NCBI RefSeq assembly: GCF_025909975.1
Contig: NZ_JAPCIO010000001.1
Span: 310,001 to 374,000, forward strand
Direction: 5' to 3'
Length of the DNA stretch: 64,000 nucleotides
DNA from: Flavobacterium lacisediminis
Lineage (GTDB): Bacteria; Bacteroidota; Bacteroidia; Flavobacteriales; Flavobacteriaceae
The position numbers and the translations under genes were made by a program. How positions within the stretch are numbered: position 1 is the stretch's first letter; the number at the start of each line of letters is the position of its first letter. The notes below the pieces were generated by a model that saw nothing but the letters and a program-made list of their open reading frames with translations, made no database searches and was not told the DNA's origin. This document shows positions 1 through 64,000 of this stretch, piece by piece.

Positions 1-343
1 ACAACTGTTCTGGATTTTTCCCTCTTCCTAAATCAATTCTTATGTGTGTTGGCAATACTTCTTTTGGTAAATTAAAAACAACCTCTTGAGCCTGAGTTGA
101 TCCTTTAATATCTGCCCATACAGTTTTCTTATCATCAAAATTTATTGTACCGTCTTCAGTATAAAACAAGCAAGCTTTGTCATCTTTCTCTGCAACAATG
201 TTAAATGCTACTCTAACTAATGTTTTGTCAACGGATTCAACAGGTGTGTTTTCGGTAGTCGAAATAGTACTTTTGCTTTCTTCAGTTTCATTTTTACACG
301 AAAACATTGAAATACATAGTAATAATACAAATATTTTTTTCAT
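1..343 (-). CDS. Predicted lipoprotein, 3' end outside the window
   Basis: The reading frame starts at an ATG on the minus strand and is open to the left window edge (114 codons visible). The N-terminus has a short lipoprotein signal peptide: two lysines, a hydrophobic core and a lipobox ending in MFSC, so Cys16 would be lipidated. The residues after it (KNETEE) are acidic, resembling the lipoprotein surface-export signals described in Bacteroidetes; that reading is tentative. The rest is soluble and matches no family I recognise. It lies 42 bp downstream of the GT39 gene on the same strand, with its own possible -7 box at 365-372. It may belong to the polysaccharide operon or be a separate unit. 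Confidence 0.75.
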   Translation of the reverse strand, partial: MKKIFVLLLCISMFSCKNETEESKSTISTTENTPVESVDKTLVRVAFNIVAEKDDKACLFYTEDGTINFDDKKTVWADIKGSTQAQEVVFNLPKEVLPTHIRIDLGRGKNPEQL

Positions 344-364
344 TTTATCGTTTTTTTATTTGCG

Positions 365-372
365 CAAATGTA
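365..372 (-). promoter_or_regulatory. Possible -7 promoter box for the first lipoprotein gene
   Basis: Read on the minus strand the eight bases are TACATTTG, matching the Bacteroidetes -7 consensus TAnnTTTG, about 20 bp before the lipoprotein ATG. No convincing -33 TTG was seen at the normal spacing, so the call is weak. Confidence 0.35.
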
Positions 373-385
373 AAAGTTTTTTTTG

Positions 386-2227
386 TTATTTAATAATTTT
401 ATCAGAAACAAACAATCCTTTTTTTGCTAATTTTTTGTTTTCCAGATAAATTCCTACTTTATATTCTTCATTATTTAAATTACTAATTTCAAAATCTGCT
501 TTAAAACCAGAGTTGTCAGCGTTAAAATCGCATTTGAAATAACTTGTAACATCAGGCCTGTTTATAGATTGAATTGGAATTAGTTTTACTCTATCAATTT
601 GGGTATTGTTGTTTATTAGTACTAAATATAACTTTGTTTCTTCAGATGAAATATTGTTAAAATATGCCCATCCAGAAACCGAAAGTAAATTGTCTTTAAT
701 ATCAAAAATTTCAATGTTATTCATAAATGAATCTCCACTGTAAGTAGATTTTATATCTAATCCACTAAGATTTATAAATTGAGGAGTTTCTTTAGTTAGT
801 ACAAAATGCTTCGCCCACCCTTGAAATCCATCAAAAGATTCATCAATTACAAAGTTTTTGTTTATAAATTCTAAAGATTTATCGCTTGGTTGATAAACTT
901 TTCCAAATGCATCTAAATACCAAAAAGATTGAATCTTTGATGAATCGTTAATCATTTCGTTTATTAACGTTTCAAATTCTTTTTCAACTACCGGATTTTG
1001 TTCTGACTTATTAAAATAATAATCAAACCAATACTTTTGACTAGTATATACTTCGTGTTTTCTAGAGTTGTTTTCAATAACTGTATTTGAAGCTTCTCTA
1101 AATTGTGCTTTATTTGGTGAATCATAATATTTTTTTTCTAATACCAAATTAATTAGTGAAAAAATAATAATTAAAACTATTGCGAGATGTTTCAGGAATT
1201 TATTTTTTATTTCATTTATACCCCATGCAATAAATATATAAATTACTGGAATAACACTTGTAAAGTATCTAGTTAGTATTAGTGAAACTTCCCCGTATGA
1301 TTTAACAAGTAAAAATAGCACAAAAACAACTCCCCAAAATAGTAAAAATGTGAATGCTAATAGTTTATTATTATTTGAAACATTTCCTTTTAGTTTAAAT
1401 AAATTAAACAATAGGAATTGAAATACTACCAAATACAAAAACAATAAAAATTCTGAGTTTCCGAAAACTTCTTTAATCATTATTGTAAAAGAATCTTGTG
1501 TTGGTTTTGGTACCCAAAATTCTCCTTTTCCAAAAAGTAATATAAATTTTTGAATGTTTGGCAAAAATATTAGAATTGTAATTATCCCAATTATAAAAAA
1601 CTGTTTTAATATATCTTTTGAGATTTTTTGTTTTGTTTGATAAAAATAAAAAAGGATAAAAATAAACTGACTAAAAAGATTTATAAATCCAAAAAAATTA
1701 ATGTTTAATAATAAACCTGCCGATAATCCGTAAAAAACTGCATTTTTTAAACTTTTGTCATTTAAAAAACACCATAGCCTATAATAAACAAAAATAGTTA
1801 CTGCTAAATATAAAGAATATGGTCTAGCTTCTTGAGAAATATATATGTGATAATGACTTAAGCAAAACAATAAAGAGACTATTAATGCGGTATTTTTATT
1901 AATAATTTTTTTTGTTAATATATAAATTAAATATATTGAAATAATACCTCCAAAAACCGAAAAAAGTCTTGCAATAATAGAATTAAACCCAAATAAAGCA
2001 TGAAATATTTTTAATAAAATAAAATATAAATAGGGAAAACCATCTCTATTATTTACCTCATCAATTACTGTCGAAAATGAATTTTCTGGATTTGAAATAT
2101 TCATTGTATAAATTTCATCCATCCATAAACTCTGATAATCAATTTTGTATAATCTTAAAAAAATTGCAACAAATAATATTGATATTATCCATTTGTTGTT
2201 TAATAATTGATTAATAATTTTTTTCAT
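386..2227 (-). CDS. GT39/ArnT-like integral membrane glycosyltransferase
   Basis: A 613-residue protein with many hydrophobic helices over about the first 380 residues, followed by a soluble C-terminal domain of about 230 residues. The motif SLWMDEIYT near residues 33-41 (Asp37-Glu38) is the first-loop acidic motif of the GT39/PMT/ArnT superfamily, whose members transfer a sugar from a polyprenyl-phosphate carrier on the outer face of the cytoplasmic membrane. Last gene of a five-gene operon: its start overlaps the wecE-like stop by 4 bp. The aminotransferase, formyltransferase and ArnC-like enzyme upstream suggest it uses an undecaprenyl-phosphate-linked amino sugar. The donor is inferred and the acceptor (lipid A, glycan or protein) is unknown. 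Confidence 0.8.
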   Translation of the reverse strand: MKKIINQLLNNKWIISILFVAIFLRLYKIDYQSLWMDEIYTMNISNPENSFSTVIDEVNNRDGFPYLYFILLKIFHALFGFNSIIARLFSVFGGIISIYLIYILTKKIINKNTALIVSLLFCLSHYHIYISQEARPYSLYLAVTIFVYYRLWCFLNDKSLKNAVFYGLSAGLLLNINFFGFINLFSQFIFILFYFYQTKQKISKDILKQFFIIGIITILIFLPNIQKFILLFGKGEFWVPKPTQDSFTIMIKEVFGNSEFLLFLYLVVFQFLLFNLFKLKGNVSNNNKLLAFTFLLFWGVVFVLFLLVKSYGEVSLILTRYFTSVIPVIYIFIAWGINEIKNKFLKHLAIVLIIIFSLINLVLEKKYYDSPNKAQFREASNTVIENNSRKHEVYTSQKYWFDYYFNKSEQNPVVEKEFETLINEMINDSSKIQSFWYLDAFGKVYQPSDKSLEFINKNFVIDESFDGFQGWAKHFVLTKETPQFINLSGLDIKSTYSGDSFMNNIEIFDIKDNLLSVSGWAYFNNISSEETKLYLVLINNNTQIDRVKLIPIQSINRPDVTSYFKCDFNADNSGFKADFEISNLNNEEYKVGIYLENKKLAKKGLFVSDKIIK

Positions 2228-3351
2228 TTGATATTTAATAATTGATTAATAACAGTTTGTATATCTAACTCATAAAACAATGGTAATCTTAACAGTGTAT
2301 TTGTAAAAACATCCGTATTTGGTAGTACTCTATTATCATGTTTATCTAAATAAAAAGGACTTGAATGTAGACTAATATAATGAAAAACAGGGTGAGTGTC
2401 TTTTGATTTTAGTTTATTAATTATATGCGTTCTCTGTTCAATACTTTTGCATTTTAAAAAAAACATATGTGCATTATTTGTTGCATAACTTGGAATTTGA
2501 GGTAATTCAATTTCATTTTCCTTTGCCCAATCTGCTAATTTTAAATAATACTCTCTCCAAAGCTGATTTCTAACTTTTTGAATGTTTTCTAAATTTTCTA
2601 ATTGTGCCCATAAAAATGCAGCTACAATTTCTGACGGCAAAAATGAACTTCCAATATCTACCCAACCATATTTATCTACTTCACCTCTGAAAAAAGAAGA
2701 ACGATTGGTTCCTTTCTCCCAAATAATTTCAGCTCTATTGATAAATTGTTTATCATTAATAACTAACATTCCGCCTTCTCCGGAAATAATATTCTTGGTT
2801 TCATGGAATGAAAACGCTGCTAAATGTCCTATAGAACCTAAGGCTTTTTTTGTGCCATCTTTTCCTGTAAAATAACTATCAATAGCTTGAGCTGCGTCTT
2901 CAACCACAAATAAATCATACTTTCTTGCTAAATCCATAATCACATCCATATCACAAGCTACTCCGGCATAATGAACGGGAACAATTGCTTTTGTTTTGGA
3001 TGTAATTAAAGCCTCTATTTTAGTCGCATCCATATTTGGATGATTCATCATGCTATCGGCAAATACGATTTTGGCTCCTCTAAGTACAAATGCATTTGCG
3101 GTAGATACAAAAGTGTAAGATGGCATGATTACCTCATCTCCTTCTTTTATATTAATCAAAATCGCAGCCATTTCTAACGCATCGGTACATGAAGTGGTTA
3201 ACAAAGCTTTTTTGAAGCCATAATTAGACTCGAAAAACTGTTGACATTTTTGTGTAAAAATTCCGTTACCAGAAATCTTGCCCGATTTTACAGCTTCTTC
3301 TATATATTGTGTTTCTTTGCCCGTTAAATAAGGTTTGTTAAATGGTATCAT
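2224..3351 (-). CDS. wecE: dTDP-4-amino-4,6-dideoxygalactose transaminase
   Basis: A PLP-dependent sugar aminotransferase of the DegT/DnrJ/EryC1 family, 375 residues, the length typical of WecE/RffA. The Schiff-base lysine is Lys186 in SFHETKNIISGEGG, and the HETKN form is characteristic of WecE. The EDAAQ motif (151-155) holds the Asp that contacts the PLP nitrogen. WecE converts dTDP-4-keto-6-deoxyglucose to dTDP-Fuc4N with glutamate as amino donor. Its substrate can be made by rfbA and rfbB about 8 kb upstream. It overlaps the formyltransferase gene by 14 bp and the GT39 gene by 4 bp, so translational coupling is likely. Family assignment is strong; the stereochemistry of the product is inferred from WecE-type features. 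Confidence 0.88.
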   Translation of the reverse strand: MIPFNKPYLTGKETQYIEEAVKSGKISGNGIFTQKCQQFFESNYGFKKALLTTSCTDALEMAAILINIKEGDEVIMPSYTFVSTANAFVLRGAKIVFADSMMNHPNMDATKIEALITSKTKAIVPVHYAGVACDMDVIMDLARKYDLFVVEDAAQAIDSYFTGKDGTKKALGSIGHLAAFSFHETKNIISGEGGMLVINDKQFINRAEIIWEKGTNRSSFFRGEVDKYGWVDIGSSFLPSEIVAAFLWAQLENLENIQKVRNQLWREYYLKLADWAKENEIELPQIPSYATNNAHMFFLKCKSIEQRTHIINKLKSKDTHPVFHYISLHSSPFYLDKHDNRVLPNTDVFTNTLLRLPLFYELDIQTVINQLLNIK

Positions 3352-4024
3352 GTTCTTTTTTTAATTTAACCCAAAAATTTTCTTCAAAATCTAAATTAGA
3401 AACTGGAAGTCTCGGAGAAAATATTATCTCTTTATCATTAATAATTACTCTTTCTGTACCTTCTTTTTTTATTTCTATTTTAGTACAGATTCCACCTAAA
3501 ATTGCTAAACAAGATGTTTTAAAAACAGTATCTATAATTTCTTTGTCGTTATTCCAATCCACTGCAAAACAACCTTGATGAATGATTTTACCTGCATCTA
3601 CAATTTCGTTTACTTCATGACAGGTGCCGCCAATAAAACCAACATTTTGTTCTTTCGCTTTTTCAACTGTTTCCATTCCTATAAAACCTGCAAAACTTGG
3701 TAATAACGAATAATGCAAATTAATGAATTTTGAAGGAAACATATTAAGTGTATCACTATCAATTATTTTATGGATGTTTGTAATGATAACATCTGGTTTT
3801 AATTGATTCAATTCGTTTTGTAGTTCTTTGGGTTCTGATCTTTTATATGCAACTTGATTATAATAAATATTATTTTTATTAGCGAATTTTTCGAGATTTG
3901 TTACTCTGTCAGCAATAATCCCTACAATTTGAATTGGAAGTTGTAGCTTTTCAATCGCGAAAAAAATAAATTTTAAGGTTCCACCTCCGCCTGATACCAA
4001 AAAAACTATTTTCTTTTTATTCAT
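3338..4024 (-). CDS. PurN-like formyltransferase, probably acting on an amino sugar
   Basis: A 228-residue protein with the glycinamide-ribotide-formyltransferase fold. It has an N-terminal SGGGGT loop (11-16) and keeps the three catalytic residues of the PurN/Fmt superfamily: Asn102 and His104 in INLHYSLLPS, and Asp143 in IVDAGKI. The family uses N10-formyltetrahydrofolate to formylate an amine. It overlaps the GT2 gene upstream and wecE downstream and is larger and more divergent than housekeeping PurN. From context I infer it formylates the 4-amino group of the dTDP sugar made by WecE, much as the ArnA N-domain formylates UDP-Ara4N. A second PurN or another amine substrate cannot be excluded. 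Confidence 0.72.
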   Translation of the reverse strand: MNKKKIVFLVSGGGGTLKFIFFAIEKLQLPIQIVGIIADRVTNLEKFANKNNIYYNQVAYKRSEPKELQNELNQLKPDVIITNIHKIIDSDTLNMFPSKFINLHYSLLPSFAGFIGMETVEKAKEQNVGFIGGTCHEVNEIVDAGKIIHQGCFAVDWNNDKEIIDTVFKTSCLAILGGICTKIEIKKEGTERVIINDKEIIFSPRLPVSNLDFEENFWVKLKKEHDTI

Positions 4025-4943
4025 ATATTTTTTTTATTATAGCATTTGGTCTGCCCTGTACTTGTTTAAAAATTTTAAAAATATAAATACCTATTAATCC
4101 TAAAAAGGTAGAGATAATTCCTAAAATTAAAACATTAATAGCTACAATTGATGTCCAACCCAATTGTACTTCATCTTGATAAATTAATTTTTGAAAAGCT
4201 AAATATATTAAAAATAGGAAGCTAAAGAAAGAAATTGAAATACCAATATAAAATAACCATTCTAGTGGTTTTCCAGAAAAAGAAGTAATAGCTTGTAACA
4301 TTAATTCGGCTCTTCTTTTTAAGGTGTAAGTGCTAGCGCCCTGTCTTAAACCTTTTTTTACTGCAATTCCTTTTTGATTAAAACCTACCCAATAAAACAT
4401 ACCACCAATAAATAAATTAGCGTCTTGTAAACGTAATAACTCGTTTACATATTGCCTTGTCATTAATCTTTCGGTAAGAATATTGTGTGGAATTTTTGTG
4501 TCTGATAATTTATTAATTAAAATCCAAAAAATACTTCCTGCTTTTTTTTCAATAAAACTCCCTTTTCTTGTTTCTTGATAACCATAGACAACATCTAAAG
4601 TATTGTCGTTTATTATTTCATTATAATATTCAACTAAAACGCTTGGTGGTGTTTCTAAATCATTGTCAATTAAAAAAATATATTGCCCTGAAGCATAATT
4701 TAATCCCGCTTGTATTGCATAGTGATGTCCAAAATTTCTAGATAAATCTAAAATTTTTATTTGAGGAATATCACTTTTTCTTTCTAACAAATATTCTACA
4801 GAATCATCTGGTGAGCCATCATTAACAAAAACTAATTCAAAATCCGTGATTTTAATTATTTGTATACTGGCAATAATTTCCTTTAGAAAAGTTTCTAAAA
4901 AAGGTTTTGATTTATATAATGTTGTAACTACTGATAAAGTCAT
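4017..4943 (-). CDS. ArnC/GtrB-type polyprenyl-phosphate glycosyltransferase (GT2)
   Basis: 308 residues: an N-terminal GT-A domain with NDGSPDD (41-47) and a DND metal site (93-95), then two predicted transmembrane helices near 229-250 and 266-290. This architecture is shared by dolichol-phosphate-mannose synthase, GtrB and ArnC, which move a nucleotide-linked sugar onto a polyprenyl phosphate at the inner face of the membrane. Its start overlaps the ATP-grasp stop by 4 bp and its end overlaps the formyltransferase by 8 bp. Placement beside a formyltransferase and a GT39 enzyme favours an ArnC-like role with a formamido sugar. Substrate is inferred. Confidence 0.8.
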   Translation of the reverse strand: MTLSVVTTLYKSKPFLETFLKEIIASIQIIKITDFELVFVNDGSPDDSVEYLLERKSDIPQIKILDLSRNFGHHYAIQAGLNYASGQYIFLIDNDLETPPSVLVEYYNEIINDNTLDVVYGYQETRKGSFIEKKAGSIFWILINKLSDTKIPHNILTERLMTRQYVNELLRLQDANLFIGGMFYWVGFNQKGIAVKKGLRQGASTYTLKRRAELMLQAITSFSGKPLEWLFYIGISISFFSFLFLIYLAFQKLIYQDEVQLGWTSIVAINVLILGIISTFLGLIGIYIFKIFKQVQGRPNAIIKKIYE

Positions 4944-6052
4944 AATAATTCAATTCTTTTGTTGTCTTGATAAATTAAATACCCCGACCTATCGTTACTA
5001 TTTGTAATGTTTTTTAATTCTAAATTTTGAATGTCTTTTTGAAAATCAAAATCATTTTTTTGGTTAAAAAAAGGCAATAATTTTTCTGTTTCTTTGCATA
5101 AAAAATAAACCCCTGCACATTTACTTTTTGTACAAACAGGTTGTTGAAATTGATTTAAGGCAACATCAATAACTCCTTTCAAAAAATCATATCCCGTAGT
5201 TAATTCGACTAAATGAGAGCCTATAAAATCTCCACCCATTCTAGCGCCAACCTCAATAACAAAAACTTCGCCTTTAGGTGTAATTTTAAATTCGGAATGA
5301 CTTGCCCCATATTTTATTTCTAATGCATTTAAACATTTTATGGTTTCCTTTTTTATTTTTTCTTGAATTTCAAGTGATAATTGAGTGGGTTGATGATGAG
5401 CAAGTTCTACAAAATGAGGTACTTCTGTTGTTATTTTATCAGTTATAGTTAAAATCGTATGTTCGCCTTCCCAGGATATAGTTTCTACACTAACCTCTAC
5501 TCCTTCAATATACTCCTCAATAATTACTTTTTTTGAAAAAGACTCTTTAATAGCCTCTAGAGTTGCATTTTCGAGCTCTTTAAAGTTATTTACTTTTGAA
5601 ACACCTCTACTCCCCGAACGATCAACAGGCTTAACTATTAAAGGAAAGTCAAATTTAGTGTAATCGATTTCTGATGTTGAAGTTTCAATAAAATTAGGTG
5701 TATTACAACTATTTCTTTTAAAAGCATTTCTCATTTCAAACTTATTAGTTGAAATAATTGAAGAACTATACGAATTAGAAATCAAATTCAATGATTGCGC
5801 AACATAACATACTGTTGGTACTACCATATCTGTAGCAATAGTTGTAATGCCGTTAATTTTTATTTCTTCGCATTTTGCCAAAATTAAATCTTTATCTAAA
5901 ACAGATATAGGATAAAAAAAATCAGCAAAATCTTTACAAACAGCTCCTTCTAACCAAGAAAAGCAATGTGTTTCCACCCCCATTTGTTTTGCTTTTAAAA
6001 CAATGGGAAGCTGCAAATAACTCGCTCCTATGATGGCTAATTTCTTTTTCAC
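4940..6052 (-). CDS. ATP-grasp enzyme of the carbamoyl-phosphate-synthase-like group
   Basis: 370 residues. An N-terminal Rossmann-like pre-ATP-grasp domain starts KKLAIIGAS. The central ATP-grasp has the glycine-rich loop KPVDRSGSRG (141-150), IEEYIEGVEVSVE, and a C-terminal metal-binding VIEVGARMGGD segment. Such enzymes join a carboxylate (via acyl phosphate) to an amine or other nucleophile. First gene of a five-gene overlapping operon. It may couple an amino or other acid to the 4-amino sugar or supply a modified precursor. The exact substrates cannot be read from the sequence. Confidence 0.75.
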   Translation of the reverse strand: MKKKLAIIGASYLQLPIVLKAKQMGVETHCFSWLEGAVCKDFADFFYPISVLDKDLILAKCEEIKINGITTIATDMVVPTVCYVAQSLNLISNSYSSSIISTNKFEMRNAFKRNSCNTPNFIETSTSEIDYTKFDFPLIVKPVDRSGSRGVSKVNNFKELENATLEAIKESFSKKVIIEEYIEGVEVSVETISWEGEHTILTITDKITTEVPHFVELAHHQPTQLSLEIQEKIKKETIKCLNALEIKYGASHSEFKITPKGEVFVIEVGARMGGDFIGSHLVELTTGYDFLKGVIDVALNQFQQPVCTKSKCAGVYFLCKETEKLLPFFNQKNDFDFQKDIQNLELKNITNSNDRSGYLIYQDNKRIELL

Positions 6053-6184
6053 TAAAACTTAAATCTATTATTTTTTTTCTATAAATATAAAACTAATCCT
6101 ATTACTTAACTAAAGGTAAATTGATTTCTAAAAAACAATATTACAATTATAAAAACTAATACTTAAGCTAAACTTATGCGATCT

Positions 6185-6192
6185 CAAATTTA
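6185..6192 (-). promoter_or_regulatory. Possible -7 box upstream of the ATP-grasp operon
   Basis: On the minus strand this reads TAAATTTG, fitting TAnnTTTG. It lies in the 261-bp gap before the ATP-grasp gene, the largest gap in the polysaccharide locus, so a promoter is expected about here. A TTTTG run lies about 23 bp upstream, slightly wider than the usual -33/-7 spacing. The rest of the 6053-6313 gap shows nothing else I can name. Confidence 0.3.
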
Positions 6193-6313
6193 CATATCTA
6201 TATAAAATAATTCTACAAAAAACAGCAATAAATGTAATAAATGGTTGAATAAAAAATGAATCTCCATATTTGAAAATCCTACTTGTAAATTATTTTGCTA
6301 ATCGTTTAATCTA

Positions 6314-7285
6314 TTAGTCTTTATAAAAATTTACTTTTATTTCATTTTCAATAAAATTTAGATATTGCTTAATATTTGGTCCACTTATATGCTTCCTAGA
6401 ACTCAATTGTAATAACAGAACAACCAAGGTTACAGAAAACAATTGTAAAATAATGCCCAAAATAATCAATGTCAAACTTGATGCCCAACCAGGAATCGCA
6501 TTATCGGTAAATAATTTTTGGTATAATATATATAAAACAGAAATAGTACAAATGCCTATTCCATACAATGAATATCTAAGAATACGAATAGATAAAAAAT
6601 CAAAATAAACCGAAATTGAACTTAATCCGTAAACTATTAAACTATTAAAATTCATTTTAGAAACGCCCATATAACGTTTTCCTCTATCAAGTAATACTTT
6701 TTCAAATGGTATTTTAGATTGAATGATACCGCCCGAATAATGGTTCCAAATGTTATTTTGATGTACTACTTTTGAAAGTAATCTTTTTGGAATAACACTA
6801 AAATTTCCAAAACTTATCTTTTGTCCTGTTAAGAAGTAAAACAAATATTTATAAAAGAAATAACCAATCTTAAAATAAGTAGATTCTTGACGTTTTTTAC
6901 GTTGAGCAAAAATGATTTTCTTTTCTTTTTCTAGCTCTGCTTTGTTGATTAATTCCTTAATGTCTTTTGGTTTATCTTCTCCATCACTATCCATTACCAC
7001 AACAAAATCATAATCAGAAATTTCATTGTAAATATATTGTAAACCAACAGCAATAGCTCTTTGGTGACCAATGTTAATTTTTAAATTTAAAACGGTAGTA
7101 GGTATATTCTTGAAATCAAAATCTTCTGGAATTTCTTCAGTAGAACCATCATTTACTGCTACTACAAAAAAATTATAATCATTTAAGTTGTCTCTTAAAT
7201 GACTAATTTCTTGAATCAAAACAACAAAGCTTTCCCAGTCGTTATAAACGGGAGTTAAGCAATAGATGTTTTTCTTTTGATTCAT
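6314..7285 (-). CDS. GT2 glycosyltransferase with C-terminal membrane anchor (GtrB-like)
   Basis: 323 residues. The N-terminal GT-A domain has VNDGS and the metal-binding D-S-D of VVVMDSDGED. Two predicted membrane helices follow at about 230-255 and 268-293. It is a second polyprenyl-phosphate-sugar synthase-like protein in the locus, but distinct in sequence from the one at 4017-4943. It lies 2 bp downstream of the GIN-domain lipoprotein gene and ends the long rfb-linked transcription unit. Probable role: transfer of a nucleotide sugar to undecaprenyl phosphate for surface glycan decoration. Substrate unknown. Confidence 0.78.
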   Translation of the reverse strand: MNQKKNIYCLTPVYNDWESFVVLIQEISHLRDNLNDYNFFVVAVNDGSTEEIPEDFDFKNIPTTVLNLKINIGHQRAIAVGLQYIYNEISDYDFVVVMDSDGEDKPKDIKELINKAELEKEKKIIFAQRKKRQESTYFKIGYFFYKYLFYFLTGQKISFGNFSVIPKRLLSKVVHQNNIWNHYSGGIIQSKIPFEKVLLDRGKRYMGVSKMNFNSLIVYGLSSISVYFDFLSIRILRYSLYGIGICTISVLYILYQKLFTDNAIPGWASSLTLIILGIILQLFSVTLVVLLLQLSSRKHISGPNIKQYLNFIENEIKVNFYKD

Positions 7286-7287
7286 GT

Positions 7288-8058
7288 TTAAAAAATTACT
7301 CTTCCTCTGTAAACCTCTTCTACATCAACAATCGGTGGTACGTTTTTTAAAATAACATTTCCTGTTGCAAAAATAGTTCCTTCTATTTTTTGAACAGGGT
7401 AGACAAACATGTCGTTTGAACCTCTATGATATAATTTTATATTTTCAACTTGTAAGTTTTCTCCATAAAACCGTCCATCTCCGAAATAAAAATTTAATAA
7501 CATTTCTGTACAATTTCCATTAATATAAAAATTGGAAACATTATTGCTTTCAATAACTAACTGCCCGTTATCTACAGCTATTTGAAAATCAGCTGTTCCT
7601 GCCCCATCACCATCATCTCCAATTGAGAACAAACGAATAATTGGTGAGTGCAATATCCCATCGGATTTAATTTTTTGTTCGGTTTTACAATGCAATTCTA
7701 GTTCTTGAATTAAAGGCAGGTTAGTTCCATCTGGAATAGTAACATAAACCGTTGTTTGTCCGTAATCTCTAGCAATATTACAAGAAGAATTATCTTTAAT
7801 TACCAGCATATTTCCTTCTAGCTTAACATCTAAGTTGTCAATGATATTTTCCGATGTTTTAATTTTAACCTCGTAATTTGATCCTTCTTTAACAACTAAG
7901 CCTACACCATCATAAACTTTTATTTTGGAGAAATTCTCTAAAGGAAATGTTTGGGTTACTTGATTTCCATTTCCTTTAAAACAATCTTCGGAAATACCAC
8001 AACTCATTACCAAAATTAGGCAACACAAAGTAACTATATGTAAAATAATTTTTCTCAT
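7288..8058 (-). CDS. Head-GIN domain (DUF2807) lipoprotein
   Basis: 256 residues. Signal peptide with lipobox VMSC (Cys20), so a predicted lipoprotein. The mature part starts GNQVTQTFPLENFSKIKVYDGV-like, the typical opening of head-GIN/DUF2807 proteins, which form a right-handed beta-structure rich in short beta strands. Family function is not established; some are described as putative adhesin heads. Cysteines at SCNIARD and in the HCKTEQ region could form disulfides. It lies between the PagL-like gene (1-bp gap) and a GtrB-like gene (2-bp gap), so it is co-transcribed with envelope genes. A second, non-lipidated member lies at 27275-27943. Confidence 0.8.
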   Translation of the reverse strand: MRKIILHIVTLCCLILVMSCGISEDCFKGNGNQVTQTFPLENFSKIKVYDGVGLVVKEGSNYEVKIKTSENIIDNLDVKLEGNMLVIKDNSSCNIARDYGQTTVYVTIPDGTNLPLIQELELHCKTEQKIKSDGILHSPIIRLFSIGDDGDGAGTADFQIAVDNGQLVIESNNVSNFYINGNCTEMLLNFYFGDGRFYGENLQVENIKLYHRGSNDMFVYPVQKIEGTIFATGNVILKNVPPIVDVEEVYRGRVIF

Positions 8059-8059
8059 C

Positions 8060-9157
8060 TTATAATCGTACTCCTATTGTAGCTTCTATAGCTTCAGCTC
8101 TTCCGCCATGGGTTTTTAATCCAACACCGGTAAATAAATTTTTATAAAGATAATATTTTATCCCAACTCTTTGATAGATATCAATTTCATAATCAAATGG
8201 CTTATAAACATAATAACCAAGTTGTGTTTCAATAGAAAGTTTATTTATGAATAATTCATGCCCAACAAACAATCCAACTCTTTTGTAATCAGTATCAGGG
8301 TCTGTATAAGATTCATGTCCGGGAGGAAAAGCCACCGAAACAAACTCTATATAATCTTTTAAATATCGGGAAAAGAAAACATCAGTTCCTAATTGTAAAG
8401 CACTCTTTCGTCCAATTCTTTTATCGGCATATAAACCAATATGATAAAATTGACGTTGTCCTAAATTTGGAACTGGACCTTCAGAAATACCTGTTCTAAA
8501 TGCAATGTTATATTTAATTCGTTCTTTATAAGTTGTAGATGCTGGTAAAGAATCCTTAATATATTCTTGCTTTTCACCTAAATTATAGTTCAACCCAACG
8601 TTTAAGGCAAAAGTATTAATTCCGCTATTTGGTGCTTTAAATCTTCCGTTTGAAAAATGCGTTAGCATAAATCCTGCTTGAAAACCAATTCGATTAATAA
8701 GATTTTCTTTTTTATACTGTAACATAAAGTAGTTGTTATCCATTACTTTAGTTCCAAAAGCATTGTTTTTATTATTGGTTTCTTTATCATAAGGACTTGA
8801 TGTCATACCAATACCTTGTGAAATTCGAAACATTAAATTTCGATTGAAAAAGTAAAAATTATAGTGTAATCCTAGGGCAACATTATACCCTAGATATTGA
8901 TTATTAAAATCTAAATAATGAAATGAAATACCATAATCGGGATAATTATAAACTTGTTCCCATTCTTTTTTTCCAAAAGTTTTCCAGTTGTAACTTAGTA
9001 AAAATCCGTCTGGATGATCTGAAATCAAATGCCCAACATCTTCGGTATGTTTTATAATATTTCCTCTAAAAAGTTGAACATCAAAATATCCAGATGATTT
9101 CTCCTGAGAAAAAGATAATGAGATTGAAAAACAGATAAAAAGTAGGGCTCTTTTCAT
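8060..9157 (-). CDS. PagL-like lipid A deacylase / acyloxyacyl hydrolase family outer-membrane protein
   Basis: I start it at the ATG at 9157, which shares one base with the rfbD stop (TAATG) and gives a clean signal peptide MKRALLFICFSISLSFSQ. An upstream in-frame start would lie inside rfbD. The mature protein looks like an outer-membrane beta-barrel. The segment LTHFSNGRFKAPNSGIN resembles the PagL active-site strand with its His-x-Ser pair and NxG turn. PagL removes the 3-O acyl chain of lipid A in the outer membrane. At 365 residues it is about twice as long as proteobacterial PagL, so it has extra strands or domains. Enzymatic activity is inferred from the motif. Confidence 0.7.
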   Translation of the reverse strand: MKRALLFICFSISLSFSQEKSSGYFDVQLFRGNIIKHTEDVGHLISDHPDGFLLSYNWKTFGKKEWEQVYNYPDYGISFHYLDFNNQYLGYNVALGLHYNFYFFNRNLMFRISQGIGMTSSPYDKETNNKNNAFGTKVMDNNYFMLQYKKENLINRIGFQAGFMLTHFSNGRFKAPNSGINTFALNVGLNYNLGEKQEYIKDSLPASTTYKERIKYNIAFRTGISEGPVPNLGQRQFYHIGLYADKRIGRKSALQLGTDVFFSRYLKDYIEFVSVAFPPGHESYTDPDTDYKRVGLFVGHELFINKLSIETQLGYYVYKPFDYEIDIYQRVGIKYYLYKNLFTGVGLKTHGGRAEAIEATIGVRL

Positions 9158-10017
9158 TAGTTTAATTGGTTTAAACTTTCTTTTAAACTTTCTTTCCAAT
9201 CCTTAATTAAAACACCAAAAACCTTTTTAATCTTCGTTTTGTCTAAAACACTATATGCCGGTCTTTTAGCAGGCGTTGGATAGGCTTCTGTTGGAATTGG
9301 ATTTAAATGTATGGAAATTTTACTCTGATGGAATATTTCATTAGCAAAATCGTACCAAGAGCAAACACCTTCATTTGAAAAGTTGTAGGTTCCAAAATGT
9401 GATATTTGGATCTCATCTTTAGTTATAATATTTAGCAAAACATCTGCTAAATCAACAGCGTTTGTAGGTGTTCCTATTTGGTCGTTTACAACAGATAAGT
9501 TATCTCGTTCCGAAGCCAAACGTAACATCGTTTTCATGAAATTATTTGCAAATTGGGAATACACCCAAGAAGTTCTTACAATGAAATGTTTTTCCCAATT
9601 CTTTTGAATAGCAATTTCTCCATCTAATTTGGTTTGTCCATAAACACTTTGTGGATTTGGAATATCTGACTCTAAATAAGGTGTTTTTGAAGTTCCATCA
9701 AAAATAAAATCTGTAGAAATATGAACTAAAATAGTATCAAATTCTTTACAAATCTTAGCTAAATTTTCTGGCCCAATAGCATTAATTAATTGCGCTTTTT
9801 CTGCTTCGCTTTCTGCTTTATCAACTGCGGTATAAGCTGCGGTATTGATACAAAATTGAGGTTTATATTTTGAAAAAACGGTTTGACAACTTTCAAGATT
9901 CGTAATATCCATTTCTTGAAAATCGGTATACACAAACTGAATATTTGGATGTTTATCCGCAATAAATTGAATGGATTGTCCTAACTGACCATTGGCGCCT
10001 GTAACTAATACTACCAT
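9157..10017 (-). CDS. rfbD: dTDP-4-dehydrorhamnose reductase
   Basis: 286 residues, normal for RmlD/RfbD. NAD(P)H-binding loop GANGQLGQ (7-14), STDFIFDG (101-108), and the SDR catalytic Tyr126-xxx-Lys130 in VYGQTK. It reduces dTDP-4-keto-L-rhamnose to dTDP-L-rhamnose in the cytoplasm, the last step of that pathway. Start overlaps the rfbC stop by 7 bp. Confidence 0.95.
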   Translation of the reverse strand: MVVLVTGANGQLGQSIQFIADKHPNIQFVYTDFQEMDITNLESCQTVFSKYKPQFCINTAAYTAVDKAESEAEKAQLINAIGPENLAKICKEFDTILVHISTDFIFDGTSKTPYLESDIPNPQSVYGQTKLDGEIAIQKNWEKHFIVRTSWVYSQFANNFMKTMLRLASERDNLSVVNDQIGTPTNAVDLADVLLNIITKDEIQISHFGTYNFSNEGVCSWYDFANEIFHQSKISIHLNPIPTEAYPTPAKRPAYSVLDKTKIKKVFGVLIKDWKESLKESLNQLN

Positions 10018-10562
10018 ACTTTCTTAGCGTTTTGAAGATAAGGTAATATTTGATCTTTTTCAGAAATTATCAATTCATCCAAAGGAAAATTCCAGTCAAT
10101 GTTAAGAGTTGAGTCGTTATAAATTAATCCGCCTTCGCTTTCCTTATTGTAAAAATTATCACATTTGTAAAAGAATGTTGCCGTTTCTGAAAGTACTAAA
10201 AATCCGTGTGCGAAACCTCTTGGTACAAAAAATTGGGTTTGATTTTCACCTGAAAGTAAAACCGCTTCATATTGACCATATGTTTCTGATTCGGGACGTA
10301 AATCAACCGCCACATCTAAAACTTCACCTTGTAAAACACGAACCAATTTGGCTTGAGCATGTTCGCCACATTGATAATGCAATCCTCTTAAAACTCCTTT
10401 AGTGGAAAACGATTGGTTATCCTGAACAAAAGTCACTTTTTGACCCACGCCTTCTTGAAAAGTTTTTTCATTGAAACTTTCCATGAAGTAACCGCGTTCG
10501 TCTTTGAATATTTTTGGTTCAAGGATAAAACATCCTTTAAGTTTGGTTTCTATGAAATTCAT
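10011..10562 (-). CDS. rfbC: dTDP-4-dehydrorhamnose 3,5-epimerase
   Basis: 183 residues with the RmlC cupin fold. DERGYF (21-26) and the catalytic base His62 in GVLRGLHYQ are present, and the downstream FVPRGFAHGF motif is typical. It epimerises dTDP-4-keto-6-deoxyglucose at C3 and C5. It overlaps rfbD by 7 bp and follows rfbA after a 43-bp gap that contains a small palindrome (10577-10595). Confidence 0.95.
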   Translation of the reverse strand: MNFIETKLKGCFILEPKIFKDERGYFMESFNEKTFQEGVGQKVTFVQDNQSFSTKGVLRGLHYQCGEHAQAKLVRVLQGEVLDVAVDLRPESETYGQYEAVLLSGENQTQFFVPRGFAHGFLVLSETATFFYKCDNFYNKESEGGLIYNDSTLNIDWNFPLDELIISEKDQILPYLQNAKKVW

Positions 10563-10576
10563 TATGTATAAAAAAT

Positions 10577-10595
10577 TGCTCAGACAAGCTCAGCA
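10577..10595. repeat. REP-like palindrome between rfbA and rfbC
   Basis: The minus strand reads TGCTGAGCTTGTCTGAGCA, an imperfect palindrome in the only real gap of the rfb cluster. Its TGCTGA end resembles the palindromes at 31887-31907 and 32297-32330. It could be a member of a dispersed intergenic repeat family or simply form a hairpin in the mRNA. Confidence 0.45.
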
Positions 10596-10605
10596 TAACA
10601 ATTAG

Positions 10606-11463
10606 TTAAATTAAACTCATCAAGTGCTTTCCGTAACCACTTTTGAGTAATGGTTCTGCTAATGCTTTTAATTGATTTGCATCAATAAATCCCATTCGGT
10701 AAGCTGCTTCTTCAATAGCACCAATTTTTAAACCTTGGCGTTCTTCAATTACCTCAACGAATTGACCTGCTTGCATTAACGATTGGAAAGTTCCTGTATC
10801 TAACCAAGCAGTTCCCCTATCTAAAATACTTACTTGAAGTTTACCTCTATTTAAATATTCTTTGTTCACATCGGTGATTTCTAATTCACCACGGTGACTT
10901 GGTTTTATATTAGCGGCAATATCTAAAACATCGTTATCGTAGAAATAAATTCCTGGTACTGCGTAATTAGATTTTGGTTGTTCTGGTTTTTCTTCTATAG
11001 ATAATACTTTTCCAGCGGCATCAAAATCAACTACACCGTATCTTTCTGGATCATGAACGTGATAGGCATAAATAATTCCACCTTCTGGGTTATTATTCGC
11101 TTGAAGTAATTCAGCTAAACCCGTTCCGTAGAAAATATTATCACCTAAAATCAAAGCTACTTTATCGTTTCCTACAAATTCTCTTCCAATAATAAAAGCT
11201 TCCGCTAATCCGTTTGGATGTTCTTGAACTGCATATTCAAATCGACAGCCTAATTTACTTCCATCGCCTAATAATTGACGAAATAAAGGTAAATCATGAG
11301 GTGTTGAAATGATTAATATTTCACTGATTCCTGCCCACATCAAAGTTGATAATGGATAGTAAATCATTGGTTTGTCATAAATAGGCATTAATTGTTTGCT
11401 GACCGCTAATGTTAACGGATGCAAACGTGTACCTGAACCTCCAGCTAATATAATTCCTTTCAT
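10606..11463 (-). CDS. rfbA: Glucose-1-phosphate thymidylyltransferase
   Basis: 285 residues, typical of RmlA. The nucleotide-binding signature [11 protein letters not shown] starts at residue 8, and [12 protein letters not shown] and the EEKP segment are present. It makes dTDP-glucose from dTTP and glucose-1-phosphate, feeding both the rhamnose branch (rfbC, rfbD) and, through RfbB, the WecE branch. It starts on the last base of the rfbB stop. Confidence 0.96.
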
Positions 11464-12476
11464 TAGTTGTTATATTTTTGTAAATACCATTCGATGGTTT
11501 TCTTAATTCCTGATTCAAAATTCTCATCAGCTTTCCAACCTAATTCATTTTCGATTTTTGAAGCATCAATAGCATAGCGTAAATCGTGACCCGGTCTATC
11601 TTTTACAAACGTAATTTGATCTTGATATTTTCCTTCAGATTTTGGTTGTAATTCATTCAAAATCGAACAAACGGTATCTACAATATATAAATTATTACGC
11701 TCATTTCTTCCGCCAATATTATAGGTTTCACCAGCTTTTCCAGTTTTGAAGGCTAATTCAATTCCTTTACAATGATCTAAAACATACAACCAATCACGCA
11801 CGTTTTTACCATCTCCATAAATAGGAATGTTTTCTCCTGAAATTGCCTTACGAATGATAGTTGGAATCAACTTTTCATCATGCTGTTTTGGTCCGTAATT
11901 ATTCGAACAATTAGTGGTAACCACATTCATTCCGTACGTATGAAAATAACTTCTTACAATCATATCGGAACCTGCTTTTGAAGCTGAATATGGACTATTT
12001 GGTGCATAAGGTGTGGTTTCTTCAAACAAACCCGATTCGCCCAATGTTCCATAAACTTCATCAGTAGAAACATGGTGAAAACGCGAATTTTCAAATCCTG
12101 CATTATATTGATTAGGTGCTAACATCCAAAGTTTTCTTGCGGTATCTAATAAATTAAATGTTCCTAAAACATTGGTTTTAATAAAGGCTTCTGGACCAGA
12201 AATTGAATTATCTACATGACTTTCGGCAGCAAAATGAATAACATCGTGAAACTGAAATTTTTGAAATAGTGCTTCTATAAAGCTTCTATCACAAATATCG
12301 CCTTGAACAAACGTATATCTTGGGTGGTTTTCCACTTCTTTTACATTATCAAGATTACCTGCATAGGTAAGTAAATCTAAATTTACTAAATGGTATTCTG
12401 AATTATTTTCAATAAAATAGGGAACAAAATTAGCTCCTATAAATCCGGCACCGCCAGTTATTAATATGTTTTTCAT
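11463..12476 (-). CDS. rfbB: dTDP-glucose 4,6-dehydratase
   Basis: 337 residues. NAD-binding GGAGFIG (8-14), active-site Asp139-Glu140 in STDEVYG, and Tyr163-xxx-Lys167 in YSASK, all as in RmlB. Product is dTDP-4-keto-6-deoxyglucose, the branch point for rhamnose and 4-amino sugars. It follows the Wzz-like gene with a one-base overlap. Confidence 0.96.
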
Positions 12477-13471
12477 TATGACTTTATTCTTGATAATTGT
12501 TTTTTATAAAGCGAAATAAAACTAAAAAATCCTAAGTAAATAAATACAAAAAGAAAGGGTAAAATTAACTTCATTTTATTATTAAACCCCTTATTGTTTA
12601 CAAAATTAGAAGTTACACTAATATCTTTAATAAAAATTTTAATGTTTTCAAGTGTTATTTTTTGATCCGATATTTCATTAATCAAATTATTTTTTAATGA
12701 AAAAAGAGCGTTTAATTCATTATTTTCATTATTGTAAATTAAATTTGAATCTGATTTTTCTTTAGCAATATTTTTAGAAATTTGAGAAATTAAATTATCC
12801 ACTTGAAGAATTTGTTCTTCATTTTTCTTCATTTTAATGATAATATTTTCTTTTGTTATTGATAATAATTTATTCAAATATTGATCAGAATTCAAATAAT
12901 TTAATATTGGTTTAATTATTACATTTTCTTTAACCTTATTTAAAGTTACAATAGTAATTTTATGATGAGGATAATTTTTACTAGTAATTTCATTTTTTAT
13001 AACATCATTAATATCATCATTTTCGGCTAATAATTTCATAAGCTCAAAATTTTGAGTGTTTTGAGCATTCTCTGCAATTGCAGTATTTGTATTAACAAAG
13101 GTGTAAATATCAATTATAGGATTAATTGAAATATCAATTATATTGTCCTTATTTGAAATCCCTATCGAATTAAAGAAGTCTTTATCGTTTTCTTTTAATT
13201 TTGATTTTATTAAATCGACTTTTGCATACAAATAATCCACACCTCCTAAGTTTGGAGAAACTATTATTTCTGATGTATATTTTTTTGAGTTTTTATCTAT
13301 TAAAAAACCTAAAATGATTCCCAAAACAAATAAACAACTAATAATTACTATTTTCTTCCTAACAAAAAATATAAAATCAAAAATAGAATTTATAATTCCA
13401 TTAAAAAAGTTTTTAATTCCAGTTCCGATTTGTCCTAAATCGATTTCTTGATCTTGAGAATTTGTACTCAT
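12476..13471 (-). CDS. Wzz/polysaccharide co-polymerase-like chain-length protein
   Basis: 331 residues with two transmembrane segments, near residues 43-61 and 307-326, bracketing a large periplasmic domain rich in Asn, Lys and Ile with coiled-coil-like stretches. The segment after the first helix (YTSEIIVSPNLGG) matches the strand that follows the first helix in Wzz-domain proteins. Wzz proteins set glycan chain length by interacting with the Wzy polymerase. The coding sequence is more AT-rich than rfbA or rfbB. It heads the rfb group and is followed on the minus strand by rfbB. No wzx or wzy gene is visible here. Confidence 0.72.
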   Translation of the reverse strand: MSTNSQDQEIDLGQIGTGIKNFFNGIINSIFDFIFFVRKKIVIISCLFVLGIILGFLIDKNSKKYTSEIIVSPNLGGVDYLYAKVDLIKSKLKENDKDFFNSIGISNKDNIIDISINPIIDIYTFVNTNTAIAENAQNTQNFELMKLLAENDDINDVIKNEITSKNYPHHKITIVTLNKVKENVIIKPILNYLNSDQYLNKLLSITKENIIIKMKKNEEQILQVDNLISQISKNIAKEKSDSNLIYNNENNELNALFSLKNNLINEISDQKITLENIKIFIKDISVTSNFVNNKGFNNKMKLILPFLFVFIYLGFFSFISLYKKQLSRIKS

Positions 13472-13477
13472 TTAAAC

Positions 13478-15169
13478 TTATTTTACGTTAAAAATTTGTT
13501 CTAATATTTTAATTGTAATTAAATACGTAGGTTTAACCCCAGTGGTTCCTAACCCACCAGAAGCCAATGTACTTCCTGTTTCTAATGGATTATCAGAAGC
13601 ATAATAAGCGTATCTAACTTTTACATCTGGATTGATACTTTTTCTAATTTTTGAAGCCGATTGAATAGCTTTTTGATAATATGCGCCTTCCATTTCTAAA
13701 CCTATAGCTTGCCAAGTAGATTCATGGAAGAACTTCAACAAATCTCTATTTTGAAGCGATGTTCCTAAAACCGTAATCATAGGTCCTGCAAAAACTGGAA
13801 TATCATTTCCTTCAAACATTTCTTGTGTTAATTCATTTTCAAAAGGATAATTATCAGCCGTTCCTTCATTTACGTGTGCATTAGGAATCATTATATCTCC
13901 TTTTCCTCCCTCTAAAATTCCAGCCTTACCCATAATCGAAACCGATTCTACATTTAAGAAAATTTTATTTTTCTTTTCTTCTTTAAATGGTTTTAATAGC
14001 TCGTCAATTGTTTCAAATGCTTGCTCACCAAAAGCGTAATCCATTACAATGATTACTGGTTTTTCCTTGGTTAATTTAGCTTCAGCAAAAATGGTTTTCT
14101 TGAAATCAATTTTAGCGGTATCAAAAATTTGAACGTCGATATTGGTTCCTGATGCATCTGGTAATGAAATCATTCCTTGTTGTAACGCAAATTCTTCTAC
14201 TTTCTTGCGTAACTCTTTATTTGATGAACTACTTAAATCTTCAAATATCTGAAATTCAGGTGTGTTCTTGTATTTTTTTCCTAAAACTGGTTCTGCAAAA
14301 ATAGAATTCATTACACTATGCATATTTGCACTAATAATATGAATAGGTCTATCTAATAAATTATTTTGCTGTAAAACTTCTTTTATTGTAGTTGCCCATA
14401 TATCCCCATAAATATGGTGACCTAATCTTTCTCTTAAAATTGGACTAAACGTAATGGTTCTTTTGTTGTTATCAACAACCTCTTCAATGGCTAATTTTCC
14501 TAACCAATACACTACGTGTAAGAATCTATCTGGCGCTTCAGCTGTAGCGAAATCATCATAAATATCTTGTACTTCAGCAAAAGTTCTTCCTAATACGTTA
14601 GCAGCATGAGAAATTGCTTTTTCGCGATCTATTAAACTTAATTTTTTAGTTTGTCTTACCGCTAATTCTAATTTTTGCCAATCACGTGAAACCGAACCTT
14701 CATCATCAATTAAAACTCTATCTTTAATTTTATGTGATTCGATAAAAATAAAGGTCAAATGCGTTAAAATATCGTAAATATCCGAACGTCCACGTGTGAT
14801 TTCCACATTCATTTGTTCGTCGTCAATACGGTAACAATTTCTTCTTCTTTTTGGAGGAACAATCGCTTTAAAGTGCGAATTTGAATAGCCTTCATCAGAA
14901 GTTAAGTTAATGTAACGGCATTCTTCAATTCCAATTGGTAAACGTTCGATTACATATAAAAGTCCGTTTAATTCTACCTTTTCTTCTGCAATAGTACCGT
15001 AAATTTCTGGTCGAAGCGCTAATAAAGCTTCTCTTAAAGTTTCTCCTGAAACACCCATTGGTTTATAGAAACCTCTGTTAAATAAATGTCTCATGGTAAT
15101 GTACAGTCGCTCAATAGCTGCTGAGGACTCTTGCGCTCTAGAACGCGAAATGTTTTTAATGTCTTTCAT
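13478..15169 (-). CDS. DUF6909 family protein with nucleosidase-like C-terminal motif
   Basis: 563 residues, cytoplasmic (no signal peptide or membrane helix). I recognise it as the Bacteroidetes family called DUF6909, of unknown function. The C-terminal part has GLEMEGAYY (490-498) and YYASDNP (522-528). That spacing of an EMEG glutamate and an Ser-Asp pair is similar to purine nucleoside phosphorylase / AMP- and MTA-nucleosidase active sites. The nucleosidase link is my inference from two short motifs. It starts downstream of the CarboxypepD_reg-like gene and ends 6 bp before the Wzz-like start, but its function need not be tied to polysaccharide. Confidence 0.65.
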   Translation of the reverse strand: MKDIKNISRSRAQESSAAIERLYITMRHLFNRGFYKPMGVSGETLREALLALRPEIYGTIAEEKVELNGLLYVIERLPIGIEECRYINLTSDEGYSNSHFKAIVPPKRRRNCYRIDDEQMNVEITRGRSDIYDILTHLTFIFIESHKIKDRVLIDDEGSVSRDWQKLELAVRQTKKLSLIDREKAISHAANVLGRTFAEVQDIYDDFATAEAPDRFLHVVYWLGKLAIEEVVDNNKRTITFSPILRERLGHHIYGDIWATTIKEVLQQNNLLDRPIHIISANMHSVMNSIFAEPVLGKKYKNTPEFQIFEDLSSSSNKELRKKVEEFALQQGMISLPDASGTNIDVQIFDTAKIDFKKTIFAEAKLTKEKPVIIVMDYAFGEQAFETIDELLKPFKEEKKNKIFLNVESVSIMGKAGILEGGKGDIMIPNAHVNEGTADNYPFENELTQEMFEGNDIPVFAGPMITVLGTSLQNRDLLKFFHESTWQAIGLEMEGAYYQKAIQSASKIRKSINPDVKVRYAYYASDNPLETGSTLASGGLGTTGVKPTYLITIKILEQIFNVK

Positions 15170-15212
15170 TAATATTTTGTTTTTCTAACCTGCAAAAGTA
15201 CGATTTTTATTT

Positions 15213-16037
15213 TTAATTGGTTAAAATTAGGTTTATTGAGGGTTCATTTACACTTATTTTCTCCAAATTATTCCCTGATTGCTTACTCCATTTTCCGTAA
15301 GCATAAGTATAAAAGAAATCTCTTTCTACATAGTTATATAACACATAAGGTTGGTATTTAGTGCCGGTTTTATTACTCTCAATTAACAACTTTTCATACG
15401 CCACAAACATTCCTTTTTCTGGAAAAACCAAATCAAATTGTGATATATTAAAACGATGTTTGATTACTCCTTTTTTCAAAGTAACAACATAATCTTTTGT
15501 CAACAATTCTTCGCCTGGATAACCGTTTTCATCCACACTGTAAAAGTGAAGCTTTATAGTGGCTTCTTCAATTCTGCTGTCTGTGAAAATCGTTACTTCT
15601 TTTATAAACTTTGTTTTACTGTACGAAGACTGGTATGGAAAGAACTTGGCTTCAATTTTTGGTCCGTTGTCAAATGATTGAAAAATAGCATTTTTGATAT
15701 CGCCTATTTCAATTTGTTTGGATTGTTTTTTATTCAATATCACTACTTCTCGTAAATCGTAAGCCATAGGTTTCAATTGAACAACAGAAATTTGACTTCC
15801 TTTAATCGTTTTCCTTTCATAACCTAAAACCGAAATCACAATGTTTTTTTCTTTGGATGCTTCCAAGAAAAAACTTCCATCCGCTTCCGAAGTAGTTCCA
15901 ATAGTTTCATTCTCCACCCAAATATTCACAAACGGAATTGGTTCGCCAGAAATACTGTCTTTCACTACACCATGGATTTGCGAAAAAGTAAATTGTGAAA
16001 CGATAAGAAAAAACCAAATCACTCTTTTTTCTTTCAT
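15213..16037 (-). CDS. Secreted CarboxypepD_reg-like domain protein
   Basis: 274 residues. Signal peptide MKEKRVIWFFLIVSQFTFSQ, then a carboxypeptidase regulatory-like beta-sandwich (about 20-95) with the usual pattern: GVVKDSISGEPIPFVNIWV, IGTTSEADGSF, and a closing ISVLGYERK. The remaining ~180 residues are a beta-rich domain I do not recognise. This beta-sandwich is common at the N-terminus of TonB-dependent receptors, but no barrel is present here. It lies 2 bp downstream of the GH3-like gene. Confidence 0.7.
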   Translation of the reverse strand: MKEKRVIWFFLIVSQFTFSQIHGVVKDSISGEPIPFVNIWVENETIGTTSEADGSFFLEASKEKNIVISVLGYERKTIKGSQISVVQLKPMAYDLREVVILNKKQSKQIEIGDIKNAIFQSFDNGPKIEAKFFPYQSSYSKTKFIKEVTIFTDSRIEEATIKLHFYSVDENGYPGEELLTKDYVVTLKKGVIKHRFNISQFDLVFPEKGMFVAYEKLLIESNKTGTKYQPYVLYNYVERDFFYTYAYGKWSKQSGNNLEKISVNEPSINLILTN

Positions 16038-16039
16038 CT

Positions 16040-17530
16040 TTATTCTTTTATCTCAAAAAACTGAGCAATTTTTCTATCGTTGCTTAATCTTGGTAATTTA
16101 TTTTGTCCACCTAATTTACCTATCGATTTCATATACTCTTGGAAACCATTTTTTGGAACACCTGTAATTACTAATGTTCTCAATACATGCCCAACTATCA
16201 AATCATCGTAATACACGTTTTGCTTGCGCATGGCAGCGTCGATTTTTAATGCGAAATCTTCTAAATTGGTTGGTTCATTTTCAAATTCGATGAACCATTC
16301 GTGATATGGTAAGCCTTCGGTTGGTGTAATTTGAGGTGCAACTGTAAATTCGTTTACTCGAACATCAGTTCCTTCCATTGCTTCTTTTAAAGCCGATTCC
16401 ACTTCTTTTCCGATAACGTGTTCACCAAAAGCGGAAATATAATGCTTGATTCTTCCCGAAACTATAACACGATATGGTTTTAAACTCGTAAACTGAATCG
16501 TATCACCAATATTATATGCCCAAAGTCCAGCATTCGTGGAAATGATTAAAACGTAATTAACACCTAATTCTACTTCTCCAATGGTATAACGTTTTGGCTT
16601 TTCGGTAAAAAACTCGTCTGCTTTTATGAATTCGTAGAAAATTCCGGAATTCAATAATAGCAACATTCCTTTTTCCTTCTGTGAATCTTGGTATGCAAAA
16701 AAGCCTTCAGAAGCAGGAAATAATTCTATCGAATCAACTTTTCTTCCAATTAAATTTTCAAATTTCGCTCGATAGGGTTCGTAATTTACACCGCCGTAAA
16801 TAAACAAATTGAAGTTTTTAAAGATTTCGCCAACAGGTTTTCCTGCTTTTGCTGCCAGTTTCTCAAAATACATTTGCACCCAAGACGGAATACCTGAAAT
16901 CACTGACATGTCTTCATTGATGGTTTCTTCAACAATAGCATTGACTTTAGTTTCCCAATCTTCAATACAATTGGTTTCCCAACTTGGCATACGGTTTTTT
17001 TGTAAATATTTCGGAACAAAATGTGCTACAATTCCGGATAATCTTCCAAGTTTGATACCGTTTTTCTCTTCTAAAAGCGGACTTCCTTGCAAGAAAATCA
17101 TTTTTCCTGAAACAAAATTGGCTTTCCCTGTTTCATGAATGTAACTCAAAATCGCATTTCGTGCAGCTTGAATATGAAATGGCATCGATTCTTTTGTTAA
17201 CGGAATATATTTAGCTCCAGAAGTAGTTCCAGAAGTTTTAGCAAAATATAAAGGCTTTCCTTTCCAAAGTACATTCTCTTCGCCTTTTACAACTTTATCA
17301 ACATAATGCTTCAAGCCTTCATAATCGCGAACGGGAACTTTTTGAATAAAATCAGAATGGGATTTTATCGAACCAAAATCGTGGTCTTTTCCAAATTGCG
17401 TTTGACCCGCTTCTCTGATTAATTCTTCAAAAACTTTATGTTGGGTTTCAACAGGATTATTGGCCCATTTTTGGGTTTTAGCGTGAATTCTTTTTGCAAA
17501 TAATTTTGCTGCAAAAGCTTTTACTGACAT
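16040..17530 (-). CDS. GH3 auxin-responsive promoter family protein (acyl-adenylating enzyme fold)
   Basis: I start at the ATG at 17530 (496 residues, MSVKAFAAKLFAKRIH...), just after the stop of the LytM gene; a longer frame would run into that gene. FAKTSGTTSGAKYIPLT is the phosphate-binding loop of the GH3/ANL adenylating family, and YGGVNYEPY, LFPASEGFFAYQ and the late YNIGDTIQFTS are further family motifs. Plant GH3 enzymes conjugate hormones to amino acids. Bacterial substrates are unknown. A cytoplasmic acyl-acid ligase is the safest description. Confidence 0.85.
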   Translation of the reverse strand: MSVKAFAAKLFAKRIHAKTQKWANNPVETQHKVFEELIREAGQTQFGKDHDFGSIKSHSDFIQKVPVRDYEGLKHYVDKVVKGEENVLWKGKPLYFAKTSGTTSGAKYIPLTKESMPFHIQAARNAILSYIHETGKANFVSGKMIFLQGSPLLEEKNGIKLGRLSGIVAHFVPKYLQKNRMPSWETNCIEDWETKVNAIVEETINEDMSVISGIPSWVQMYFEKLAAKAGKPVGEIFKNFNLFIYGGVNYEPYRAKFENLIGRKVDSIELFPASEGFFAYQDSQKEKGMLLLLNSGIFYEFIKADEFFTEKPKRYTIGEVELGVNYVLIISTNAGLWAYNIGDTIQFTSLKPYRVIVSGRIKHYISAFGEHVIGKEVESALKEAMEGTDVRVNEFTVAPQITPTEGLPYHEWFIEFENEPTNLEDFALKIDAAMRKQNVYYDDLIVGHVLRTLVITGVPKNGFQEYMKSIGKLGGQNKLPRLSNDRKIAQFFEIKE

Positions 17531-17531
17531 G

Positions 17532-18404
17532 TTAATTGAAATTGATAAACTGCGTTGGGTCAATTGGGAAACCATCTTTCCATAATTCAAAATGCAACGT
17601 AGCACCCGAATTTTGAACTGTATTTGCATTTCCTGCAAGAGCAATAACTTCTCCTGCTTTTACCGTGTTTCCTTGTTTTTTAGTTACAGAAGCCGCATTT
17701 TTATAGACCGACAAAATATCATCTTTATGGCGTACAATGACCACATATCCTGAACTTGGCGTCCAATCGGAAAAAATGATGGTTCCAGCTGCCACGGCTT
17801 TGATTGGTGTATTATTAGTAAGTGCGATTGTAACGGCTAAATGTTTATTTCCTGCATTATATTTTTGTAAAATACTTCCTTGTGCGGGCGGAAATAATAC
17901 AAAACTTACTTTAGGTGTTGAAGATTCAAATACATTATATTTATCTTCTTTAATAACTTTATCTCTTAATTCTTGTTCCTTTTCTGTAGGAGTAAGTCCT
18001 GAAATATCTATTTCAGATACATCTAATGCTTTAATAGAATCCTTATTTAATTTAGCATATTCTAAATCACCAGTAAGCACTTTTTTAATGGAAGCAATAT
18101 AAGCATTGTTGATTTTCACCGATTTTTCAAGTGAATCCGATTTTATGGCCATTTCTAAAGCTTCTTGTTTTAATTTTGATGAAGCATAACCAGGAATGTA
18201 TTCGCGTAAAGGTGTAAAAGCAATGATATAAGTAGTAATAAAAATGATGGATATTGCACCAACGGTTGCCACAACAAAGACGTTCATTAAATTTAATTTT
18301 AATGAAAAAGTTTCTTCAAAAGTGTCTTCGTTAAGTATAACTAACCTTCTCTTGTTGAATAATTTTCTTAATAAAAGTTGTCTTTTTAGCCTTTTATTAG
18401 CCAT
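17532..18404 (-). CDS. Membrane-anchored LytM/M23-fold protein with degenerate active site
   Basis: 290 residues: basic N-terminus, one membrane helix (about 41-63), a helical stalk (75-150) and a C-terminal LytM domain (165-290). Of the M23 zinc and catalytic residues, His188 and His271 remain. The expected Asp of HxxxD is Thr192, the first His of HxH is Thr269, and the catalytic YxH position is Asn236. The domain is therefore probably not an active endopeptidase and may, like EnvC or NlpD, act as a regulator of cell-wall hydrolases. It lies next to a GH3 gene and divergent from tatA. Confidence 0.8.
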   Translation of the reverse strand: MANKRLKRQLLLRKLFNKRRLVILNEDTFEETFSLKLNLMNVFVVATVGAISIIFITTYIIAFTPLREYIPGYASSKLKQEALEMAIKSDSLEKSVKINNAYIASIKKVLTGDLEYAKLNKDSIKALDVSEIDISGLTPTEKEQELRDKVIKEDKYNVFESSTPKVSFVLFPPAQGSILQKYNAGNKHLAVTIALTNNTPIKAVAAGTIIFSDWTPSSGYVVIVRHKDDILSVYKNAASVTKKQGNTVKAGEVIALAGNANTVQNSGATLHFELWKDGFPIDPTQFINFN

Positions 18405-18506
18405 TTTTAAAACATATTAATTACACAAATATACTAAATACAACGGGTTTCTAATTTCGAATTGTATAATTAATCGTTAAAAAATAATCATTTGTTAATT
18501 TCTTTA

Positions 18507-18514
18507 TATCTTTG
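18507..18514 (+). promoter_or_regulatory. Likely -7 promoter box of tatA
   Basis: TATCTTTG fits the Bacteroidetes -7 consensus TAnnTTTG and lies about 20 bp upstream of the tatA ATG. A TTTG lies upstream at 18491 but with shorter spacing than usual. Confidence 0.5.
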
Positions 18515-18534
18515 TACTTTAAATTTTAGAACAA

Positions 18535-18741
18535 ATGAATGCACTAGCTATATTTTTAGGAGCAATTGGTCCTATGCAAGTAATCCTTATTATTGCCATT
18601 GTGGTTTTACTTTTTGGTGGTAAAAAAATTCCAGAATTAATGAAAGGAATTGGAACTGGTATTAAAGAATTTAAAAACGCTGCCAAAGACGACCAACCAG
18701 CAAATTCTAAAAAAGAAGAAGAAACTAAAGAAAAAGAATAG
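18535..18741 (+). CDS. tatA: Twin-arginine translocase subunit TatA/E
   Basis: 68 residues: short N-terminus, a membrane helix (about 10-26), the FGGKKIPEL hinge and amphipathic helix, and a charged Lys/Glu-rich tail, the standard TatA layout. TatA oligomers form the passage for folded Tat substrates together with TatC. No tatC lies nearby. Transcribed divergently from the LytM gene and convergently with tex, with a shared hairpin terminator. Confidence 0.93.
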
Positions 18742-18759
18742 TTTTTCTTTTTAATATTT

Positions 18760-18797
18760 AAAATCCCAAATTCCATTTTATTAGAATTTGGGATTTT
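18760..18797. terminator. Bidirectional terminator between tatA and tex
   Basis: Perfect 14-bp arms AAAATCCCAAATTC and GAATTTGGGATTTT around a short loop. T-rich tracts flank both sides, so it can serve both convergent genes. Confidence 0.85.
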
Positions 18798-18810
18798 ATA
18801 TTTTAGAGAA

Positions 18811-20937
18811 TTACAAAATCATCGTCAACTGAATTCTCTTTCTAGCTTCATCCACCTCAACGACTTTTACTTGAACATGTTGATGCATTTTTACGACTTC
18901 ATTTACATCGGAAACATAGCCTTCTTTTAGTTGGGAAATGTGCACCAAACCACTTTCTTTGATTCCTAAATCAACGAAACAACCAAAAGCGGTAATGTTA
19001 TTTACGATTCCAGGTAAAATCATGCCTGTTCGTAAATCTTTTATGGTTTTTACATTCGGGTCAAATTCAAAAATTTTAGCCGCTTTTCTTGGGTCTAAAC
19101 CTGGTTTTTCTAGCTCTTTTAAAATATCTTTTAAGGTTAAAATTCCGATTTCTGCCGTGATGTAATTTTCTGGTTTTATTTGAGCGATTTTTTCTTTATT
19201 GGCAATCAATTCATTGGTTTTGATTCCCAAATCTTTTGCCATTTTTTCCACAATAGGATACGCTTCTGGATGTACTGCCGAATTATCCAATGGATTTTTT
19301 CCATCGCGAATTCTGATGAAAGCGGCTGCTTGTTGGTACGCTTTTTCTCCTAAACGTGGTACTTTTTTCAATTGTTTTCTATCTTCAAAAGGTCCATTTT
19401 CCGAACGATAAGTAACAATATTTTCCGCCATTTTTTCACCAATTCCAGAAACATAACTCAGCAACGATTTACTAGCAGTGTTGATATTAATTCCAACAGA
19501 ATTCACACAACTCATTACTGTGCTATCTAAAGCTGATTGTAGTTTAGTTTGATCCACATCGTGCTGATATTGTCCAACACCAATTGATTTTGGATCAATT
19601 TTTACCAATTCAGCCAATGGGTCACTTAATCTTCTTCCAATCGAAACAGAACCACGAACGGTTACATCGTAATTTGGAAATTCTTCTCTAGCAATTTTAC
19701 TCGCAGAATACACCGATGCTCCTGCTTCGGAAACCACAAAAACTTGAACGGGTTTATCAAAAGCGATTTTTTTAATGAAAAATTCGGTTTCACGAGAAGC
19801 CGTTCCGTTACCAATAGAAATCGCTTCAATGTTGTACGCATTCACCATTGAGCGAATTTTCTTCATCGCCATGGCGGTGTCGTTTTGTGGTGCGTGTGGA
19901 TAAATGGTTTCGTTGTTTAGTAAATCGCCTTTTTCATCCAAACACACGATTTTACAACCGGTTCTGTAACCAGGGTCGATAGCTAAAATTCGTTTTTCTC
20001 CTAATGGTGGCGCTAACAACAACTGACGTAAATTTTCGGAAAACACATCAATCGCTTTTATGTCGGCTTTGGCTTTTGCCTCTTGTAAGGTTTCATTTGA
20101 AATAGCTGGTTCTAACAAGCGTTTGTAGCTGTCTTTAATCGCTAATTCTAAATGTTCTGTGGCATCCGAATTTTTATTTTTGATAATGTTTTCTTCGATG
20201 AAATCTAAAGCTTCTTCTTTTTCAACAGCGACATTTAACTTCACAAAACCTTCAGCTTCGGCACGCAACATGGCTAATAAACGATGCGATGGCGCTTTAG
20301 AAATCGGTTCTGCCCAATCAAAATATTGGGAGAATTTTTGAGCTCCTTCGTCGTCTTTTTTAGTTTTAACGACTTTTGTTGTGATTTCTCCTTTTCGTTG
20401 AAACAAGCGACGTAAATTTTTACGAATAAAGATATTTTCGTTAATCCACTCCGCAATGATATCGCGAGCGCCTTGTAAAGCTTCGTCTTCATTTTTTACA
20501 TTCGCATTCAAATATTTGGAAGCCAAAAACTCAATATCATCATTTTTTTGACTCATGATGATTTTTGCTAATGGTTCTAATCCGTTTTCACGAGCGACAT
20601 CGGCTTTGGTTTTTTTCTTCTTTTTATAGGGTAAATAAAAATCCTCCAATTCTTGTAAATCGAAACTGTTCTCAATTTTGGATTTCAATTCTGGTGTAAG
20701 TGCGTTTTGTTCTTCTATCGATTTTAGAATGCTTTCTTTTCGCTTGATGATTTCATCATATTGCTTGTTTAATTTCGAAATGGCTTCGATTTGCACCTCA
20801 TCTAAATTTCCGGTTTGGTCTTTTCGGTAACGCGAAATAAACGGAATCGTACAATCTTCTAAAAGTAATTTTATAGTAGCTTCAATGCTTTTTGGAGCAA
20901 TGTTGGTTTGGTTTTGAATGAATTGAATATTGGTCAT
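18811..20937 (-). CDS. tex: Tex-family RNA-binding transcription accessory protein
   Basis: Start chosen at 20937 (MTNIQFIQNQTNIAPKSIEA), giving 708 residues. A 14-residue-longer frame has no support. N-terminal Tex helical domain with FISRYRKDQTG, a YqgF/RNase H-like domain (ILAIDPGYRTGCKIV), tandem helix-hairpin-helix motifs (SYVSGIGEKMAENIV, KVPRLGEKAYQQAA) and a C-terminal S1 RNA-binding domain (GIVNNITAFGCFVDLG). Tex is a conserved nucleic-acid-binding protein linked to transcription and stress or toxin expression; its precise job is not settled. Confidence 0.93.
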   Translation of the reverse strand: MTNIQFIQNQTNIAPKSIEATIKLLLEDCTIPFISRYRKDQTGNLDEVQIEAISKLNKQYDEIIKRKESILKSIEEQNALTPELKSKIENSFDLQELEDFYLPYKKKKKTKADVARENGLEPLAKIIMSQKNDDIEFLASKYLNANVKNEDEALQGARDIIAEWINENIFIRKNLRRLFQRKGEITTKVVKTKKDDEGAQKFSQYFDWAEPISKAPSHRLLAMLRAEAEGFVKLNVAVEKEEALDFIEENIIKNKNSDATEHLELAIKDSYKRLLEPAISNETLQEAKAKADIKAIDVFSENLRQLLLAPPLGEKRILAIDPGYRTGCKIVCLDEKGDLLNNETIYPHAPQNDTAMAMKKIRSMVNAYNIEAISIGNGTASRETEFFIKKIAFDKPVQVFVVSEAGASVYSASKIAREEFPNYDVTVRGSVSIGRRLSDPLAELVKIDPKSIGVGQYQHDVDQTKLQSALDSTVMSCVNSVGININTASKSLLSYVSGIGEKMAENIVTYRSENGPFEDRKQLKKVPRLGEKAYQQAAAFIRIRDGKNPLDNSAVHPEAYPIVEKMAKDLGIKTNELIANKEKIAQIKPENYITAEIGILTLKDILKELEKPGLDPRKAAKIFEFDPNVKTIKDLRTGMILPGIVNNITAFGCFVDLGIKESGLVHISQLKEGYVSDVNEVVKMHQHVQVKVVEVDEARKRIQLTMIL

Positions 20938-20991
20938 TGTAAATAAAAATTGAAATGCTAAAATACTATCTTTGGACAAAATTATTAGCTT

Positions 20992-21264
20992 TTGGAAGTA
21001 CTATTTATTTATTTAATTGTGATTAACAGCCTCTGTTTTTTAACTTTTGGCTACGATAAATGGCGAGCTAAAAACAATAAAAGACGCGTTTCGGAATTCA
21101 ATTTGCTTTTATTAACTGCTATTGGTGGAACTGTTGGTGGAATTTTAAGCATGTATCTTTTCAAGCACAAAACCAATAAGTTTTCATTTATAATCGCTTT
21201 TTATACTATTGCGATACTTCAGGTTGTTTTATTGTATTTCGGAATTCAAGCTTTTAAAAGCTAA
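20992..21264 (+). CDS. DUF1294 small membrane protein
   Basis: 90 residues from a TTG start. The pattern FGYDKWRAKNNKRRVSE followed by GGTVGGILSMYLFKHKTNK is the DUF1294 signature. Three hydrophobic helices are predicted (about 2-20, 38-57, 66-86). Function unknown. Its last 36 bp overlap the 3' end of convergent nnrD. The TTG start is the only reasonable one, since no in-frame ATG precedes the conserved region. Confidence 0.75.
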   Translation: MEVLFIYLIVINSLCFLTFGYDKWRAKNNKRRVSEFNLLLLTAIGGTVGGILSMYLFKHKTNKFSFIIAFYTIAILQVVLLYFGIQAFKS

Positions 21265-22062
21265 TCCGATATTCTCAATAACATCGGTTATTAACATGCT
21301 TTCTTCGCTTTGTGTTTGAAGTGTAATATCAGCAGCTAATCCGTGAAGATAAACTCCTAAAATAGCCGATTCTAAAGTAGTATAACCTTGCGCTAAAAAT
21401 GAAGTAATCATTCCGGTTAACGCATCTCCAGAACCACCTTTTGCTAAACCTGAATTTCCTGTAGTGTTTTCAAAAGTGTGAATTCCGTCAGTGATAAACG
21501 TTTTGTGTCCTTTTAAAACAATCACACAATTTAAATCTTTCGCTTTTTGAATCGCGGTTGTTCTTCTTTCGGATTCAGAATCATGTTCGCCAAATAATCG
21601 GTCAAATTCTTTTAGATGTGGTGTTAAAACAAATCGAAAATTAAATTTTTTCCAATCTATTTTGTATTTCGCAATTAAATTTAAAGCATCGGCATCAAAA
21701 ATAACAGGAAGTTTATTTTCGTACAATTCGTAAATGTATTGTAGACTTACTTCATCAACTCCAATTCCGGGACCAATTCCGATAGCTTGATAAGGTGATG
21801 AATCACTTATCACACAAGAATTGGCATACATCGCTTCGGGAATCGAATTGAAAAGAACACTTTTGTTTTCGGGGTAAAAAACAACTGTTAATAAACCAAC
21901 GCCCGAACGTAAGCAAGCTCTTGAAGCAATTATAGTAGCTCCCATTTTATCTGTGCTTCCCGCAATTAACAAAGCATGACCATGTGTTCCTTTGTGAGAA
22001 TCACATGGTCGTTTTTTATAAGTGTTTTTAATACAATTCAAATCTAATTTTACGACTTCCAT
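21229..22062 (-). CDS. nnrD: ADP/ATP-dependent NAD(P)H-hydrate dehydratase (YjeF C-terminal domain)
   Basis: 277 residues of the ribokinase-like YjeF C-terminal family. GTHGHALLIAGS (28-39), IGPGIGVDE and the catalytic NTTGNSGLAKGGSGDALTGM segment are diagnostic. The enzyme repairs damaged NAD(P)H hydrates by ATP- or ADP-dependent dehydration. The epimerase domain (NnrE), often fused, is absent, so this is a stand-alone dehydratase. It is 24 bp downstream of rpiB. Confidence 0.9.
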   Translation of the reverse strand: MEVVKLDLNCIKNTYKKRPCDSHKGTHGHALLIAGSTDKMGATIIASRACLRSGVGLLTVVFYPENKSVLFNSIPEAMYANSCVISDSSPYQAIGIGPGIGVDEVSLQYIYELYENKLPVIFDADALNLIAKYKIDWKKFNFRFVLTPHLKEFDRLFGEHDSESERRTTAIQKAKDLNCVIVLKGHKTFITDGIHTFENTTGNSGLAKGGSGDALTGMITSFLAQGYTTLESAILGVYLHGLAADITLQTQSEESMLITDVIENIGLAFKSLNSEIQ

Positions 22063-22086
22063 TTGAATTGATTTTAAGATTATTGA

Positions 22087-22518
22087 TTATTTACAGGCGA
22101 TTTTTTTCACGCGATTTCCGTGTCTTCCGCCTTCAAATGGTGTATTTAAAAAAGTATCTACCATTTCAATGGCTTGCTGAATAGAAGTATAACGAGCTGG
22201 AATACTAATAATATTAGCATCGTTATGTTGACGTGCTAAAGCAGCAATTTCTTTTGTCCAACAAAGTGCACAACGAATGTCTTGGTGTTTGTTAGCTGTC
22301 ATCGCAATTCCATTTCCTGAACCACAAATTACAATTCCTAAATCCGCTTTTTTTGATTCCACATCATACGCTACTGGATGACCAAAATCAGGATAATCAA
22401 CACTATCAAAAGTATCAGTTCCGTGATTAAAAATGGTATGTCCTTTTTCTTCTAAATATTGAACAATAGCTTTTTTATAATCTGGACCAGCGTGGTCGTT
22501 TCCAATTGAAATTTTCAT
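22087..22518 (-). CDS. rpiB: Ribose-5-phosphate isomerase B
   Basis: Start at the ATG at 22518 (MKISIGNDHAGPDYK), 143 residues, standard for RpiB; an upstream start would add nine unconserved residues. NDHAG, VICGSGNGIAMTANK and the RCALCW cysteine match the RpiB/LacAB family. It interconverts ribose-5-phosphate and ribulose-5-phosphate in the pentose phosphate pathway. Last conserved gene before the long 22.5-23.2 kb gap. Confidence 0.93.
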   Translation of the reverse strand: MKISIGNDHAGPDYKKAIVQYLEEKGHTIFNHGTDTFDSVDYPDFGHPVAYDVESKKADLGIVICGSGNGIAMTANKHQDIRCALCWTKEIAALARQHNDANIISIPARYTSIQQAIEMVDTFLNTPFEGGRHGNRVKKIACK

Positions 22519-23165
22519 AAGTTGTTGTGTGTTTTGTATATGCAAAAATACTAAAGATAAAGGAGTAATAATAATATGATTTGGATTTTGATATTTTTTT
22601 AAACAAATCCTTTAAAATCAATGAATTATATAAGAAAGTAAACTAAAAATTACACATTGTTAATTTCTTTACGTAAATCCTTGATAATCAGTTAACCTTA
22701 ATTTAACAATTATTGTTAACAACTTTGGATAGAAATTTAGAAGTTTTTTTAGGTTGTAAAGAAAAAATTTGTAATCCAAAACCGGAATTAAAAATCCTAA
22801 TTTAGTTTCACGAATTTTTAGAAAAGTTATCAATAGAAAAAAATCAGTTTTCAACAGAAATCAACAATTGAAGTTATTTACAAAACGAATATAAAATCTA
22901 TTTTCAACAACTGTTGATAACTACAAAATAAAGAATTTAGAAGGTCTTATTTTCAGTTCTTTACTAAATTTTTAAATTGTTAATTACGTTGTATAAGTAA
23001 CGATAACTTTTAAAAACTACTTCTTTAAAAAAACTTATTCTACATATTAACACGCTATAATAACCATCATAAATTTAAATTAAATTAAAAATATTTTTTG
23101 TTGTATTTAATAAATGTTGAAAACTTAAATATTATTAGATTTGAAAAATATTTTAATTTATAAAA
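22519..23165. other. 647-bp gene-free AT-rich region; candidate replication origin or regulatory region
   Basis: No credible coding frame on either strand. It holds a perfect palindrome TTAACAAT-T-ATTGTTAA (22703-22719) and another TCAACA-AC-TGTTGA (22904-22917). Words one to three bases from the DnaA box TTATCCACA are TTATCAATA (22827-22835, plus), TTATTTACA (22874-22882, plus) and TTATCAACA (22912-22920, minus). Several GTTAA/TTAAC runs occur. Genes to the left are mostly minus and genes to the right mostly plus, as expected at an origin, but dnaA is not nearby. The rightmost part serves as promoter region for the T9SS cargo gene. Confidence 0.35.
23136..23143 (+). promoter_or_regulatory. 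Likely -7 box of the T9SS cargo gene
   Basis: TAGATTTG matches TAnnTTTG, 22 bp before the ATG. A TTG at 23117-23119 lies 16 bp upstream, slightly short for the usual -33 element. Confidence 0.4.
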
Positions 23166-24614
23166 ATGAGAAAAAATATTATCTTTTTATTGTTTCCTTT
23201 AATTAGTTTAAGTCAAACTCAAATTGGTCAAGATATAAATGGTGAAGTTGCCGGTGATTGGAGTTCATCTGGTTTAAGTATATCTTCTGATGGTAATATT
23301 GTGGCTATTGGTTCAGTTGGTAGTAATAATTTTACAGGTCATGTAAAAGTTTATCAAAATGTATCAGGAATTTGGACTCAAATTGGTCAGAAAATAAATG
23401 GGCAAATTTTAGGAGAAGAATGTTATCAAATAAGTTTATCAAGTAATGGAAATATAATTGCTTTAGGTTCTCCTTCAAGTGATCAAATTTTTCAAAATTC
23501 AGGATTAGTAAGAATTTATCAAAATATATCAGGAGTTTGGACTCAGATTGGTCAAAACATAATTGGTGAAGCATTAAATGATTATAGTGGTGCAGGATTA
23601 AGTTTGTCTAGCGATGGAAATATAGTTGCAATTGGAGCTTATGGAAATGATGGAAATGGATCCGATTCTGGTCACGTACGAGTTTACCAAAATATATCAG
23701 GAGTTTGGACTCAAATAGGACAAGATATAAATGGTGAAGCTGCTGGTGATTGGTTTGGTTTTAGATTAAGTTTATCCAGTAATGCTAATATTATAGCAAT
23801 TGGGGCTAGAAATAATGATGGAAATGGTTCAAATTCAGGTCATGTACGAGTTTATCAAAATATATCAGGGGTTTGGACTCAAATAGGACAAGATATAAAT
23901 GGAGAAGCTGCCGGTGATTTATTTGGTCAAAGTTTATCAATATCAAGTGATGGTAGTATAATTGCTATTGGTGCTATATTTAATGATGGAAATGGATCTG
24001 ATTCTGGTCATGTTAGAGTTTACCAAAATATATCAGGAGTTTGGACTCAAATAGGGCAAGATATAAATGGTGAAGCTGCTGGTGATTGGAGTGGAAATGT
24101 AAACTTATCAGGTAATGGAAATATAGTTGTTATAGGCGCTGCTAATAATGATGGAAATGGATCTGATTCTGGTCACGTACGAGTTTACCAAAATATATCA
24201 GGAGTTTGGACTCAAATAGGACAAGATATAAATGGTGAGGCTGCTGGAGATAAAAGTAGTGGAGTGAGTTTATCAAATAATGGTAATATAGTTGCAATTG
24301 GATCTAATTATAATGATGGAAATGGATCTGATTCTGGTCATGTGCGTGTTTTTGATTTATCAGCTATTTTAACATCAGATAATTTTATTTTAGAGAGTTT
24401 TATAATCTATCCAAATCCTGTTTCTAGTATTTTAAATATTACTTTAAAGAATAATTTAGAATTAAAAAATGTAAATATTTATAATTCATTAGGACAATTA
24501 ATTAAAACTGAAAATAAAACAGAAATAAATATATCGAGTTTATCAAAAGGAAATTATTTTGTAGAATTAATAACTAATCAAGGAAAAGCTACAAGAACAA
24601 TAATAATTGATTAA
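23166..24614 (+). CDS. Secreted seven-repeat (beta-propeller-like) protein with T9SS sorting domain
   Basis: 482 residues. Signal peptide (MRKNIIFLLFPLISLSQ), then seven tandem repeats of about 56 residues, each starting TQIGQ-x-I-x-G and ending SGHVRVYQNISGVW with an IVAIG core strand. Seven such blades fit a closed seven-bladed propeller. Residues ~405-482 form a type A T9SS C-terminal domain (IYPNPVSSILNI, NIYNSLGQLI, LSKGNYFVELIT), directing export through the outer membrane and surface attachment. Repeats 3-7 are very similar at the DNA level, indicating recent duplication. Ligand unknown; an adhesin-like role is possible. Confidence 0.82.
   Translation: MRKNIIFLLFPLISLSQTQIGQDINGEVAGDWSSSGLSISSDGNIVAIGSVGSNNFTGHVKVYQNVSGIWTQIGQKINGQILGEECYQISLSSNGNIIALGSPSSDQIFQNSGLVRIYQNISGVWTQIGQNIIGEALNDYSGAGLSLSSDGNIVAIGAYGNDGNGSDSGHVRVYQNISGVWTQIGQDINGEAAGDWFGFRLSLSSNANIIAIGARNNDGNGSNSGHVRVYQNISGVWTQIGQDINGEAAGDLFGQSLSISSDGSIIAIGAIFNDGNGSDSGHVRVYQNISGVWTQIGQDINGEAAGDWSGNVNLSGNGNIVVIGAANNDGNGSDSGHVRVYQNISGVWTQIGQDINGEAAGDKSSGVSLSNNGNIVAIGSNYNDGNGSDSGHVRVFDLSAILTSDNFILESFIIYPNPVSSILNITLKNNLELKNVNIYNSLGQLIKTENKTEINISSLSKGNYFVELITNQGKATRTIIID
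23220..24340 (+). repeat. Tandem 168-bp coding repeats
   Basis: The seven protein blades correspond to near-tandem DNA repeats. The GTTTGGACTCAAATAGG block recurs at 23703, 23871 and 24039, exactly 168 bp apart, with long near-identical stretches. This could allow blade gain or loss by recombination or slippage. Confidence 0.85.
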
Positions 24615-24630
24615 TAGTACTTTATCATTT

Positions 24631-24676
24631 AAAAAAGGTTGTCTAAAGTAATTTTAGATAACCTTTTTTGTTTTTA
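24631..24676 (+). terminator. Terminator after the T9SS cargo gene
   Basis: Arms AAAAAAGGTTGTCTAAA (24631-24647) and TTTTAGATAACCTTTTTT (24652-24669) with a GTAA loop, followed by GTTTTT. A typical rho-independent terminator that could also serve the convergent DUF2007 gene. Confidence 0.88.
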
Positions 24677-24708
24677 ATATATGTTGAAAACTTTCAGCTT
24701 TTAAAAAA

Positions 24709-24948
24709 TTAAACAATTTTTAAATGATCGTCTTCGTTTAGTTTTTTTAGAATTTCTTTCACGGTTGCTTCATCGTTTGGATGTACTTTTAATTTGATTC
24801 CGCCATAAGCAATTGTAGCAAATGGATCGATTCCAACGATAGTTTCGTTTTCAAAAAAGTAAGCAATACCTTCTTGCTCTAATAAATTTTTAATAATTAA
24901 AGTTTCGTGTTGGTAGTTAAAAACAGCAACGGTTACAAAATTTTCCAT
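24709..24948 (-). CDS. DUF2007 family small protein
   Basis: 79 residues of the DUF2007 ('putative prokaryotic signal transducing protein') family: VAVFNYQHETLIIKNLLEQEGI followed by YGGIKLKVHPNDEATVKEILK. It is a small ferredoxin-like alpha/beta domain, cytoplasmic, with no known reaction. It is divergent from rnr and convergent with the T9SS cargo gene. Confidence 0.78.
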   Translation of the reverse strand: MENFVTVAVFNYQHETLIIKNLLEQEGIAYFFENETIVGIDPFATIAYGGIKLKVHPNDEATVKEILKKLNEDDHLKIV

Positions 24949-25064
24949 CTGAATTGATTTACTTTATAAAGTTACGATAAGTTATTTTTATATTAAAACT
25001 GAAATACATTTTCGTTTTACATTGTTGTATTTTGTAACTTTAACCAATAATTGAAAATGATACA

Positions 25065-27242
25065 ATGAGTAAGAAACCAAAAAAATTAGGAAATAAACCA
25101 AAAGATTTTACTGCACAAATATTTAAAATACTTTCAAGAGAACCTTCTAAATCTTTTAATTACAAGCAAATAGCTGCTGTTTTAGAGTTAAGCGATACCA
25201 AAAGCCGAAACGAAATAATTAGAGATTTAAAAATACTTAAAGCACAAGATAAAATTCACGAAACGGAAATTGGAAAATATCAAATTATTTCCAAAGCCGA
25301 ATATTACGAAGGAATTGTTGATATGACGTCTCGTAAAACAGGTTATTTTGTTTGCGACGAATTAGAAGACGATGTATTTATTCCGTTTATTAACTTAAAT
25401 CATGCTTTAGATGGTGATAAAGTGAAAGCTTATATTTACAATAGAAGAAGTTCACGTAAACCAGAAGCAGAAGTTTTAGAAATTTTAGAAAGAAAAAAAT
25501 CAGAATTTGTTGGGGTTATTGATATTCAAAAAAACTTTGCTTTTGTAACCACTGCTAATGCTAAAATGTATACCGATATTTTCATCCCAAAAAATAAAAT
25601 TGGTGATGCCGAACACGGAGATGTTGTTTTAGTAACTTTAGAAGATTGGCCTAAAAAAGCCGATTCTCCTTTTGGTTCCGTGATAAAAGTTTTAGGAAAA
25701 CCAGGCGAACACAATACAGAAATTCATGCGATTTTAGCTGAATATGGTTTACCATACGATTTTCCAATTGAAGTAGAAGCGTATGCGAATAAAATTGATA
25801 CTTCAATAACAGAAGAAGAAATTAAAAAACGTCGCGATATGCGTGATGTTTTAACGTTTACGATTGATCCAAAAGATGCTAAAGATTTTGATGATGCGTT
25901 ATCATTTCAAGTGTTAGAAAATGGAAATTACGAAATAGGAGTTCATATTGCCGATGTTTCCCATTATCTTCAAGAAGGAACTATTTTAGATGATGAAGCT
26001 TATAAAAGAGCAACTTCGGTTTATTTAGTTGATAGAGTGGTTCCAATGCTTCCAGAAGTATTATCAAATTTTGCTTGTTCGCTTCGACCACATGAAGAGA
26101 AATATACGTTTTCAGCGGTTTTTCAACTAAACAATAAAGCAGAAGTTTTAGATGCATGGTTTGGACGAACAGTAATCTATTCTGACCAACGTTTTGCATA
26201 TGAAGAAGCACAGAGTATCATCGAAACTAAAAGTGATGTTATTCCAGCCGAAATTTCATTAACTGGAAGCGAATATATTGTTCCAAAACCAATAGTTGAA
26301 GCCACTTTAAAAATGGATGAATTAGCTAAAATTCTTCGTAGAAAAAGAATGGCAGCTGGAGCGATTTCGTTTGATAAAGTAGAAGTAAAATTCAATTTAA
26401 ATGAAGATGCTGAACCAATTGGAGTGTACTTCAAACAAAGTAAAGATGCGAATCATTTGATTGAAGAATTCATGTTGTTAGCCAATAGAAAAGTAGCGGA
26501 ATTCATTGGGAAACAAAAGAAAACCTTCATTTACAGAATTCACGATGAACCTAATGAAGATAAATTAATCAATCTTCAAACCGTGATTGCTAAGTTTGGT
26601 TATTCGATAAATTTCCGTTCTAAAAAAGATATTTCGAGTTCATTGAATAATTTACTTTTAGAAGTTGTGGGTAAAAAAGAACAAAATTTGGTGGATACGC
26701 TTACAATTCGAAGTATGAGTAAAGCTGCTTATTCAACTGAAAATATTGGTCACTACGGATTAGCATTTGATTATTATAGTCATTTTACCTCGCCAATTCG
26801 TCGTTATCCGGATGTTATGGCACACCGTTTGTTACAATTTTACATAGATGGCGGAAAAAGTGTAAGTGAAGAAGAATACGAAGAAAAATGTGTGCATTCT
26901 TCACAAATGGAAGGTTTAGCCGCTCAAGCCGAACGCGATTCTGTGAAATACATGCAAGTAAAATATATGCAAGATCACAAAGACGAAGAGTTTTTAGGTG
27001 TAATTTCTGGTGTTACAGAATGGGGAATTTATGTAGAAATCATCGAAAATAAATGCGAAGGAATGGTTAGAATCAGAGAAATTAGAGATGATTATTACAC
27101 CTTTGATGATAAACAATATGCTTTAGTTGGTGAAGTTTCTAAAAACATTTTACAATTAGGAGACGAAATTTACGTTAAAGTAAAAAATGCAGATTTAGTG
27201 AAAAAACAATTAGATTTTCATTATTTGAGAAAGAGAGAGTAA
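25065..27242 (+). CDS. rnr: Ribonuclease R
   Basis: 725 residues with RNase R order: N-terminal winged helix (about 12-70), OB-fold cold-shock domains, RNB catalytic domain with DPKDAKDFDDALS holding the metal-binding aspartates, HYGLAFDYYSHFTSPIRRYPD, and a C-terminal S1 domain (GVISGVTEWGIYVEI). It is a processive 3'-5' exoribonuclease that degrades structured RNA and takes part in RNA quality control. A 32-bp gap precedes the next plus-strand gene. Confidence 0.95.
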   Translation: MSKKPKKLGNKPKDFTAQIFKILSREPSKSFNYKQIAAVLELSDTKSRNEIIRDLKILKAQDKIHETEIGKYQIISKAEYYEGIVDMTSRKTGYFVCDELEDDVFIPFINLNHALDGDKVKAYIYNRRSSRKPEAEVLEILERKKSEFVGVIDIQKNFAFVTTANAKMYTDIFIPKNKIGDAEHGDVVLVTLEDWPKKADSPFGSVIKVLGKPGEHNTEIHAILAEYGLPYDFPIEVEAYANKIDTSITEEEIKKRRDMRDVLTFTIDPKDAKDFDDALSFQVLENGNYEIGVHIADVSHYLQEGTILDDEAYKRATSVYLVDRVVPMLPEVLSNFACSLRPHEEKYTFSAVFQLNNKAEVLDAWFGRTVIYSDQRFAYEEAQSIIETKSDVIPAEISLTGSEYIVPKPIVEATLKMDELAKILRRKRMAAGAISFDKVEVKFNLNEDAEPIGVYFKQSKDANHLIEEFMLLANRKVAEFIGKQKKTFIYRIHDEPNEDKLINLQTVIAKFGYSINFRSKKDISSSLNNLLLEVVGKKEQNLVDTLTIRSMSKAAYSTENIGHYGLAFDYYSHFTSPIRRYPDVMAHRLLQFYIDGGKSVSEEEYEEKCVHSSQMEGLAAQAERDSVKYMQVKYMQDHKDEEFLGVISGVTEWGIYVEIIENKCEGMVRIREIRDDYYTFDDKQYALVGEVSKNILQLGDEIYVKVKNADLVKKQLDFHYLRKRE

Positions 27243-27274
27243 TTAATTTCTTGTAAGAATTTAAAAATATTAAA

Positions 27275-27943
27275 ATGAAAAAAATAGTTTACAGTTTATT
27301 ACTAATTAGCTCAATAGCTTTTGCTCAAACCGAAAAAAACGTTGGTGATTTTACCAAAGTAACCGCTTTTGATAAAATAGATGTTAACTTAGTTGCTTCA
27401 TCTGAAAATAAAATCGTTTTAACAGGAGCAAATTCGCAAGAAGTAGAATTGGTAAACAAAAATGGTGAATTAAAAATCAGAATGCCTCTAACAAAAATGT
27501 TAAGTGGCGACGATGTTTCCGCTACGGTTTATTACAAAAAATTAGATGCTGTAGAAGCTAATGAAGGAAGTAGAATTGCTTCAAAAGATGAAATTTCTGC
27601 CATTAATTTTGATATCATTTGTAAAGAAGGTTCTGAAGTAAAACTAACTAATTTACAAGCCGATAGATTACAAGTTCGTGTTTCACAAGGAAGTATAGTA
27701 ACTACAAAAGGAACAGTTAAAAACCAAGATATTTTATCCAATTCTGGAGGAAAATACGATGGTCAAGATTGTAAAACACAACAATCTGTAGTTACTGTAA
27801 ATGCTGGCGGAATGGCAAATGTATATGCGACTGATTTTGTAGACGCTAAAACAAGAGCTGGTGGAGAAATTACGATTTACGGAAAACCAAAACAAATTAA
27901 CGAAAAGAAAATCGCTGGAGGAACTATCGAACAAGCGAAGTAA
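27275..27943 (+). CDS. Secreted head-GIN domain (DUF2807) protein
   Basis: 222 residues with a signal peptide (MKKIVYSLLLISSIAFAQ). The opening VGDFTKVTAFDKIDVNLVASSENKI and later repeated short strands (GSEVKLTNLQADRLQVRVSQGS, AGGMANVYATD) match DUF2807. Unlike the paralogue at 7288-8058 it lacks a lipobox. Probably periplasmic or exported; function not established. Likely co-transcribed with rnr. Confidence 0.8.
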   Translation: MKKIVYSLLLISSIAFAQTEKNVGDFTKVTAFDKIDVNLVASSENKIVLTGANSQEVELVNKNGELKIRMPLTKMLSGDDVSATVYYKKLDAVEANEGSRIASKDEISAINFDIICKEGSEVKLTNLQADRLQVRVSQGSIVTTKGTVKNQDILSNSGGKYDGQDCKTQQSVVTVNAGGMANVYATDFVDAKTRAGGEITIYGKPKQINEKKIAGGTIEQAK

Positions 27944-27947
27944 AGTT

Positions 27948-28048
27948 AGTCACAGTTTTCAGTCACAGTTTTCAGTTTTTTTTGTAATTTCGTACTATTA
28001 ACAATTTTTAGTTTGCAAAACTGCGACTGAGAACCGAGACTGAGACTA
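27948..28048. repeat. Inverted CAGT-rich microrepeat
   Basis: AGTCACAGTTTTC occurs twice in tandem (27948-27973). Near 28017-28048 a related sequence occurs in inverse orientation (ACTGCGACTGAGAACCGAGAC). The two sides can pair into a long imperfect hairpin in the gap before the LysE gene. A similar TTCAGT-rich stretch lies at 42159-42187. Confidence 0.55.
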
Positions 28049-28052
28049 AAAT

Positions 28053-28748
28053 TTGCATTTACACGATATACTTACCGCAATTCCTTGGGGACTTTTGTTA
28101 GCTTTTTCAATTGGTCCTGGTTTTTTTGTTTTACTTGAAACTAGTATTACCAAAGGTTTTAGAGCAGCTTTTGTTTTTGATTTAGGAATTGTTTTTGGTG
28201 ATATTATCTTTATTTTAATTGCTTATTTAAGTACCAATCAACTTTTAGAACAATTAAAAGATAATCCCACTTTGTTTATTATTGGTGGAATTATCATGTT
28301 GGTTTACGGTTTAGTTTCTTTTATCATGTTAAAACGTAATTTTAAAAAACAACAAGACGACGAACAAGACGACGATAACATTCCAAAAAAGAATTATTTC
28401 GCTTTATTTTTTAAAGGTTTTTTATTGAATTTCATCAATATTGGAGTGCTTGGTTTTTGGATGATGATTATTATCACGTACGGACCTCAAATGGAAATGG
28501 ATACTTCAAGAATTTCTATCTTTTTTGCTGCCATTTTAGCGTTTTATTTAGCTTTTGATGTAGCTAAAATATTATTAGCAAAACAGTTAAAACACAAATT
28601 AATTCCAGCTAACATCTACAAAATTAAAAGAGTAATTAGTTTGGTTATCTCTATTTTTGGATTGTTTTTTATCCTACAAGGTTTCTTCCCAAAAGAAAAA
28701 GAAATGATAACTAATAAGCTATTACCAGATACTACAGTTTCTGAATAA
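28053..28748 (+). CDS. LysE family translocator
   Basis: 231 residues from a TTG start. Six hydrophobic helices and the N-terminal PWGLLLAFSIGPGFFVLLETSITKG signature of LysE/RhtB-type exporters, here split by a long acidic cytoplasmic loop (QQDDEQDDDNIPKK). The family exports amino acids or related metabolites across the inner membrane. Substrate unknown. The next gene follows after 17 bp, so they probably share a transcript. Confidence 0.8.
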   Translation: MHLHDILTAIPWGLLLAFSIGPGFFVLLETSITKGFRAAFVFDLGIVFGDIIFILIAYLSTNQLLEQLKDNPTLFIIGGIIMLVYGLVSFIMLKRNFKKQQDDEQDDDNIPKKNYFALFFKGFLLNFINIGVLGFWMMIIITYGPQMEMDTSRISIFFAAILAFYLAFDVAKILLAKQLKHKLIPANIYKIKRVISLVISIFGLFFILQGFFPKEKEMITNKLLPDTTVSE

Positions 28749-28765
28749 TTTCAAAAATTCATACT

Positions 28766-29431
28766 ATGAAAAAGCTTCTATTATTTGTATTTATAATTAG
28801 TTTTCATAGTTACGCTCAAGATACTATTCCAGCTTCAAAAAGTATTATTGCTTTAGATAAAATGAACGTCGTTTATCGTGGTGTTCCTAATCCTATTTCA
28901 ATTGCGGTTAACAATGCTAAATCGTATGTAATTTATGGTAATGGTGTTTTTAAAAATGAAGAAGGAAAATATGTTATTCGCCCAGGTTCAGGTAGTGAAA
29001 CCAAAGTATTTGTTGAAATAGAAAATTTTGATGGTTCTAAAGTTATTGAGGAACATGTTTTTAGAATTAAAGGATTGCCATCAGGATTTGTTACAATTAA
29101 TAGTTTAGGATGTTATAAAAATTGTATTGTTGAATTAACTAAGGAAGAATTTCAAAATGCTTTTTTGAGTTATCATATGCCTGATTTTGTGTTTAATTTT
29201 AAAGTTAATGTAATTGGTTTTACTATAAGTTTTATAGATAGTGATAATAAAATTCTAGATAAAACTATTGAGGTTAAAGGTAATAGAATAGATGAACAAA
29301 CATATTCAGAAATTTTTAAAACAAAAGGTTTTACTTTTTTAAAAATTCACGAATTTCAAATTGAATTTGATGAAGGTTTAGATTTATACATCTGTAAAAT
29401 ATCACCTTTAAAAATTACAATTGTTAAATAA
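28766..29431 (+). CDS. Stand-alone homologue of the GldM C-terminal region
   Basis: 221 residues with a signal peptide (MKKLLLFVFIISFHSYAQ). ALDKMNVVYRGVPNPISIAV, then IRPGSGSETKVFVE and VFRIKGLPSGF, matches the third and fourth periplasmic domains of GldM, the T9SS motor protein. The N-terminal membrane helix and first domains of GldM are missing, and the true gldKLMN operon is not here. It may be a T9SS accessory or a relic that kept a binding domain. It is 17 bp downstream of the LysE gene. Confidence 0.7.
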   Translation: MKKLLLFVFIISFHSYAQDTIPASKSIIALDKMNVVYRGVPNPISIAVNNAKSYVIYGNGVFKNEEGKYVIRPGSGSETKVFVEIENFDGSKVIEEHVFRIKGLPSGFVTINSLGCYKNCIVELTKEEFQNAFLSYHMPDFVFNFKVNVIGFTISFIDSDNKILDKTIEVKGNRIDEQTYSEIFKTKGFTFLKIHEFQIEFDEGLDLYICKISPLKITIVK

Positions 29432-29480
29432 ACACCTCCTAATTTCTTAGAAGGTTTTGGAGGCATCTCACGGATTCGAT
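29431..29480 (-). repeat. Duplicated 3' fragment of tRNA-Cys with its terminator
   Basis: This stretch matches the sequence exactly 90 bp to the right: the last ~21 tRNA bases (T-arm and acceptor 3' side, with CCA) and the following hairpin, with several substitutions. No 5' tRNA half is present, so it is a fragment and not a working tRNA. tRNA 3'-end copies are typical marks of past integration by mobile elements; here the two copies are too close to enclose one. Confidence 0.7.
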
Positions 29481-29518
29481 ATATCTTTTAATTAATTTTT
29501 TCTAAAAATTATCCCATA

Positions 29519-29547
29519 AAAAAACCTCCAAGTTTCCTTGAAGGTTT
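29519..29547 (-). terminator. Terminator of tRNA-Cys
   Basis: Read on the minus strand: AACCTTCAAG, GAAA loop, CTTGGAGGTT, then a run of Ts. It lies immediately after the encoded CCA end of tRNA-Cys. Confidence 0.8.
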
Positions 29548-29621
29548 TGGAGGCATCTCCCGGATTCGAACCGGGGTAGACGGTTTTGCAGACCGCTGCC
29601 TAGCCGCTCGGCCAAGACGCC
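29548..29621 (-). tRNA. tRNA-Cys (anticodon GCA)
   Basis: Read on the minus strand the sequence folds as a cloverleaf. The acceptor stem is GGCGTCT paired with AGATGCC (one G-U). A short D arm follows, then anticodon stem CGGT/ACCG with loop CTGCAAA giving anticodon GCA, and a T-arm with GGTTCGAATCC. Discriminator U73, the tRNA-Cys identity base, is followed by an encoded CCA. Confidence 0.95.
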
Positions 29622-29650
29622 ATTATTTGAACGGACTGCAAATGTATATA

Positions 29651-29680
29651 AAAAGTTTATAGTTTAAAAGTTTATAGTTT
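29651..29680. repeat. 15-bp direct repeat between tRNA-Cys and folB
   Basis: AAAAGTTTATAGTTT occurs twice head-to-tail. A simple tandem duplication in a non-coding gap; no function seen. Confidence 0.7.
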
Positions 29681-29727
29681 AAAAAATTTTTAAAATTACC
29701 CTAAACTCCAAAATTATAACGCATTAA

Positions 29728-30087
29728 CTAATTTCTAAACTCTTCCATTTCTATTGTAACCGCTTCTACATCGCCACCAATAGGAGGATTCAATTTAGAA
29801 ACTGCTAATTTTATTCGAGAAATCGAAGGAATTTCCGCAAAACATCTGGTGATAATGCGCTGTGCAACATGTTCTAATAATTTAGAACGAATCGCCATTT
29901 CTTCTACCACAATTTTATTTAATAATACATAATCAACCGTATCTGCTAATTCATCTGTTTGAGATGATTTACGTAAATCGGTTTTTATTTCTAAATCTAC
30001 ACGGTAATCAGAGCCTATTTTTCCTTCTTCAATTAAGCATCCGTGATAGGAATACGTGCGAATATTTTGTAATTTAATAGTTCCCAT
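29728..30087 (-). CDS. folB: Dihydroneopterin aldolase
   Basis: 119 residues, the FolB length. IRTYSYHGCLIEEGKIGSDYRVDLE is the N-terminal FolB signature. VDYVLLNKIVVEEMAIRSKLLEHVAQRI includes the LLE-x-x-A segment with the substrate-binding Glu, and KLNPPIGGDVEAV is the C-terminal KP-type motif. It cleaves 7,8-dihydroneopterin to 6-hydroxymethyl-dihydropterin in folate synthesis. Divergent from glnS. Confidence 0.9.
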   Translation of the reverse strand: MGTIKLQNIRTYSYHGCLIEEGKIGSDYRVDLEIKTDLRKSSQTDELADTVDYVLLNKIVVEEMAIRSKLLEHVAQRIITRCFAEIPSISRIKLAVSKLNPPIGGDVEAVTIEMEEFRN

Positions 30088-30159
30088 TTTTTCTTTTATT
30101 ATATACCAAATTTACCAATTTTTAGCCATTTTTAAGGTATTAAACCATGAAACTTTATA

Positions 30160-30167
30160 TATCTTTG
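30160..30167 (+). promoter_or_regulatory. Likely -7 box of glnS
   Basis: TATCTTTG (TAnnTTTG type) 17 bp before the glnS ATG, in the divergent gap with folB. Confidence 0.5.
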
Positions 30168-30184
30168 CATAAATTTTTGATACT

Positions 30185-31867
30185 ATGTCAACAGAAGAAA
30201 AATCATTGAATTTTATAGAACAAATCATTGAAGAAGATTTAAAAAATGGTTTGTCAGCAGATAAATTACGTTTTCGTTTTCCACCAGAACCAAATGGGTA
30301 TTTGCATGTAGGTCATGCTAGTGCAATTTGCTTAAATTTTGGTTTAGGAATCGATTACAAAGCACCCGTAAACCTTCGTTTCGACGATACCAATCCATCT
30401 AAAGAAGAGCAAGAATATGTTGACGCTATTAAGCGTGATGTAGAATGGCTTGGTTTTAAATGGGATAAAGAATGTTATGCTTCTGATTATTTCCAACAAT
30501 TGTATGATTGGGCAGTGGAATTAATTAAAAAAGATAAAGCGTATGTAGACAGCCAAACTTCGGAAGAAATGGCGCAACAAAAAGGAACTCCTACGCAACC
30601 AGGAACCGATTCCCCTTATAGAAATCGTTCTATCGAAGAGAATTTAGACTTATTTACTCGCATGAAAAACGGAGAATTCGAGAAAGGAACTCACGTTTTA
30701 CGTGCTAAAATTTCGATGGGCGCTAACAATATGTTGATGCGTGATCCTATTATTTATCGTATCATGCACGCACATCACCACAGAACAGGAAACGATTGGT
30801 GTATTTATCCAATGTACGACTGGGCACATGGTGAAAGTGATTATTTAGAACAAATTTCGCATTCATTTTGTACGTTAGAATTCTTACCTCACCGTGAATT
30901 ATATGATTGGTTTTTGAATCAAATTTATGATCCTACGAAGGTGCGACCAAAGCAAAGAGAATTTGCGCGTAGAAATTTATCACATACGGTTGTTTCTAAA
31001 CGTAAATTATTGCAATTAGTTGAAGAAAAGCATGTTACAGGTTGGGATGATCCTCGTATGAGTACGATTTCTGGAATGAGAAGACGCGGTTATACACCAA
31101 ATTCTATTGTAAATTTTGCTAACACAATCGGAATTGCAAAACGCGATAATTTGATTGATGTTTCGCTTTTAGAATTCTGTGTTCGTGAAGATTTGAACAA
31201 AGTTGCACCTCGTGTAATGGCAGTTTTAGATCCAGTAAAATTAGTAATTACGAATTATCCTGAAGGACAAGAAGAGTGGTTAGAAGCTGAAAATAATCCG
31301 GAAGAAGAAGTAATGACCTACAGAAAAGTGCCATTTTCTAAAGAATTATATATTGAAAGAGAAGATTTTCAAGAAGAAGCACATAAGAAATTTTTCCGAT
31401 TAACTTTAGGAACTGAAGTTCGTTTGAAAAATGCGTATATCATTAAAGGTGAATCAGTTGTAAAAGACGAAAACGGAAAAATCACAGAAATTCACGTTAC
31501 TTACGACGTAGATTCTAAGTCAGGAAGCGGAACAGAAGCAAGTCAAAGAAAAGTAAAAGGAACGATTCATTGGGTTTCTATTCCTCATGCAAAAGAAGCA
31601 GAAGTTCGTGTCTATGATCGATTATTTACCAATGAAAGTCCAGATAAAGACAAAGAAGTTGATTTTAAAGAATTTATCAATCCAAATTCATTAAAAGTAA
31701 TTACAGGTTATGTAGAACCAAGTTTACAAACTTCAAAAGAATTAGATCATTTCCAATTTCAACGTTTAGGTTATTTTTGTGTGGATAGAGATTCAACAGC
31801 TGAAAAATTAGTTTTCAACAAAACGGTTGGACTTAGAGATACTTGGGCAAAAATTTCAGAACAATAA
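30185..31867 (+). CDS. glnS: Glutaminyl-tRNA synthetase
   Basis: 560 residues. Class I HIGH motif as PPEPNGYLHVGHA (the GlnRS form), KMSKS-like VVSKRKL, and a C-terminal anticodon-binding beta-barrel domain. It charges tRNA-Gln directly. Length matches E. coli GlnRS, with no YqeY fusion. A glutamyl-tRNA synthetase (gltX) lies about 3 kb away, so both direct synthetases are encoded. A strong terminator follows at 31922-31955. Confidence 0.95.
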   Translation: MSTEEKSLNFIEQIIEEDLKNGLSADKLRFRFPPEPNGYLHVGHASAICLNFGLGIDYKAPVNLRFDDTNPSKEEQEYVDAIKRDVEWLGFKWDKECYASDYFQQLYDWAVELIKKDKAYVDSQTSEEMAQQKGTPTQPGTDSPYRNRSIEENLDLFTRMKNGEFEKGTHVLRAKISMGANNMLMRDPIIYRIMHAHHHRTGNDWCIYPMYDWAHGESDYLEQISHSFCTLEFLPHRELYDWFLNQIYDPTKVRPKQREFARRNLSHTVVSKRKLLQLVEEKHVTGWDDPRMSTISGMRRRGYTPNSIVNFANTIGIAKRDNLIDVSLLEFCVREDLNKVAPRVMAVLDPVKLVITNYPEGQEEWLEAENNPEEEVMTYRKVPFSKELYIEREDFQEEAHKKFFRLTLGTEVRLKNAYIIKGESVVKDENGKITEIHVTYDVDSKSGSGTEASQRKVKGTIHWVSIPHAKEAEVRVYDRLFTNESPDKDKEVDFKEFINPNSLKVITGYVEPSLQTSKELDHFQFQRLGYFCVDRDSTAEKLVFNKTVGLRDTWAKISEQ

Positions 31868-31886
31868 AAATTTTCGATTTTTTGTC

Positions 31887-31907
31887 ATGCTGAATTTATT
31901 TCAGCAT
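31887..31907. repeat. REP-like palindrome after glnS
   Basis: ATGCTGAA-TTTAT-TTCAGCAT: perfect 8-bp arms around a 5-base loop, immediately after glnS. It shares the ATGCTGAA/TTCAGCAT ends with 32297-32330. Confidence 0.6.
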
Positions 31908-31921
31908 CTAAATCATATTTT

Positions 31922-31955
31922 AAACGTGTCAAGTTTTCAAAACCTGACACGTTTT
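31922..31955 (+). terminator. Strong terminator of glnS
   Basis: Arms AAACGTGTCA and TGACACGTTT with inner GTTTT/AAAAC pairing, followed by TTGTTTT. Long stem and U-tract indicate rho-independent termination. Confidence 0.9.
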
Positions 31956-32260
31956 TGTTTTATATAAAAATCTTGATAAAGAATTAAAAAATCATCACTA
32001 AAAATTATTATTAATAAAATCTATCAAAAATTAATTTTTAATAATTAAAAACTTAAAAAAGTGACTTTCATAAATGAATTGTAAGAAAAAAACTTTTTTA
32101 GGTAAAGTGTTTTTACATCTTGATTTGTAAAAGTAGCTAAAATCGCTTTATTTCAATTTTTACCTAAATTTGAGGTAATTTAATTCTGATTTTCTCTTTT
32201 TGGAACTGTATCTAAAAAATTATCACTGAATTTATAAATTTCCAACATTTGGTTATAAAA

Positions 32261-32287
32261 AAACCACCAATTAAAAATTGATGGTTT
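32261..32287. terminator. Terminator of the SPFH gene (usable from both sides)
   Basis: AAACCACCAATT and AATTGATGGTTT form a stem with a short A-rich loop. On the minus strand it is followed by a run of T, downstream of the SPFH stop. Confidence 0.75.
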
Positions 32288-32296
32288 TCGTTTTTC

Positions 32297-32330
32297 ATGC
32301 TATCCCGAAGTTTCGGGATTAGTTCAGCAT
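32297..32330. repeat. REP-like compound palindrome before the SPFH stop
   Basis: Inner perfect arms ATCCCGAA-GT-TTCGGGAT (32302-32319) lie inside outer arms ATGCT/AGCAT. Together with 31887-31907 it brackets the 31.9-32.3 kb gap. Confidence 0.6.
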
Positions 32331-32334
32331 TTAT

Positions 32335-33309
32335 TTATACTTCTTCAGATTCTCCTTCTGTTCCAAATTCGTCTTTTTGATGTTTCTTAGCAACTTTTTT
32401 GATGTTTCCTTTTTTCATCATTTCGCCTACTTGGTTTGATGCACTAAATGAAGCCACCATATTGTTTAACATGTCACTTCCAGCTTGAGGTGAGTTTGGT
32501 AATAAAATTAAATTACTATTTGCATCTGCACCGATCGCTTGTAAAGTATCGTAATGTTGCGTTACAACAATTAAAGCCGAAGCTTCTTGAGAATTAATTC
32601 CCACTTTGTTTAACACATCAACTGATTCTACTAAACCACGAGCAATTTCTCTTCTTTGGTCAGCAATACCTTGACCTTGAAGTCTTTTACTTTCCGCTTC
32701 TGCTTTTGCTTTGGCAACAATTCTGATTCTTCCTGCTTCTGCTTCGTATTCAGCAGCAGTTTTTTCACGGTCAGCTGCGTTAATACGGTTCATCGCATTT
32801 TTAACTTGAATATCTGGATCAATATCCGTAATTAACGTATTGATAATGTCATAACCATAAGTCGTCATCGCTTCGTTTAACTCACGTTTTACTGCAACTG
32901 CAATATCATCTTTTCTTTCGAAAACGTCGTCTAATTTTAATTTTGGAACTTCAGCACGCACAACGTCAAATACATAAGACGTAATTTGATCGTGTGGATA
33001 TTCTAATTTATAAAACGCTTCGTATGCTTTTTCTTGTAATACTTTAAACTGAACCGAAACTTTCATTTTAACGAATACGTTATCTTTTGTTTTGGTTTCG
33101 ATGATAACATCTAATTGTTGAATTCTTAGATTAACGCGACCTGCAATTCTATCCACAACTGGAATTTTTAAATGTAAACCAGAATTTCTCAAACTAAGAA
33201 ATTTTCCAAAACGTTCCACAACAACAACTGTTTGTTGTTTTACAGTGAAGAAAGAAGATAAAAGGACAATTAATCCAACGAAAATAAGAGGGAACATGAT
33301 AAACTCCAT
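32335..33309 (-). CDS. SPFH/Band 7 (stomatin/QmcA-like) membrane protein
   Basis: 324 residues: one N-terminal membrane helix (about 4-22), then an SPFH domain (VVVVERFGKFLSLRNSGLHLKIPVVDRIAGRVNLR), a helical region with Ala/Glu/Lys repeats (NRINAADREKTAAEYEAEAGRIRIVAKAKAEA), and a charged C-terminus. Stomatin-like proteins form large membrane-associated rings involved in membrane microdomains and protease regulation. No NfeD-type partner lies next door. Confidence 0.88.
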   Translation of the reverse strand: MEFIMFPLIFVGLIVLLSSFFTVKQQTVVVVERFGKFLSLRNSGLHLKIPVVDRIAGRVNLRIQQLDVIIETKTKDNVFVKMKVSVQFKVLQEKAYEAFYKLEYPHDQITSYVFDVVRAEVPKLKLDDVFERKDDIAVAVKRELNEAMTTYGYDIINTLITDIDPDIQVKNAMNRINAADREKTAAEYEAEAGRIRIVAKAKAEAESKRLQGQGIADQRREIARGLVESVDVLNKVGINSQEASALIVVTQHYDTLQAIGADANSNLILLPNSPQAGSDMLNNMVASFSASNQVGEMMKKGNIKKVAKKHQKDEFGTEGESEEV

Positions 33310-33417
33310 GATTTTATAGTTTTAGTTATACCTATTATACGCTTTTTAAAGTAAAAAGTTACAAAAACCAATTTTTAAGTTTACTTTTGGCGCTTCTTTT
33401 AATTTAAAAAGAAATTT

Positions 33418-33545
33418 AACCACATAGAAACATAGATTTTTTATATTGAATTTAAGGTATTTTATTTAAGATAGATATCAAAGCTATATAAAATGTAATC
33501 TATGGTAAACTTTAACTAGTGTAAAACCTTTGTTTCTATGTGGTT
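33418..33545. mobile_element. MITE-like inverted-repeat element, about 128 bp
   Basis: Terminal inverted repeats AACCACATAGAAACA (33418-33432) and TGTTTCTATGTGGTT (33531-33545) are exact over 15 bp. An inner pair CATAGATT/AATCTATG (33431-33438, 33497-33504) adds to the symmetry. No coding frame inside. It lies between two genes that both point away from it or start after it. A miniature transposable element or a folded intergenic repeat is likely; no target-site duplication is obvious. Confidence 0.5.
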
Positions 33546-33564
33546 TAATATTTAAAAATAGTAT

Positions 33565-34212
33565 ATGAGAAAATTAACTTTTATTATTTTATTGTTTTCA
33601 ACAGTTGCAATGGCGCAACGTGGTTTTAAAGACAGTAACAGAATTGGTATTGGAGCAGGTTTAACCCAATTGAATATTTTTACCGATAATTTTACAGTAA
33701 CACCCGAAACTGGTTGGATTGGTGGTTTAAGTGTTAGAGGAAACTATTATAACAATTGGCAAATGAGTTTTGGTATGTTTTTTACCGATAGTAATTTTTC
33801 TATTCCAACACAAAAAGGATTCATTCAAACACAAACGAATTTCAAAATGTCGGCGGTTCAAATTTATATTGTACCAAGTTATGTTGCTATACCTGACCAT
33901 TTGAATTTAGAATTTGGCCCAGTTTTACAAGTAAATGGTAAATTAGGAATTGATAAAGACGATGAAAACAATTTATTGTTAGATCAACCCGGTTTAATTG
34001 CCAAAGACATTTTAGATGTTTCGAAATTTAATGCGAATTTCTATGTAGGAATTAATGGTGGAGTTAAAAACGTAAGAGCAAGAATTGGTTACCAATACGG
34101 TTTAACGAATTTCTTTGGCAACTTAAAAAACAATGATAACGTAAAGTTACTTGATGAAAAAATGAAAGGAAATATTGGTTTAATTAGTGGTCAGATTACG
34201 ATATATTTGTAA
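33565..34212 (+). CDS. Outer-membrane beta-barrel protein
   Basis: 215 residues with signal peptide MRKLTFIILLFSTVAMAQ. The mature part alternates glycine/aromatic-rich strands (RIGIGAGLTQLNIF, GGLSVRGNYYNNWQMSFGMFF, ARIGYQYGLTNFFGNL), the pattern of small OmpW/PorT-like barrels annotated as porin-family proteins in Bacteroidetes. No specific ligand can be named. Confidence 0.72.
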   Translation: MRKLTFIILLFSTVAMAQRGFKDSNRIGIGAGLTQLNIFTDNFTVTPETGWIGGLSVRGNYYNNWQMSFGMFFTDSNFSIPTQKGFIQTQTNFKMSAVQIYIVPSYVAIPDHLNLEFGPVLQVNGKLGIDKDDENNLLLDQPGLIAKDILDVSKFNANFYVGINGGVKNVRARIGYQYGLTNFFGNLKNNDNVKLLDEKMKGNIGLISGQITIYL

Positions 34213-34252
34213 AATACTTACAAAAAGAAACTTTTTAAAAGCGCATATATTT

Positions 34253-34260
34253 TATATTTG
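34253..34260 (+). promoter_or_regulatory. Likely -7 box of the 34288 lipoprotein gene
   Basis: TATATTTG matches TAnnTTTG, 27 bp before the ATG. Confidence 0.5.
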
Positions 34261-34287
34261 CGCTTTCATATTTAAAATCTAATTCTT

Positions 34288-34782
34288 ATGAAGAAATTAA
34301 TATTATTACTATTTGTTGTAATTACTTTACAATCATGCTATTTTGCCAAAGCAAAGCAAATAAAAAAAATGAAAAAAGTTTATACTGTTGAAAATAATGC
34401 GATTCCTCCTCGTTTTGGCGTAAATAAAGATGAAGTATTAATTGTTATTTTAAAAGATAATAATCCTTATTATAACGGTTATGTAAAAAGAGCTGTTAAA
34501 AAGAATTATAAAGGAAACTATTTACTTGTAAAAGAATCAGAATTTTACAGCAATAAATTCTCAGATGTAGACAAATATAGATTTGTTTTTGATTTTTCAG
34601 AAGGTAGATCTTATTCTAATATGACAAATACGGGATATTCATCTGGAAGTTATAAAAGATTTTTTGTTAAAGATAGATTGCACAATAAGACATATCAAGT
34701 AATGGAAGATTTTAATTTTTTTGTAAAAGCAATGCATATTTATTTTGCGAACTTAGAATTAAAAAGAACAACTACAAATTAA
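34288..34782 (+). CDS. Predicted lipoprotein of unknown function
   Basis: 164 residues. Lipoprotein signal with lipobox LQSC (Cys17), then a basic, Tyr/Phe-rich soluble domain with no family I recognise. Lysine clusters follow the lipobox, unlike the acidic sequences tied to surface export, so it may stay in the periplasm. It has its own promoter box and terminator and is probably monocistronic. Confidence 0.6.
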   Translation: MKKLILLLFVVITLQSCYFAKAKQIKKMKKVYTVENNAIPPRFGVNKDEVLIVILKDNNPYYNGYVKRAVKKNYKGNYLLVKESEFYSNKFSDVDKYRFVFDFSEGRSYSNMTNTGYSSGSYKRFFVKDRLHNKTYQVMEDFNFFVKAMHIYFANLELKRTTTN

Positions 34783-34784
34783 AT

Positions 34785-34828
34785 TTATAAAAGAAAAGCC
34801 CTGAATTATCAGGGCTTTTCTTTTATAA
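34785..34828. terminator. Perfect 20-bp-arm bidirectional terminator
   Basis: Arms 34785-34804 and 34809-34828 are exact reverse complements around an ATTA loop, with a GCCCTGA/TCAGGGC core. The right arm covers the gltX stop codon. It ends both convergent genes. Confidence 0.9.
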
Positions 34829-36319
34829 ACTAGCAATCGCTTTTTCTATTCTCTTAACCGTTTCTTCTTTTCCTACCATTTCGATGATGTCGAATAAATG
34901 TGGTCCTTTTAGTGCGCCTACTAAACTTAATCGTAACGGTTGCATTACTTTCCCCATTCCAATTTCGTTAGCTGTCATCCATTCTTTTAATAAGGTTTCG
35001 ATGTTAACGGATGTAAAATCTTCTATTTTATTCAATTCAGAAATCACTTGTTGCATTAAACCTGGTGTTTCTTCTTTCCAGTTTTTAGCTGCTTTTTCGT
35101 CGTATGATGTTGGCGCTTCAAAGAAATAATCGGCTAAATCCCAAAACTCATTCACAAAATGCGCTCTTTCTTTAATTAAAGAAACCACTTTTACCAAATC
35201 AAGAGAAGTTGAGATTTCTTTTTTATCTAAAATAGTTTTAAAGCTTTCCGCTAAACTTGCATCACTTTGCTTTTGTAAATACTGATGATTGAACCATTTG
35301 TTTTTCTCAGGGTCAAACTTCGCTCCTGCTTTGTGAATTCGGTTTAAATCAAATTTTTCTACCAATTCTTCTAATGAGAAAATCTCTTGTTCAGTTCCGT
35401 CATTCCAACCTAATAAAGCTAAAAAGTTGATAACCGCTTCTGGGAAAAATCCGTTTTCTCTATAACCTGATGAAGTTCCTTCTTCTGTTTTCCATTCCAA
35501 AGGAAATACTGGGAATCCCATTTTATCACCATCACGTTTTGATAATTTTCCATTTCCAATTGGTTTTAAAATCAATGGTAAATGCGCAAATTCTGGAGCA
35601 TTCCAACCAAATGCTTTGTATAATAAAACGTGTAATGGCATTGATGGTAACCATTCTTCACCACGAATTACATGCGAAGTTTCCATCAAATGGTCATCCA
35701 CAATATTCGCTAAATGATACGTTGGCATTCCATCTGATTTGAACAAAACTTTATCGTCTAATAAATTGGTATCAAATTTAATATCGCCACGAATGATGTC
35801 TTTTAATTCTAAAATTTCATTCACAGGTGTTTTAAAACGGATGACATAGTGTTCTCCATTTGCAATTCGTTCTTCAACTTTTTCACGTGAAACCGTCAAC
35901 GAGTTATCCAATTGTTCTCTAACTGAATGATTATAAATAAACGTATTTCCATTTGCTTCAGCTTCTTTACGCATTGCATCTAAACTCTCAGCTGTATCAA
36001 AAGCATAATACGCCCAACCTGAATTAATCAATTGATCCGCATATTGTTGGTACATCGCTTTGCGTTCGCTTTGACGATAAGGTCCAAATTTTTCATTCTT
36101 TCCAACGGTTTCTTCTGGCGCAATTCCTAACCATTCTAAAGCTTCAAAAATATAAGCTTCTGCTCCTGGAACAAAACGCGTTTGATCGGTATCTTCAATT
36201 CGTAAATAGAAAGTACCACCGTGTTTTTTGGCAAATAAATAATTGAATAAAGCGGTACGAACACCACCAATATGCAAAGGTCCAGTTGGACTAGGTGCAA
36301 ATCTTACTCTTACTGACAT
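34823..36319 (-). CDS. gltX: Glutamyl-tRNA synthetase
   Basis: 498 residues. HIGH motif in PTGPLHIGGVRTALFNYLFA, EDTDQTRFVPG, KMSKS in KPIGNGKLSKRDGD, and a C-terminal helical anticodon-binding domain. It charges tRNA-Glu and supplies glutamyl-tRNA for tetrapyrrole synthesis if that route is used. The minus-strand -7 box lies at 36337-36344. Confidence 0.95.
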   Translation of the reverse strand: MSVRVRFAPSPTGPLHIGGVRTALFNYLFAKKHGGTFYLRIEDTDQTRFVPGAEAYIFEALEWLGIAPEETVGKNEKFGPYRQSERKAMYQQYADQLINSGWAYYAFDTAESLDAMRKEAEANGNTFIYNHSVREQLDNSLTVSREKVEERIANGEHYVIRFKTPVNEILELKDIIRGDIKFDTNLLDDKVLFKSDGMPTYHLANIVDDHLMETSHVIRGEEWLPSMPLHVLLYKAFGWNAPEFAHLPLILKPIGNGKLSKRDGDKMGFPVFPLEWKTEEGTSSGYRENGFFPEAVINFLALLGWNDGTEQEIFSLEELVEKFDLNRIHKAGAKFDPEKNKWFNHQYLQKQSDASLAESFKTILDKKEISTSLDLVKVVSLIKERAHFVNEFWDLADYFFEAPTSYDEKAAKNWKEETPGLMQQVISELNKIEDFTSVNIETLLKEWMTANEIGMGKVMQPLRLSLVGALKGPHLFDIIEMVGKEETVKRIEKAIASL

Positions 36320-36336
36320 TTCATTAAATTTTGTGC

Positions 36337-36344
36337 AAAGATAC
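36337..36344 (-). promoter_or_regulatory. Likely -7 box of gltX
   Basis: Minus strand TATCTTTG (TAnnTTTG), 18 bp upstream of the gltX ATG, in the 176-bp gap shared with the DUF4175 gene. Nothing else is recognisable in that gap. Confidence 0.45.
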
Positions 36345-36495
36345 GATTACAAATTAGAAGTAAGAATTTAGAATTTAGAAAATCTTATGGTTATTAACAA
36401 TCCTATTCTGTAAATGTTAAGTTTCACTAAAAACCTATTGACTAATCTCACAAGATGTTGTAATTTTATCGGTTATAAACAGTATATCAACAATC

Positions 36496-39400
36496 TTGGA
36501 AGCAAAAAGCATTATTTTCGATAAGCTCGAAGGGTTTATCAAGAAGTTTTACACCAACGAACTGATAAAAGGAGTCATTCTTTTCATCGGATTGGGCTTG
36601 TTGTATTTCATTTTTACCTTATTGATTGAATACTTTTTATGGTTATCCACCTCCGGAAGAACTATTTTGTTTTGGTTGTTCGTTGGCGTAGAATCGTTTT
36701 TATTGTTTCGATTCATTGCTTTTCCACTGTTTAAATTATTCAAATTACAACAAGGAATCAATTACGAACAAGCGTCAGCCATCATCGGAAATCACTTTTC
36801 GGAAGTGCAAGATAAATTGTTGAACTTTTTACAATTGGCAAATCAAAGTCAAACTTCGGAATTATTAGCGGCTTCTATCGAACAAAAAGCAGCTTCGTTA
36901 CAACCGATTCCGTTTTCGAATGCGGTGAATTTTGCTAAGAACAAAAAGTTTTTGCCTTATGCGATTGTTCCAATTCTATTATTGATACTTTTTTTCGTTA
37001 CTGGAAATTCCGAAATCATTTCGAATAGTTTTGCTCGTGTAGTGAATTATGAAACGAAATATGCTCCGCCTGCTCCTTTTGAATTTGTAGTATTGAATAA
37101 ATCATTAACCGCACAACAGAATTCTGATTTTGTACTACAAGTGAAAACACAAGGAAAAGTGATACCTGAAAATATTGCTATTCAAATTGGTGATGAAGAA
37201 TATTTTTTACAAACCACAAAACCAGGAGTTTTTGAATATACGTTTTCTAAATTGTCAAAAGATGTTACTTTTTCGCTTTTAGCGAATGGATTAAATTCGA
37301 AAGAGTATCAGATTAATGTGGTAGATGTTCCAACGATTGCCAACTTTGAAATGGTCTTGCAATATCCTTCCTATTTAGGTAAAAAATCTGAAGTGATTCA
37401 AGGAACTGGAAACGCTGTAGTTCCTGTAGGTACGGTTGTAACTTGGAGAATTAATGCTTTGGCAACTGATAAAGTAAGTTTCAAAACGAATAATCAAGTG
37501 AGTGTTTTTGCTTCTAAGGAAAATAACTTTTCGCTTTCAAGAAGAATATCGGATAATTTAAGTTACGAAGTAATTACATCGAATAGAAACATCAACGAGT
37601 TTGAAAAGTTGTCTTATCAAATTGCAACGATTAAAGATCAATATCCAACCATTTCGGTTCAAATTGCACCTGATTCATTAAAGTTAAAATCGAAAATGAT
37701 GATTGGACAAGTTGCCGATGATCATGGTTTATCGAAGTTACAAGTTGTTTTTTATCCAAAAGGAAATCCTTCTGCAACTCGAAAAGCGAATTTAGCGATT
37801 AACAAACAAGCGGTTGATCAATTTATTTATTCGTTTCCTAATGGTTTATCAATTGAAGAAGGTGTAAATTACGAATATTACTTTGAAGTATTTGATAATG
37901 ATGTAGTTAACAATTATAAAAGCACAAAATCATCTGTTTTTCTTCATTATGAATTGACTGAAGACCAAAAAGAAGACAAACAATTGCAAGAGCAGAATGA
38001 AAACATCAATAGTTTAGAAAAATCGCTTCAAAATCAAGAGAAGCAAATTTCGGAATTGGATAAACTTCAAAAAATGAATAAAGAGAAATCTAGTTTAGAT
38101 TTCAAAGATCAAAAGAAAGTCGAAGATTTTATCAATCGTCAAAAACAACAAGACGAAATGATGAAAGAATTTACTAAAAAGTTAACCGAGAATTTGGAAG
38201 AATTCAATCCAAAATCACAAGATAAAGACAAAGAAGAATTATTACGCCGTTTAGAAGAAGCTGAAAAGCAAGCAGAGAAAAATGAAAAACTTTTAAAAGA
38301 ACTTGAAGAGCTTTCTAAGAAATTAGAGAAAGAGCAATTGTTTGATAAAGCTGATAAACTAAAACAAAATGCAAAAAATCAACAACAGAATTTAGAACAG
38401 TTAGTTGAATTGACGAAACGTTTTTATGTGGAACAAAAGGCGGAACAAATCGTAGATAAATTAGACAAGCTTGCTGAGAAGGAAGAAAAATTAGCTGATG
38501 ACACTAAAGAAAATAACAAGGAAAATCAAGACGCTATCAATAATGAGTTTGAAGATATTAAGAAAGAACTTGAAGAATTAGATAAAGAAAATAAAGAATT
38601 AAAAGCTCCGAAGGATATTCCTAATGATAAGAATGAACAAGAGGATGTAAAAAAAGACATGGAAAAAGCTTCTGATGAATTGCAAAAGCAAAACCAACAG
38701 AAAGCAAAACCGAAGCAAAAATCGGCAGCCGCTAAGATGAAACAGATGAGTCAGAAAATGGCTCAATCTATGCAATCGGGTGAAATGGAACAAATGCAAG
38801 AAGACGCTAAATTACTTCGTCAGATTCTAGATAATTTATTAGCTTTTTCATTCGACGAAGAGAGTTTAATTAAGACTACAAATTCATCTCAAGTTCGTTC
38901 TTTGCAATTGAATAAAGTATTAAAAAAGCAACAAGATTTAAAATTACAATTCAAACACGTTGACGATAGTTTGTTTGCTGTTGCTTTACGTAATCCAAAA
39001 ATTACTGAAACGATTCTAAATGAAGTTGGTGAAATCCATTATAATTTAGACAAGACTTTAGAAACATTAGCGGATAATAATATTCAGAAAGGAGCTTCAC
39101 ATCAACAATACGTTTTAACCTCTGCCAATCGTTTAGCGGATTATTTAAGTAATGTTCAAAGTGAAATGAATATGGAAATGCAAGGTCAAGGTTCCGGAAA
39201 AGGAAAACCAAAACCGGGACAAGGCAAAGGTGGAATGCAACTTCCAGATATCATCAAACAACAAGAAGGCCTTGGTGAGAAAATGAAAGATGGAATGAAA
39301 CCTGGCGACAAACCGGGAGTTAAGCCAGGTGAAAAACCCGGTCAAGGAAAACAAAAGGGACAATCTGGTGAGAATGGTGAAGATGGAGAAAACGGTTCTG

Positions 39401-39813
39401 AAGGAAATGCAGGTAAAGTATTAGAAATTTTGAAAGAGCAAAGACAGTTGCGTGATGCTTTACAAAAAGCATTAGAAAAAGAAGGTATGACAGGTCAAGG
39501 GCAGAATGCTTTGAATCAAATGAAAGATATCGAAAAACAACTAATTAATAAAGGTTTTAAAAACGAGACCTTGCAAAAGATGTTGAATTTAAAACACGAA
39601 CTTTTAAAATTAGATAAAGCGATTCAGCAACAAGGAGAAGATACTAAACGTCAATCTAAAACGAATGACAAAAACTATAATGGTAACACTACTCCACTTT
39701 CAAAGGAATTAAAAGAATATCTGAATAGTGTTGAAATATTAAACAGACAAAGCTTACCTTTGCAACCCAATTTTAACCAGAAGGTTCAAAACTATTTTAA
39801 AAGCAATGATTAG
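36496..39813 (+). CDS. DUF4175 family giant membrane-anchored coiled-coil protein
   Basis: 1105 residues from a TTG start. Three membrane helices (about 22-42, 52-75, 152-170), then periplasmic beta-rich domains (200-500). A very long coiled coil rich in Glu, Lys and Gln follows (about 495-770), then a Gly/Pro/Lys low-complexity stretch (~905-965) and a helical C-terminus. This layout matches Bacteroidetes DUF4175 proteins. Function unknown; size and membrane anchoring suggest a scaffold in the envelope. It overlaps ybeY by 8 bp. The next genes are housekeeping. Confidence 0.8.
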   Translation: MEAKSIIFDKLEGFIKKFYTNELIKGVILFIGLGLLYFIFTLLIEYFLWLSTSGRTILFWLFVGVESFLLFRFIAFPLFKLFKLQQGINYEQASAIIGNHFSEVQDKLLNFLQLANQSQTSELLAASIEQKAASLQPIPFSNAVNFAKNKKFLPYAIVPILLLILFFVTGNSEIISNSFARVVNYETKYAPPAPFEFVVLNKSLTAQQNSDFVLQVKTQGKVIPENIAIQIGDEEYFLQTTKPGVFEYTFSKLSKDVTFSLLANGLNSKEYQINVVDVPTIANFEMVLQYPSYLGKKSEVIQGTGNAVVPVGTVVTWRINALATDKVSFKTNNQVSVFASKENNFSLSRRISDNLSYEVITSNRNINEFEKLSYQIATIKDQYPTISVQIAPDSLKLKSKMMIGQVADDHGLSKLQVVFYPKGNPSATRKANLAINKQAVDQFIYSFPNGLSIEEGVNYEYYFEVFDNDVVNNYKSTKSSVFLHYELTEDQKEDKQLQEQNENINSLEKSLQNQEKQISELDKLQKMNKEKSSLDFKDQKKVEDFINRQKQQDEMMKEFTKKLTENLEEFNPKSQDKDKEELLRRLEEAEKQAEKNEKLLKELEELSKKLEKEQLFDKADKLKQNAKNQQQNLEQLVELTKRFYVEQKAEQIVDKLDKLAEKEEKLADDTKENNKENQDAINNEFEDIKKELEELDKENKELKAPKDIPNDKNEQEDVKKDMEKASDELQKQNQQKAKPKQKSAAAKMKQMSQKMAQSMQSGEMEQMQEDAKLLRQILDNLLAFSFDEESLIKTTNSSQVRSLQLNKVLKKQQDLKLQFKHVDDSLFAVALRNPKITETILNEVGEIHYNLDKTLETLADNNIQKGASHQQYVLTSANRLADYLSNVQSEMNMEMQGQGSGKGKPKPGQGKGGMQLPDIIKQQEGLGEKMKDGMKPGDKPGVKPGEKPGQGKQKGQSGENGEDGENGSEGNAGKVLEILKEQRQLRDALQKALEKEGMTGQGQNALNQMKDIEKQLINKGFKNETLQKMLNLKHELLKLDKAIQQQGEDTKRQSKTNDKNYNGNTTPLSKELKEYLNSVEILNRQSLPLQPNFNQKVQNYFKSND

Positions 39814-40225
39814 TTTTAATTACGAAACAGATTTCGAACTCGACAACGAAGAGCAATATGAAGATTGGATTTCCCGTATTATTGAATCCGAAGGATTTGA
39901 TGAAGGTGAAATCAATTATATCTTTTGTGATGACGAATACCTACATAAAATCAATGTAGAATACCTTGATCACGATACTTTAACGGATATTATTAGCTTT
40001 GATTACACAGTAGGAAATTTAATACAAGGTGATATTTTCGTTTCAGTGGAACGAGTAAAGGATAATGCTAATGATTTTAATGTTTCTTTTGAAGATGAAT
40101 TAAAACGTGTATTATCACATGGTGTTTTACACTATTGTGGTTACAAAGATAAATCTCCAAAAGACGAAGCTTTAATGCGTTCGAAAGAAGAAGAAAAAAT
40201 GCAAATGTTTCACGTGGAACATTAA
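39806..40225 (+). CDS. ybeY: rRNA maturation endoribonuclease YbeY
   Basis: 139 residues with the metal site HGVLHYCGYKDK, the Bacteroidetes form of HGxLHLxGYDH in which the last His is replaced. FLYINVEYLDHDTLTDIISFDY-like strands precede it. YbeY acts in 16S rRNA 3' maturation and ribosome quality control. It starts inside the DUF4175 stop region. Its last codons (MFHVEH-stop) are encoded by a parS-like 16-mer, so the C-terminal residues are set by the DNA site. Confidence 0.9.
   Translation: MISFNYETDFELDNEEQYEDWISRIIESEGFDEGEINYIFCDDEYLHKINVEYLDHDTLTDIISFDYTVGNLIQGDIFVSVERVKDNANDFNVSFEDELKRVLSHGVLHYCGYKDKSPKDEALMRSKEEEKMQMFHVEH
40206..40221. other. parS-like centromere site 1 (inside ybeY 3' end)
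   Basis: TGTTTCACGTGGAACA is the exact reverse complement of the parS consensus TGTTCCACGTGAAACA bound by ParB. It lies in the coding end of ybeY. Confidence 0.9.
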
Positions 40226-40250
40226 GCTTATAAACTAGAATTTTTTTAAA

Positions 40251-40266
40251 TGTTTCACGTGGAACA
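40251..40266. other. parS-like centromere site 2 (ybeY-mnmG gap)
   Basis: A second exact TGTTTCACGTGGAACA, 45 bp after site 1, in the non-coding gap before mnmG. Confidence 0.92.
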
Positions 40267-40281
40267 TAATATTTATAGAAG

Positions 40282-42153
40282 ATGTTTTTAAATCAATATG
40301 ATGTAATTGTTGTGGGTGCTGGTCACGCTGGTTGTGAAGCTGCTGCTGCTGCTGCCAACATGGGGTGCTCTACGCTTTTGGTGACAATGAATCTTCAAAA
40401 CATTGCACAGATGTCGTGTAATCCTGCTATGGGAGGAATTGCAAAAGGACAAATTGTGCGTGAGATTGATGCCTTGGGTGGGTACTCTGGAATTGTTTCT
40501 GACAAGACCGCAATCCAATTCAAGATGTTGAATAAATCAAAAGGACCTGCGATGTGGTCGCCAAGAGTACAATCGGATAGAATGCGTTTTTCCGACGAAT
40601 GGAGAACTATGTTGGAGAATACTCCGAATTTGGATTTCTACCAAGAAATGGTGGCTGGAATTTTAGCAGAGAATGGAAAGATTGTAGGGGTGAAAACTTC
40701 ACTTGGAGTGGAAATCAAAGCAAAGTCAGTTGTGTTGACAAACGGAACTTTTTTAAATGGTTTGATTCATATTGGTGACAAACAATTTGGTGGTGGTCGC
40801 GCAGGAGAAAGTGCTTCTTTCGGAATCACAGAAGATTTAGTAAAATTAGGTTTCGAATCGGGAAGAATGAAAACTGGAACACCTCCACGAGTAGATGGTC
40901 GTTCTTTGGATTTTTCTAAAATGACAGAACAACCTGGCGATGATGTTCCAGAAAAGTTTTCGTATTCGAATTTGACCGCTCCATTAAAAACACAACGTTC
41001 TTGTTGGATGTCGTATACTTCATTAGAAGTGCACGATATTTTACGTGAAGGTTTTGATAGAAGTCCAATGTTCAACGGAAGAATTAAAAGTTTAGGTCCG
41101 AGATATTGTCCTTCGATTGAAGATAAGATTAATCGTTTTGCAGATAAAGAGCGTCATCAACTTTTTGTTGAACCAGAAGGTTGGACAACTTGTGAATATT
41201 ATATCAACGGATTCTCAACTTCGTTACCAGAAGATGTTCAGTTCAAAGCTTTACGTTCGGTAGCCGGATTCGAGAATGTGAAATTTTTCAGACCTGGTTA
41301 TGCTATTGAATACGATTACTTTCCTCCTACGCAATTACAACACACCTTAGAAACTAAATTAGTTGAAGGTTTGTATTTCGCTGGACAAATAAATGGAACA
41401 ACTGGTTACGAAGAAGCAGCATCTCAAGGTTTAATGGCTGGAATAAATGCAGCTTTAAAAGTTCAGAATAGAGAACCGTTTATCCTTAAAAGAGATGAAG
41501 CGTATATTGGAGTTTTAATTGACGACTTAATTACTAAAGGCACAGAAGAACCATATCGTATGTTTACTTCGCGTGCCGAATACAGAACCTTATTGCGTCA
41601 AGATAATGCAGATTTTAGATTAACGCCAAAAGCATTTGAAATTGGTTTAGCTAAAGAAGAGCGTATGATTCGTATGGAACAAAAATTCTCTCAATCAGAT
41701 GCGATGGTGAATTTCTTCAAAGAAACAAGCTTAAAACCTGAAGAAGCAAATCCTATATTAGAAGCCAAAGGTTCTGCACCAATGAGTCAACCTGATAAAA
41801 TGTTTAAAGTGTTTTCTCGTCCACAATTGGATTTGGAAGATTTTAGAAAATTTAAAAAAGTAGCAGCTTATATTGAAGAACACGATTTAGATCAAGAAGT
41901 AGTTGAGCAAGCCGAAATCCAAGTGAAGTATTCTGGTTATATCGAAAAGGAAAAAAATAATGCTGATAAACTAACTCGTTTAGAAGACATGGTTATTCCA
42001 GATAATTTCAATTTCGATAAAATCCAATCGATTTCAATTGAAGCCAAACAAAAATTAAATAAAATTCGACCAAGAACTATCGCACAAGCATCTCGTATTA
42101 GTGGAGTTTCGCCAAGTGATATTTCGGTGTTGTTAATATACATGGGTAGATAA
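40282..42153 (+). CDS. mnmG: tRNA uridine-5-carboxymethylaminomethyl modification enzyme MnmG (GidA)
   Basis: 623 residues. FAD-binding GAGHAGCEAAAAAA near residue 12, GGRAGESASFGITEDL, GTPPRVDGRSLDF, and a C-terminal MnmE-interacting helical domain (RPRTIAQASRISGVSPSDISVLL). With MnmE it makes cmnm5U34 in tRNAs. Three parS-like sites flank it. In many bacteria gidA lies near the origin. Confidence 0.95.
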   Translation: MFLNQYDVIVVGAGHAGCEAAAAAANMGCSTLLVTMNLQNIAQMSCNPAMGGIAKGQIVREIDALGGYSGIVSDKTAIQFKMLNKSKGPAMWSPRVQSDRMRFSDEWRTMLENTPNLDFYQEMVAGILAENGKIVGVKTSLGVEIKAKSVVLTNGTFLNGLIHIGDKQFGGGRAGESASFGITEDLVKLGFESGRMKTGTPPRVDGRSLDFSKMTEQPGDDVPEKFSYSNLTAPLKTQRSCWMSYTSLEVHDILREGFDRSPMFNGRIKSLGPRYCPSIEDKINRFADKERHQLFVEPEGWTTCEYYINGFSTSLPEDVQFKALRSVAGFENVKFFRPGYAIEYDYFPPTQLQHTLETKLVEGLYFAGQINGTTGYEEAASQGLMAGINAALKVQNREPFILKRDEAYIGVLIDDLITKGTEEPYRMFTSRAEYRTLLRQDNADFRLTPKAFEIGLAKEERMIRMEQKFSQSDAMVNFFKETSLKPEEANPILEAKGSAPMSQPDKMFKVFSRPQLDLEDFRKFKKVAAYIEEHDLDQEVVEQAEIQVKYSGYIEKEKNNADKLTRLEDMVIPDNFNFDKIQSISIEAKQKLNKIRPRTIAQASRISGVSPSDISVLLIYMGR

Positions 42154-42158
42154 GAAAG

Positions 42159-42187
42159 TGTTCAGTGTTCAGTTTTTAGTGTTCAGT
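42159..42187. repeat. TTCAGT microrepeat after mnmG
   Basis: GTGTTCAG/TGTTCAGT units repeat three times within 29 bp. Similar in style to the CAGT-rich repeat at 27948-28048. Confidence 0.5.
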
Positions 42188-42192
42188 AAAAA

Positions 42193-42208
42193 TGTTTCAC
42201 GTGAAACA
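42193..42208. other. parS-like centromere site 3 (after mnmG)
   Basis: TGTTTCACGTGAAACA, a perfect 16-bp palindrome that is one base from the consensus of the other two sites. Confidence 0.9.
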
Positions 42209-42256
42209 ACGCCGTCAACCCTATTAAAATAAGCCTTTCGCATAAAAATATAATAA

Positions 42257-43105
42257 ATGAATTTTTTAGAAGATAAAAGTTTTATTACCGTTAAAGATTT
42301 TTCAGTTTCTGGAGAATCTTTTTCCTTGTTGTTAAATGAAGAATATCAAATCTTAAAAACGCATCCGCAACCTACTTTAGATAAATTAGGTTCGTATTAC
42401 GAATTTGAAGATTATATTTCTCACACCGATGGAAAACGTACGCTATTTGAAAAAATGTATCATTTCATCAAAAGAAAAGCCATTCGCGATAAAGTTAGTT
42501 TGATTAATTCACACCAACCTTTGAAAGGAAGAATTCTAGATATTGGTGCTGGAACAGGAGATTTCCTTTTGGAATGTAAAAATCAGAATTGGGAAATCTT
42601 AGGAATTGAGCCTAATGATAAAGCAAAAGGAATTGCTGTTGGAAAAGGAATTAAATTTGGCGATACGATTGAAAAGTTAGAAAGTAATTCATTTGATGTG
42701 ATTACCATGTGGCACGTTTTAGAACACGTTCCAGATGTTGAACATCAAGTTGCAGAATTAAAACGTTTGTTGAAACCTTCTGGAACCATTATTATTGCCG
42801 TTCCAAATTTTAAATCGTACGATGCAAATCATTATAAAGAGTTTTGGGCCGCTTATGATGTGCCAAGACATTTGTGGCATTTTTCAAAAACAGCTATCGA
42901 AAAATTATTCGACAAGCAAAATATGAATTTAGAAGATATTAAACCAATGTGCTTTGATAGTTTTTATGTGTCACTTTTATCAGAAAAATATAAAACTGGT
43001 AAAATGAATTTCATTTCTGGATTTTTTATCGGTTTGATCTCAAATGTGTCGGGATTCTTTAAAAAGGAGTTTTCATCGCATATTTACGTGCTAAAAAACA
43101 AGTAA
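42257..43105 (+). CDS. Class I SAM-dependent methyltransferase
   Basis: 282 residues. SAM-binding motif I GRILDIGAGTGDFLLE (about 93-108), then MWHVLEHVPDVEHQVAELKRLLKPSGTIIIAVPNF typical of Methyltransf_11/23-type enzymes; a C-terminal aromatic-rich part follows. The N-terminal FSVSGESFSLLLNEEY region resembles methyltransferases acting on glycan or lipid intermediates in Bacteroidetes, but the substrate is unknown. It follows mnmG and parS site 3. Confidence 0.82.
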   Translation: MNFLEDKSFITVKDFSVSGESFSLLLNEEYQILKTHPQPTLDKLGSYYEFEDYISHTDGKRTLFEKMYHFIKRKAIRDKVSLINSHQPLKGRILDIGAGTGDFLLECKNQNWEILGIEPNDKAKGIAVGKGIKFGDTIEKLESNSFDVITMWHVLEHVPDVEHQVAELKRLLKPSGTIIIAVPNFKSYDANHYKEFWAAYDVPRHLWHFSKTAIEKLFDKQNMNLEDIKPMCFDSFYVSLLSEKYKTGKMNFISGFFIGLISNVSGFFKKEFSSHIYVLKNK

Positions 43106-43342
43106 AAATCATTTTAAAGCGATTTTAGACGTTTTTTGATGTTTTTTTATGTTATTTATTGTCGTTTTTTAGAAAATTTGTTGTGAATGATTTATGAGAG
43201 TTGTTTTTTATAACTTGAATCTATCATTTTTAAAAATTCATATAAAAAAACCTTATAGTTGGAAAATAAATAAAAAAGCAACAAATTTGCTACTTACCAA
43301 CTTATTATTACTTTTACAAAAATTATTAATTATTTAGATCAA

Positions 43343-43918
43343 ATGAAAAAAGCCATTTTAATTTTAGGCGTTGCTTTAAGCATTTTAGCTTGTAACAAAA
43401 CAGAAACAAATTCAAAAGAATTCAAAACAGCATATATCAACACATCAGAGATAATCGAGAAATACGAAAAGTTTAAAGATGAAGATGATAAATTCAAAGT
43501 TAAGTCGGAAGAATTAGGCCGTCCTTTAGAAGCTAAAGTAAGAGCTTTTCAGGCTGAAGCTCAAAATTTCCGTCAAAATGCTCAAGCTAAAGGACCACAA
43601 TGGGCACAACAAATGGGTGCTGCTTTACAACAAAGAGAGCAACAATTAGGTGTTGAACAAAATGCTTTAATTCAACAATTACAACAAGAAGGAGCGGTTT
43701 TAAAAGACACTTTAATTAGTGAAGTAAAGAAATTCATCAAAGATTACGGTAAGAAAAAAGGATATGATTATATCTACGGAACAGGTGATGCTGCAACAGT
43801 TCTTTACGCTAAAGATGGTTATGATATCACAAAAGAAGTTTTAAAAGAACTTAACGAGACTTATAAAGCTACTAAGAAAGACGACAAAGTAGCCACTAAG
43901 GAAGAAGAAAAAAAATAA
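43343..43918 (+). CDS. OmpH/Skp-like periplasmic lipoprotein
   Basis: 191 residues with lipobox ILAC (Cys17). After it, FKTAYINTSEIIEKYEKFKDEDDKFK and a long Gln/Glu/Lys-rich helical stretch, then DYGKKKGYDYIYGTGDAATVLYAKDGYDIT, match OmpH/Skp chaperones that bind unfolded outer-membrane proteins. Lipidation differs from soluble E. coli Skp. Followed by a strong terminator. Confidence 0.8.
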   Translation: MKKAILILGVALSILACNKTETNSKEFKTAYINTSEIIEKYEKFKDEDDKFKVKSEELGRPLEAKVRAFQAEAQNFRQNAQAKGPQWAQQMGAALQQREQQLGVEQNALIQQLQQEGAVLKDTLISEVKKFIKDYGKKKGYDYIYGTGDAATVLYAKDGYDITKEVLKELNETYKATKKDDKVATKEEEKK

Positions 43919-43922
43919 TTGA

Positions 43923-43950
43923 AAGTCCCGAGTAATCGGGACTTTTTTAT
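43923..43950 (+). terminator. Terminator after the OmpH-like gene
   Basis: AAGTCCCGA-GTAA-TCGGGACTT followed by TTTTTAT. Confidence 0.92.
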
Positions 43951-43994
43951 TTCTGTTCGTTTCTATATATTTGTTTTTTAAAATTTTACGCCAT

Positions 43995-46268
43995 ATGGAA
44001 CCATTATCAGCCGCAGCCACTTACACCCTTAGATTTATTAATCAAACCAATAAATCCATCTTCCTTACCGGAAAAGCAGGAACCGGAAAAACCACACTTT
44101 TAAAAGAAATTATCGCTACGACACATAAAAATACGGTTGTTGTAGCACCTACAGGAATTGCCGCTTTGAATGCAAATGGCGTAACCATTCATTCGATGTT
44201 TCAATTACCTTTTGCTGCTTTCATCCCTGATAATAAGCAACTTCCACACTTTTCCGACACCGTAAAATTCGAAAATCGCGATTCGTTAGGACGTCATTTT
44301 AAGATGAATAACGTGAAACGTTCAGTAATTCGAAATATGGAATTGTTGGTAATTGATGAAGTATCTATGTTGCGTGCTGATGTATTAGATGCCATGGATT
44401 TTATGATGCGAAAAGTACGCAGAAATGAAAGACCTTTCGGTGGGGTTCAAGTTCTTTTTATAGGAGATTTATTACAATTACCACCAGTAGTGAAAAATGA
44501 AGAATGGGAAATGCTAAAGAATTATTATCGTGGTATGTTCTTTTTTCATTCGCACATTATTCAACAATATCCGCCTTTATACATCGAATTAGATAAAATT
44601 TTCCGCCAAACCGATGCTGAGTTTATTGATGTTTTGAACAATTTACGTCATAATAGAATCACTTCGGATGATGTTAAAATTCTGAATCAATTTGTACAAC
44701 CCAATTTTGATCTGAAGAAAAATAAAGGTTTCATCATTTTAACCACGCATAATTCCAAAGCAGATACAATAAATGCAAAATCTTTAGAAGATTTAGAAGG
44801 AAAGCAATTCACCTATTTACCAGAAATCACAGCTGATTTTCCAGAAAAAATTTATCCGTTAGAAGAAAAATTGCAACTTAAAGTCGGAGCGCAAGTCATG
44901 TTTATTAAAAACGATTTGAATTTCGAAAAACAATTCTTCAACGGAAAAATGGGCGTTATCAGTTCGTTAACCGAAAAAGAAATTTTTGTTCACTTTCCCG
45001 AAGAAAACAAAACGATTGAAGTAGAACGCTACGAATGGCAAAATATTCGCTACAAAGTCAACGAAAATACTAAAGAAATTGAAGAAGAAGTCATTGGAAC
45101 TTTTGTCCACTACCCTATCAAATTGGCTTGGGCAATTACCGTTCATAAAAGTCAAGGCTTAACTTTTGACAAAGCAGCGCTCGATGTATCGCAAGTTTTT
45201 GCGCCCGGACAAGCGTATGTGGCTTTATCGCGTTTACGTTCGTTAAAAGGGCTTATTTTACTGTCTCCGCTGCGAATGAATGGTATTTCGAGCGATAAAG
45301 AAGTACTCAATTATGCCGAAAACAAAGCTTCCGAAGAAATTTTGCAACATTCGTTAGCTAAAGAAACGTTGTTTTTTTGGCTGAATACTTTGCTTAATTC
45401 ATTTGATTTCAAAGAATTAGGTCAAGAATGGCGCAATCATTTGTTTAGTTACAATTCCGAAGCACCAAAATCGCCAAAAACGAAGCATAACAATTGGGCA
45501 AAAAACCAACAAGAAAAAATCGCCGAAATTTTAGAACCTTCTGGAAAATTTCTATCGCAATTGCAGAAAATTTTCTACGATGAAAATTTGGATGTGAATT
45601 TCGTGAAGGATCGATGTGATGCGGCTTATCAATATTTTTTTAAAACGTTAGATGCTGTCGCAGAAGAATTGTTGTTGAAAATCGAAGAAGTAAAACGCAT
45701 CAAAAAAGTAAAAGCATTTTATGATGAATTGTTAGTTCTAGAAGAGCTTCAAATTAAAGCGATTTTACAACTTAAAAAAGCAAAATTATTAACGAATATC
45801 ATTGTCGAAGGAAAAGAAATTTCGAAGAAAAATTTAATTTCGGAAGACATGAGTACCTACAAAATCAATAAATTAGTAGTTGTGGCAGAACGCTTTAGAA
45901 CTTCTCACGCTGCTTTAGTAGAAGACGATGAAGACGTTTCGTATTACACCGATTCGAAAAAGAAAAAAACAAAAGAGCCAAAGAAATCTACTATCGAAGA
46001 TACTTTGGAATTGTGGAAGCAAAACTTATCGATTTACGAAATTGCAAAGCAACGAAAGCTCACTCCACAAACTATCTACAACCATTTTACCAAGTTGATT
46101 CAAATGGAAATCGTGCAACTTTCCGACATTTTAGCAGAAGATAAAATTTCAGAATTAAAAGCGGCTTTTAAAGATTTTAAAGGCGAAAGTTTAGGCGAAT
46201 TAAAAGAAATTCACGGCGATAAATTTACCTGGGACGAGTTGAGATTGTATAAAGCGAGTTTGGGTTAA
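43995..46268 (+). CDS. PIF1-like helicase with C-terminal helix-turn-helix
   Basis: Start at the ATG at 43995 (MEPLSAAATYTLRF), 757 residues; the longer TTG frame lacks support. Walker A GKAGTGKTTLLKE, Walker B VIDEVSML, TIHSMFQLP and VHKSQGLTFDKAALDVSQVF put it in the SF1B PIF1/RecD family. The C-terminus holds a RecQ-type helix-turn-helix (LELWKQNLSIYEIAKQRKLTPQTI). Probably a cytoplasmic 5'-3' DNA helicase acting at forks, G-quadruplexes or R-loops. Its last 4 bp overlap the convergent DoxX-like gene. Confidence 0.85.
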   Translation: MEPLSAAATYTLRFINQTNKSIFLTGKAGTGKTTLLKEIIATTHKNTVVVAPTGIAALNANGVTIHSMFQLPFAAFIPDNKQLPHFSDTVKFENRDSLGRHFKMNNVKRSVIRNMELLVIDEVSMLRADVLDAMDFMMRKVRRNERPFGGVQVLFIGDLLQLPPVVKNEEWEMLKNYYRGMFFFHSHIIQQYPPLYIELDKIFRQTDAEFIDVLNNLRHNRITSDDVKILNQFVQPNFDLKKNKGFIILTTHNSKADTINAKSLEDLEGKQFTYLPEITADFPEKIYPLEEKLQLKVGAQVMFIKNDLNFEKQFFNGKMGVISSLTEKEIFVHFPEENKTIEVERYEWQNIRYKVNENTKEIEEEVIGTFVHYPIKLAWAITVHKSQGLTFDKAALDVSQVFAPGQAYVALSRLRSLKGLILLSPLRMNGISSDKEVLNYAENKASEEILQHSLAKETLFFWLNTLLNSFDFKELGQEWRNHLFSYNSEAPKSPKTKHNNWAKNQQEKIAEILEPSGKFLSQLQKIFYDENLDVNFVKDRCDAAYQYFFKTLDAVAEELLLKIEEVKRIKKVKAFYDELLVLEELQIKAILQLKKAKLLTNIIVEGKEISKKNLISEDMSTYKINKLVVVAERFRTSHAALVEDDEDVSYYTDSKKKKTKEPKKSTIEDTLELWKQNLSIYEIAKQRKLTPQTIYNHFTKLIQMEIVQLSDILAEDKISELKAAFKDFKGESLGELKEIHGDKFTWDELRLYKASLG

Positions 46269-46657
46269 TTCAACCAAAAAACCGCCATAACTGCTGGAAT
46301 AAAATAAATTACAATGGTTCTTGCCCCATCATAATCTTTCGCTAAACGTTGTCCAAAAAGCAACATAAGCAAAGTAATACAAGATACAATAGCACCATAA
46401 AAACCTAGCCCACCAGTAACGGCTGGCTCAGCAATTAATTGAATTATTCCAGAAACACACAATACACCAGCAACAATTTCTAAGATTAAAATTGTCATTA
46501 AAGCAAAAGGAACTTGTTTTGCTAAAATAGTATTAGCAAAATGACCAGTTAACCATTCTACATTGCCTTTCCAATCTTTAATTTTATCATATCCAGATTG
46601 TAAGAAAGTAATTGCTAATAAAGCTAAAACTAATAATTGTGGAGCTACTTGTGTCAT
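46265..46657 (-). CDS. DoxX-like small membrane protein
   Basis: 130 residues with four predicted helices and the DoxX-type N-terminus (LVLALLAITFLQSGYDKIKDW) and GGLGFYGAIVSCITLLMLLFGQRLAKDYDGARTI. Found widely in Bacteroidetes; function not established. It is 2 bp downstream of holB on the same strand. Confidence 0.7.
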   Translation of the reverse strand: MTQVAPQLLVLALLAITFLQSGYDKIKDWKGNVEWLTGHFANTILAKQVPFALMTILILEIVAGVLCVSGIIQLIAEPAVTGGLGFYGAIVSCITLLMLLFGQRLAKDYDGARTIVIYFIPAVMAVFWLN

Positions 46658-46659
46658 AA

Positions 46660-47811
46660 TTATGCGTTTTTGTGGATTAATCGAGTTAATTTTATAGATA
46701 AATCGGTTAAGATGATCTTGCTATTTCCGTTGCGTTCAATGTGGTAAATAGCGTCTTCTAATTCTTTGTAAATATCTGTAATATTTGCACCATTTACAAA
46801 CGGAGCAAACTTTTCTAATTCAAATTTAGGCACTTTTGTTTCTAAAAACACCAAATCATTTGCCTTATAATTCACTAATAAAGCTTGTCTGAAGAAGTGA
46901 ATACAATAATGTAAAAATTGTTTTTGCGTTTCTCTTCCAGTGGATGCAATGTTTTCGCTCCAAGCAATTAAATCGTTGATGGCAGCGGCATTTCCTTTGG
47001 CACGAAAAGCACTTCTCACCCATTCTACAAACCATTCGTCAAAAGGATATTCATCATCCTCTTTTCGTAAAATATGCAACGCTTTGTTATAATTTCCTTC
47101 GCTTTGATGCGCGATTTTTTTAGCAATAGTTGGCTCACAATTTTCACGTGAAACCAAAGCTTCTGCAATTACACTTTCGCTCAAGCCAATAAAATCAATC
47201 ACTTGACAACGCGACAAAATCGTTTGTAACATATCGCTTGTGCTTTCGGTAATTAAAATAAAAACGGTTTTAGCTGGCGGTTCTTCTAATAATTTTAATA
47301 ATTTATTTGCCGAAGGACCATTCATTTTATCGGCCATCCAAATGATCATTACTTTGTAACCGCCTTCATAAGCTTTTAATGCTAATTTTTTGTTGATTTC
47401 TGTTGCTTCATCAACTCCAATTAAACCTTGCTTGTTCTGAATTCCAAGGTTTTTCAACCAATCAAACAAACTTCCATAAGGACTTTCAGTTAAAAATTGG
47501 CGCCATTCTACCATGAAATTATCACTAACCGCATGACTTTTAACGCTATCAGTTCCTGCAACAGGAAAAACAAAATGTAAATCGGGATGCGAAAAATGTT
47601 CGAATTTTAGGTTACAAGTGGAGTTTTCGCCTACATTTTCTCCGCCAACATTGCCACACAAAATATATTGCGCATATGCAATCGCCATAGGAAGCGTTCC
47701 GCAACCTTCGGGTCCCACAAACAACTGAGCGTGCGGAATTCTTCCAGCTTCGGCACTCTTAGTTAGGTGATTTTTAATATGTTCTTGTCCTAAAATATCT
47801 TTGAAAAGCAT
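46660..47811 (-). CDS. holB: DNA polymerase III delta' subunit
   Basis: 383 residues of the AAA+ clamp-loader family: FKDILGQEHIKNHLTKSAEAGRIPHAQLF, Walker-A position GPEGCGTLP lacking the Lys, and the SRC motif (TILSRCQVI). Delta' lacks ATPase activity and acts as the stator of the clamp loader, in agreement with the degenerate P-loop. A zinc-binding Cys set around CGNVGGENVGENSTCNLKF is present but atypical. Confidence 0.85.
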   Translation of the reverse strand: MLFKDILGQEHIKNHLTKSAEAGRIPHAQLFVGPEGCGTLPMAIAYAQYILCGNVGGENVGENSTCNLKFEHFSHPDLHFVFPVAGTDSVKSHAVSDNFMVEWRQFLTESPYGSLFDWLKNLGIQNKQGLIGVDEATEINKKLALKAYEGGYKVMIIWMADKMNGPSANKLLKLLEEPPAKTVFILITESTSDMLQTILSRCQVIDFIGLSESVIAEALVSRENCEPTIAKKIAHQSEGNYNKALHILRKEDDEYPFDEWFVEWVRSAFRAKGNAAAINDLIAWSENIASTGRETQKQFLHYCIHFFRQALLVNYKANDLVFLETKVPKFELEKFAPFVNGANITDIYKELEDAIYHIERNGNSKIILTDLSIKLTRLIHKNA

Positions 47812-47932
47812 GGAACAAACCTAATCAAAAATTACCAAAATTGGTATAAAAGAAATCAAAAAGTTGGTTTTAAAAGAATTTAAAAAAATGCAAAATATGA
47901 TATTTGTTATAAAGATTTAAATTACAATAATT

Positions 47933-47940
47933 TATATTTG
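47933..47940 (+). promoter_or_regulatory. Likely -7 box of pgk
   Basis: TATATTTG (TAnnTTTG), 28 bp before the pgk ATG. A TTTG lies 26 bp upstream, wider than the usual spacing. Confidence 0.45.
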
Positions 47941-47968
47941 CATTCGCTCAAATTAAAATTCGACACAA

Positions 47969-49156
47969 ATGAAAACACTTAACGACTTCAATTTCAATAA
48001 TAAAAAAGCAATTATCCGAGTAGACTTTAATGTGCCTTTAGATGAAAATTTTAAAGTTACAGATGCTACAAGAATCGAGGCAGCAAAGCCTACAATTGAC
48101 AAAATATTGAAAGATGGTGGAAGTGTAATTTTAATGAGTCACTTAGGAAGACCAAAAGGAGTTGAAGCGAAATATTCGTTACAACACATTGTTGCAAAAA
48201 CGGAAGAAATTTTAGGTCAAAAAGTACATTTTGCTTCGGATTGTATTGGAGAAATTGCTGAAAATGCAGCAAAAAATCTTCAACCGGGCGAAATTTTATT
48301 ATTAGAAAACTTACGTTTTTATGCCGAAGAAGAAAAAGGAGATGTTGAATTCTCAAAAAAATTAGCTTCTTTAGGTGATATTTATGTGAACGATGCTTTT
48401 GGAACAGCTCACAGAGCACATGCTTCAACTACTATTATTGCGCAATTTTTTCAAGATGCGAAATGCTTCGGTTATTTGTTAGCTAAAGAAATTGAAAGCA
48501 TCGAAAAAGTATTAAAAAATTCTGAAAAACCTGTGGTTGCGATTTTAGGAGGAAGTAAAGTTTCTTCAAAAATCACAGTAATTGAAAATATTTTAGATAA
48601 AGTAAACCACATGATTATTGGTGGTGGAATGACGTTTACGTTTATAAAAGCATTAGGTGGAAAAATCGGAAATTCAATTTGTGAAGACGATAAATTAGAA
48701 TTGGCAATCGAAATTTTAAAACAAGCTAAAGAAAAAGGTGTTCAAATTCATTTACCAGTTGATGTTGTTGCTGCCGATGCCTTTTCAAATAACGCCAATA
48801 CACAAGTGGTAGATGTGAATAAAATTCCTGACGGTTGGCAAGGTTTAGACGCAGGTCCAAAATCGTTAGAAATTATCAAACGCATAATCTTAGATTCTAA
48901 AACTATTCTTTGGAACGGTCCATTAGGTGTTTTTGAAATGGAAAATTTTGCAAACGGAACAATTTCGTTAGGAGAATATATTGCAGAATCAACTGCAAAT
49001 GGTGCTTTTTCACTTGTTGGTGGTGGCGATAGTGTTGCGGCTGTAAAACAATTTGGATTAGAGCCAAAGATGAGTTACGTTTCTACCGGCGGTGGAGCGA
49101 TGTTAGAAATGCTGGAAGGTAGAACCTTACCTGGAATTGCAGCTATTTTAGATTAA
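47969..49156 (+). CDS. pgk: Phosphoglycerate kinase
   Basis: 395 residues. The N-terminal RVDFNVPLD substrate motif, [30 protein letters not shown], the glycine-rich [10 protein letters not shown] and [13 protein letters not shown] near the end are diagnostic. Glycolytic and gluconeogenic enzyme converting 1,3-bisphosphoglycerate and ADP to 3-phosphoglycerate and ATP in the cytoplasm. Confidence 0.97.
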
Positions 49157-49221
49157 GAATACAATAAAACGCTGGTTATTAAGTTATTAATGATTAGCAT
49201 GCCCCAAAAACAAAAAACAGA

Positions 49222-50760
49222 ATGAAAAAAATTTTAATAATAACATCTCTTTTTCTGTCGCTTTTTAGCTTTGCACAGGAAACAGCAGAAAAGGAAAATA
49301 TACTTCCGTTACCAAAGATGTCCTATTTAGATTCTTTGAAAACAACCTTTGTAAATCATAGTACTAGCAATTGTATTGATGAAAGATGGTTGACGGAATT
49401 AGCGAATTTCGAGCTATCGAATGACATGTATACCGATATTTCCTCAATAGATATCGATACAGAAGTTAGCTATGATCTTTCGACCGATTTACTAAAGAAG
49501 CGTTTAGCAAAAATGGATGCTAAATCGCCTTTTAATATCGAATATCATCCTGCTCTGGAAAACACGATTAAGGCATTTTTGAAAAATCGTCCGAAAGCAT
49601 TTGAGCGTTTAATGGCGATTTCAGAATATTATTTCCCAATGTTTGAAGAGCATTTAGCAAAATATAACATTCCGTTAGAATTGAAATATTTGGCTATTGT
49701 TGAATCGGCATTAAATCCAAGAGCTAAATCAAGAGTTGGCGCTTCTGGTTTGTGGCAATTTATGTACCCAACAGGAAAACAATACAATTTAGAAGTTACT
49801 TCTTATGTTGATGAGCGATACGATCCATTAAAAGCAACGGAAGCAGCTTGTCAATATTTATCAAGTTTATACGGAATTTTTGGTGATTGGAGCATGGTTT
49901 TAGCAGCTTATAACTGCGGACCAGGAAATGTTTCAAAAGCGATTCGTCGTTCGGGCGGAAGTCAAAATTATTGGAACATTCGTAAAAATCTACCTAAAGA
50001 AACTGCAAATTATGTTCCTGCCTTTTTAGCTACTTTTTACATATACGAGTTCAAAAAAGAGCACGGAATTATGCCTAAAAAAGCGCCATTAACTTATTTT
50101 GAGACCGATACGATTATGGTGAAAAAGCAAATGTCGTTCAAACATATTGCGGAGTTATTGGATATTTCGGAAGAGCAATTAGAGTTTTTAAATCCGATTT
50201 ATAAATTAAAGGTAATTCCGTTTGATGCAGATGAACCGCACTACTTGCGTTTGCCAAAAAATAAAATGGGATTATTTGTTTCTAACGAAGAGAAAATTTA
50301 CGCTTATTTGAATTATTTAGAAACCTATAAAGAAAAAACAAAATCGGAATTTATTACTTCCACTTCAAAAGATTCGATAGCATCTAACGCGGATTCCACA
50401 TATGTAAGTAAACCTAAATTTGAGCGAAAAACACAGTTTCACACCATCAAAAGTGGTGAAAGTTTAGGAAAAATTGCCGATAAGTATAATGTTTCCATAA
50501 CTGAACTAAAAAAATGGAATAGCATAAAGGGAAATACCATACAGGCAGGAAAAAAATTAAAAATTTATTCGGATAAAAAAGTAATCGTTAAAACAGAGTC
50601 TAAATCTAATAATGACGGGACTTATACGGTTAAAAGTGGCGATTCGTTATTCTCAATTTCAAAACAATTTCCAGGCGTTTCCATAGAAGATATTAAAAAA
50701 TGGAACGATATTAGCGGTGATAATATTCAACCTGGAATGAAATTAAAAATTAACGGATAA
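49222..50760 (+). CDS. MltD-like lytic transglycosylase with two LysM domains
   Basis: 512 residues. Signal peptide MKKILIITSLFLSLFSFAQ, then an SLT domain with catalytic Glu151 (VESALNPRAKS), GASGLWQFM (163-171) and AAYNCGPGNV. Two LysM peptidoglycan-binding domains sit at the end (about 417-460 and 467-511), with HTIKSGESLGKIADKYNV and YTVKSGDSLFSISKQFPG. It cleaves glycan strands with 1,6-anhydromuramyl formation in the periplasm. No lipobox, unlike E. coli MltD. Confidence 0.9.
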   Translation: MKKILIITSLFLSLFSFAQETAEKENILPLPKMSYLDSLKTTFVNHSTSNCIDERWLTELANFELSNDMYTDISSIDIDTEVSYDLSTDLLKKRLAKMDAKSPFNIEYHPALENTIKAFLKNRPKAFERLMAISEYYFPMFEEHLAKYNIPLELKYLAIVESALNPRAKSRVGASGLWQFMYPTGKQYNLEVTSYVDERYDPLKATEAACQYLSSLYGIFGDWSMVLAAYNCGPGNVSKAIRRSGGSQNYWNIRKNLPKETANYVPAFLATFYIYEFKKEHGIMPKKAPLTYFETDTIMVKKQMSFKHIAELLDISEEQLEFLNPIYKLKVIPFDADEPHYLRLPKNKMGLFVSNEEKIYAYLNYLETYKEKTKSEFITSTSKDSIASNADSTYVSKPKFERKTQFHTIKSGESLGKIADKYNVSITELKKWNSIKGNTIQAGKKLKIYSDKKVIVKTESKSNNDGTYTVKSGDSLFSISKQFPGVSIEDIKKWNDISGDNIQPGMKLKING

Positions 50761-50776
50761 TAAATTGTTCTAACCC

Positions 50777-51760
50777 ATGAAAAAATTAGTAGTTTTAACT
50801 TTTGTAGCCCTATCGTTTTTGTCTTGTAAAGAAACTTCTAAAGAAGACACGCAAGCCATTTTATCAGAATCAAATGGAAAAATCAATAATGTTTCGATTA
50901 TTATAGATGATAACTTGTGGAACGGAGAAATAGGTGATAGTATTCGTAAAAAATTTGCTGCTCCAGTAGATGGTTTGCCACAAGAAGAGCCATTATTCAC
51001 CTTAAATCAATATCCAACAAAAGTTTTTGAAGGGTTTGTTCGTAAAAGCCGTAATATTATTGTTGTGAAGAAAGGGAAAGAAGCTAGTTTTACTTCAACT
51101 ACTAATAAATTTGCTAAACCGCAAAATATATTTTTTATTTCTGGAAGTGATACAGAAGATGTTTTAAATGTTCTCGAAGAAAAATCGGCAGAGATTATCA
51201 AAACAATTAAAGCTGCTGAAATTATTGAGAATCAAATTCGAATGAAAAAATCATTAGTTCCAGATACTAAATTACAAGATAAATTTGGAATAAGCTTGCA
51301 AATTGGTTTTGGATATAAATATGACATGGTAAAAGATAATTTCATTTGGTTAAGAAAAGAATTTACCTCAGGTTATAACAGTATTTTAATTTATCAGGTT
51401 CCAATTGAAAAAGTAGAAAAAGATAACAATATCATCGCTAACATTACAGCAATGCGTGATGAAATTGGAAAAGCCAACATTCACGGAACATTACCAAATA
51501 CTTGGATGATTACAGAAGCAGCTTATGCTCCTTATTTATTTGATGTAACCGTTGACGGTAAAAAAACCTATTTAACTAAAGGAACTTGGGAATTGAAAAA
51601 CGATTTCATGGCAGGTCCTTTTGTGAACTACGCAATCAAAGACACAAAAAATAACCGCTATTTAATTTTGGAAGGATTCACTTATAATCCGTCAAAATCG
51701 AAGCGTGATTTGGTTTTCGAGTTGGAAGCGATTATTCAATCGGTTAAGTTTTTAAAATAA
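50777..51760 (+). CDS. DUF4837 family lipoprotein
   Basis: 327 residues with lipobox FLSC (Cys16). The mature region (SIIIDDNLWNGEIGDSIRKKF, FTLNQYPTKVFEGFVRKSRNI) matches DUF4837, a Bacteroidetes family of unknown function. Residues after the lipobox (KETSKEDT) are Lys/Glu/Asp-rich. It starts 16 bp after the MltD-like stop and may share its transcript. Confidence 0.8.
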   Translation: MKKLVVLTFVALSFLSCKETSKEDTQAILSESNGKINNVSIIIDDNLWNGEIGDSIRKKFAAPVDGLPQEEPLFTLNQYPTKVFEGFVRKSRNIIVVKKGKEASFTSTTNKFAKPQNIFFISGSDTEDVLNVLEEKSAEIIKTIKAAEIIENQIRMKKSLVPDTKLQDKFGISLQIGFGYKYDMVKDNFIWLRKEFTSGYNSILIYQVPIEKVEKDNNIIANITAMRDEIGKANIHGTLPNTWMITEAAYAPYLFDVTVDGKKTYLTKGTWELKNDFMAGPFVNYAIKDTKNNRYLILEGFTYNPSKSKRDLVFELEAIIQSVKFLK

Positions 51761-51764
51761 TATC

Positions 51765-51794
51765 AAGTTCCCGATTAAGGGAACTTCTTTTTTA
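51765..51794 (+). terminator. Terminator between the DUF4837 and ElaA-like genes
   Basis: AAGTTCCC-GATTAA-GGGAACTT followed by CTTTTTTTA, only a few bases before the next ATG, so the ElaA-like gene probably uses read-through or a promoter within this stretch. Confidence 0.8.
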
Positions 51795-51796
51795 AT

Positions 51797-52243
51797 ATGG
51801 AAATATCATTCAAAATAAAGCGATTTAACGAACTTTCTACATTCGAACTATATTCTTTACTGCAACTTCGCTCAGAAGTATTCGTAGTGGAGCAAAATTG
51901 CGTTTATCAAGACATTGATGGTAAAGACGAGAAGGCAATTCACGTTTTAGGGTATTTCAACGGCGATTTGGCTGCATATTCTCGTTTGTTCAACAAAGGC
52001 TATTATTTTGATGAAACTTCGATTGGACGAGTTGCGGTAAGCCCAAAATACCGCGATAAAAAATTCGGACATGACTTAATGCGCGTTTCAATTGAATCTA
52101 TAAAAGAAAATTTCGATGAAACTGCCATTACGATTTCCGCTCAAGAATATCTGAAAAAATTCTACGAATCACACGGATTTATCCAAACTAGCGAAATGTA
52201 TTTAGAAGACGATATTCCGCATATTCAGATGAAGAAAAAATAA
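51797..52243 (+). CDS. GNAT acetyltransferase, ElaA-like
   Basis: 148 residues. LYSLLQLRSEVFVVEQNCVYQDIDGKDEKAIH is the ElaA signature. The GNAT acetyl-CoA site is IGRVAVSPKYRDKKFGHDLM, and EYLKKFYESHGF follows near the end. Substrate unknown. Convergent, with no gap, with the OmpA-domain gene. Confidence 0.85.
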   Translation: MEISFKIKRFNELSTFELYSLLQLRSEVFVVEQNCVYQDIDGKDEKAIHVLGYFNGDLAAYSRLFNKGYYFDETSIGRVAVSPKYRDKKFGHDLMRVSIESIKENFDETAITISAQEYLKKFYESHGFIQTSEMYLEDDIPHIQMKKK

Positions 52244-53095
52244 CTATTTCTTCGGTTCTACCGGAACCACATCGTTTTTAGTAATTAAAAGCTCTACTCT
52301 TCTATCTAAAGTGCTGCCTTTTTTCAAAGATTGGGTGTTGCCGTATCCTTTGTAAGTCATACGAGTTTTACTTATACGTTTCATCAAAAAGTAATTATAT
52401 ACTCTTTTAGCGCGATTTATTGATAATTCTCGTTTTTTTGTATCGCGATCAACAGCCTCTTTTTGGAAGGTTGGTGTACAACAAACATGACCTTGAATTT
52501 CGAAATGGATGTTTTTGTATTTGTGTAATTCTAATGCAATTCGGTCTAACTCTTTCTTGGCTTTATAAGTTAATTGGCTACTGCCTCTTTCAAATAAAAC
52601 ATGATCTAAATAAATTCTATCACCTACAATTCGGTCTTTTTTAATTGTACTATAAACACCAGGAATTTTAAAATCTTCAATTACAATAGGTTTGAAATTT
52701 ACCACTACATCTACTCTTCGATTTTTAGAGCGCGCTTCAGGAACATTGGTTTGCATGTCTTCATCAAGCATAATTCTACCTTTTCCTTCAAGTGTAATGA
52801 TAATTTTACTTTTAATTCCTTTTTCAATCAGTTTATCTTTAACTGTATTGGCTCTATTTGTAGATAAAGTATAGTTATAAGCGTCTTTACCTCGATCATC
52901 ACAATACCCAAAAATCTGAACCGATTCGATGCGCGAAGTGTCGATTTTGCTAACAAAAGCAACTACGGCATCGGCTTGTTCTTCCTTTAAATTGTATTTG
53001 TCAAATTCGAAAAATATCGAGTGTACTTCTTCATCTTCTTGAGCAAATGAAACTACTGAAAATAATAAAAATAGTAGGGAAAGTAAACGTGTCAT
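52244..53095 (-). CDS. Secreted protein with two tandem OmpA-type domains
   Basis: 283 residues with signal peptide MTRLLSLLFLLFSVVSFAQ. Two OmpA C-terminal-like peptidoglycan-binding domains: the first (~25-130; FEFDKYNLKEEQADAV...FGYCDDRGKDAYNYTLSTNRA...EGKGR, NRRVDVVV) and the second (~160-275; FERGSSQLTYKAKKELDRIA...IQGHVCCTP...LSINRAKRV...YKGYGNT, LDRRVELLI). No barrel is present. Probably periplasmic, tethering the envelope to the cell wall. It ends one base from the S41 protease start. Confidence 0.85.
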   Translation of the reverse strand: MTRLLSLLFLLFSVVSFAQEDEEVHSIFFEFDKYNLKEEQADAVVAFVSKIDTSRIESVQIFGYCDDRGKDAYNYTLSTNRANTVKDKLIEKGIKSKIIITLEGKGRIMLDEDMQTNVPEARSKNRRVDVVVNFKPIVIEDFKIPGVYSTIKKDRIVGDRIYLDHVLFERGSSQLTYKAKKELDRIALELHKYKNIHFEIQGHVCCTPTFQKEAVDRDTKKRELSINRAKRVYNYFLMKRISKTRMTYKGYGNTQSLKKGSTLDRRVELLITKNDVVPVEPKK

Positions 53096-53096
53096 C

Positions 53097-54731
53097 TTAT
53101 TTTTTTAATATTGATTTGTATTGCGTTTGATTGTTTAATAAAGCAATGGCTTTTTCAATTTCTAAGTTTTCTTTTGTGTAAAATAGATATAAACCTTCGC
53201 GATATTGGTAACGTGTAATTAAATCTTCCTGAATCAGTTTTTTGATTTGGTTCTTGTTTTTGTCCAATTCTATTTCCTGATTTTTCTCTATAGCCAACTC
53301 TAATTGTTTGTATTCATTTGAAATTTGAGTGTCTATTTTTTCTTTTTTAGCCGTTTCAAGCACGTTTTTAAGCGCTTTGTTAGTTTCGGTATCTAAACTG
53401 ATCTTCTCTTGCTTTAAAAATGCTTTAAAAGCAACAAAATCAGCATCTGAAATGTTAGGAATTCCTGAAACGGTTGGGTTTTTATAATACCATTGCGTAG
53501 CAAAGTTAAAAATAGCATCCGTTTTAATAACTGCATCCGTTATTGTTGCTGTTTTGGTTTCTTCAATTTCCATATCGGGTAAAACACCACCGCCATCATA
53601 AACGGTTCTTCCAGCTTTGGTTTTAAAGGCATTGAATTCGTTTTGCGATTTCTTAATAGCTTTTCCGTTTTCGTCTTTTTTCGAATAATCCAAAGCTTGA
53701 ATACATCTTCCAGAAGGAGTGTAATATCTCGAAATCGTTACTTTAACTTGCGTTCCATAAGACAAATCTAATGGACGTTGTACCAATCCTTTTCCAAAAC
53801 TTCTGGTACCTAAAATCACACCTCTATCTAAATCCTGAATCGCACCCGCTACAATTTCCGAAGCCGAAGCACTTTTTCCATCCACAATAACCGCAATCGG
53901 AATTTCTAAATCGATAGGTTCGTTTTTGGTACGATATTCTAAATTGTGTTTTGGATTTTTCGATTTTGTGGTTACAATCAATTCGTTTTTAGGAACAAAA
54001 AGATTGCAAATATTCACAGCTTCATGCAATAAACCACCAGGATTTCCTCTTAAATCTAAAATGATTTTGTTAGCGCCTTGTTTTTTCAATTCTAATAACG
54101 CTGCTTTGGTTTCAAAGCTCGCCTTTTCAGTAAATTTCGTTAAAACAATGTAACCTGTGTTGTCTTTTAAAAGCGAGAAAAATGGAACCGCTTTAATTTC
54201 AACATCATCTAATATAATAGTGGCGTTCTGCGTTTTTCCTTGACGAATGTATTGAATTTCAACCTTCGTGTTTTTTGCGCCACGAAACAATTGCGAAGCA
54301 TCTTCTTTGTATTCTTTTAGGCTAATGTCTCCAATTTGAATTACTTCATCACCAGCTTTTAAACCGGCTTTATCGGCTGGAAATCCTTTGTAAATTTCTT
54401 TTAGAAAAACTTTTCCTTCCTTGCGTTGCACCATAGCGCCAATGCCAGTGTATTCTCCCGTATTGTTGATTTTGAATTTTAAAACGTCTTGTTCGTTAAA
54501 GAAAACTGTGTACGGATCTAATTCTTTCAACATGTTTTTTATGGCGTTATCCATCATTTCACCTGGATTGGTTTCGTCCACGTAATTTTGGTTAACGGTT
54601 TTGAAAAGTCCAGTAAAGATTTCGATTTGCTTGGCAATTTCAAAAAAGTCGTTCTTGAAACTAACACCAACAAATAAGAAACCCGCAGCCAGAACAGGAA
54701 TGATAATTTTTCCTCTGAAATATTTTTTCAT
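53097..54731 (-). CDS. S41 family C-terminal processing protease (Ctp/Tsp-like)
   Basis: 544 residues. N-terminal membrane/signal helix (about 8-24), PDZ domain (GAMVQRKEGKVFLKEIYKGFPADKAGLKAGDEVIQIG), and the S41 domain with Ser of GKSASASEIVAGA and Lys of RSFGKGLVQRPLDL forming the Ser/Lys dyad. Tail-specific periplasmic protease that trims C-termini. 1 bp upstream of the OmpA-domain gene. Confidence 0.93.
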   Translation of the reverse strand: MKKYFRGKIIIPVLAAGFLFVGVSFKNDFFEIAKQIEIFTGLFKTVNQNYVDETNPGEMMDNAIKNMLKELDPYTVFFNEQDVLKFKINNTGEYTGIGAMVQRKEGKVFLKEIYKGFPADKAGLKAGDEVIQIGDISLKEYKEDASQLFRGAKNTKVEIQYIRQGKTQNATIILDDVEIKAVPFFSLLKDNTGYIVLTKFTEKASFETKAALLELKKQGANKIILDLRGNPGGLLHEAVNICNLFVPKNELIVTTKSKNPKHNLEYRTKNEPIDLEIPIAVIVDGKSASASEIVAGAIQDLDRGVILGTRSFGKGLVQRPLDLSYGTQVKVTISRYYTPSGRCIQALDYSKKDENGKAIKKSQNEFNAFKTKAGRTVYDGGGVLPDMEIEETKTATITDAVIKTDAIFNFATQWYYKNPTVSGIPNISDADFVAFKAFLKQEKISLDTETNKALKNVLETAKKEKIDTQISNEYKQLELAIEKNQEIELDKNKNQIKKLIQEDLITRYQYREGLYLFYTKENLEIEKAIALLNNQTQYKSILKK

Positions 54732-54802
54732 GTTGAAGTATTGAATTATACCAGTTTACGAAAGTAAAGAATCTTGAGCAAAAATTAAACCAAAAGTGCA
54801 AT

Positions 54803-55174
54803 TTACTTCTGCCTTTCGTTGAATTTTTGAAAAAGTTGGATGGTTTTCTCTTCGATTTCTTGATAGGAAAGTCGCTCTTTTGTTTGATAGAAAAACATAA
54901 ACGCATGTGGTTTTTCTAAATTATCAATCAAAAGATGCTTGTTTAAACGATAGGTTTCGCGCAAAACACGTTTGAAATAATTGCGATCTACCGCTTTTTT
55001 AAAGTATTTTTTTGATACTGAAACACCCATTTTAATTAGTTCGGCATTTGGCTCCGTATTTTCAACATAAACTAAACGTAATGGGTATTTTGAAACCGAT
55101 TTCCCTTCTGAAAACAACAAGTCAATCGTAGTTTTGCTTTTTAATTTTTCGTGTTTGGGATAAGTGAATTTCAT
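54803..55174 (-). CDS. rnpA: Ribonuclease P protein component
   Basis: 123 residues, basic. RNase P signature AVDRNYFKRVLRETYR (RNR-type with RNxxKR) after VSVSKKYFKKA, and FFYQTKERLSYQEIEE at the C-terminus. It assists the RNase P RNA in maturing tRNA 5' ends. The usual neighbour rpmH is not in the window; here it precedes the S41 protease gene. Confidence 0.92.
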   Translation of the reverse strand: MKFTYPKHEKLKSKTTIDLLFSEGKSVSKYPLRLVYVENTEPNAELIKMGVSVSKKYFKKAVDRNYFKRVLRETYRLNKHLLIDNLEKPHAFMFFYQTKERLSYQEIEEKTIQLFQKFNERQK

Positions 55175-55198
55175 GGAGCAAAGTTAGAAAACTTTAAA

Positions 55199-55888
55199 CT
55201 AAGATGTGTATTTAAGTTTTAATTCTTCTTGTAGTATTACAAATTTGTAAAAAGTGAAGTTGGAAATTCCAAACAAAATAATGGTTAACATTCTTAAAAT
55301 TTCATCAGGATAGTAATACTTGTTGATTAAGAAAACTCCAATTTGAATCACAAACAAAATGGCGCTTATAATTAACCAATATAACCTTTTCTTATCTTGA
55401 AACAGGAAATTATAAGCAGCCATTCCGCCAATGAAAGATGTTAAAAATCCGTTTACAACCCATGGATAAAAATCTATTTTCACTTCGCTTTCTATCAAAA
55501 GTAACGCATACAGATAGATAAAAAAGAAAGGAATAGAAGCTAAAACTATCGCCAACCAATTTTTATTTTCAATACTTTTATAAACGATGATGAAGATTAA
55601 TATGCGATAAGCAAGTGAAATGATAGCTCCAATAAAATTAAAGAAAGGCGTATTTTCTCTAAAGAATAAATAGGCAAAAAAGAACAAAATTAAAGCGCTA
55701 AAATAGAGCGTGCTTTTGATTTTTGAAGCAAGAAAATACATTAAAATAAGAAGCGGAATCCGAATACTACCTAACAGAAATTCAAGAATGGGAAATGATT
55801 TCAAATCAAAAAAGGAAAAGGCAACAACCACTAAAATGTATAGTAATGTTAATTGCGATACCGTTTTATTTTTATCTAAAATTTCCAC
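55199..55888 (-). CDS. Multi-helix membrane protein of unknown function
   Basis: 229 residues with about seven or eight hydrophobic helices and short loops; N-terminus charged, C-terminus ends LQEELKLKYTS. The pattern is similar to YhhN-type proteins, but I cannot see a diagnostic motif. It lies upstream of rnpA with a 24-bp gap and could be co-transcribed. A 9-bp-arm palindrome lies just upstream at 55907-55932. Confidence 0.55.
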   Translation of the reverse strand: MEILDKNKTVSQLTLLYILVVVAFSFFDLKSFPILEFLLGSIRIPLLILMYFLASKIKSTLYFSALILFFFAYLFFRENTPFFNFIGAIISLAYRILIFIIVYKSIENKNWLAIVLASIPFFFIYLYALLLIESEVKIDFYPWVVNGFLTSFIGGMAAYNFLFQDKKRLYWLIISAILFVIQIGVFLINKYYYPDEILRMLTIILFGISNFTFYKFVILQEELKLKYTS

Positions 55889-55906
55889 CGTTTTATTTTT
55901 TATACT

Positions 55907-55932
55907 AATTTACTAATAATCAGTAGTAAATT
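55907..55932. promoter_or_regulatory. Palindrome upstream of the membrane-protein gene
   Basis: AATTTACTA and TAGTAAATT form 9-bp arms around an 8-base loop, 19 bp before the gene start. It could be an operator or a hairpin; function unproven. Confidence 0.3.
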
Positions 55933-55976
55933 TTTTAATTTTTAATTTTATTTTTTAAAACGTTAAAAATACGCAC

Positions 55977-56008
55977 AAAAAAAGCTTCCTCGATTTGAAG
56001 AAGCTTTT
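55977..56008 (-). terminator. Terminator of the EF-G2-like gene
   Basis: Minus strand: AAAAGCTTC arm, loop, GAAGCTTTT arm, then TTT. It lies 21 bp after the gene stop. Confidence 0.8.
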
Positions 56009-56028
56009 CCAGAATCAAAATTCATTCA

Positions 56029-58149
56029 TTATTCAGATAAAACCGCATTGCTTATAACTAAACTTTCCTGAACATGAGTTGGAACCAGTTGATAATTACT
56101 AAATTCCAATTTGAATTTTGCTTTTCCTTGTGTTAATGAACGAAGTGTTGAGCCGTAATCTTTGAGTTCAGCTAGTGGCACTTCGGAAATAATTTTTTGA
56201 TAATGACCATCGGTGTCCATGCCTTGAATGATGGCTCTTCGGGTTTGTAAATCGCCCATAACGTCGCCGGTGTAGGCATCTTCGCAAAGCACCTCAAGTT
56301 GATAATAAGGCTCTAAAAGCTGAGGTCTTGCTTCGTTAAAAGCTTCTTTAAACGCATGAGAAGCGGCCAATTGGAACGAAATATCATTGCTATCTACAGC
56401 ATGCATTTTACCATCGTAAATACAAACGCGAATGTTTTGACAATTAGAACCCGTTAACGGACCTTCGGTCATGGATTGCATGATGCCTTTTTTGATAGCA
56501 GTAGCGTATCTATTATCAATAGCGCCACCTACAATACACCAATAGAACGCAAATTTTCCACCCCATGGCAATTCCTCAATTTCTTTGTTGCGAACGTTTA
56601 CGCCTTGTGGTTCTGGCATATCATCATAATAAGGCTCGATCGTTAAATGAACTTCACCAAATTGTCCAGCACCGCCACTTTGTTTTTTATGACGGTATTC
56701 AGCTTTTGCGGCTTTAGTTATGGTTTCACGATAAGGCACTTTTGGTTCTTCAAAAACGATTTCGATATTGTTTTCATTTTCAACACGATGTTTGATTAAA
56801 TCCAAATGCAATTGTCCTTGACCGTTAACAATAGTTTGTTTTAATTCCGAAGATTGTTCCACTTTAAAAGTCAAATCTTCTTCTTCAATTTGATGGAATG
56901 CTTTAATCATTTTTTCCATATCGGCAAGATTAGCAGTAGCAACCGCTTTTCTAATTCTGCTATCAGGAAATTGCATTTTTCTTACTTTTCTTTCTACACC
57001 TTTAGCATTCAATGTGTTGTTTGAATGTCCAAATTTCAATCGAACAGTTACACCCAAATCTCCTGCAACTAATTTTTCTACTGAAGTTCTTTGTTTACCT
57101 TCGGCTACGAATAATTGAGTTAAGCGTTCAGTTTCTCCGTTATCGGCATTAACTAATTCATCGCCAGCATTCAATTCGCCAGAAAGCACTTTGAAATACG
57201 AAACCATTCCCACTTGAGGTTCAGAAAGCGTTTTATAAATAAAAATTGTGGTTTTGTCTGAAGCATCGCATTTTAATTCGACACCATTTTCTAATTTTTT
57301 GGCTGGTCTGTCAGCTGGAGATGGTGCAATATCATCAATAAATCCCATGATTCTTCCGCTTCCCATATCTTTCAATCCCGAAGCACAGAAAACAGGAAAT
57401 ATTTGTTGGTTAGCAAGCGCAATAGTTAATCCTTTTGCTAATTCGGTTTCGTCTAAATTACCTTTTTCGAAGTATTTTTCCATTAAACCTTCTTCATTTT
57501 CAGCAGCTGCTTCTACTAAGGCGTTATGAAGCGCGTTGGCTTTCTCTAATTCAGATTCTGGAATTGGCATTTTTTCTGGTTTTCCACCATTTTCTGGAAA
57601 AACATACATCGTCATGCGAAGAACATCGATAATACTATTGAATTTTTCACCTGAATTGTAAGGGAATTGAATCGGAATTACTTTATTCCCAAAGCGATTT
57701 ACCGCTTGCTCTAAAGTAGTTTCAAAATCTGCTTTTGGTTGATCCATTTGATTGATAACAAGAAAAGCAGGCGTTTGATAGTTTTGAACGTATTCCCAAA
57801 CAATTTCAGTTCCTACTTCTACGCCAGAAGCCGCATTTAGAAGAATTACAGCGGTATCGGCTACTTTAAGCGAAGAAACTACTTCACCAATAAAATCGTC
57901 GAAACCTGGAGTGTCTATGATGTTGATTTTGTTGTTGTGCCATTTAACGTGCATTAAGTGGCTGTATAAGGTATTTTCTCTTTCGTGTTCTAAATCGGTA
58001 AAATCCGAAATGGTATTGTGATTTTCAACCGAACCACGGCGTGGAATTACGCCACTTTCAAATAACATGGTCTCGATAAAGGTGGTTTTTCCAGAACCTG
58101 AATGCCCAAGAAATACCACGTTTCTAATGTCTTTGGTTGCAATGCTCAT
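56029..58149 (-). CDS. Elongation factor G-like protein, EF-G2 type
   Basis: 706 residues with the EF-G domain order. The P-loop is GHSGSGKTT (15-23) instead of the canonical GHxDHGKT, the switch-II motif is IDTPGFDDF in place of DTPGHVDF, and G4 is NQMDQ. Domain IV and V segments (KQSGGAGQFGEVHLTIEP, GDVMGDLQTRR) are present. These changes identify the EF-G2 group found in Bacteroidetes, of which a Bacteroides member has been reported to support translocation with little dependence on GTP hydrolysis. That mechanism has not been shown for this protein. The gene has its own terminator. Confidence 0.85.
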   Translation of the reverse strand: MSIATKDIRNVVFLGHSGSGKTTFIETMLFESGVIPRRGSVENHNTISDFTDLEHERENTLYSHLMHVKWHNNKINIIDTPGFDDFIGEVVSSLKVADTAVILLNAASGVEVGTEIVWEYVQNYQTPAFLVINQMDQPKADFETTLEQAVNRFGNKVIPIQFPYNSGEKFNSIIDVLRMTMYVFPENGGKPEKMPIPESELEKANALHNALVEAAAENEEGLMEKYFEKGNLDETELAKGLTIALANQQIFPVFCASGLKDMGSGRIMGFIDDIAPSPADRPAKKLENGVELKCDASDKTTIFIYKTLSEPQVGMVSYFKVLSGELNAGDELVNADNGETERLTQLFVAEGKQRTSVEKLVAGDLGVTVRLKFGHSNNTLNAKGVERKVRKMQFPDSRIRKAVATANLADMEKMIKAFHQIEEEDLTFKVEQSSELKQTIVNGQGQLHLDLIKHRVENENNIEIVFEEPKVPYRETITKAAKAEYRHKKQSGGAGQFGEVHLTIEPYYDDMPEPQGVNVRNKEIEELPWGGKFAFYWCIVGGAIDNRYATAIKKGIMQSMTEGPLTGSNCQNIRVCIYDGKMHAVDSNDISFQLAASHAFKEAFNEARPQLLEPYYQLEVLCEDAYTGDVMGDLQTRRAIIQGMDTDGHYQKIISEVPLAELKDYGSTLRSLTQGKAKFKLEFSNYQLVPTHVQESLVISNAVLSE

Positions 58150-58270
58150 GACTTTATTTTTTTTAAATGAATAACTAATTTTAATTGCATTTTTTGCACA
58201 TTAAAATTACGAAAGACAAAACACGCAAATCATGACAATTATCATCTCAACGATTGAAAATGAACACAAA

Positions 58271-58294
58271 AAAAGCGACCCGAAAGTCGCTTTT
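58271..58294 (-). terminator. Terminator of the M1 peptidase gene
   Basis: AAAAGCGAC-CCGAAA-GTCGCTTTT, followed on the minus strand by eight Ts. It lies just after the peptidase stop. Confidence 0.88.
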
Positions 58295-58299
58295 AAATT

Positions 58300-60180
58300 T
58301 TATTTTTTTGGAAAGATATTATCTTCTTTATTTACATCTGCCATTAAGTTTTCTGGGTCAATGGTGATGGATTTTATTTTTGCTTTTGGTTTTGCAATTT
58401 CAAAAGTGAATGTTGGAAACGCCCAATCCCAACCTTTTAATACATTTCCTTTGATTCCTGCATACGGATTTGGTTTTTCCCAACGCATTAAAGTATTTGG
58501 AATGTAGAAAAATTCTTTGGTTCCGTCGGTGTATTCCACCATAACATCTAAAGGCATTGGCATTCTTCCTTTTCTTTCAAAAATCACTTTTGTATTAGCG
58601 GCATTCGCTTCAGAAACTTCTTTGATACCGTAATCGATAGTGTTAGTTGTTAATGTCCAATCTAACAAATACCAATCTAAATTAGCACCCGAAACTTTTT
58701 CCGCAACACGTTTGATGTCGTTTGGTGTTGGATGCGTAAATTTATACTCGTTGTAATATCGTTTGATGGTTTTGTTGAGGTTTTCTTGCCCAATTAAATA
58801 ACCTAATTGTACCAAAAATACTTCTCCTTTACTATAAGCTGAAATACCATACGCCATATTCAAATCATAACGATCGGCGTGAGTGGATAACGGCTGTTCT
58901 TTCCCAGATTTTGCTAAATAAATGTAATTATTATATGCATCTTCATAAGGAACTTCAGGTTTTTTAGGAGGCAATACCTTGTTCATTGCTAAATTAGAAA
59001 TGTACGAGGTAAATCCTTCGTCCATCCATTCGTGTTTGGTTTCATTAGTGGCTAAAACAAATTGGAACCATGAATGCGCCATTTCGTGAGCGGTTACACC
59101 AACTAAACTTCCAAAAGATCTATTTCCAGTGATTAAGGTACTCATACCATATTCCATTCCGCCATCACCACCTTGAATAACTGAATATTGTTTGTACGGA
59201 TAAGGCCCAACATTTTCATTAAAAAACGCTAGTAATTCCGCAGTTTTAGGTTGCATTTTTTTCCAATTTTCTAAATTCTCTTTCTTGTTTTTGTACAAGA
59301 AATGCAATTCCACATTGTTTGGACCTAAAATCATATCGTGAATGAACTCGTTATCCGCTCCCCAAGCAAAATCATGCACGTTTGGTGCATAAAAATGCCA
59401 AGTTAGATTTTTGGTTTTCTTAGGATAAACGACTTGTACACCGGCATCTTGATAGCCATGACCGATTTCGTTTTTGTTTTGTAAATAACCTGTTCCACCA
59501 ATCGTGTATGCTTTGTCAATCGTTATTTTCACATCAAAATTTCCCCAAACACCATGAAATTCTCTTGCGATGTATGGATTAGCGTGCCATCCTTCGAAAT
59601 CATATTCGCATAATTTTGGATACCATTGTGTCATCGATAAAGCAACTCCTTCTTCAGAAATTCTTCCCGAACGTCGAATTTGTAACGGTACTTGACCATT
59701 AAAATCTAAGGAAAGTGTTGTTTTTTGTTTTGGTAAAATAGCTTTTGCTAATGTAACTTCTAAAATGGTTCCTACTACTTTTGTGGTTGCGGCAACACCA
59801 TCTTGTTTGAAATTAGCGATGTTTAAATACCCAATTTCATTCGGTTTTAAAGTGCTAATTCTACTTTCTTTTACATCTTTACCTTCTTTTTTAAAGGTTT
59901 TCACCATTCGCTTATCAGGGTCAGAAATGGCTTGAAGTCTTGCATCCATTTCGCTTCCTGGTTGAAAAGCATTGTTGTACAAATGATAATATACTTTATG
60001 CAACGTATCATTTGAATTGTTGGTATACACAATTTCTTGTTTTCCCTTGTATTGGAATTTTTTCACATCCATATTTACCTCCATTTTATAGTCAACATGT
60101 TGTTGCCAATAGCCTGGATTTGGATTGTTTTGCGCCAATGTTAAAATTGGAAATAAACTTAAAAAAAGAAATTTTTTCAT
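58300..60180 (-). CDS. M1 family metallopeptidase
   Basis: 626 residues with a signal peptide (MKKFLFLSLFPILTLAQ). Zinc motif HEMAHSW (365-369) with the second ligand Glu388 in HEWMDEGF, exactly 19 residues after the second His. GGMEYG is the exopeptidase-type motif. Members are zinc aminopeptidases acting on peptides in the periplasm or outside. Alone in its unit between two terminators. Confidence 0.9.
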   Translation of the reverse strand: MKKFLFLSLFPILTLAQNNPNPGYWQQHVDYKMEVNMDVKKFQYKGKQEIVYTNNSNDTLHKVYYHLYNNAFQPGSEMDARLQAISDPDKRMVKTFKKEGKDVKESRISTLKPNEIGYLNIANFKQDGVAATTKVVGTILEVTLAKAILPKQKTTLSLDFNGQVPLQIRRSGRISEEGVALSMTQWYPKLCEYDFEGWHANPYIAREFHGVWGNFDVKITIDKAYTIGGTGYLQNKNEIGHGYQDAGVQVVYPKKTKNLTWHFYAPNVHDFAWGADNEFIHDMILGPNNVELHFLYKNKKENLENWKKMQPKTAELLAFFNENVGPYPYKQYSVIQGGDGGMEYGMSTLITGNRSFGSLVGVTAHEMAHSWFQFVLATNETKHEWMDEGFTSYISNLAMNKVLPPKKPEVPYEDAYNNYIYLAKSGKEQPLSTHADRYDLNMAYGISAYSKGEVFLVQLGYLIGQENLNKTIKRYYNEYKFTHPTPNDIKRVAEKVSGANLDWYLLDWTLTTNTIDYGIKEVSEANAANTKVIFERKGRMPMPLDVMVEYTDGTKEFFYIPNTLMRWEKPNPYAGIKGNVLKGWDWAFPTFTFEIAKPKAKIKSITIDPENLMADVNKEDNIFPKK

Positions 60181-60197
60181 AGTTGCGTTTTAAAAGA

Positions 60198-60231
60198 AAC
60201 CCTACAAGACGATGAAGCCTTGTAGGATTTT
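60198..60231 (-). terminator. Terminator of the S8 peptidase gene
   Basis: Minus strand: arms CCTACAAG and CTTGTAGG with a 10-base loop, followed by TTTCTTTTA. Confidence 0.75.
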
Positions 60232-60258
60232 ATAATAGTAATTTGATTTCAACAATTA

Positions 60259-61851
60259 TTATTTAGCCATTTTAGCTGCTAAAACTAAAGCGTTGTATGC
60301 ATTTACAATTCTTCCCGATTTTGAAGCATCAGCAAAATTAGTTTTGTGTTTGTCTTCACCAATGGTAACTGTGTTTTTCAAAGGCGTACCACTTTCCATG
60401 ATGATTTGTTTTACTTGAACAGCTGTTAAACTTGGATAGTAAGAACGAATTAATGTTGCAACACCAGCCACGTTTGGAGAAGCCATTGAAGTTCCTTGTA
60501 AATATTCGTAAGTGTTTAACGGAGTAGTAGCATAAATTTTATCTCCTGGAGCATAAATATCTACATTGTTTTTTCCGTAGTTAGAAAAACTTGCCACCAT
60601 TTTAGTTCCGTAAGATGGAGAAAGCGCTCCAATGATTAACACATTTTTAGCGAATTCAGGTGAATTATCATACGTGTCGTTTGGATATTTGTTAGTAACA
60701 TCTAAATCATATGATTCGTTTCCTGCAGCAATAACTACTAAAACGTCTTTAGATTCAGCGTATTTAATTGCGTCCATAACCCATTCTTTGTGTTGCGAAT
60801 AGTATTTTCCGAAAGAACCGTTGATTACTTTTGCACCATTATCCGCCGCATATCGAATAGCTAAAGCAATATCTTTATCATATTCATCTCCGTTTGGAAC
60901 GGCTCTTAACGCCATTATTTGCGCATTGTTTGTAACACCATCACCACCTTTGTTGTTGCCTCTAACTTGAGCTACAATTCCAGCTACGTGAGTTCCGTGT
61001 TTTGCTTCTTTTGGTTCTGGACCTATTACGTTATTGTTACCGTATTTCGTATCTTTTAAATCATCTGGATTATCTCCCACAATTTTTCTACCATCAAAAT
61101 CTACATTTAAGTTATAGTTAACTTGTCCGTAGATGTAATCTTTGAATTCTTCAATTTGTTTGTCAAAATCTGCTTTACTGCTATTACTTAAAACTTGAGT
61201 AAAAACAGCTTTAGCTTGAGATAAAGATGTTTCTGTTGCAGGAATTGCTTTTACTTCTTCTAAAGTAAAATTGCTCTTTTTGAAATAGCCAACCAATGCT
61301 TTTTCAGCATTAATAATGAAATCTAATTGTTGCTTTTGAGGTTGAATTCCTTTTATCTCTTCTGCCAATTCAGCTTTTGCTTTATCATATTCAGGAGTTC
61401 CAGGACCTTTCTTAACAATACGTGTCATTTCTAATTGTTCGTGAACAGCATTTCCTAAGAAATTCCACCCATGAATATCATCAATGTAGCCATTTTTGTC
61501 GTCGTCAATTCCGTTTCCTGCAATTTCTTTTGGATTGGTCCAAATCACTGCTTTTAAATCTTCATGGTTGATGTCCACACCAGAATCTACGATTCCAACG
61601 ATAACTTTCTGCCCTTTTTTACCTTTAAGTAATTCTTTATAAGCTTTGTCTACACTCATTCCAGGAAGTGTATCTTTTACTAAGTCTAAATGACTCCAAC
61701 GTTGCAAATCATTTTCAGCAACAGGAGTGGTTTTTAAAGGTAAGTTATCAATATTTTCAACCGGAGTTGATACCATTTTTTGTGATCCACAACTTGCTAA
61801 AACAAGTCCTAAAGCTAAGCTTAAATACAGTGGTCTAAAAATTTTCTTCAT
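60259..61851 (-). CDS. Lipoprotein subtilisin-like (S8) peptidase with long insertion
   Basis: 530 residues. Lipobox LASC (Cys21). Catalytic triad Asp89 (VDSGVDINHED), His285 (KHGTHVAGIV) and Ser455 (LQGTSMASPN), with oxyanion Asn378 in AAGNES. The Asp-His interval is about 196 residues, far longer than in simple subtilisins, and carries a helix-rich insert (about 140-240). Probably a surface- or periplasm-anchored protease with its own promoter. Confidence 0.9.
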   Translation of the reverse strand: MKKIFRPLYLSLALGLVLASCGSQKMVSTPVENIDNLPLKTTPVAENDLQRWSHLDLVKDTLPGMSVDKAYKELLKGKKGQKVIVGIVDSGVDINHEDLKAVIWTNPKEIAGNGIDDDKNGYIDDIHGWNFLGNAVHEQLEMTRIVKKGPGTPEYDKAKAELAEEIKGIQPQKQQLDFIINAEKALVGYFKKSNFTLEEVKAIPATETSLSQAKAVFTQVLSNSSKADFDKQIEEFKDYIYGQVNYNLNVDFDGRKIVGDNPDDLKDTKYGNNNVIGPEPKEAKHGTHVAGIVAQVRGNNKGGDGVTNNAQIMALRAVPNGDEYDKDIALAIRYAADNGAKVINGSFGKYYSQHKEWVMDAIKYAESKDVLVVIAAGNESYDLDVTNKYPNDTYDNSPEFAKNVLIIGALSPSYGTKMVASFSNYGKNNVDIYAPGDKIYATTPLNTYEYLQGTSMASPNVAGVATLIRSYYPSLTAVQVKQIIMESGTPLKNTVTIGEDKHKTNFADASKSGRIVNAYNALVLAAKMAK

Positions 61852-61924
61852 ATTCTCAATTAATTAATTTCAGTTATTGGACTGAAGTATTTTGTATTTG
61901 TTACAATTATAGTTGTTTTTAACT

Positions 61925-62785
61925 TTATTTTAAAATGTCTTCACATTTGAAAATTTCTTTCAAACGAACTCCTTTTTCGGTATGCTGAACCGTTATAATT
62001 TGGTTGTGAGCATCATGTTCTAGCCACAAATAATAATTATTGTCTGCAGCGTTATTTAAAAATATTTGCTTTTCATCCATTGACATCAAGGGTCTTGTGT
62101 CGTATCCAGTTACATATGGTATTGGAACATGGCCCGCAGTTGGTAGCATATCGGCACAAAAAACAATGGTTTTTCCATTATAATTGATGTGTGGTAACAT
62201 TTGTTTTTCGGTATGACCATCAGCGTAGAAAATATCGAAACCTAATTCGCTTGAAAAACCAAAATCACTATCAGGTCGATTGATAAATTGTAATTGTCCG
62301 CTTTCTTGCATTGGGATTAAATTTTCATGCAGAAATGATGCTTTTTCACGAGCGTTTGGTTTCGTTGCCCATTCCCAATGATTGTCATTAGTCCAGAATT
62401 TCGCATTTTTAAAAGCGACTTCGTAACCCGTTTTGTCTTTGTTCCAGTTTACACTTCCACCACAATGGTCAAAATGTAAATGCGTCATAAAAACATCGGT
62501 AATATCATCGCGATGAAAACCAGCATTTTTTAAGGATTTATCTAAAGAGTGATCACCCCAAAGCGAATAATATCCAAAAAACTTATCAGATTGTTTATTT
62601 CCCATTCCGGTATCAATCAAAGTCAATCGGTTCCCGTCTTCAATTAATAAACATCTTGCGGCGATGTCAATCAAGTTATTTTCGTCGGCCGGATTGGTTT
62701 TATTCCAAATGGTTTTAGGCACCACGCCAAACATAGCGCCACCATCTAGTTTAAAATTTCCAGCTTCAATTGGGTGTAATTTCAT
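61925..62785 (-). CDS. MBL-fold metallo-hydrolase
   Basis: Start at the ATG at 62785 (MKLHPIEAGNF), 286 residues; a TTG two codons upstream is possible. HLHFDHCGGSVNW is the metallo-beta-lactamase HxHxDH zinc motif, with further ligands in ADGHTEKQML and LWLEHDAHN. Similar to lactonase-like hydrolases (AHL lactonase group). Cytoplasmic. Substrate unknown; a quorum-quenching role is a guess. Confidence 0.85.
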   Translation of the reverse strand: MKLHPIEAGNFKLDGGAMFGVVPKTIWNKTNPADENNLIDIAARCLLIEDGNRLTLIDTGMGNKQSDKFFGYYSLWGDHSLDKSLKNAGFHRDDITDVFMTHLHFDHCGGSVNWNKDKTGYEVAFKNAKFWTNDNHWEWATKPNAREKASFLHENLIPMQESGQLQFINRPDSDFGFSSELGFDIFYADGHTEKQMLPHINYNGKTIVFCADMLPTAGHVPIPYVTGYDTRPLMSMDEKQIFLNNAADNNYYLWLEHDAHNQIITVQHTEKGVRLKEIFKCEDILK

Positions 62786-62869
62786 GATCAAAACAATTTT
62801 CAGCCAAATTACAAAAAATACTATAAATAGAAACTATGAATCTATAAGTTATAAAAATGTTAGCAACTC

Positions 62870-62899
62870 TTGTAAAAAGCAATTTATGGATTATCTTTG
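62870..62899 (+). promoter_or_regulatory. Promoter of the suf operon
   Basis: TTG at 62870-62872 and TATCTTTG at 62892-62899 are spaced by 19 bases, matching the Bacteroidetes -33/-7 promoter layout, 30 bp before sufA. Confidence 0.65.
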
Positions 62900-62929
62900 C
62901 GGTTAATTTAGACAAAATCAAAATAAGAA

Positions 62930-63259
62930 ATGATTAAAGTATCTGATACAGCAAGTAAAAAAATCATCAGCATGATGCAAGAAGATGGTTTTGATGCAGC
63001 CAAAGATTACGTGCGAGTAGGCGTAAAAAGTGGTGGTTGCTCGGGTTTGTCTTATGATTTAAAATTCGACAAAGAAATAGGAGAAAACGATAAAATATTT
63101 GAAGATAATAATGTAAAAATTGCCGTTGAGAAAAAGAGTTTTCTTTATTTGGCTGGAACTATATTAGAATTTTCGGGTGGTTTAAACGGAAAAGGATTTG
63201 TTTTTAACAATCCAAATGCACAAAGAACGTGTGGATGTGGAGAGAGTTTCTCTCTATAA
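62930..63259 (+). CDS. sufA: HesB/IscA-type Fe-S assembly protein (SufA-like)
   Basis: 109 residues of the A-type carrier family: VKSGGCSGLSYDLKFD holds the first Cys and the C-terminal CGCG motif the other two. It scaffolds or carries Fe-S clusters to targets. 11 bp upstream of sufB, so it is part of a suf operon. Confidence 0.93.
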   Translation: MIKVSDTASKKIISMMQEDGFDAAKDYVRVGVKSGGCSGLSYDLKFDKEIGENDKIFEDNNVKIAVEKKSFLYLAGTILEFSGGLNGKGFVFNNPNAQRTCGCGESFSL

Positions 63260-63270
63260 ATCAAAAAAAT

Positions 63271-64000
63271 ATGAGCAAATATACTGAGGACGACTTAAAA
63301 GTCGAATTAGAAAATAAAGAATACGAATACGGATTTTACACCGAATTGGACTCGGATACGTTTCCTATTGGATTAAATGAAGACATTGTTCGTGCGATTT
63401 CAAAGAAAAAAGAAGAGCCAGAATGGATGACAGAATGGCGTTTAGAAGCTTTTCGTGCTTGGTTAGAAATGGTTGAGCCTGAATGGGCTAATGTGCATTA
63501 CGAAAAACCAGATTTTCAAGCGATATCGTATTATTCGGCACCTAAAAAAGCCGATCCGAATAAAAAATTAGAAGACGTTGATCCTGAACTTTTGGCGATG
63601 TACAAAAAGCTAGGAATTTCAGTTGACGAACAAAAGAAAATGAACAATGTAGCGATTGATATCGTGGTAGATTCGGTTTCTGTTGCAACGACTTTCAAGA
63701 AAACATTAAATGAAAAAGGGATTATTTTTTGTTCGATTTCGGAAGCCATTAAAGAACATCCAGAATTAGTTCGTAAATATTTAGGAACAATCGTTCCTCA
63801 GAAAGATAATTTCTATGCCGCTTTAAATTCGGCTGTTTTTTCTGACGGAAGTTTCTGTTATATTCCAAAAGGTGTTCGTTGTCCAATGGAATTATCAACG
63901 TATTTCCGAATCAATCAAGGTGGAACAGGTCAGTTTGAAAGAACATTGCTAATTGCGGACGAAGGAAGTTATGTTTCGTATTTGGAAGGTTGTACGGCTC
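63271..64000 (+). CDS. sufB: Fe-S assembly scaffold SufB, 5' part
   Basis: ATG at 63271 and open to the right window edge (243 codons). KYTEDDLKVELENKEYEYGFYTE, EPEWMTEWRLEAFRAW, the VPQKDNFYAALNSAVFSDGSF segment and YFRINQGGTGQFERTLLIADEGSYVSY are SufB-specific. SufB with SufC and SufD forms the scaffold that builds Fe-S clusters. The end lies outside the window. Confidence 0.93.
   Translation, partial: MSKYTEDDLKVELENKEYEYGFYTELDSDTFPIGLNEDIVRAISKKKEEPEWMTEWRLEAFRAWLEMVEPEWANVHYEKPDFQAISYYSAPKKADPNKKLEDVDPELLAMYKKLGISVDEQKKMNNVAIDIVVDSVSVATTFKKTLNEKGIIFCSISEAIKEHPELVRKYLGTIVPQKDNFYAALNSAVFSDGSFCYIPKGVRCPMELSTYFRINQGGTGQFERTLLIADEGSYVSYLEGCTA

Follow-up and report, generated by a model that had tools for sequence, protein, structure and literature searches.

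An operon of Flavobacterium lacisediminis that may build an N-formylaminoacylated 4-amino sugar for periplasmic glycan decoration

Introduction

Which sugar would be built by an operon that starts with an ATP-grasp enzyme and continues with a glycosyltransferase, a formyltransferase, a 4-aminotransferase, and a GT-C-type transferase, and what task would fall to the first of these enzymes? The question is raised by a stretch of 64,000 nucleotides of Flavobacterium lacisediminis DNA (hereafter, the window). We know of no enzyme class assigned to the step that attaches amino acids to amino sugars. Such structures do occur: in several bacterial polysaccharides described in the excerpt of PMC3210612, 4-amino and 3-amino deoxysugars bear N-linked amino acids, and these frequently carry an acetyl or another acyl cap.

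Results

An ORF check located five overlapping genes on the minus strand at positions 386 to 6052, all present as placed in the preliminary description, whose enzyme classes were likewise right according to family profiles. In transcription order, with overlaps of 4, 8, 14, and 4 bases, they encode an ATP-grasp ligase (4940 to 6052; 370 aa, GTG start; ATP-grasp_4, 87.2 bits; cut-off, 27), a GT2 glycosyltransferase of the PgfS/ArnC type (4017 to 4943; 308 aa; Glycos_transf_2 [PF00535], 84.9 bits; cut-off, 23.3), a PurN/PurU-like formyltransferase (3338 to 4024; 228 aa; Formyl_trans_N, 75.3 bits; cut-off, 26.1), a WecE-type 4-aminotransferase (2224 to 3351; 375 aa; TIGR02379), and a PMT_2/GT39-like GT-C transferase (386 to 2227; 613 aa; PMT_2, 38.7 bits; cut-off, 26.1). 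F. suncheonense, F. silvisoli, and F. saliperosum share the order ATP-grasp, GT2, formyltransferase, WecE, with GT2 77 to 80% identical, so the arrangement is not due to chance. The operon is part of a larger polysaccharide locus, absent from the preliminary description, which extends beyond base 1 of the window. The formyltransferase is present in 3 of 249 Flavobacterium genomes, and a family-wide search found the ligase in 1 of 249 genomes, that of F. lacisediminis itself, so that the comparison of loci given below rests mostly on few loci.

Sugar supply was assessed from the profiles of the aminotransferase and the neighboring rml genes. WecE scored 518.7 bits against TIGR02379 (cut-off, 434.85; residues 1 to 369) and 567.3 bits against NF008687 (cut-off, 375), is 57% identical to E. 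coli WecE, and did not reach the cut-off of the ArnB profile (211.3 bits; cut-off, 631). The enzyme is thus predicted to be a dTDP-4-keto-6-deoxyglucose 4-aminotransferase, whose product would be dTDP-Fuc4N, i.e., the galacto and not the gluco (Qui4N) sugar. In agreement with a galacto product, a WecF-like gene (Fuc4NAc transferase family; 168.5 bits, below the cut-off of 457) adjoins WecE in one related locus, L061. The genes rmlD, rmlC, rmlA, and rmlB together span 9157 to 12476, each above its own TIGR equivalog cut-off. The idea that rfbAB feed the operon with a dTDP-hexose is supported, since rmlA (10606 to 11463, minus strand; glucose-1-phosphate thymidylyltransferase; TIGR01207, 466.9 bits; cut-off, 360.65) and rmlB (11463 to 12476, minus strand; dTDP-glucose 4,6-dehydratase; TIGR01181, 469.1 bits; cut-off, 365.1) exceed their cut-offs, as does WecE. 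The Fuc4NAc branch of enterobacterial common antigen (ECA) synthesis (rffG, rffH, rffC/wecD, wecE, wzxE, wecF) is similar in its rmlA/rmlB-type supply and in a WecE above the cut-off, but the operon has an ATP-grasp enzyme, a formyltransferase, and no WecD, and in the window GT2 and GT-C replace WecF.

The best NCBIfam profiles of GT2, PgfS (176.3 bits; cut-off, 500) and then ArnC (110.2 bits; cut-off, 529), both score below their equivalog cut-offs, and by hydropathy scan two hydrophobic segments lie at the C terminus of GT2, against a total of nine in GT-C. GT2 would load the sugar on Und-P, and GT-C would move the lipid-linked sugar to an acceptor outside the cytoplasm, which, judged by position, is probably the polysaccharide of the surrounding locus. 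The Arn pathway of L-Ara4N (ArnB, ArnC, ArnA, ArnD, ArnT, ArnE, ArnF) shares with the operon a nucleotide-linked 4-amino sugar, N-formylation, a GT2 that transfers to Und-P, and GT-C transfer, and also, in some relatives, a gene for an EamA-type flippase. However, Arn uses a UDP-pentose made via ArnB and an ArnA-type formyltransferase, whereas the operon uses a dTDP-hexose made via WecE and a PurN-like formyltransferase with an additional ATP-grasp enzyme, in a polysaccharide locus. The Arn parallel drawn in the preliminary description stood for the Und-P-type GT2 and GT-C, which resemble Arn/Gtr, and is doubtful for the formyltransferase, which scored 31.3 bits against an ArnA profile (cut-off, 777) that also spans the second ArnA domain. 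Arn further includes ArnD, of which no relative was found in the F. lacisediminis genome at E ≤ 1e-3, in a search run without a positive control whose empty result is uninformative. A second parallel is three-component periplasmic glycosylation (GtrA/GtrB/Gtr), exemplified in the excerpt of PMC11127046 by ORF12-15 of C. youngae, which likewise joins an Und-P-type GT2 to a GT-C. A CBM60 domain is present in the GT-C of one relative, and the same excerpt describes a CBM on the C. youngae enzyme. In three of seven close Flavobacterium loci (L037, L039, and L049) an EamA-type flippase gene adjoins the ligase, and in relatives an EamA gene weakly similar to ArnF lies immediately upstream. Unlike three-component systems, the operon itself builds and acylates its donor sugar, and flippase searches of its own genome were empty: the EamA gene of a relative had no match in a search without a positive control, and GtrA (PF04138) had none where 7 of 14 control genomes were positive. 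A MATE/Wzx-like gene lies downstream of the operon.

We then considered what the formyltransferase resembles. The Asn-His-Asp residues (N102, H104, and D143) are identical in all six aligned sequences, its own included, confirming that the triad is intact, and the earlier view of the protein as PurN-like also proved right, because PurN (Z, 19.2) and PurU (Z, 18.9), its best solved relatives, match its model better than do ArnA (Z, 13.4) and WbkC (Z, 12.7). VioF and WlaRD were absent from the best 50 structural matches listed. Among the sugar N-formyltransferase profiles, ArnA alone matched at E ≤ 1e-3, below its cut-off, and the NCBIfam profile PRK07579 (dTDP-Qui4N formyltransferase) gave no match at this threshold. 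Judged from sequence and model, the enzyme is PurN/PurU-like and not ArnA-like. These affinities, together with a best NCBIfam profile of formyltetrahydrofolate deformylase (PRK06027, 77.2 bits; cut-off, 223), would also suit a spare PurN or PurU of purine or formate metabolism that is carried along with the sugar genes. Such an origin is very improbable: the operon copy scored 72.3 bits against PurN (TIGR00639; cut-off, 150.1) and 69.5 bits against PurU (cut-off, 285.95), far below both cut-offs, and the genome has another, full-length PurN (187 aa; 150.0 bits against the cut-off of 150.1). Moreover, the GSN loop, the phosphate loop of PurN, is kept by E. coli PurN and by this second PurN but is replaced in the formyltransferases, which read SGGGG(T/S), SGKGGT, or SGNGGT versus SGNGSN. 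The separate PurN and the changed loop make a plain GAR transformylase, the activity that the preliminary description had named as contradicting its reading, unlikely. The gene also overlaps that of GT2 in all four Flavobacterium loci and overlaps WecE in the window, nearly abutting it in L037, L038, and L039. We propose instead that the enzyme would cap the aminoacyl group of the sugar with N-formyl.

The putative source of this aminoacyl group is the ATP-grasp enzyme. Its best solved relative by sequence is the L-amino acid ligase BL00235 (3vot; E, 2.4e-32), which also ranked first in both structure comparisons (Z, 32.1; 4.1 Å over 348 aligned residues; next, 4dim with a Z of 30.8). Identity is ∼27% in the Foldseek alignment, and the two proteins share the fold and an EVGAR motif, which weakly fits an amino acid substrate. 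Because the ATP-grasp fold serves many substrates, that of the operon enzyme does not follow from its best PDB match. BL00235 takes an amino acid as its second substrate, whereas for the operon enzyme we propose a sugar amine, i.e., a role as N-aminoacyl ligase for dTDP-Fuc4N; on comparative evidence, it is a likelier enzyme for acylation of the 4-amine than the formyltransferase. The same genes and exchanges would be expected if a free or enzyme-bound amino acid were formylated before ligation, or if the ligase joined a carboxylic acid other than an amino acid and the formyl group went to another amine, in keeping with the diverse carboxylates accepted by ATP-grasp enzymes. We regard this variant as improbable, since PurN uses an aminoacyl amide and not a free amino acid, and the shared motif speaks, weakly, for an amino acid.

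Comparison of loci linked the ligase to the aminotransferase. A WecE-type gene is clustered with the ligase in all eight loci (the window, L037, L038, L039, L047, L048, L049, and L061) with a ligase at least 55% identical to that of the window, an identity cut-off picked after the data had been seen. A DegT aminotransferase ORF, in one case short, occurs in 14 of the 17 ligase loci examined, with none found in the stretches of L062, L071, and L075; WecE proteins of the window, L047, L048, L049, and L061 exceed the TIGR02379 cut-off. The cap gene varies more. The window, L037, L038, and L039 carry the formyltransferase, whereas L047 and L048 have a NeuD/VioB-type acetyltransferase gene before WecE, where the others carry the formyltransferase, and keep the ATP-grasp gene. 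In L048, GT2 is 81% identical to that of the window, yet the next gene encodes a different fold. A NeuD-like gene adjoins the ligase in L062 and L071, and in L049 the ligase occurs with no cap gene of either kind. The L061 row reads ATP-grasp, WecE, WecF-like transferase, and MOP-family flippase, against rffC(wecD)-wecE-wzxE-wecF in E. coli, such that the ATP-grasp gene occupies the place of the WecD acyltransferase; a NeuD-like gene lies ∼6 kb off, beside a different aminotransferase. In E. hirae (L074) and P. distasonis (L073), too, ATP-grasp genes are accompanied by genes for a DegT aminotransferase and for a sugar transferase, and a search of the 15-kb stretches at E ≤ 1e-8 detected no NeuD relative; the E. 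hirae locus holds an "acyltransferase family" gene of a different kind, and the Aureibacter locus (L076) holds an acyltransferase. Conversely, the ligase is missing from two loci that carry the formyltransferase, L040 of Hymenobacter and L052 of genome G613; both have a WbqC gene in the cluster, accompanied in Hymenobacter by a WecE above the cut-off, and no DegT gene was found within the 19 kb of L052.

This pattern bears on a further explanation, in which the formyltransferase acts directly on the 4-amine of dTDP-Fuc4N, yielding Fuc4NFo, and the ATP-grasp enzyme serves another sugar or group of the glycan. Known sugar N-formyltransferases formylate the sugar amine itself, direct acetylation of sugar amines is the norm for NeuD-type enzymes, and Hymenobacter pairs formyltransferase and WecE without the ligase. 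According to the excerpt of PMC3210612, 4-amino-4,6-dideoxyglucose can carry plain formyl; together with the usual activity of the NeuD/VioB-type enzyme that takes its place, the exchange could mean formyl placed directly on the sugar and a ligase acting elsewhere. On these grounds we give direct formylation some probability but consider it rather unlikely. A 4-amine can be acylated only once, so formyl at that position leaves the conserved ligase idle, despite its being the first operon gene and accompanying WecE throughout the closer loci. In L061, the WecF-like transferase comes after ligase and WecE, and no further N-acyltransferase adjoins them. The PurN/PurU-like character of the formyltransferase also argues against direct formylation. 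Of the lipid-linked 4-formamido-4,6-dideoxyhexose suggested in the preliminary description, the product class (a lipid-linked, N-formylated 4-amino-4,6-dideoxyhexose) thus stood, and the direct 4-formamido group found partial support.

Discussion

The enzyme classes, the gene order, and the exchange of formyl- for acetyltransferase genes can be read from the DNA. We propose, giving it about an even chance, that the operon serves a periplasmic (Arn/Gtr-like) glycan decoration with 4-(N-formylaminoacyl)amido-4,6-dideoxy-D-galactose as the donor sugar. RmlA and RmlB would provide dTDP-4-keto-6-deoxyglucose, which WecE would convert to dTDP-Fuc4N. The ATP-grasp enzyme would activate an amino acid as an acyl phosphate and join it to the 4-amine, and the formyltransferase would then pass the formyl group of N10-formyl-THF to the α-amine of the newly attached amino acid. 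GT2 would transfer the modified sugar to Und-P, a putative flippase would turn it over, and GT-C would attach it to the polysaccharide of the surrounding locus. Here, we infer the amino acid, the order of ligation and formylation, the flippase, and the acceptor. Comparable groups are on record: the excerpt of PMC3210612 lists N-acetylglycyl, N-acetyl-D-alanyl, and N-hydroxybutyryl-L-alanyl on 4-amino-4,6-dideoxyglucose, and that of PMC10059132 reports N-formyl-L-alanyl as a group of the LPS of V. anguillarum O2. The scheme would shift the logic of PurD followed by PurN, an ATP-grasp amide ligase and then a formyltransferase of the amide's amine, from phosphoribosylamine to a nucleotide sugar. 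Unlike that pair, the operon has a nucleotide sugar as proposed acceptor, a ligase closest to L-amino acid ligases and not to PurD, and a formyltransferase that has lost the GSN loop.

More broadly, and tentatively, with our confidence a little short of even, the ATP-grasp family may represent the missing N-aminoacyl ligases of amino sugars, replacing WecD/PglD/PseH-type acetyltransferases in loci for surface glycans and working with interchangeable PurN-like or NeuD-like caps to give N-acyl-aminoacyl sugars, with the operon pair redoing PurD/PurN chemistry; in Hymenobacter and G613, WbqC may act as the ligase. This aminoacyl reading gives the ATP-grasp enzyme a job, which the simpler formamido model does not. 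The operon and its relatives would thereby offer an ATP-grasp ligase and two alternative caps as candidates for a class that could account for the amino acid-bearing sugars of other bacteria, and they suggest that two reactions of the purine pathway may have found a second use in diversifying bacterial surfaces.

Operon organization and genomic context

The operon lies within a window spanning positions 310001 to 374000 of contig 1 (genome size, 2.86 Mb) and has a GC content of 25 to 29%. On the minus strand and in transcription order, it encodes an ATP-grasp enzyme (4940-6052), a GT2 glycosyltransferase with two C-terminal hydrophobic segments (4017-4943), a formyltransferase with the triad N102, H104, and D143 (3338-4024), a WecE-type aminotransferase (2224-3351), and a GT-C enzyme (386-2227). 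The preliminary description of five overlapping genes, of these families and with an intact Asn-His-Asp triad, was thus confirmed. The rmlD, rmlC, rmlA, and rmlB genes (9157-12476) occupy the same strand as the operon, and every one of them scored above a TIGR equivalog cutoff. Beyond base 1 of the window (L035), the same strand carries genes for a methyltransferase, a Wzx-like flippase, GT2 and GT4 enzymes, a Wzy_C protein, a hexapeptide acyltransferase, an epimerase, and a Bac_transf initiating transferase. Since polysaccharide genes continue past this end of the window, the operon is part of a polysaccharide locus. Searches of the own genome returned no match to GtrA or to the EamA gene of relatives. 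A plain Arn homologue was rejected, as the equivalog cutoffs of ArnA, ArnB, and ArnC were all missed.

Three further genes in the window were recorded. A short lipoprotein-like ORF, cut by the window end (1-343, minus strand), adjoins the GT-C gene; its relatives, 27 to 47% identical, follow GT-C in Flavobacterium suncheonense (L037; two copies), F. silvisoli (L038), and F. saliperosum (L039; two copies), and it is a putative conserved companion of GT-C. Directly upstream of the operon, another GT2 (6314-7285, minus strand), bearing a hydrophobic segment at its C terminus, showed weak similarity to PgfS (47.1 bits; cutoff, 500). A gene at 23166-24614 (plus strand) encodes a protein built of similar repeats (GHVRVYQNISGVWTQIGQDINGEAAGD...) with a putative type 9 secretion C-terminal domain.

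The formyltransferase is related to PurN and PurU

Sequence searches retrieved PurN and PurU as the best solved relatives of the formyltransferase, the sole sugar enzyme among its solved relatives being WlaRD (E value, 3.5e-4). Its top NCBIfam profiles were the deformylase PRK06027 (77.2 bits; cutoff, 223) and PurN (72.3 bits; cutoff, 150.1). The structure model (mean pLDDT, 81.5; residues 108-114 below 50) was superimposed on PurN 2ywr (Z, 19.2; 3.0 Å over 196 residues), PurU 3lou (18.9; 2.6 Å, 185 residues), Fmt (15.1; 2.9 Å, 173 residues), ArnA (13.4; 3.1 Å, 171 residues), WbkC (12.7; 2.9 Å, 174 residues), and PvdF (12.7; 3.4 Å, 177 residues). PurN and PurU are thus tied as the closest folds to the predicted structure; VioF and WlaRD fell outside the structural matches listed, which is not evidence against either. 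The SGNGSN loop of PurN binds the GAR phosphate in PurN structures. Alignment revealed that this loop, present in the E. coli and own-genome PurN proteins, is replaced by SGGGG(T/S), SGKGGT, or SGNGGT in the operon-type formyltransferases. The own genome harbors three Formyl_trans_N genes, which encode a full-length PurN of 187 amino acids (150.0 bits, 0.1 below the cutoff), Fmt (260.3 bits; cutoff, 201.5), and the operon enzyme. Profile scores, the changed loop, and the separate PurN led us to reject a housekeeping PurN identity. The formyltransferase tree, in which ArnA and a second Hymenobacter formyltransferase occupied long branches and deep support was weak, was not relied on. In Hymenobacter norwichensis, this second, distinct enzyme is encoded (L040, 13040-13825) ∼2 kb downstream of WecE, and its best NCBIfam match was PurN (56.6 bits, below the cutoff).

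The ATP-grasp enzyme resembles L-amino acid ligases

The L-amino acid ligase BL00235 (3vot) was the top relative of the ATP-grasp enzyme both by sequence among solved proteins (E value, 2.4e-32) and by structure (Foldseek, 5.7e-27; Z, 32.1; 4.1 Å over 348 residues). Further matches included RizA and BacD, as well as PurK, PurT, carbamoyl phosphate synthetase, and biotin carboxylase. The structure model was fair (mean pLDDT, 77.7), with a poor C-terminal end and values below 50 at residues 209-218, 312-325, and 334-370. The motif IEVGARMGGD was identical in seven aligned ligase sequences and is similar to IEVGARIGGS of BL00235.

Flavobacterium loci pair the ligase with different putative cap genes

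In the window and in L037, L038, and L039, gene order was ATP-grasp, GT2, formyltransferase, WecE, and then GT-C, with a methyltransferase gene inserted between the last two in L037 and L038. Locus L048 (genome G473) showed the order ATP-grasp, GT2, NeuD/VioB-type acetyltransferase, and WecE; its GT2 and WecE are 81% and 72% identical to those of the window, and the intervening gene is of a different fold. Locus L047 (G470) contains ATP-grasp, NeuD-type, WecE, and Wzx-like genes, without a GT2 of the window type. The NeuD proteins of L047 and L048 exceeded the TIGR03570 cutoff of 160.8 (169.6 and 165.5 bits, respectively). The arrangement in L049 (G402) was EamA, ATP-grasp, GT2, methyltransferase, epimerase, second ATP-grasp, phosphoesterase, and WecE, with neither a formyltransferase nor a NeuD-type cap gene in the cluster. 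There, the epimerase, a PRK12767-type ATP-grasp, and the metallophosphoesterase (10939-13400) stand between GT2 and WecE, at the place of the cap gene in the other loci. The WecE proteins of L047, L048, L049, L040, and L061 scored above the TIGR02379 cutoff. Branching among the Flavobacterium ligases was mostly not settled in the ATP-grasp tree, and the direction of the formyl/acetyl swap was therefore not read from it.

In three of the seven close Flavobacterium loci (L037, L039, and L049), ATP-grasp is immediately preceded by an EamA gene; the L037 protein scored 39.9 bits against ArnF (cutoff, 99). The GT-C of F. suncheonense (L037, 11620-13482) carries a C-terminal CBM60 domain (34.6 bits; cutoff, 28.2).

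Other ligase neighborhoods

Loci L062 (G667) and L071 (G927) share the order ArnC-like GT2 (another such enzyme), NeuD-like protein (135.7 and 134.2 bits, below the cutoff), and ATP-grasp, with no WecE found nearby. The protein encoded next is weakly similar to PMT_2 in L062 (22.4 bits; cutoff, 26.1) and has no Pfam match in L071. In L061 (G552), ATP-grasp overlaps WecE and is followed by a WecF-like glycosyltransferase (NF002756, 168.5 bits, cutoff 457; PF07429, 29.0 bits, cutoff 25) and a MOP-family flippase (NF007773, 373.4 bits; cutoff, 273), an arrangement that we compared with the E. coli ECA region, rffC(wecD), wecE, wzxE, and wecF. A separate L061 block of PIG-L, hexapeptide NeuD-like, DegT, and WbqC genes comes after an asparagine-synthase-like amidotransferase gene (12415-14175), which lies between the two blocks and whose product may act on the same glycan.

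More distant ATP-grasps (33 to 49% identity) occur in L072 to L076. Their neighborhoods comprise DegT and two ATP-grasps in B. finegoldii (L072); ATP-grasp, sugar transferase, ATP-grasp, and DegT in P. distasonis (L073); and dehydratase, DegT, oxidoreductase, sugar transferase, and ATP-grasp in E. hirae (L074), with an "acyltransferase family" gene further on. The DegT proteins of these three loci resemble DesI or PseC models, below the cutoffs. No sugar genes were listed in the Providencia stretch examined (L075). The plasmid gene table describes itself as incomplete. In Aureibacter (L076, 5126-10794), the ATP-grasp gene lies within a pseudaminic acid locus, after pseB, pseC, and pseF and with an acyltransferase gene and pseI further on; no gene of this locus is labelled pseH, and the ligase may be responsible for an unusual N-acyl group. 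In L063 and L064, ATP-grasps of a related subfamily accompany DesI-like DegT ORFs, that of L064 being short (189 amino acids). As raw co-occurrence in stretches of 10 to 20 kb each, a DegT ORF accompanied 14 of 17 ATP-grasp loci, none being found in the stretches examined of L062, L071, and L075.

WbqC and NeuD are common genes. WbqC occurred in the cluster of both formyltransferase loci devoid of the ligase, two genes off in L040 and adjacent in L052 (raw co-occurrence), and in L061 it is beside a DegT gene that itself adjoins the NeuD-like gene. The adjacent WbqC-formyltransferase pair of L052 spans 9277-10638, with no sugar aminotransferase ORF found in the 19 kb examined. No solved structure matched WbqC at an E value of ≤1, and titles and opening lines of abstracts yielded no paper on its function. 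WbqC as a functional stand-in for the ligase is kept as a lead.

Occurrence of the formyltransferase and the ligase

At E ≤ 1e-20, 3 of 249 Flavobacterium genomes had a close relative of the formyltransferase, as did 2 of 296 phylum genomes at E ≤ 1e-25; both counts include the own genome. At E ≤ 1e-10, 118 of 249 family genomes had matches; all except the window's own were at 2.4e-16 or weaker, with 27 to 38% identity. Four loci (L037 to L040) emerged when GTDB representative contigs were scanned by pattern, a scan that possibly left out own-genome records. A search in the order of genome G613 returned only G613 itself (1/128), and no formyltransferase relative was found in viral contigs. Matches in 534 plasmid records were all <60% identical; none of the 20 listed exceeded 33% identity, and every named feature among them was PurN or PurU.

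Close ATP-grasp relatives occurred at E ≤ 1e-40 in 6 of 249 Flavobacterium genomes (own included); among 249 family genomes, the own one alone had a match at this threshold. Counting the own or center genome where applicable, the figures were 5 of 296 for the phylum (E ≤ 1e-45) and 3 of 164 for the order of G667 (E ≤ 1e-60). Three of the six ligase-bearing Flavobacterium genomes have the formyltransferase, two have a NeuD-type gene beside the WecE of the ligase cluster, and one has neither.

A proposed ligase-then-cap pathway

We propose that the ligase adds an amino acid to the 4-amine of Fuc4N and that the formyltransferase caps that amino acid. If the ligase takes the amine, the cap enzyme would have to act on the amino acid, because a single Fuc4N amine is not expected to carry a formyl group in addition to an amino acid. 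The model draws on the position of the ligase at the WecD/PglD place, its co-occurrence with either cap gene, and the resemblance of the formyltransferase to PurN, all of which fit. We liken the two steps to those of PurD and PurN, in which glycine is placed on phosphoribosylamine and then formylated. Formylation directly on the sugar amine is a less probable alternative, favored by the known acetylation of sugar amines by NeuD-type enzymes and by the Hymenobacter locus, which has the formyltransferase and WecE without the ligase. PMC3210612 lists plain formyl on 4-amino-4,6-dideoxy-D-glucose, as direct formylation would have it, and also capped aminoacyl substituents of the kind that a ligase-then-cap route would yield, namely, N-acetylglycyl, N-acetyl-D-alanyl, and N-[(R)-3-hydroxybutyryl]-L-alanyl groups on this sugar. 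Two other papers mention an N-formyl-L-alanyl group, again of this kind, in the V. anguillarum O2 lipopolysaccharide, from a cited structural paper (PMC10059132), and, in general terms, acyl capping and linked peptide ligases in pathways that include those of O-antigen (PMC4431377). Sugars of the E. coli O121 and Aeromonas O antigens likewise bear N-acylaminoacyl groups. The outline of the preliminary description (a lipid-linked N-formylated dideoxy amino sugar made by dTDP chemistry) stands, the formyl position that it gave is probably wrong, and under the ligase-then-cap model the ATP-grasp enzyme, on whose role it was silent, would acquire a function.

After capping, GT2 and GT-C would mediate Arn/Gtr-like periplasmic transfer; judging by position only, the acceptor is probably the locus's own polysaccharide. 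Three-component systems, as presented by Kelly et al. (PMC11127046), consist of a polyprenyl-phosphate sugar synthase, an SMR- or MATE-family flippase, and a GT-C enzyme, the last sometimes with a carbohydrate-binding domain, beside which the CBM60-ending GT-C of F. suncheonense can be set. Among the papers listed by our literature searches, none described this operon type. The operon offers a proposal for an amino acid ligase that is open to test.
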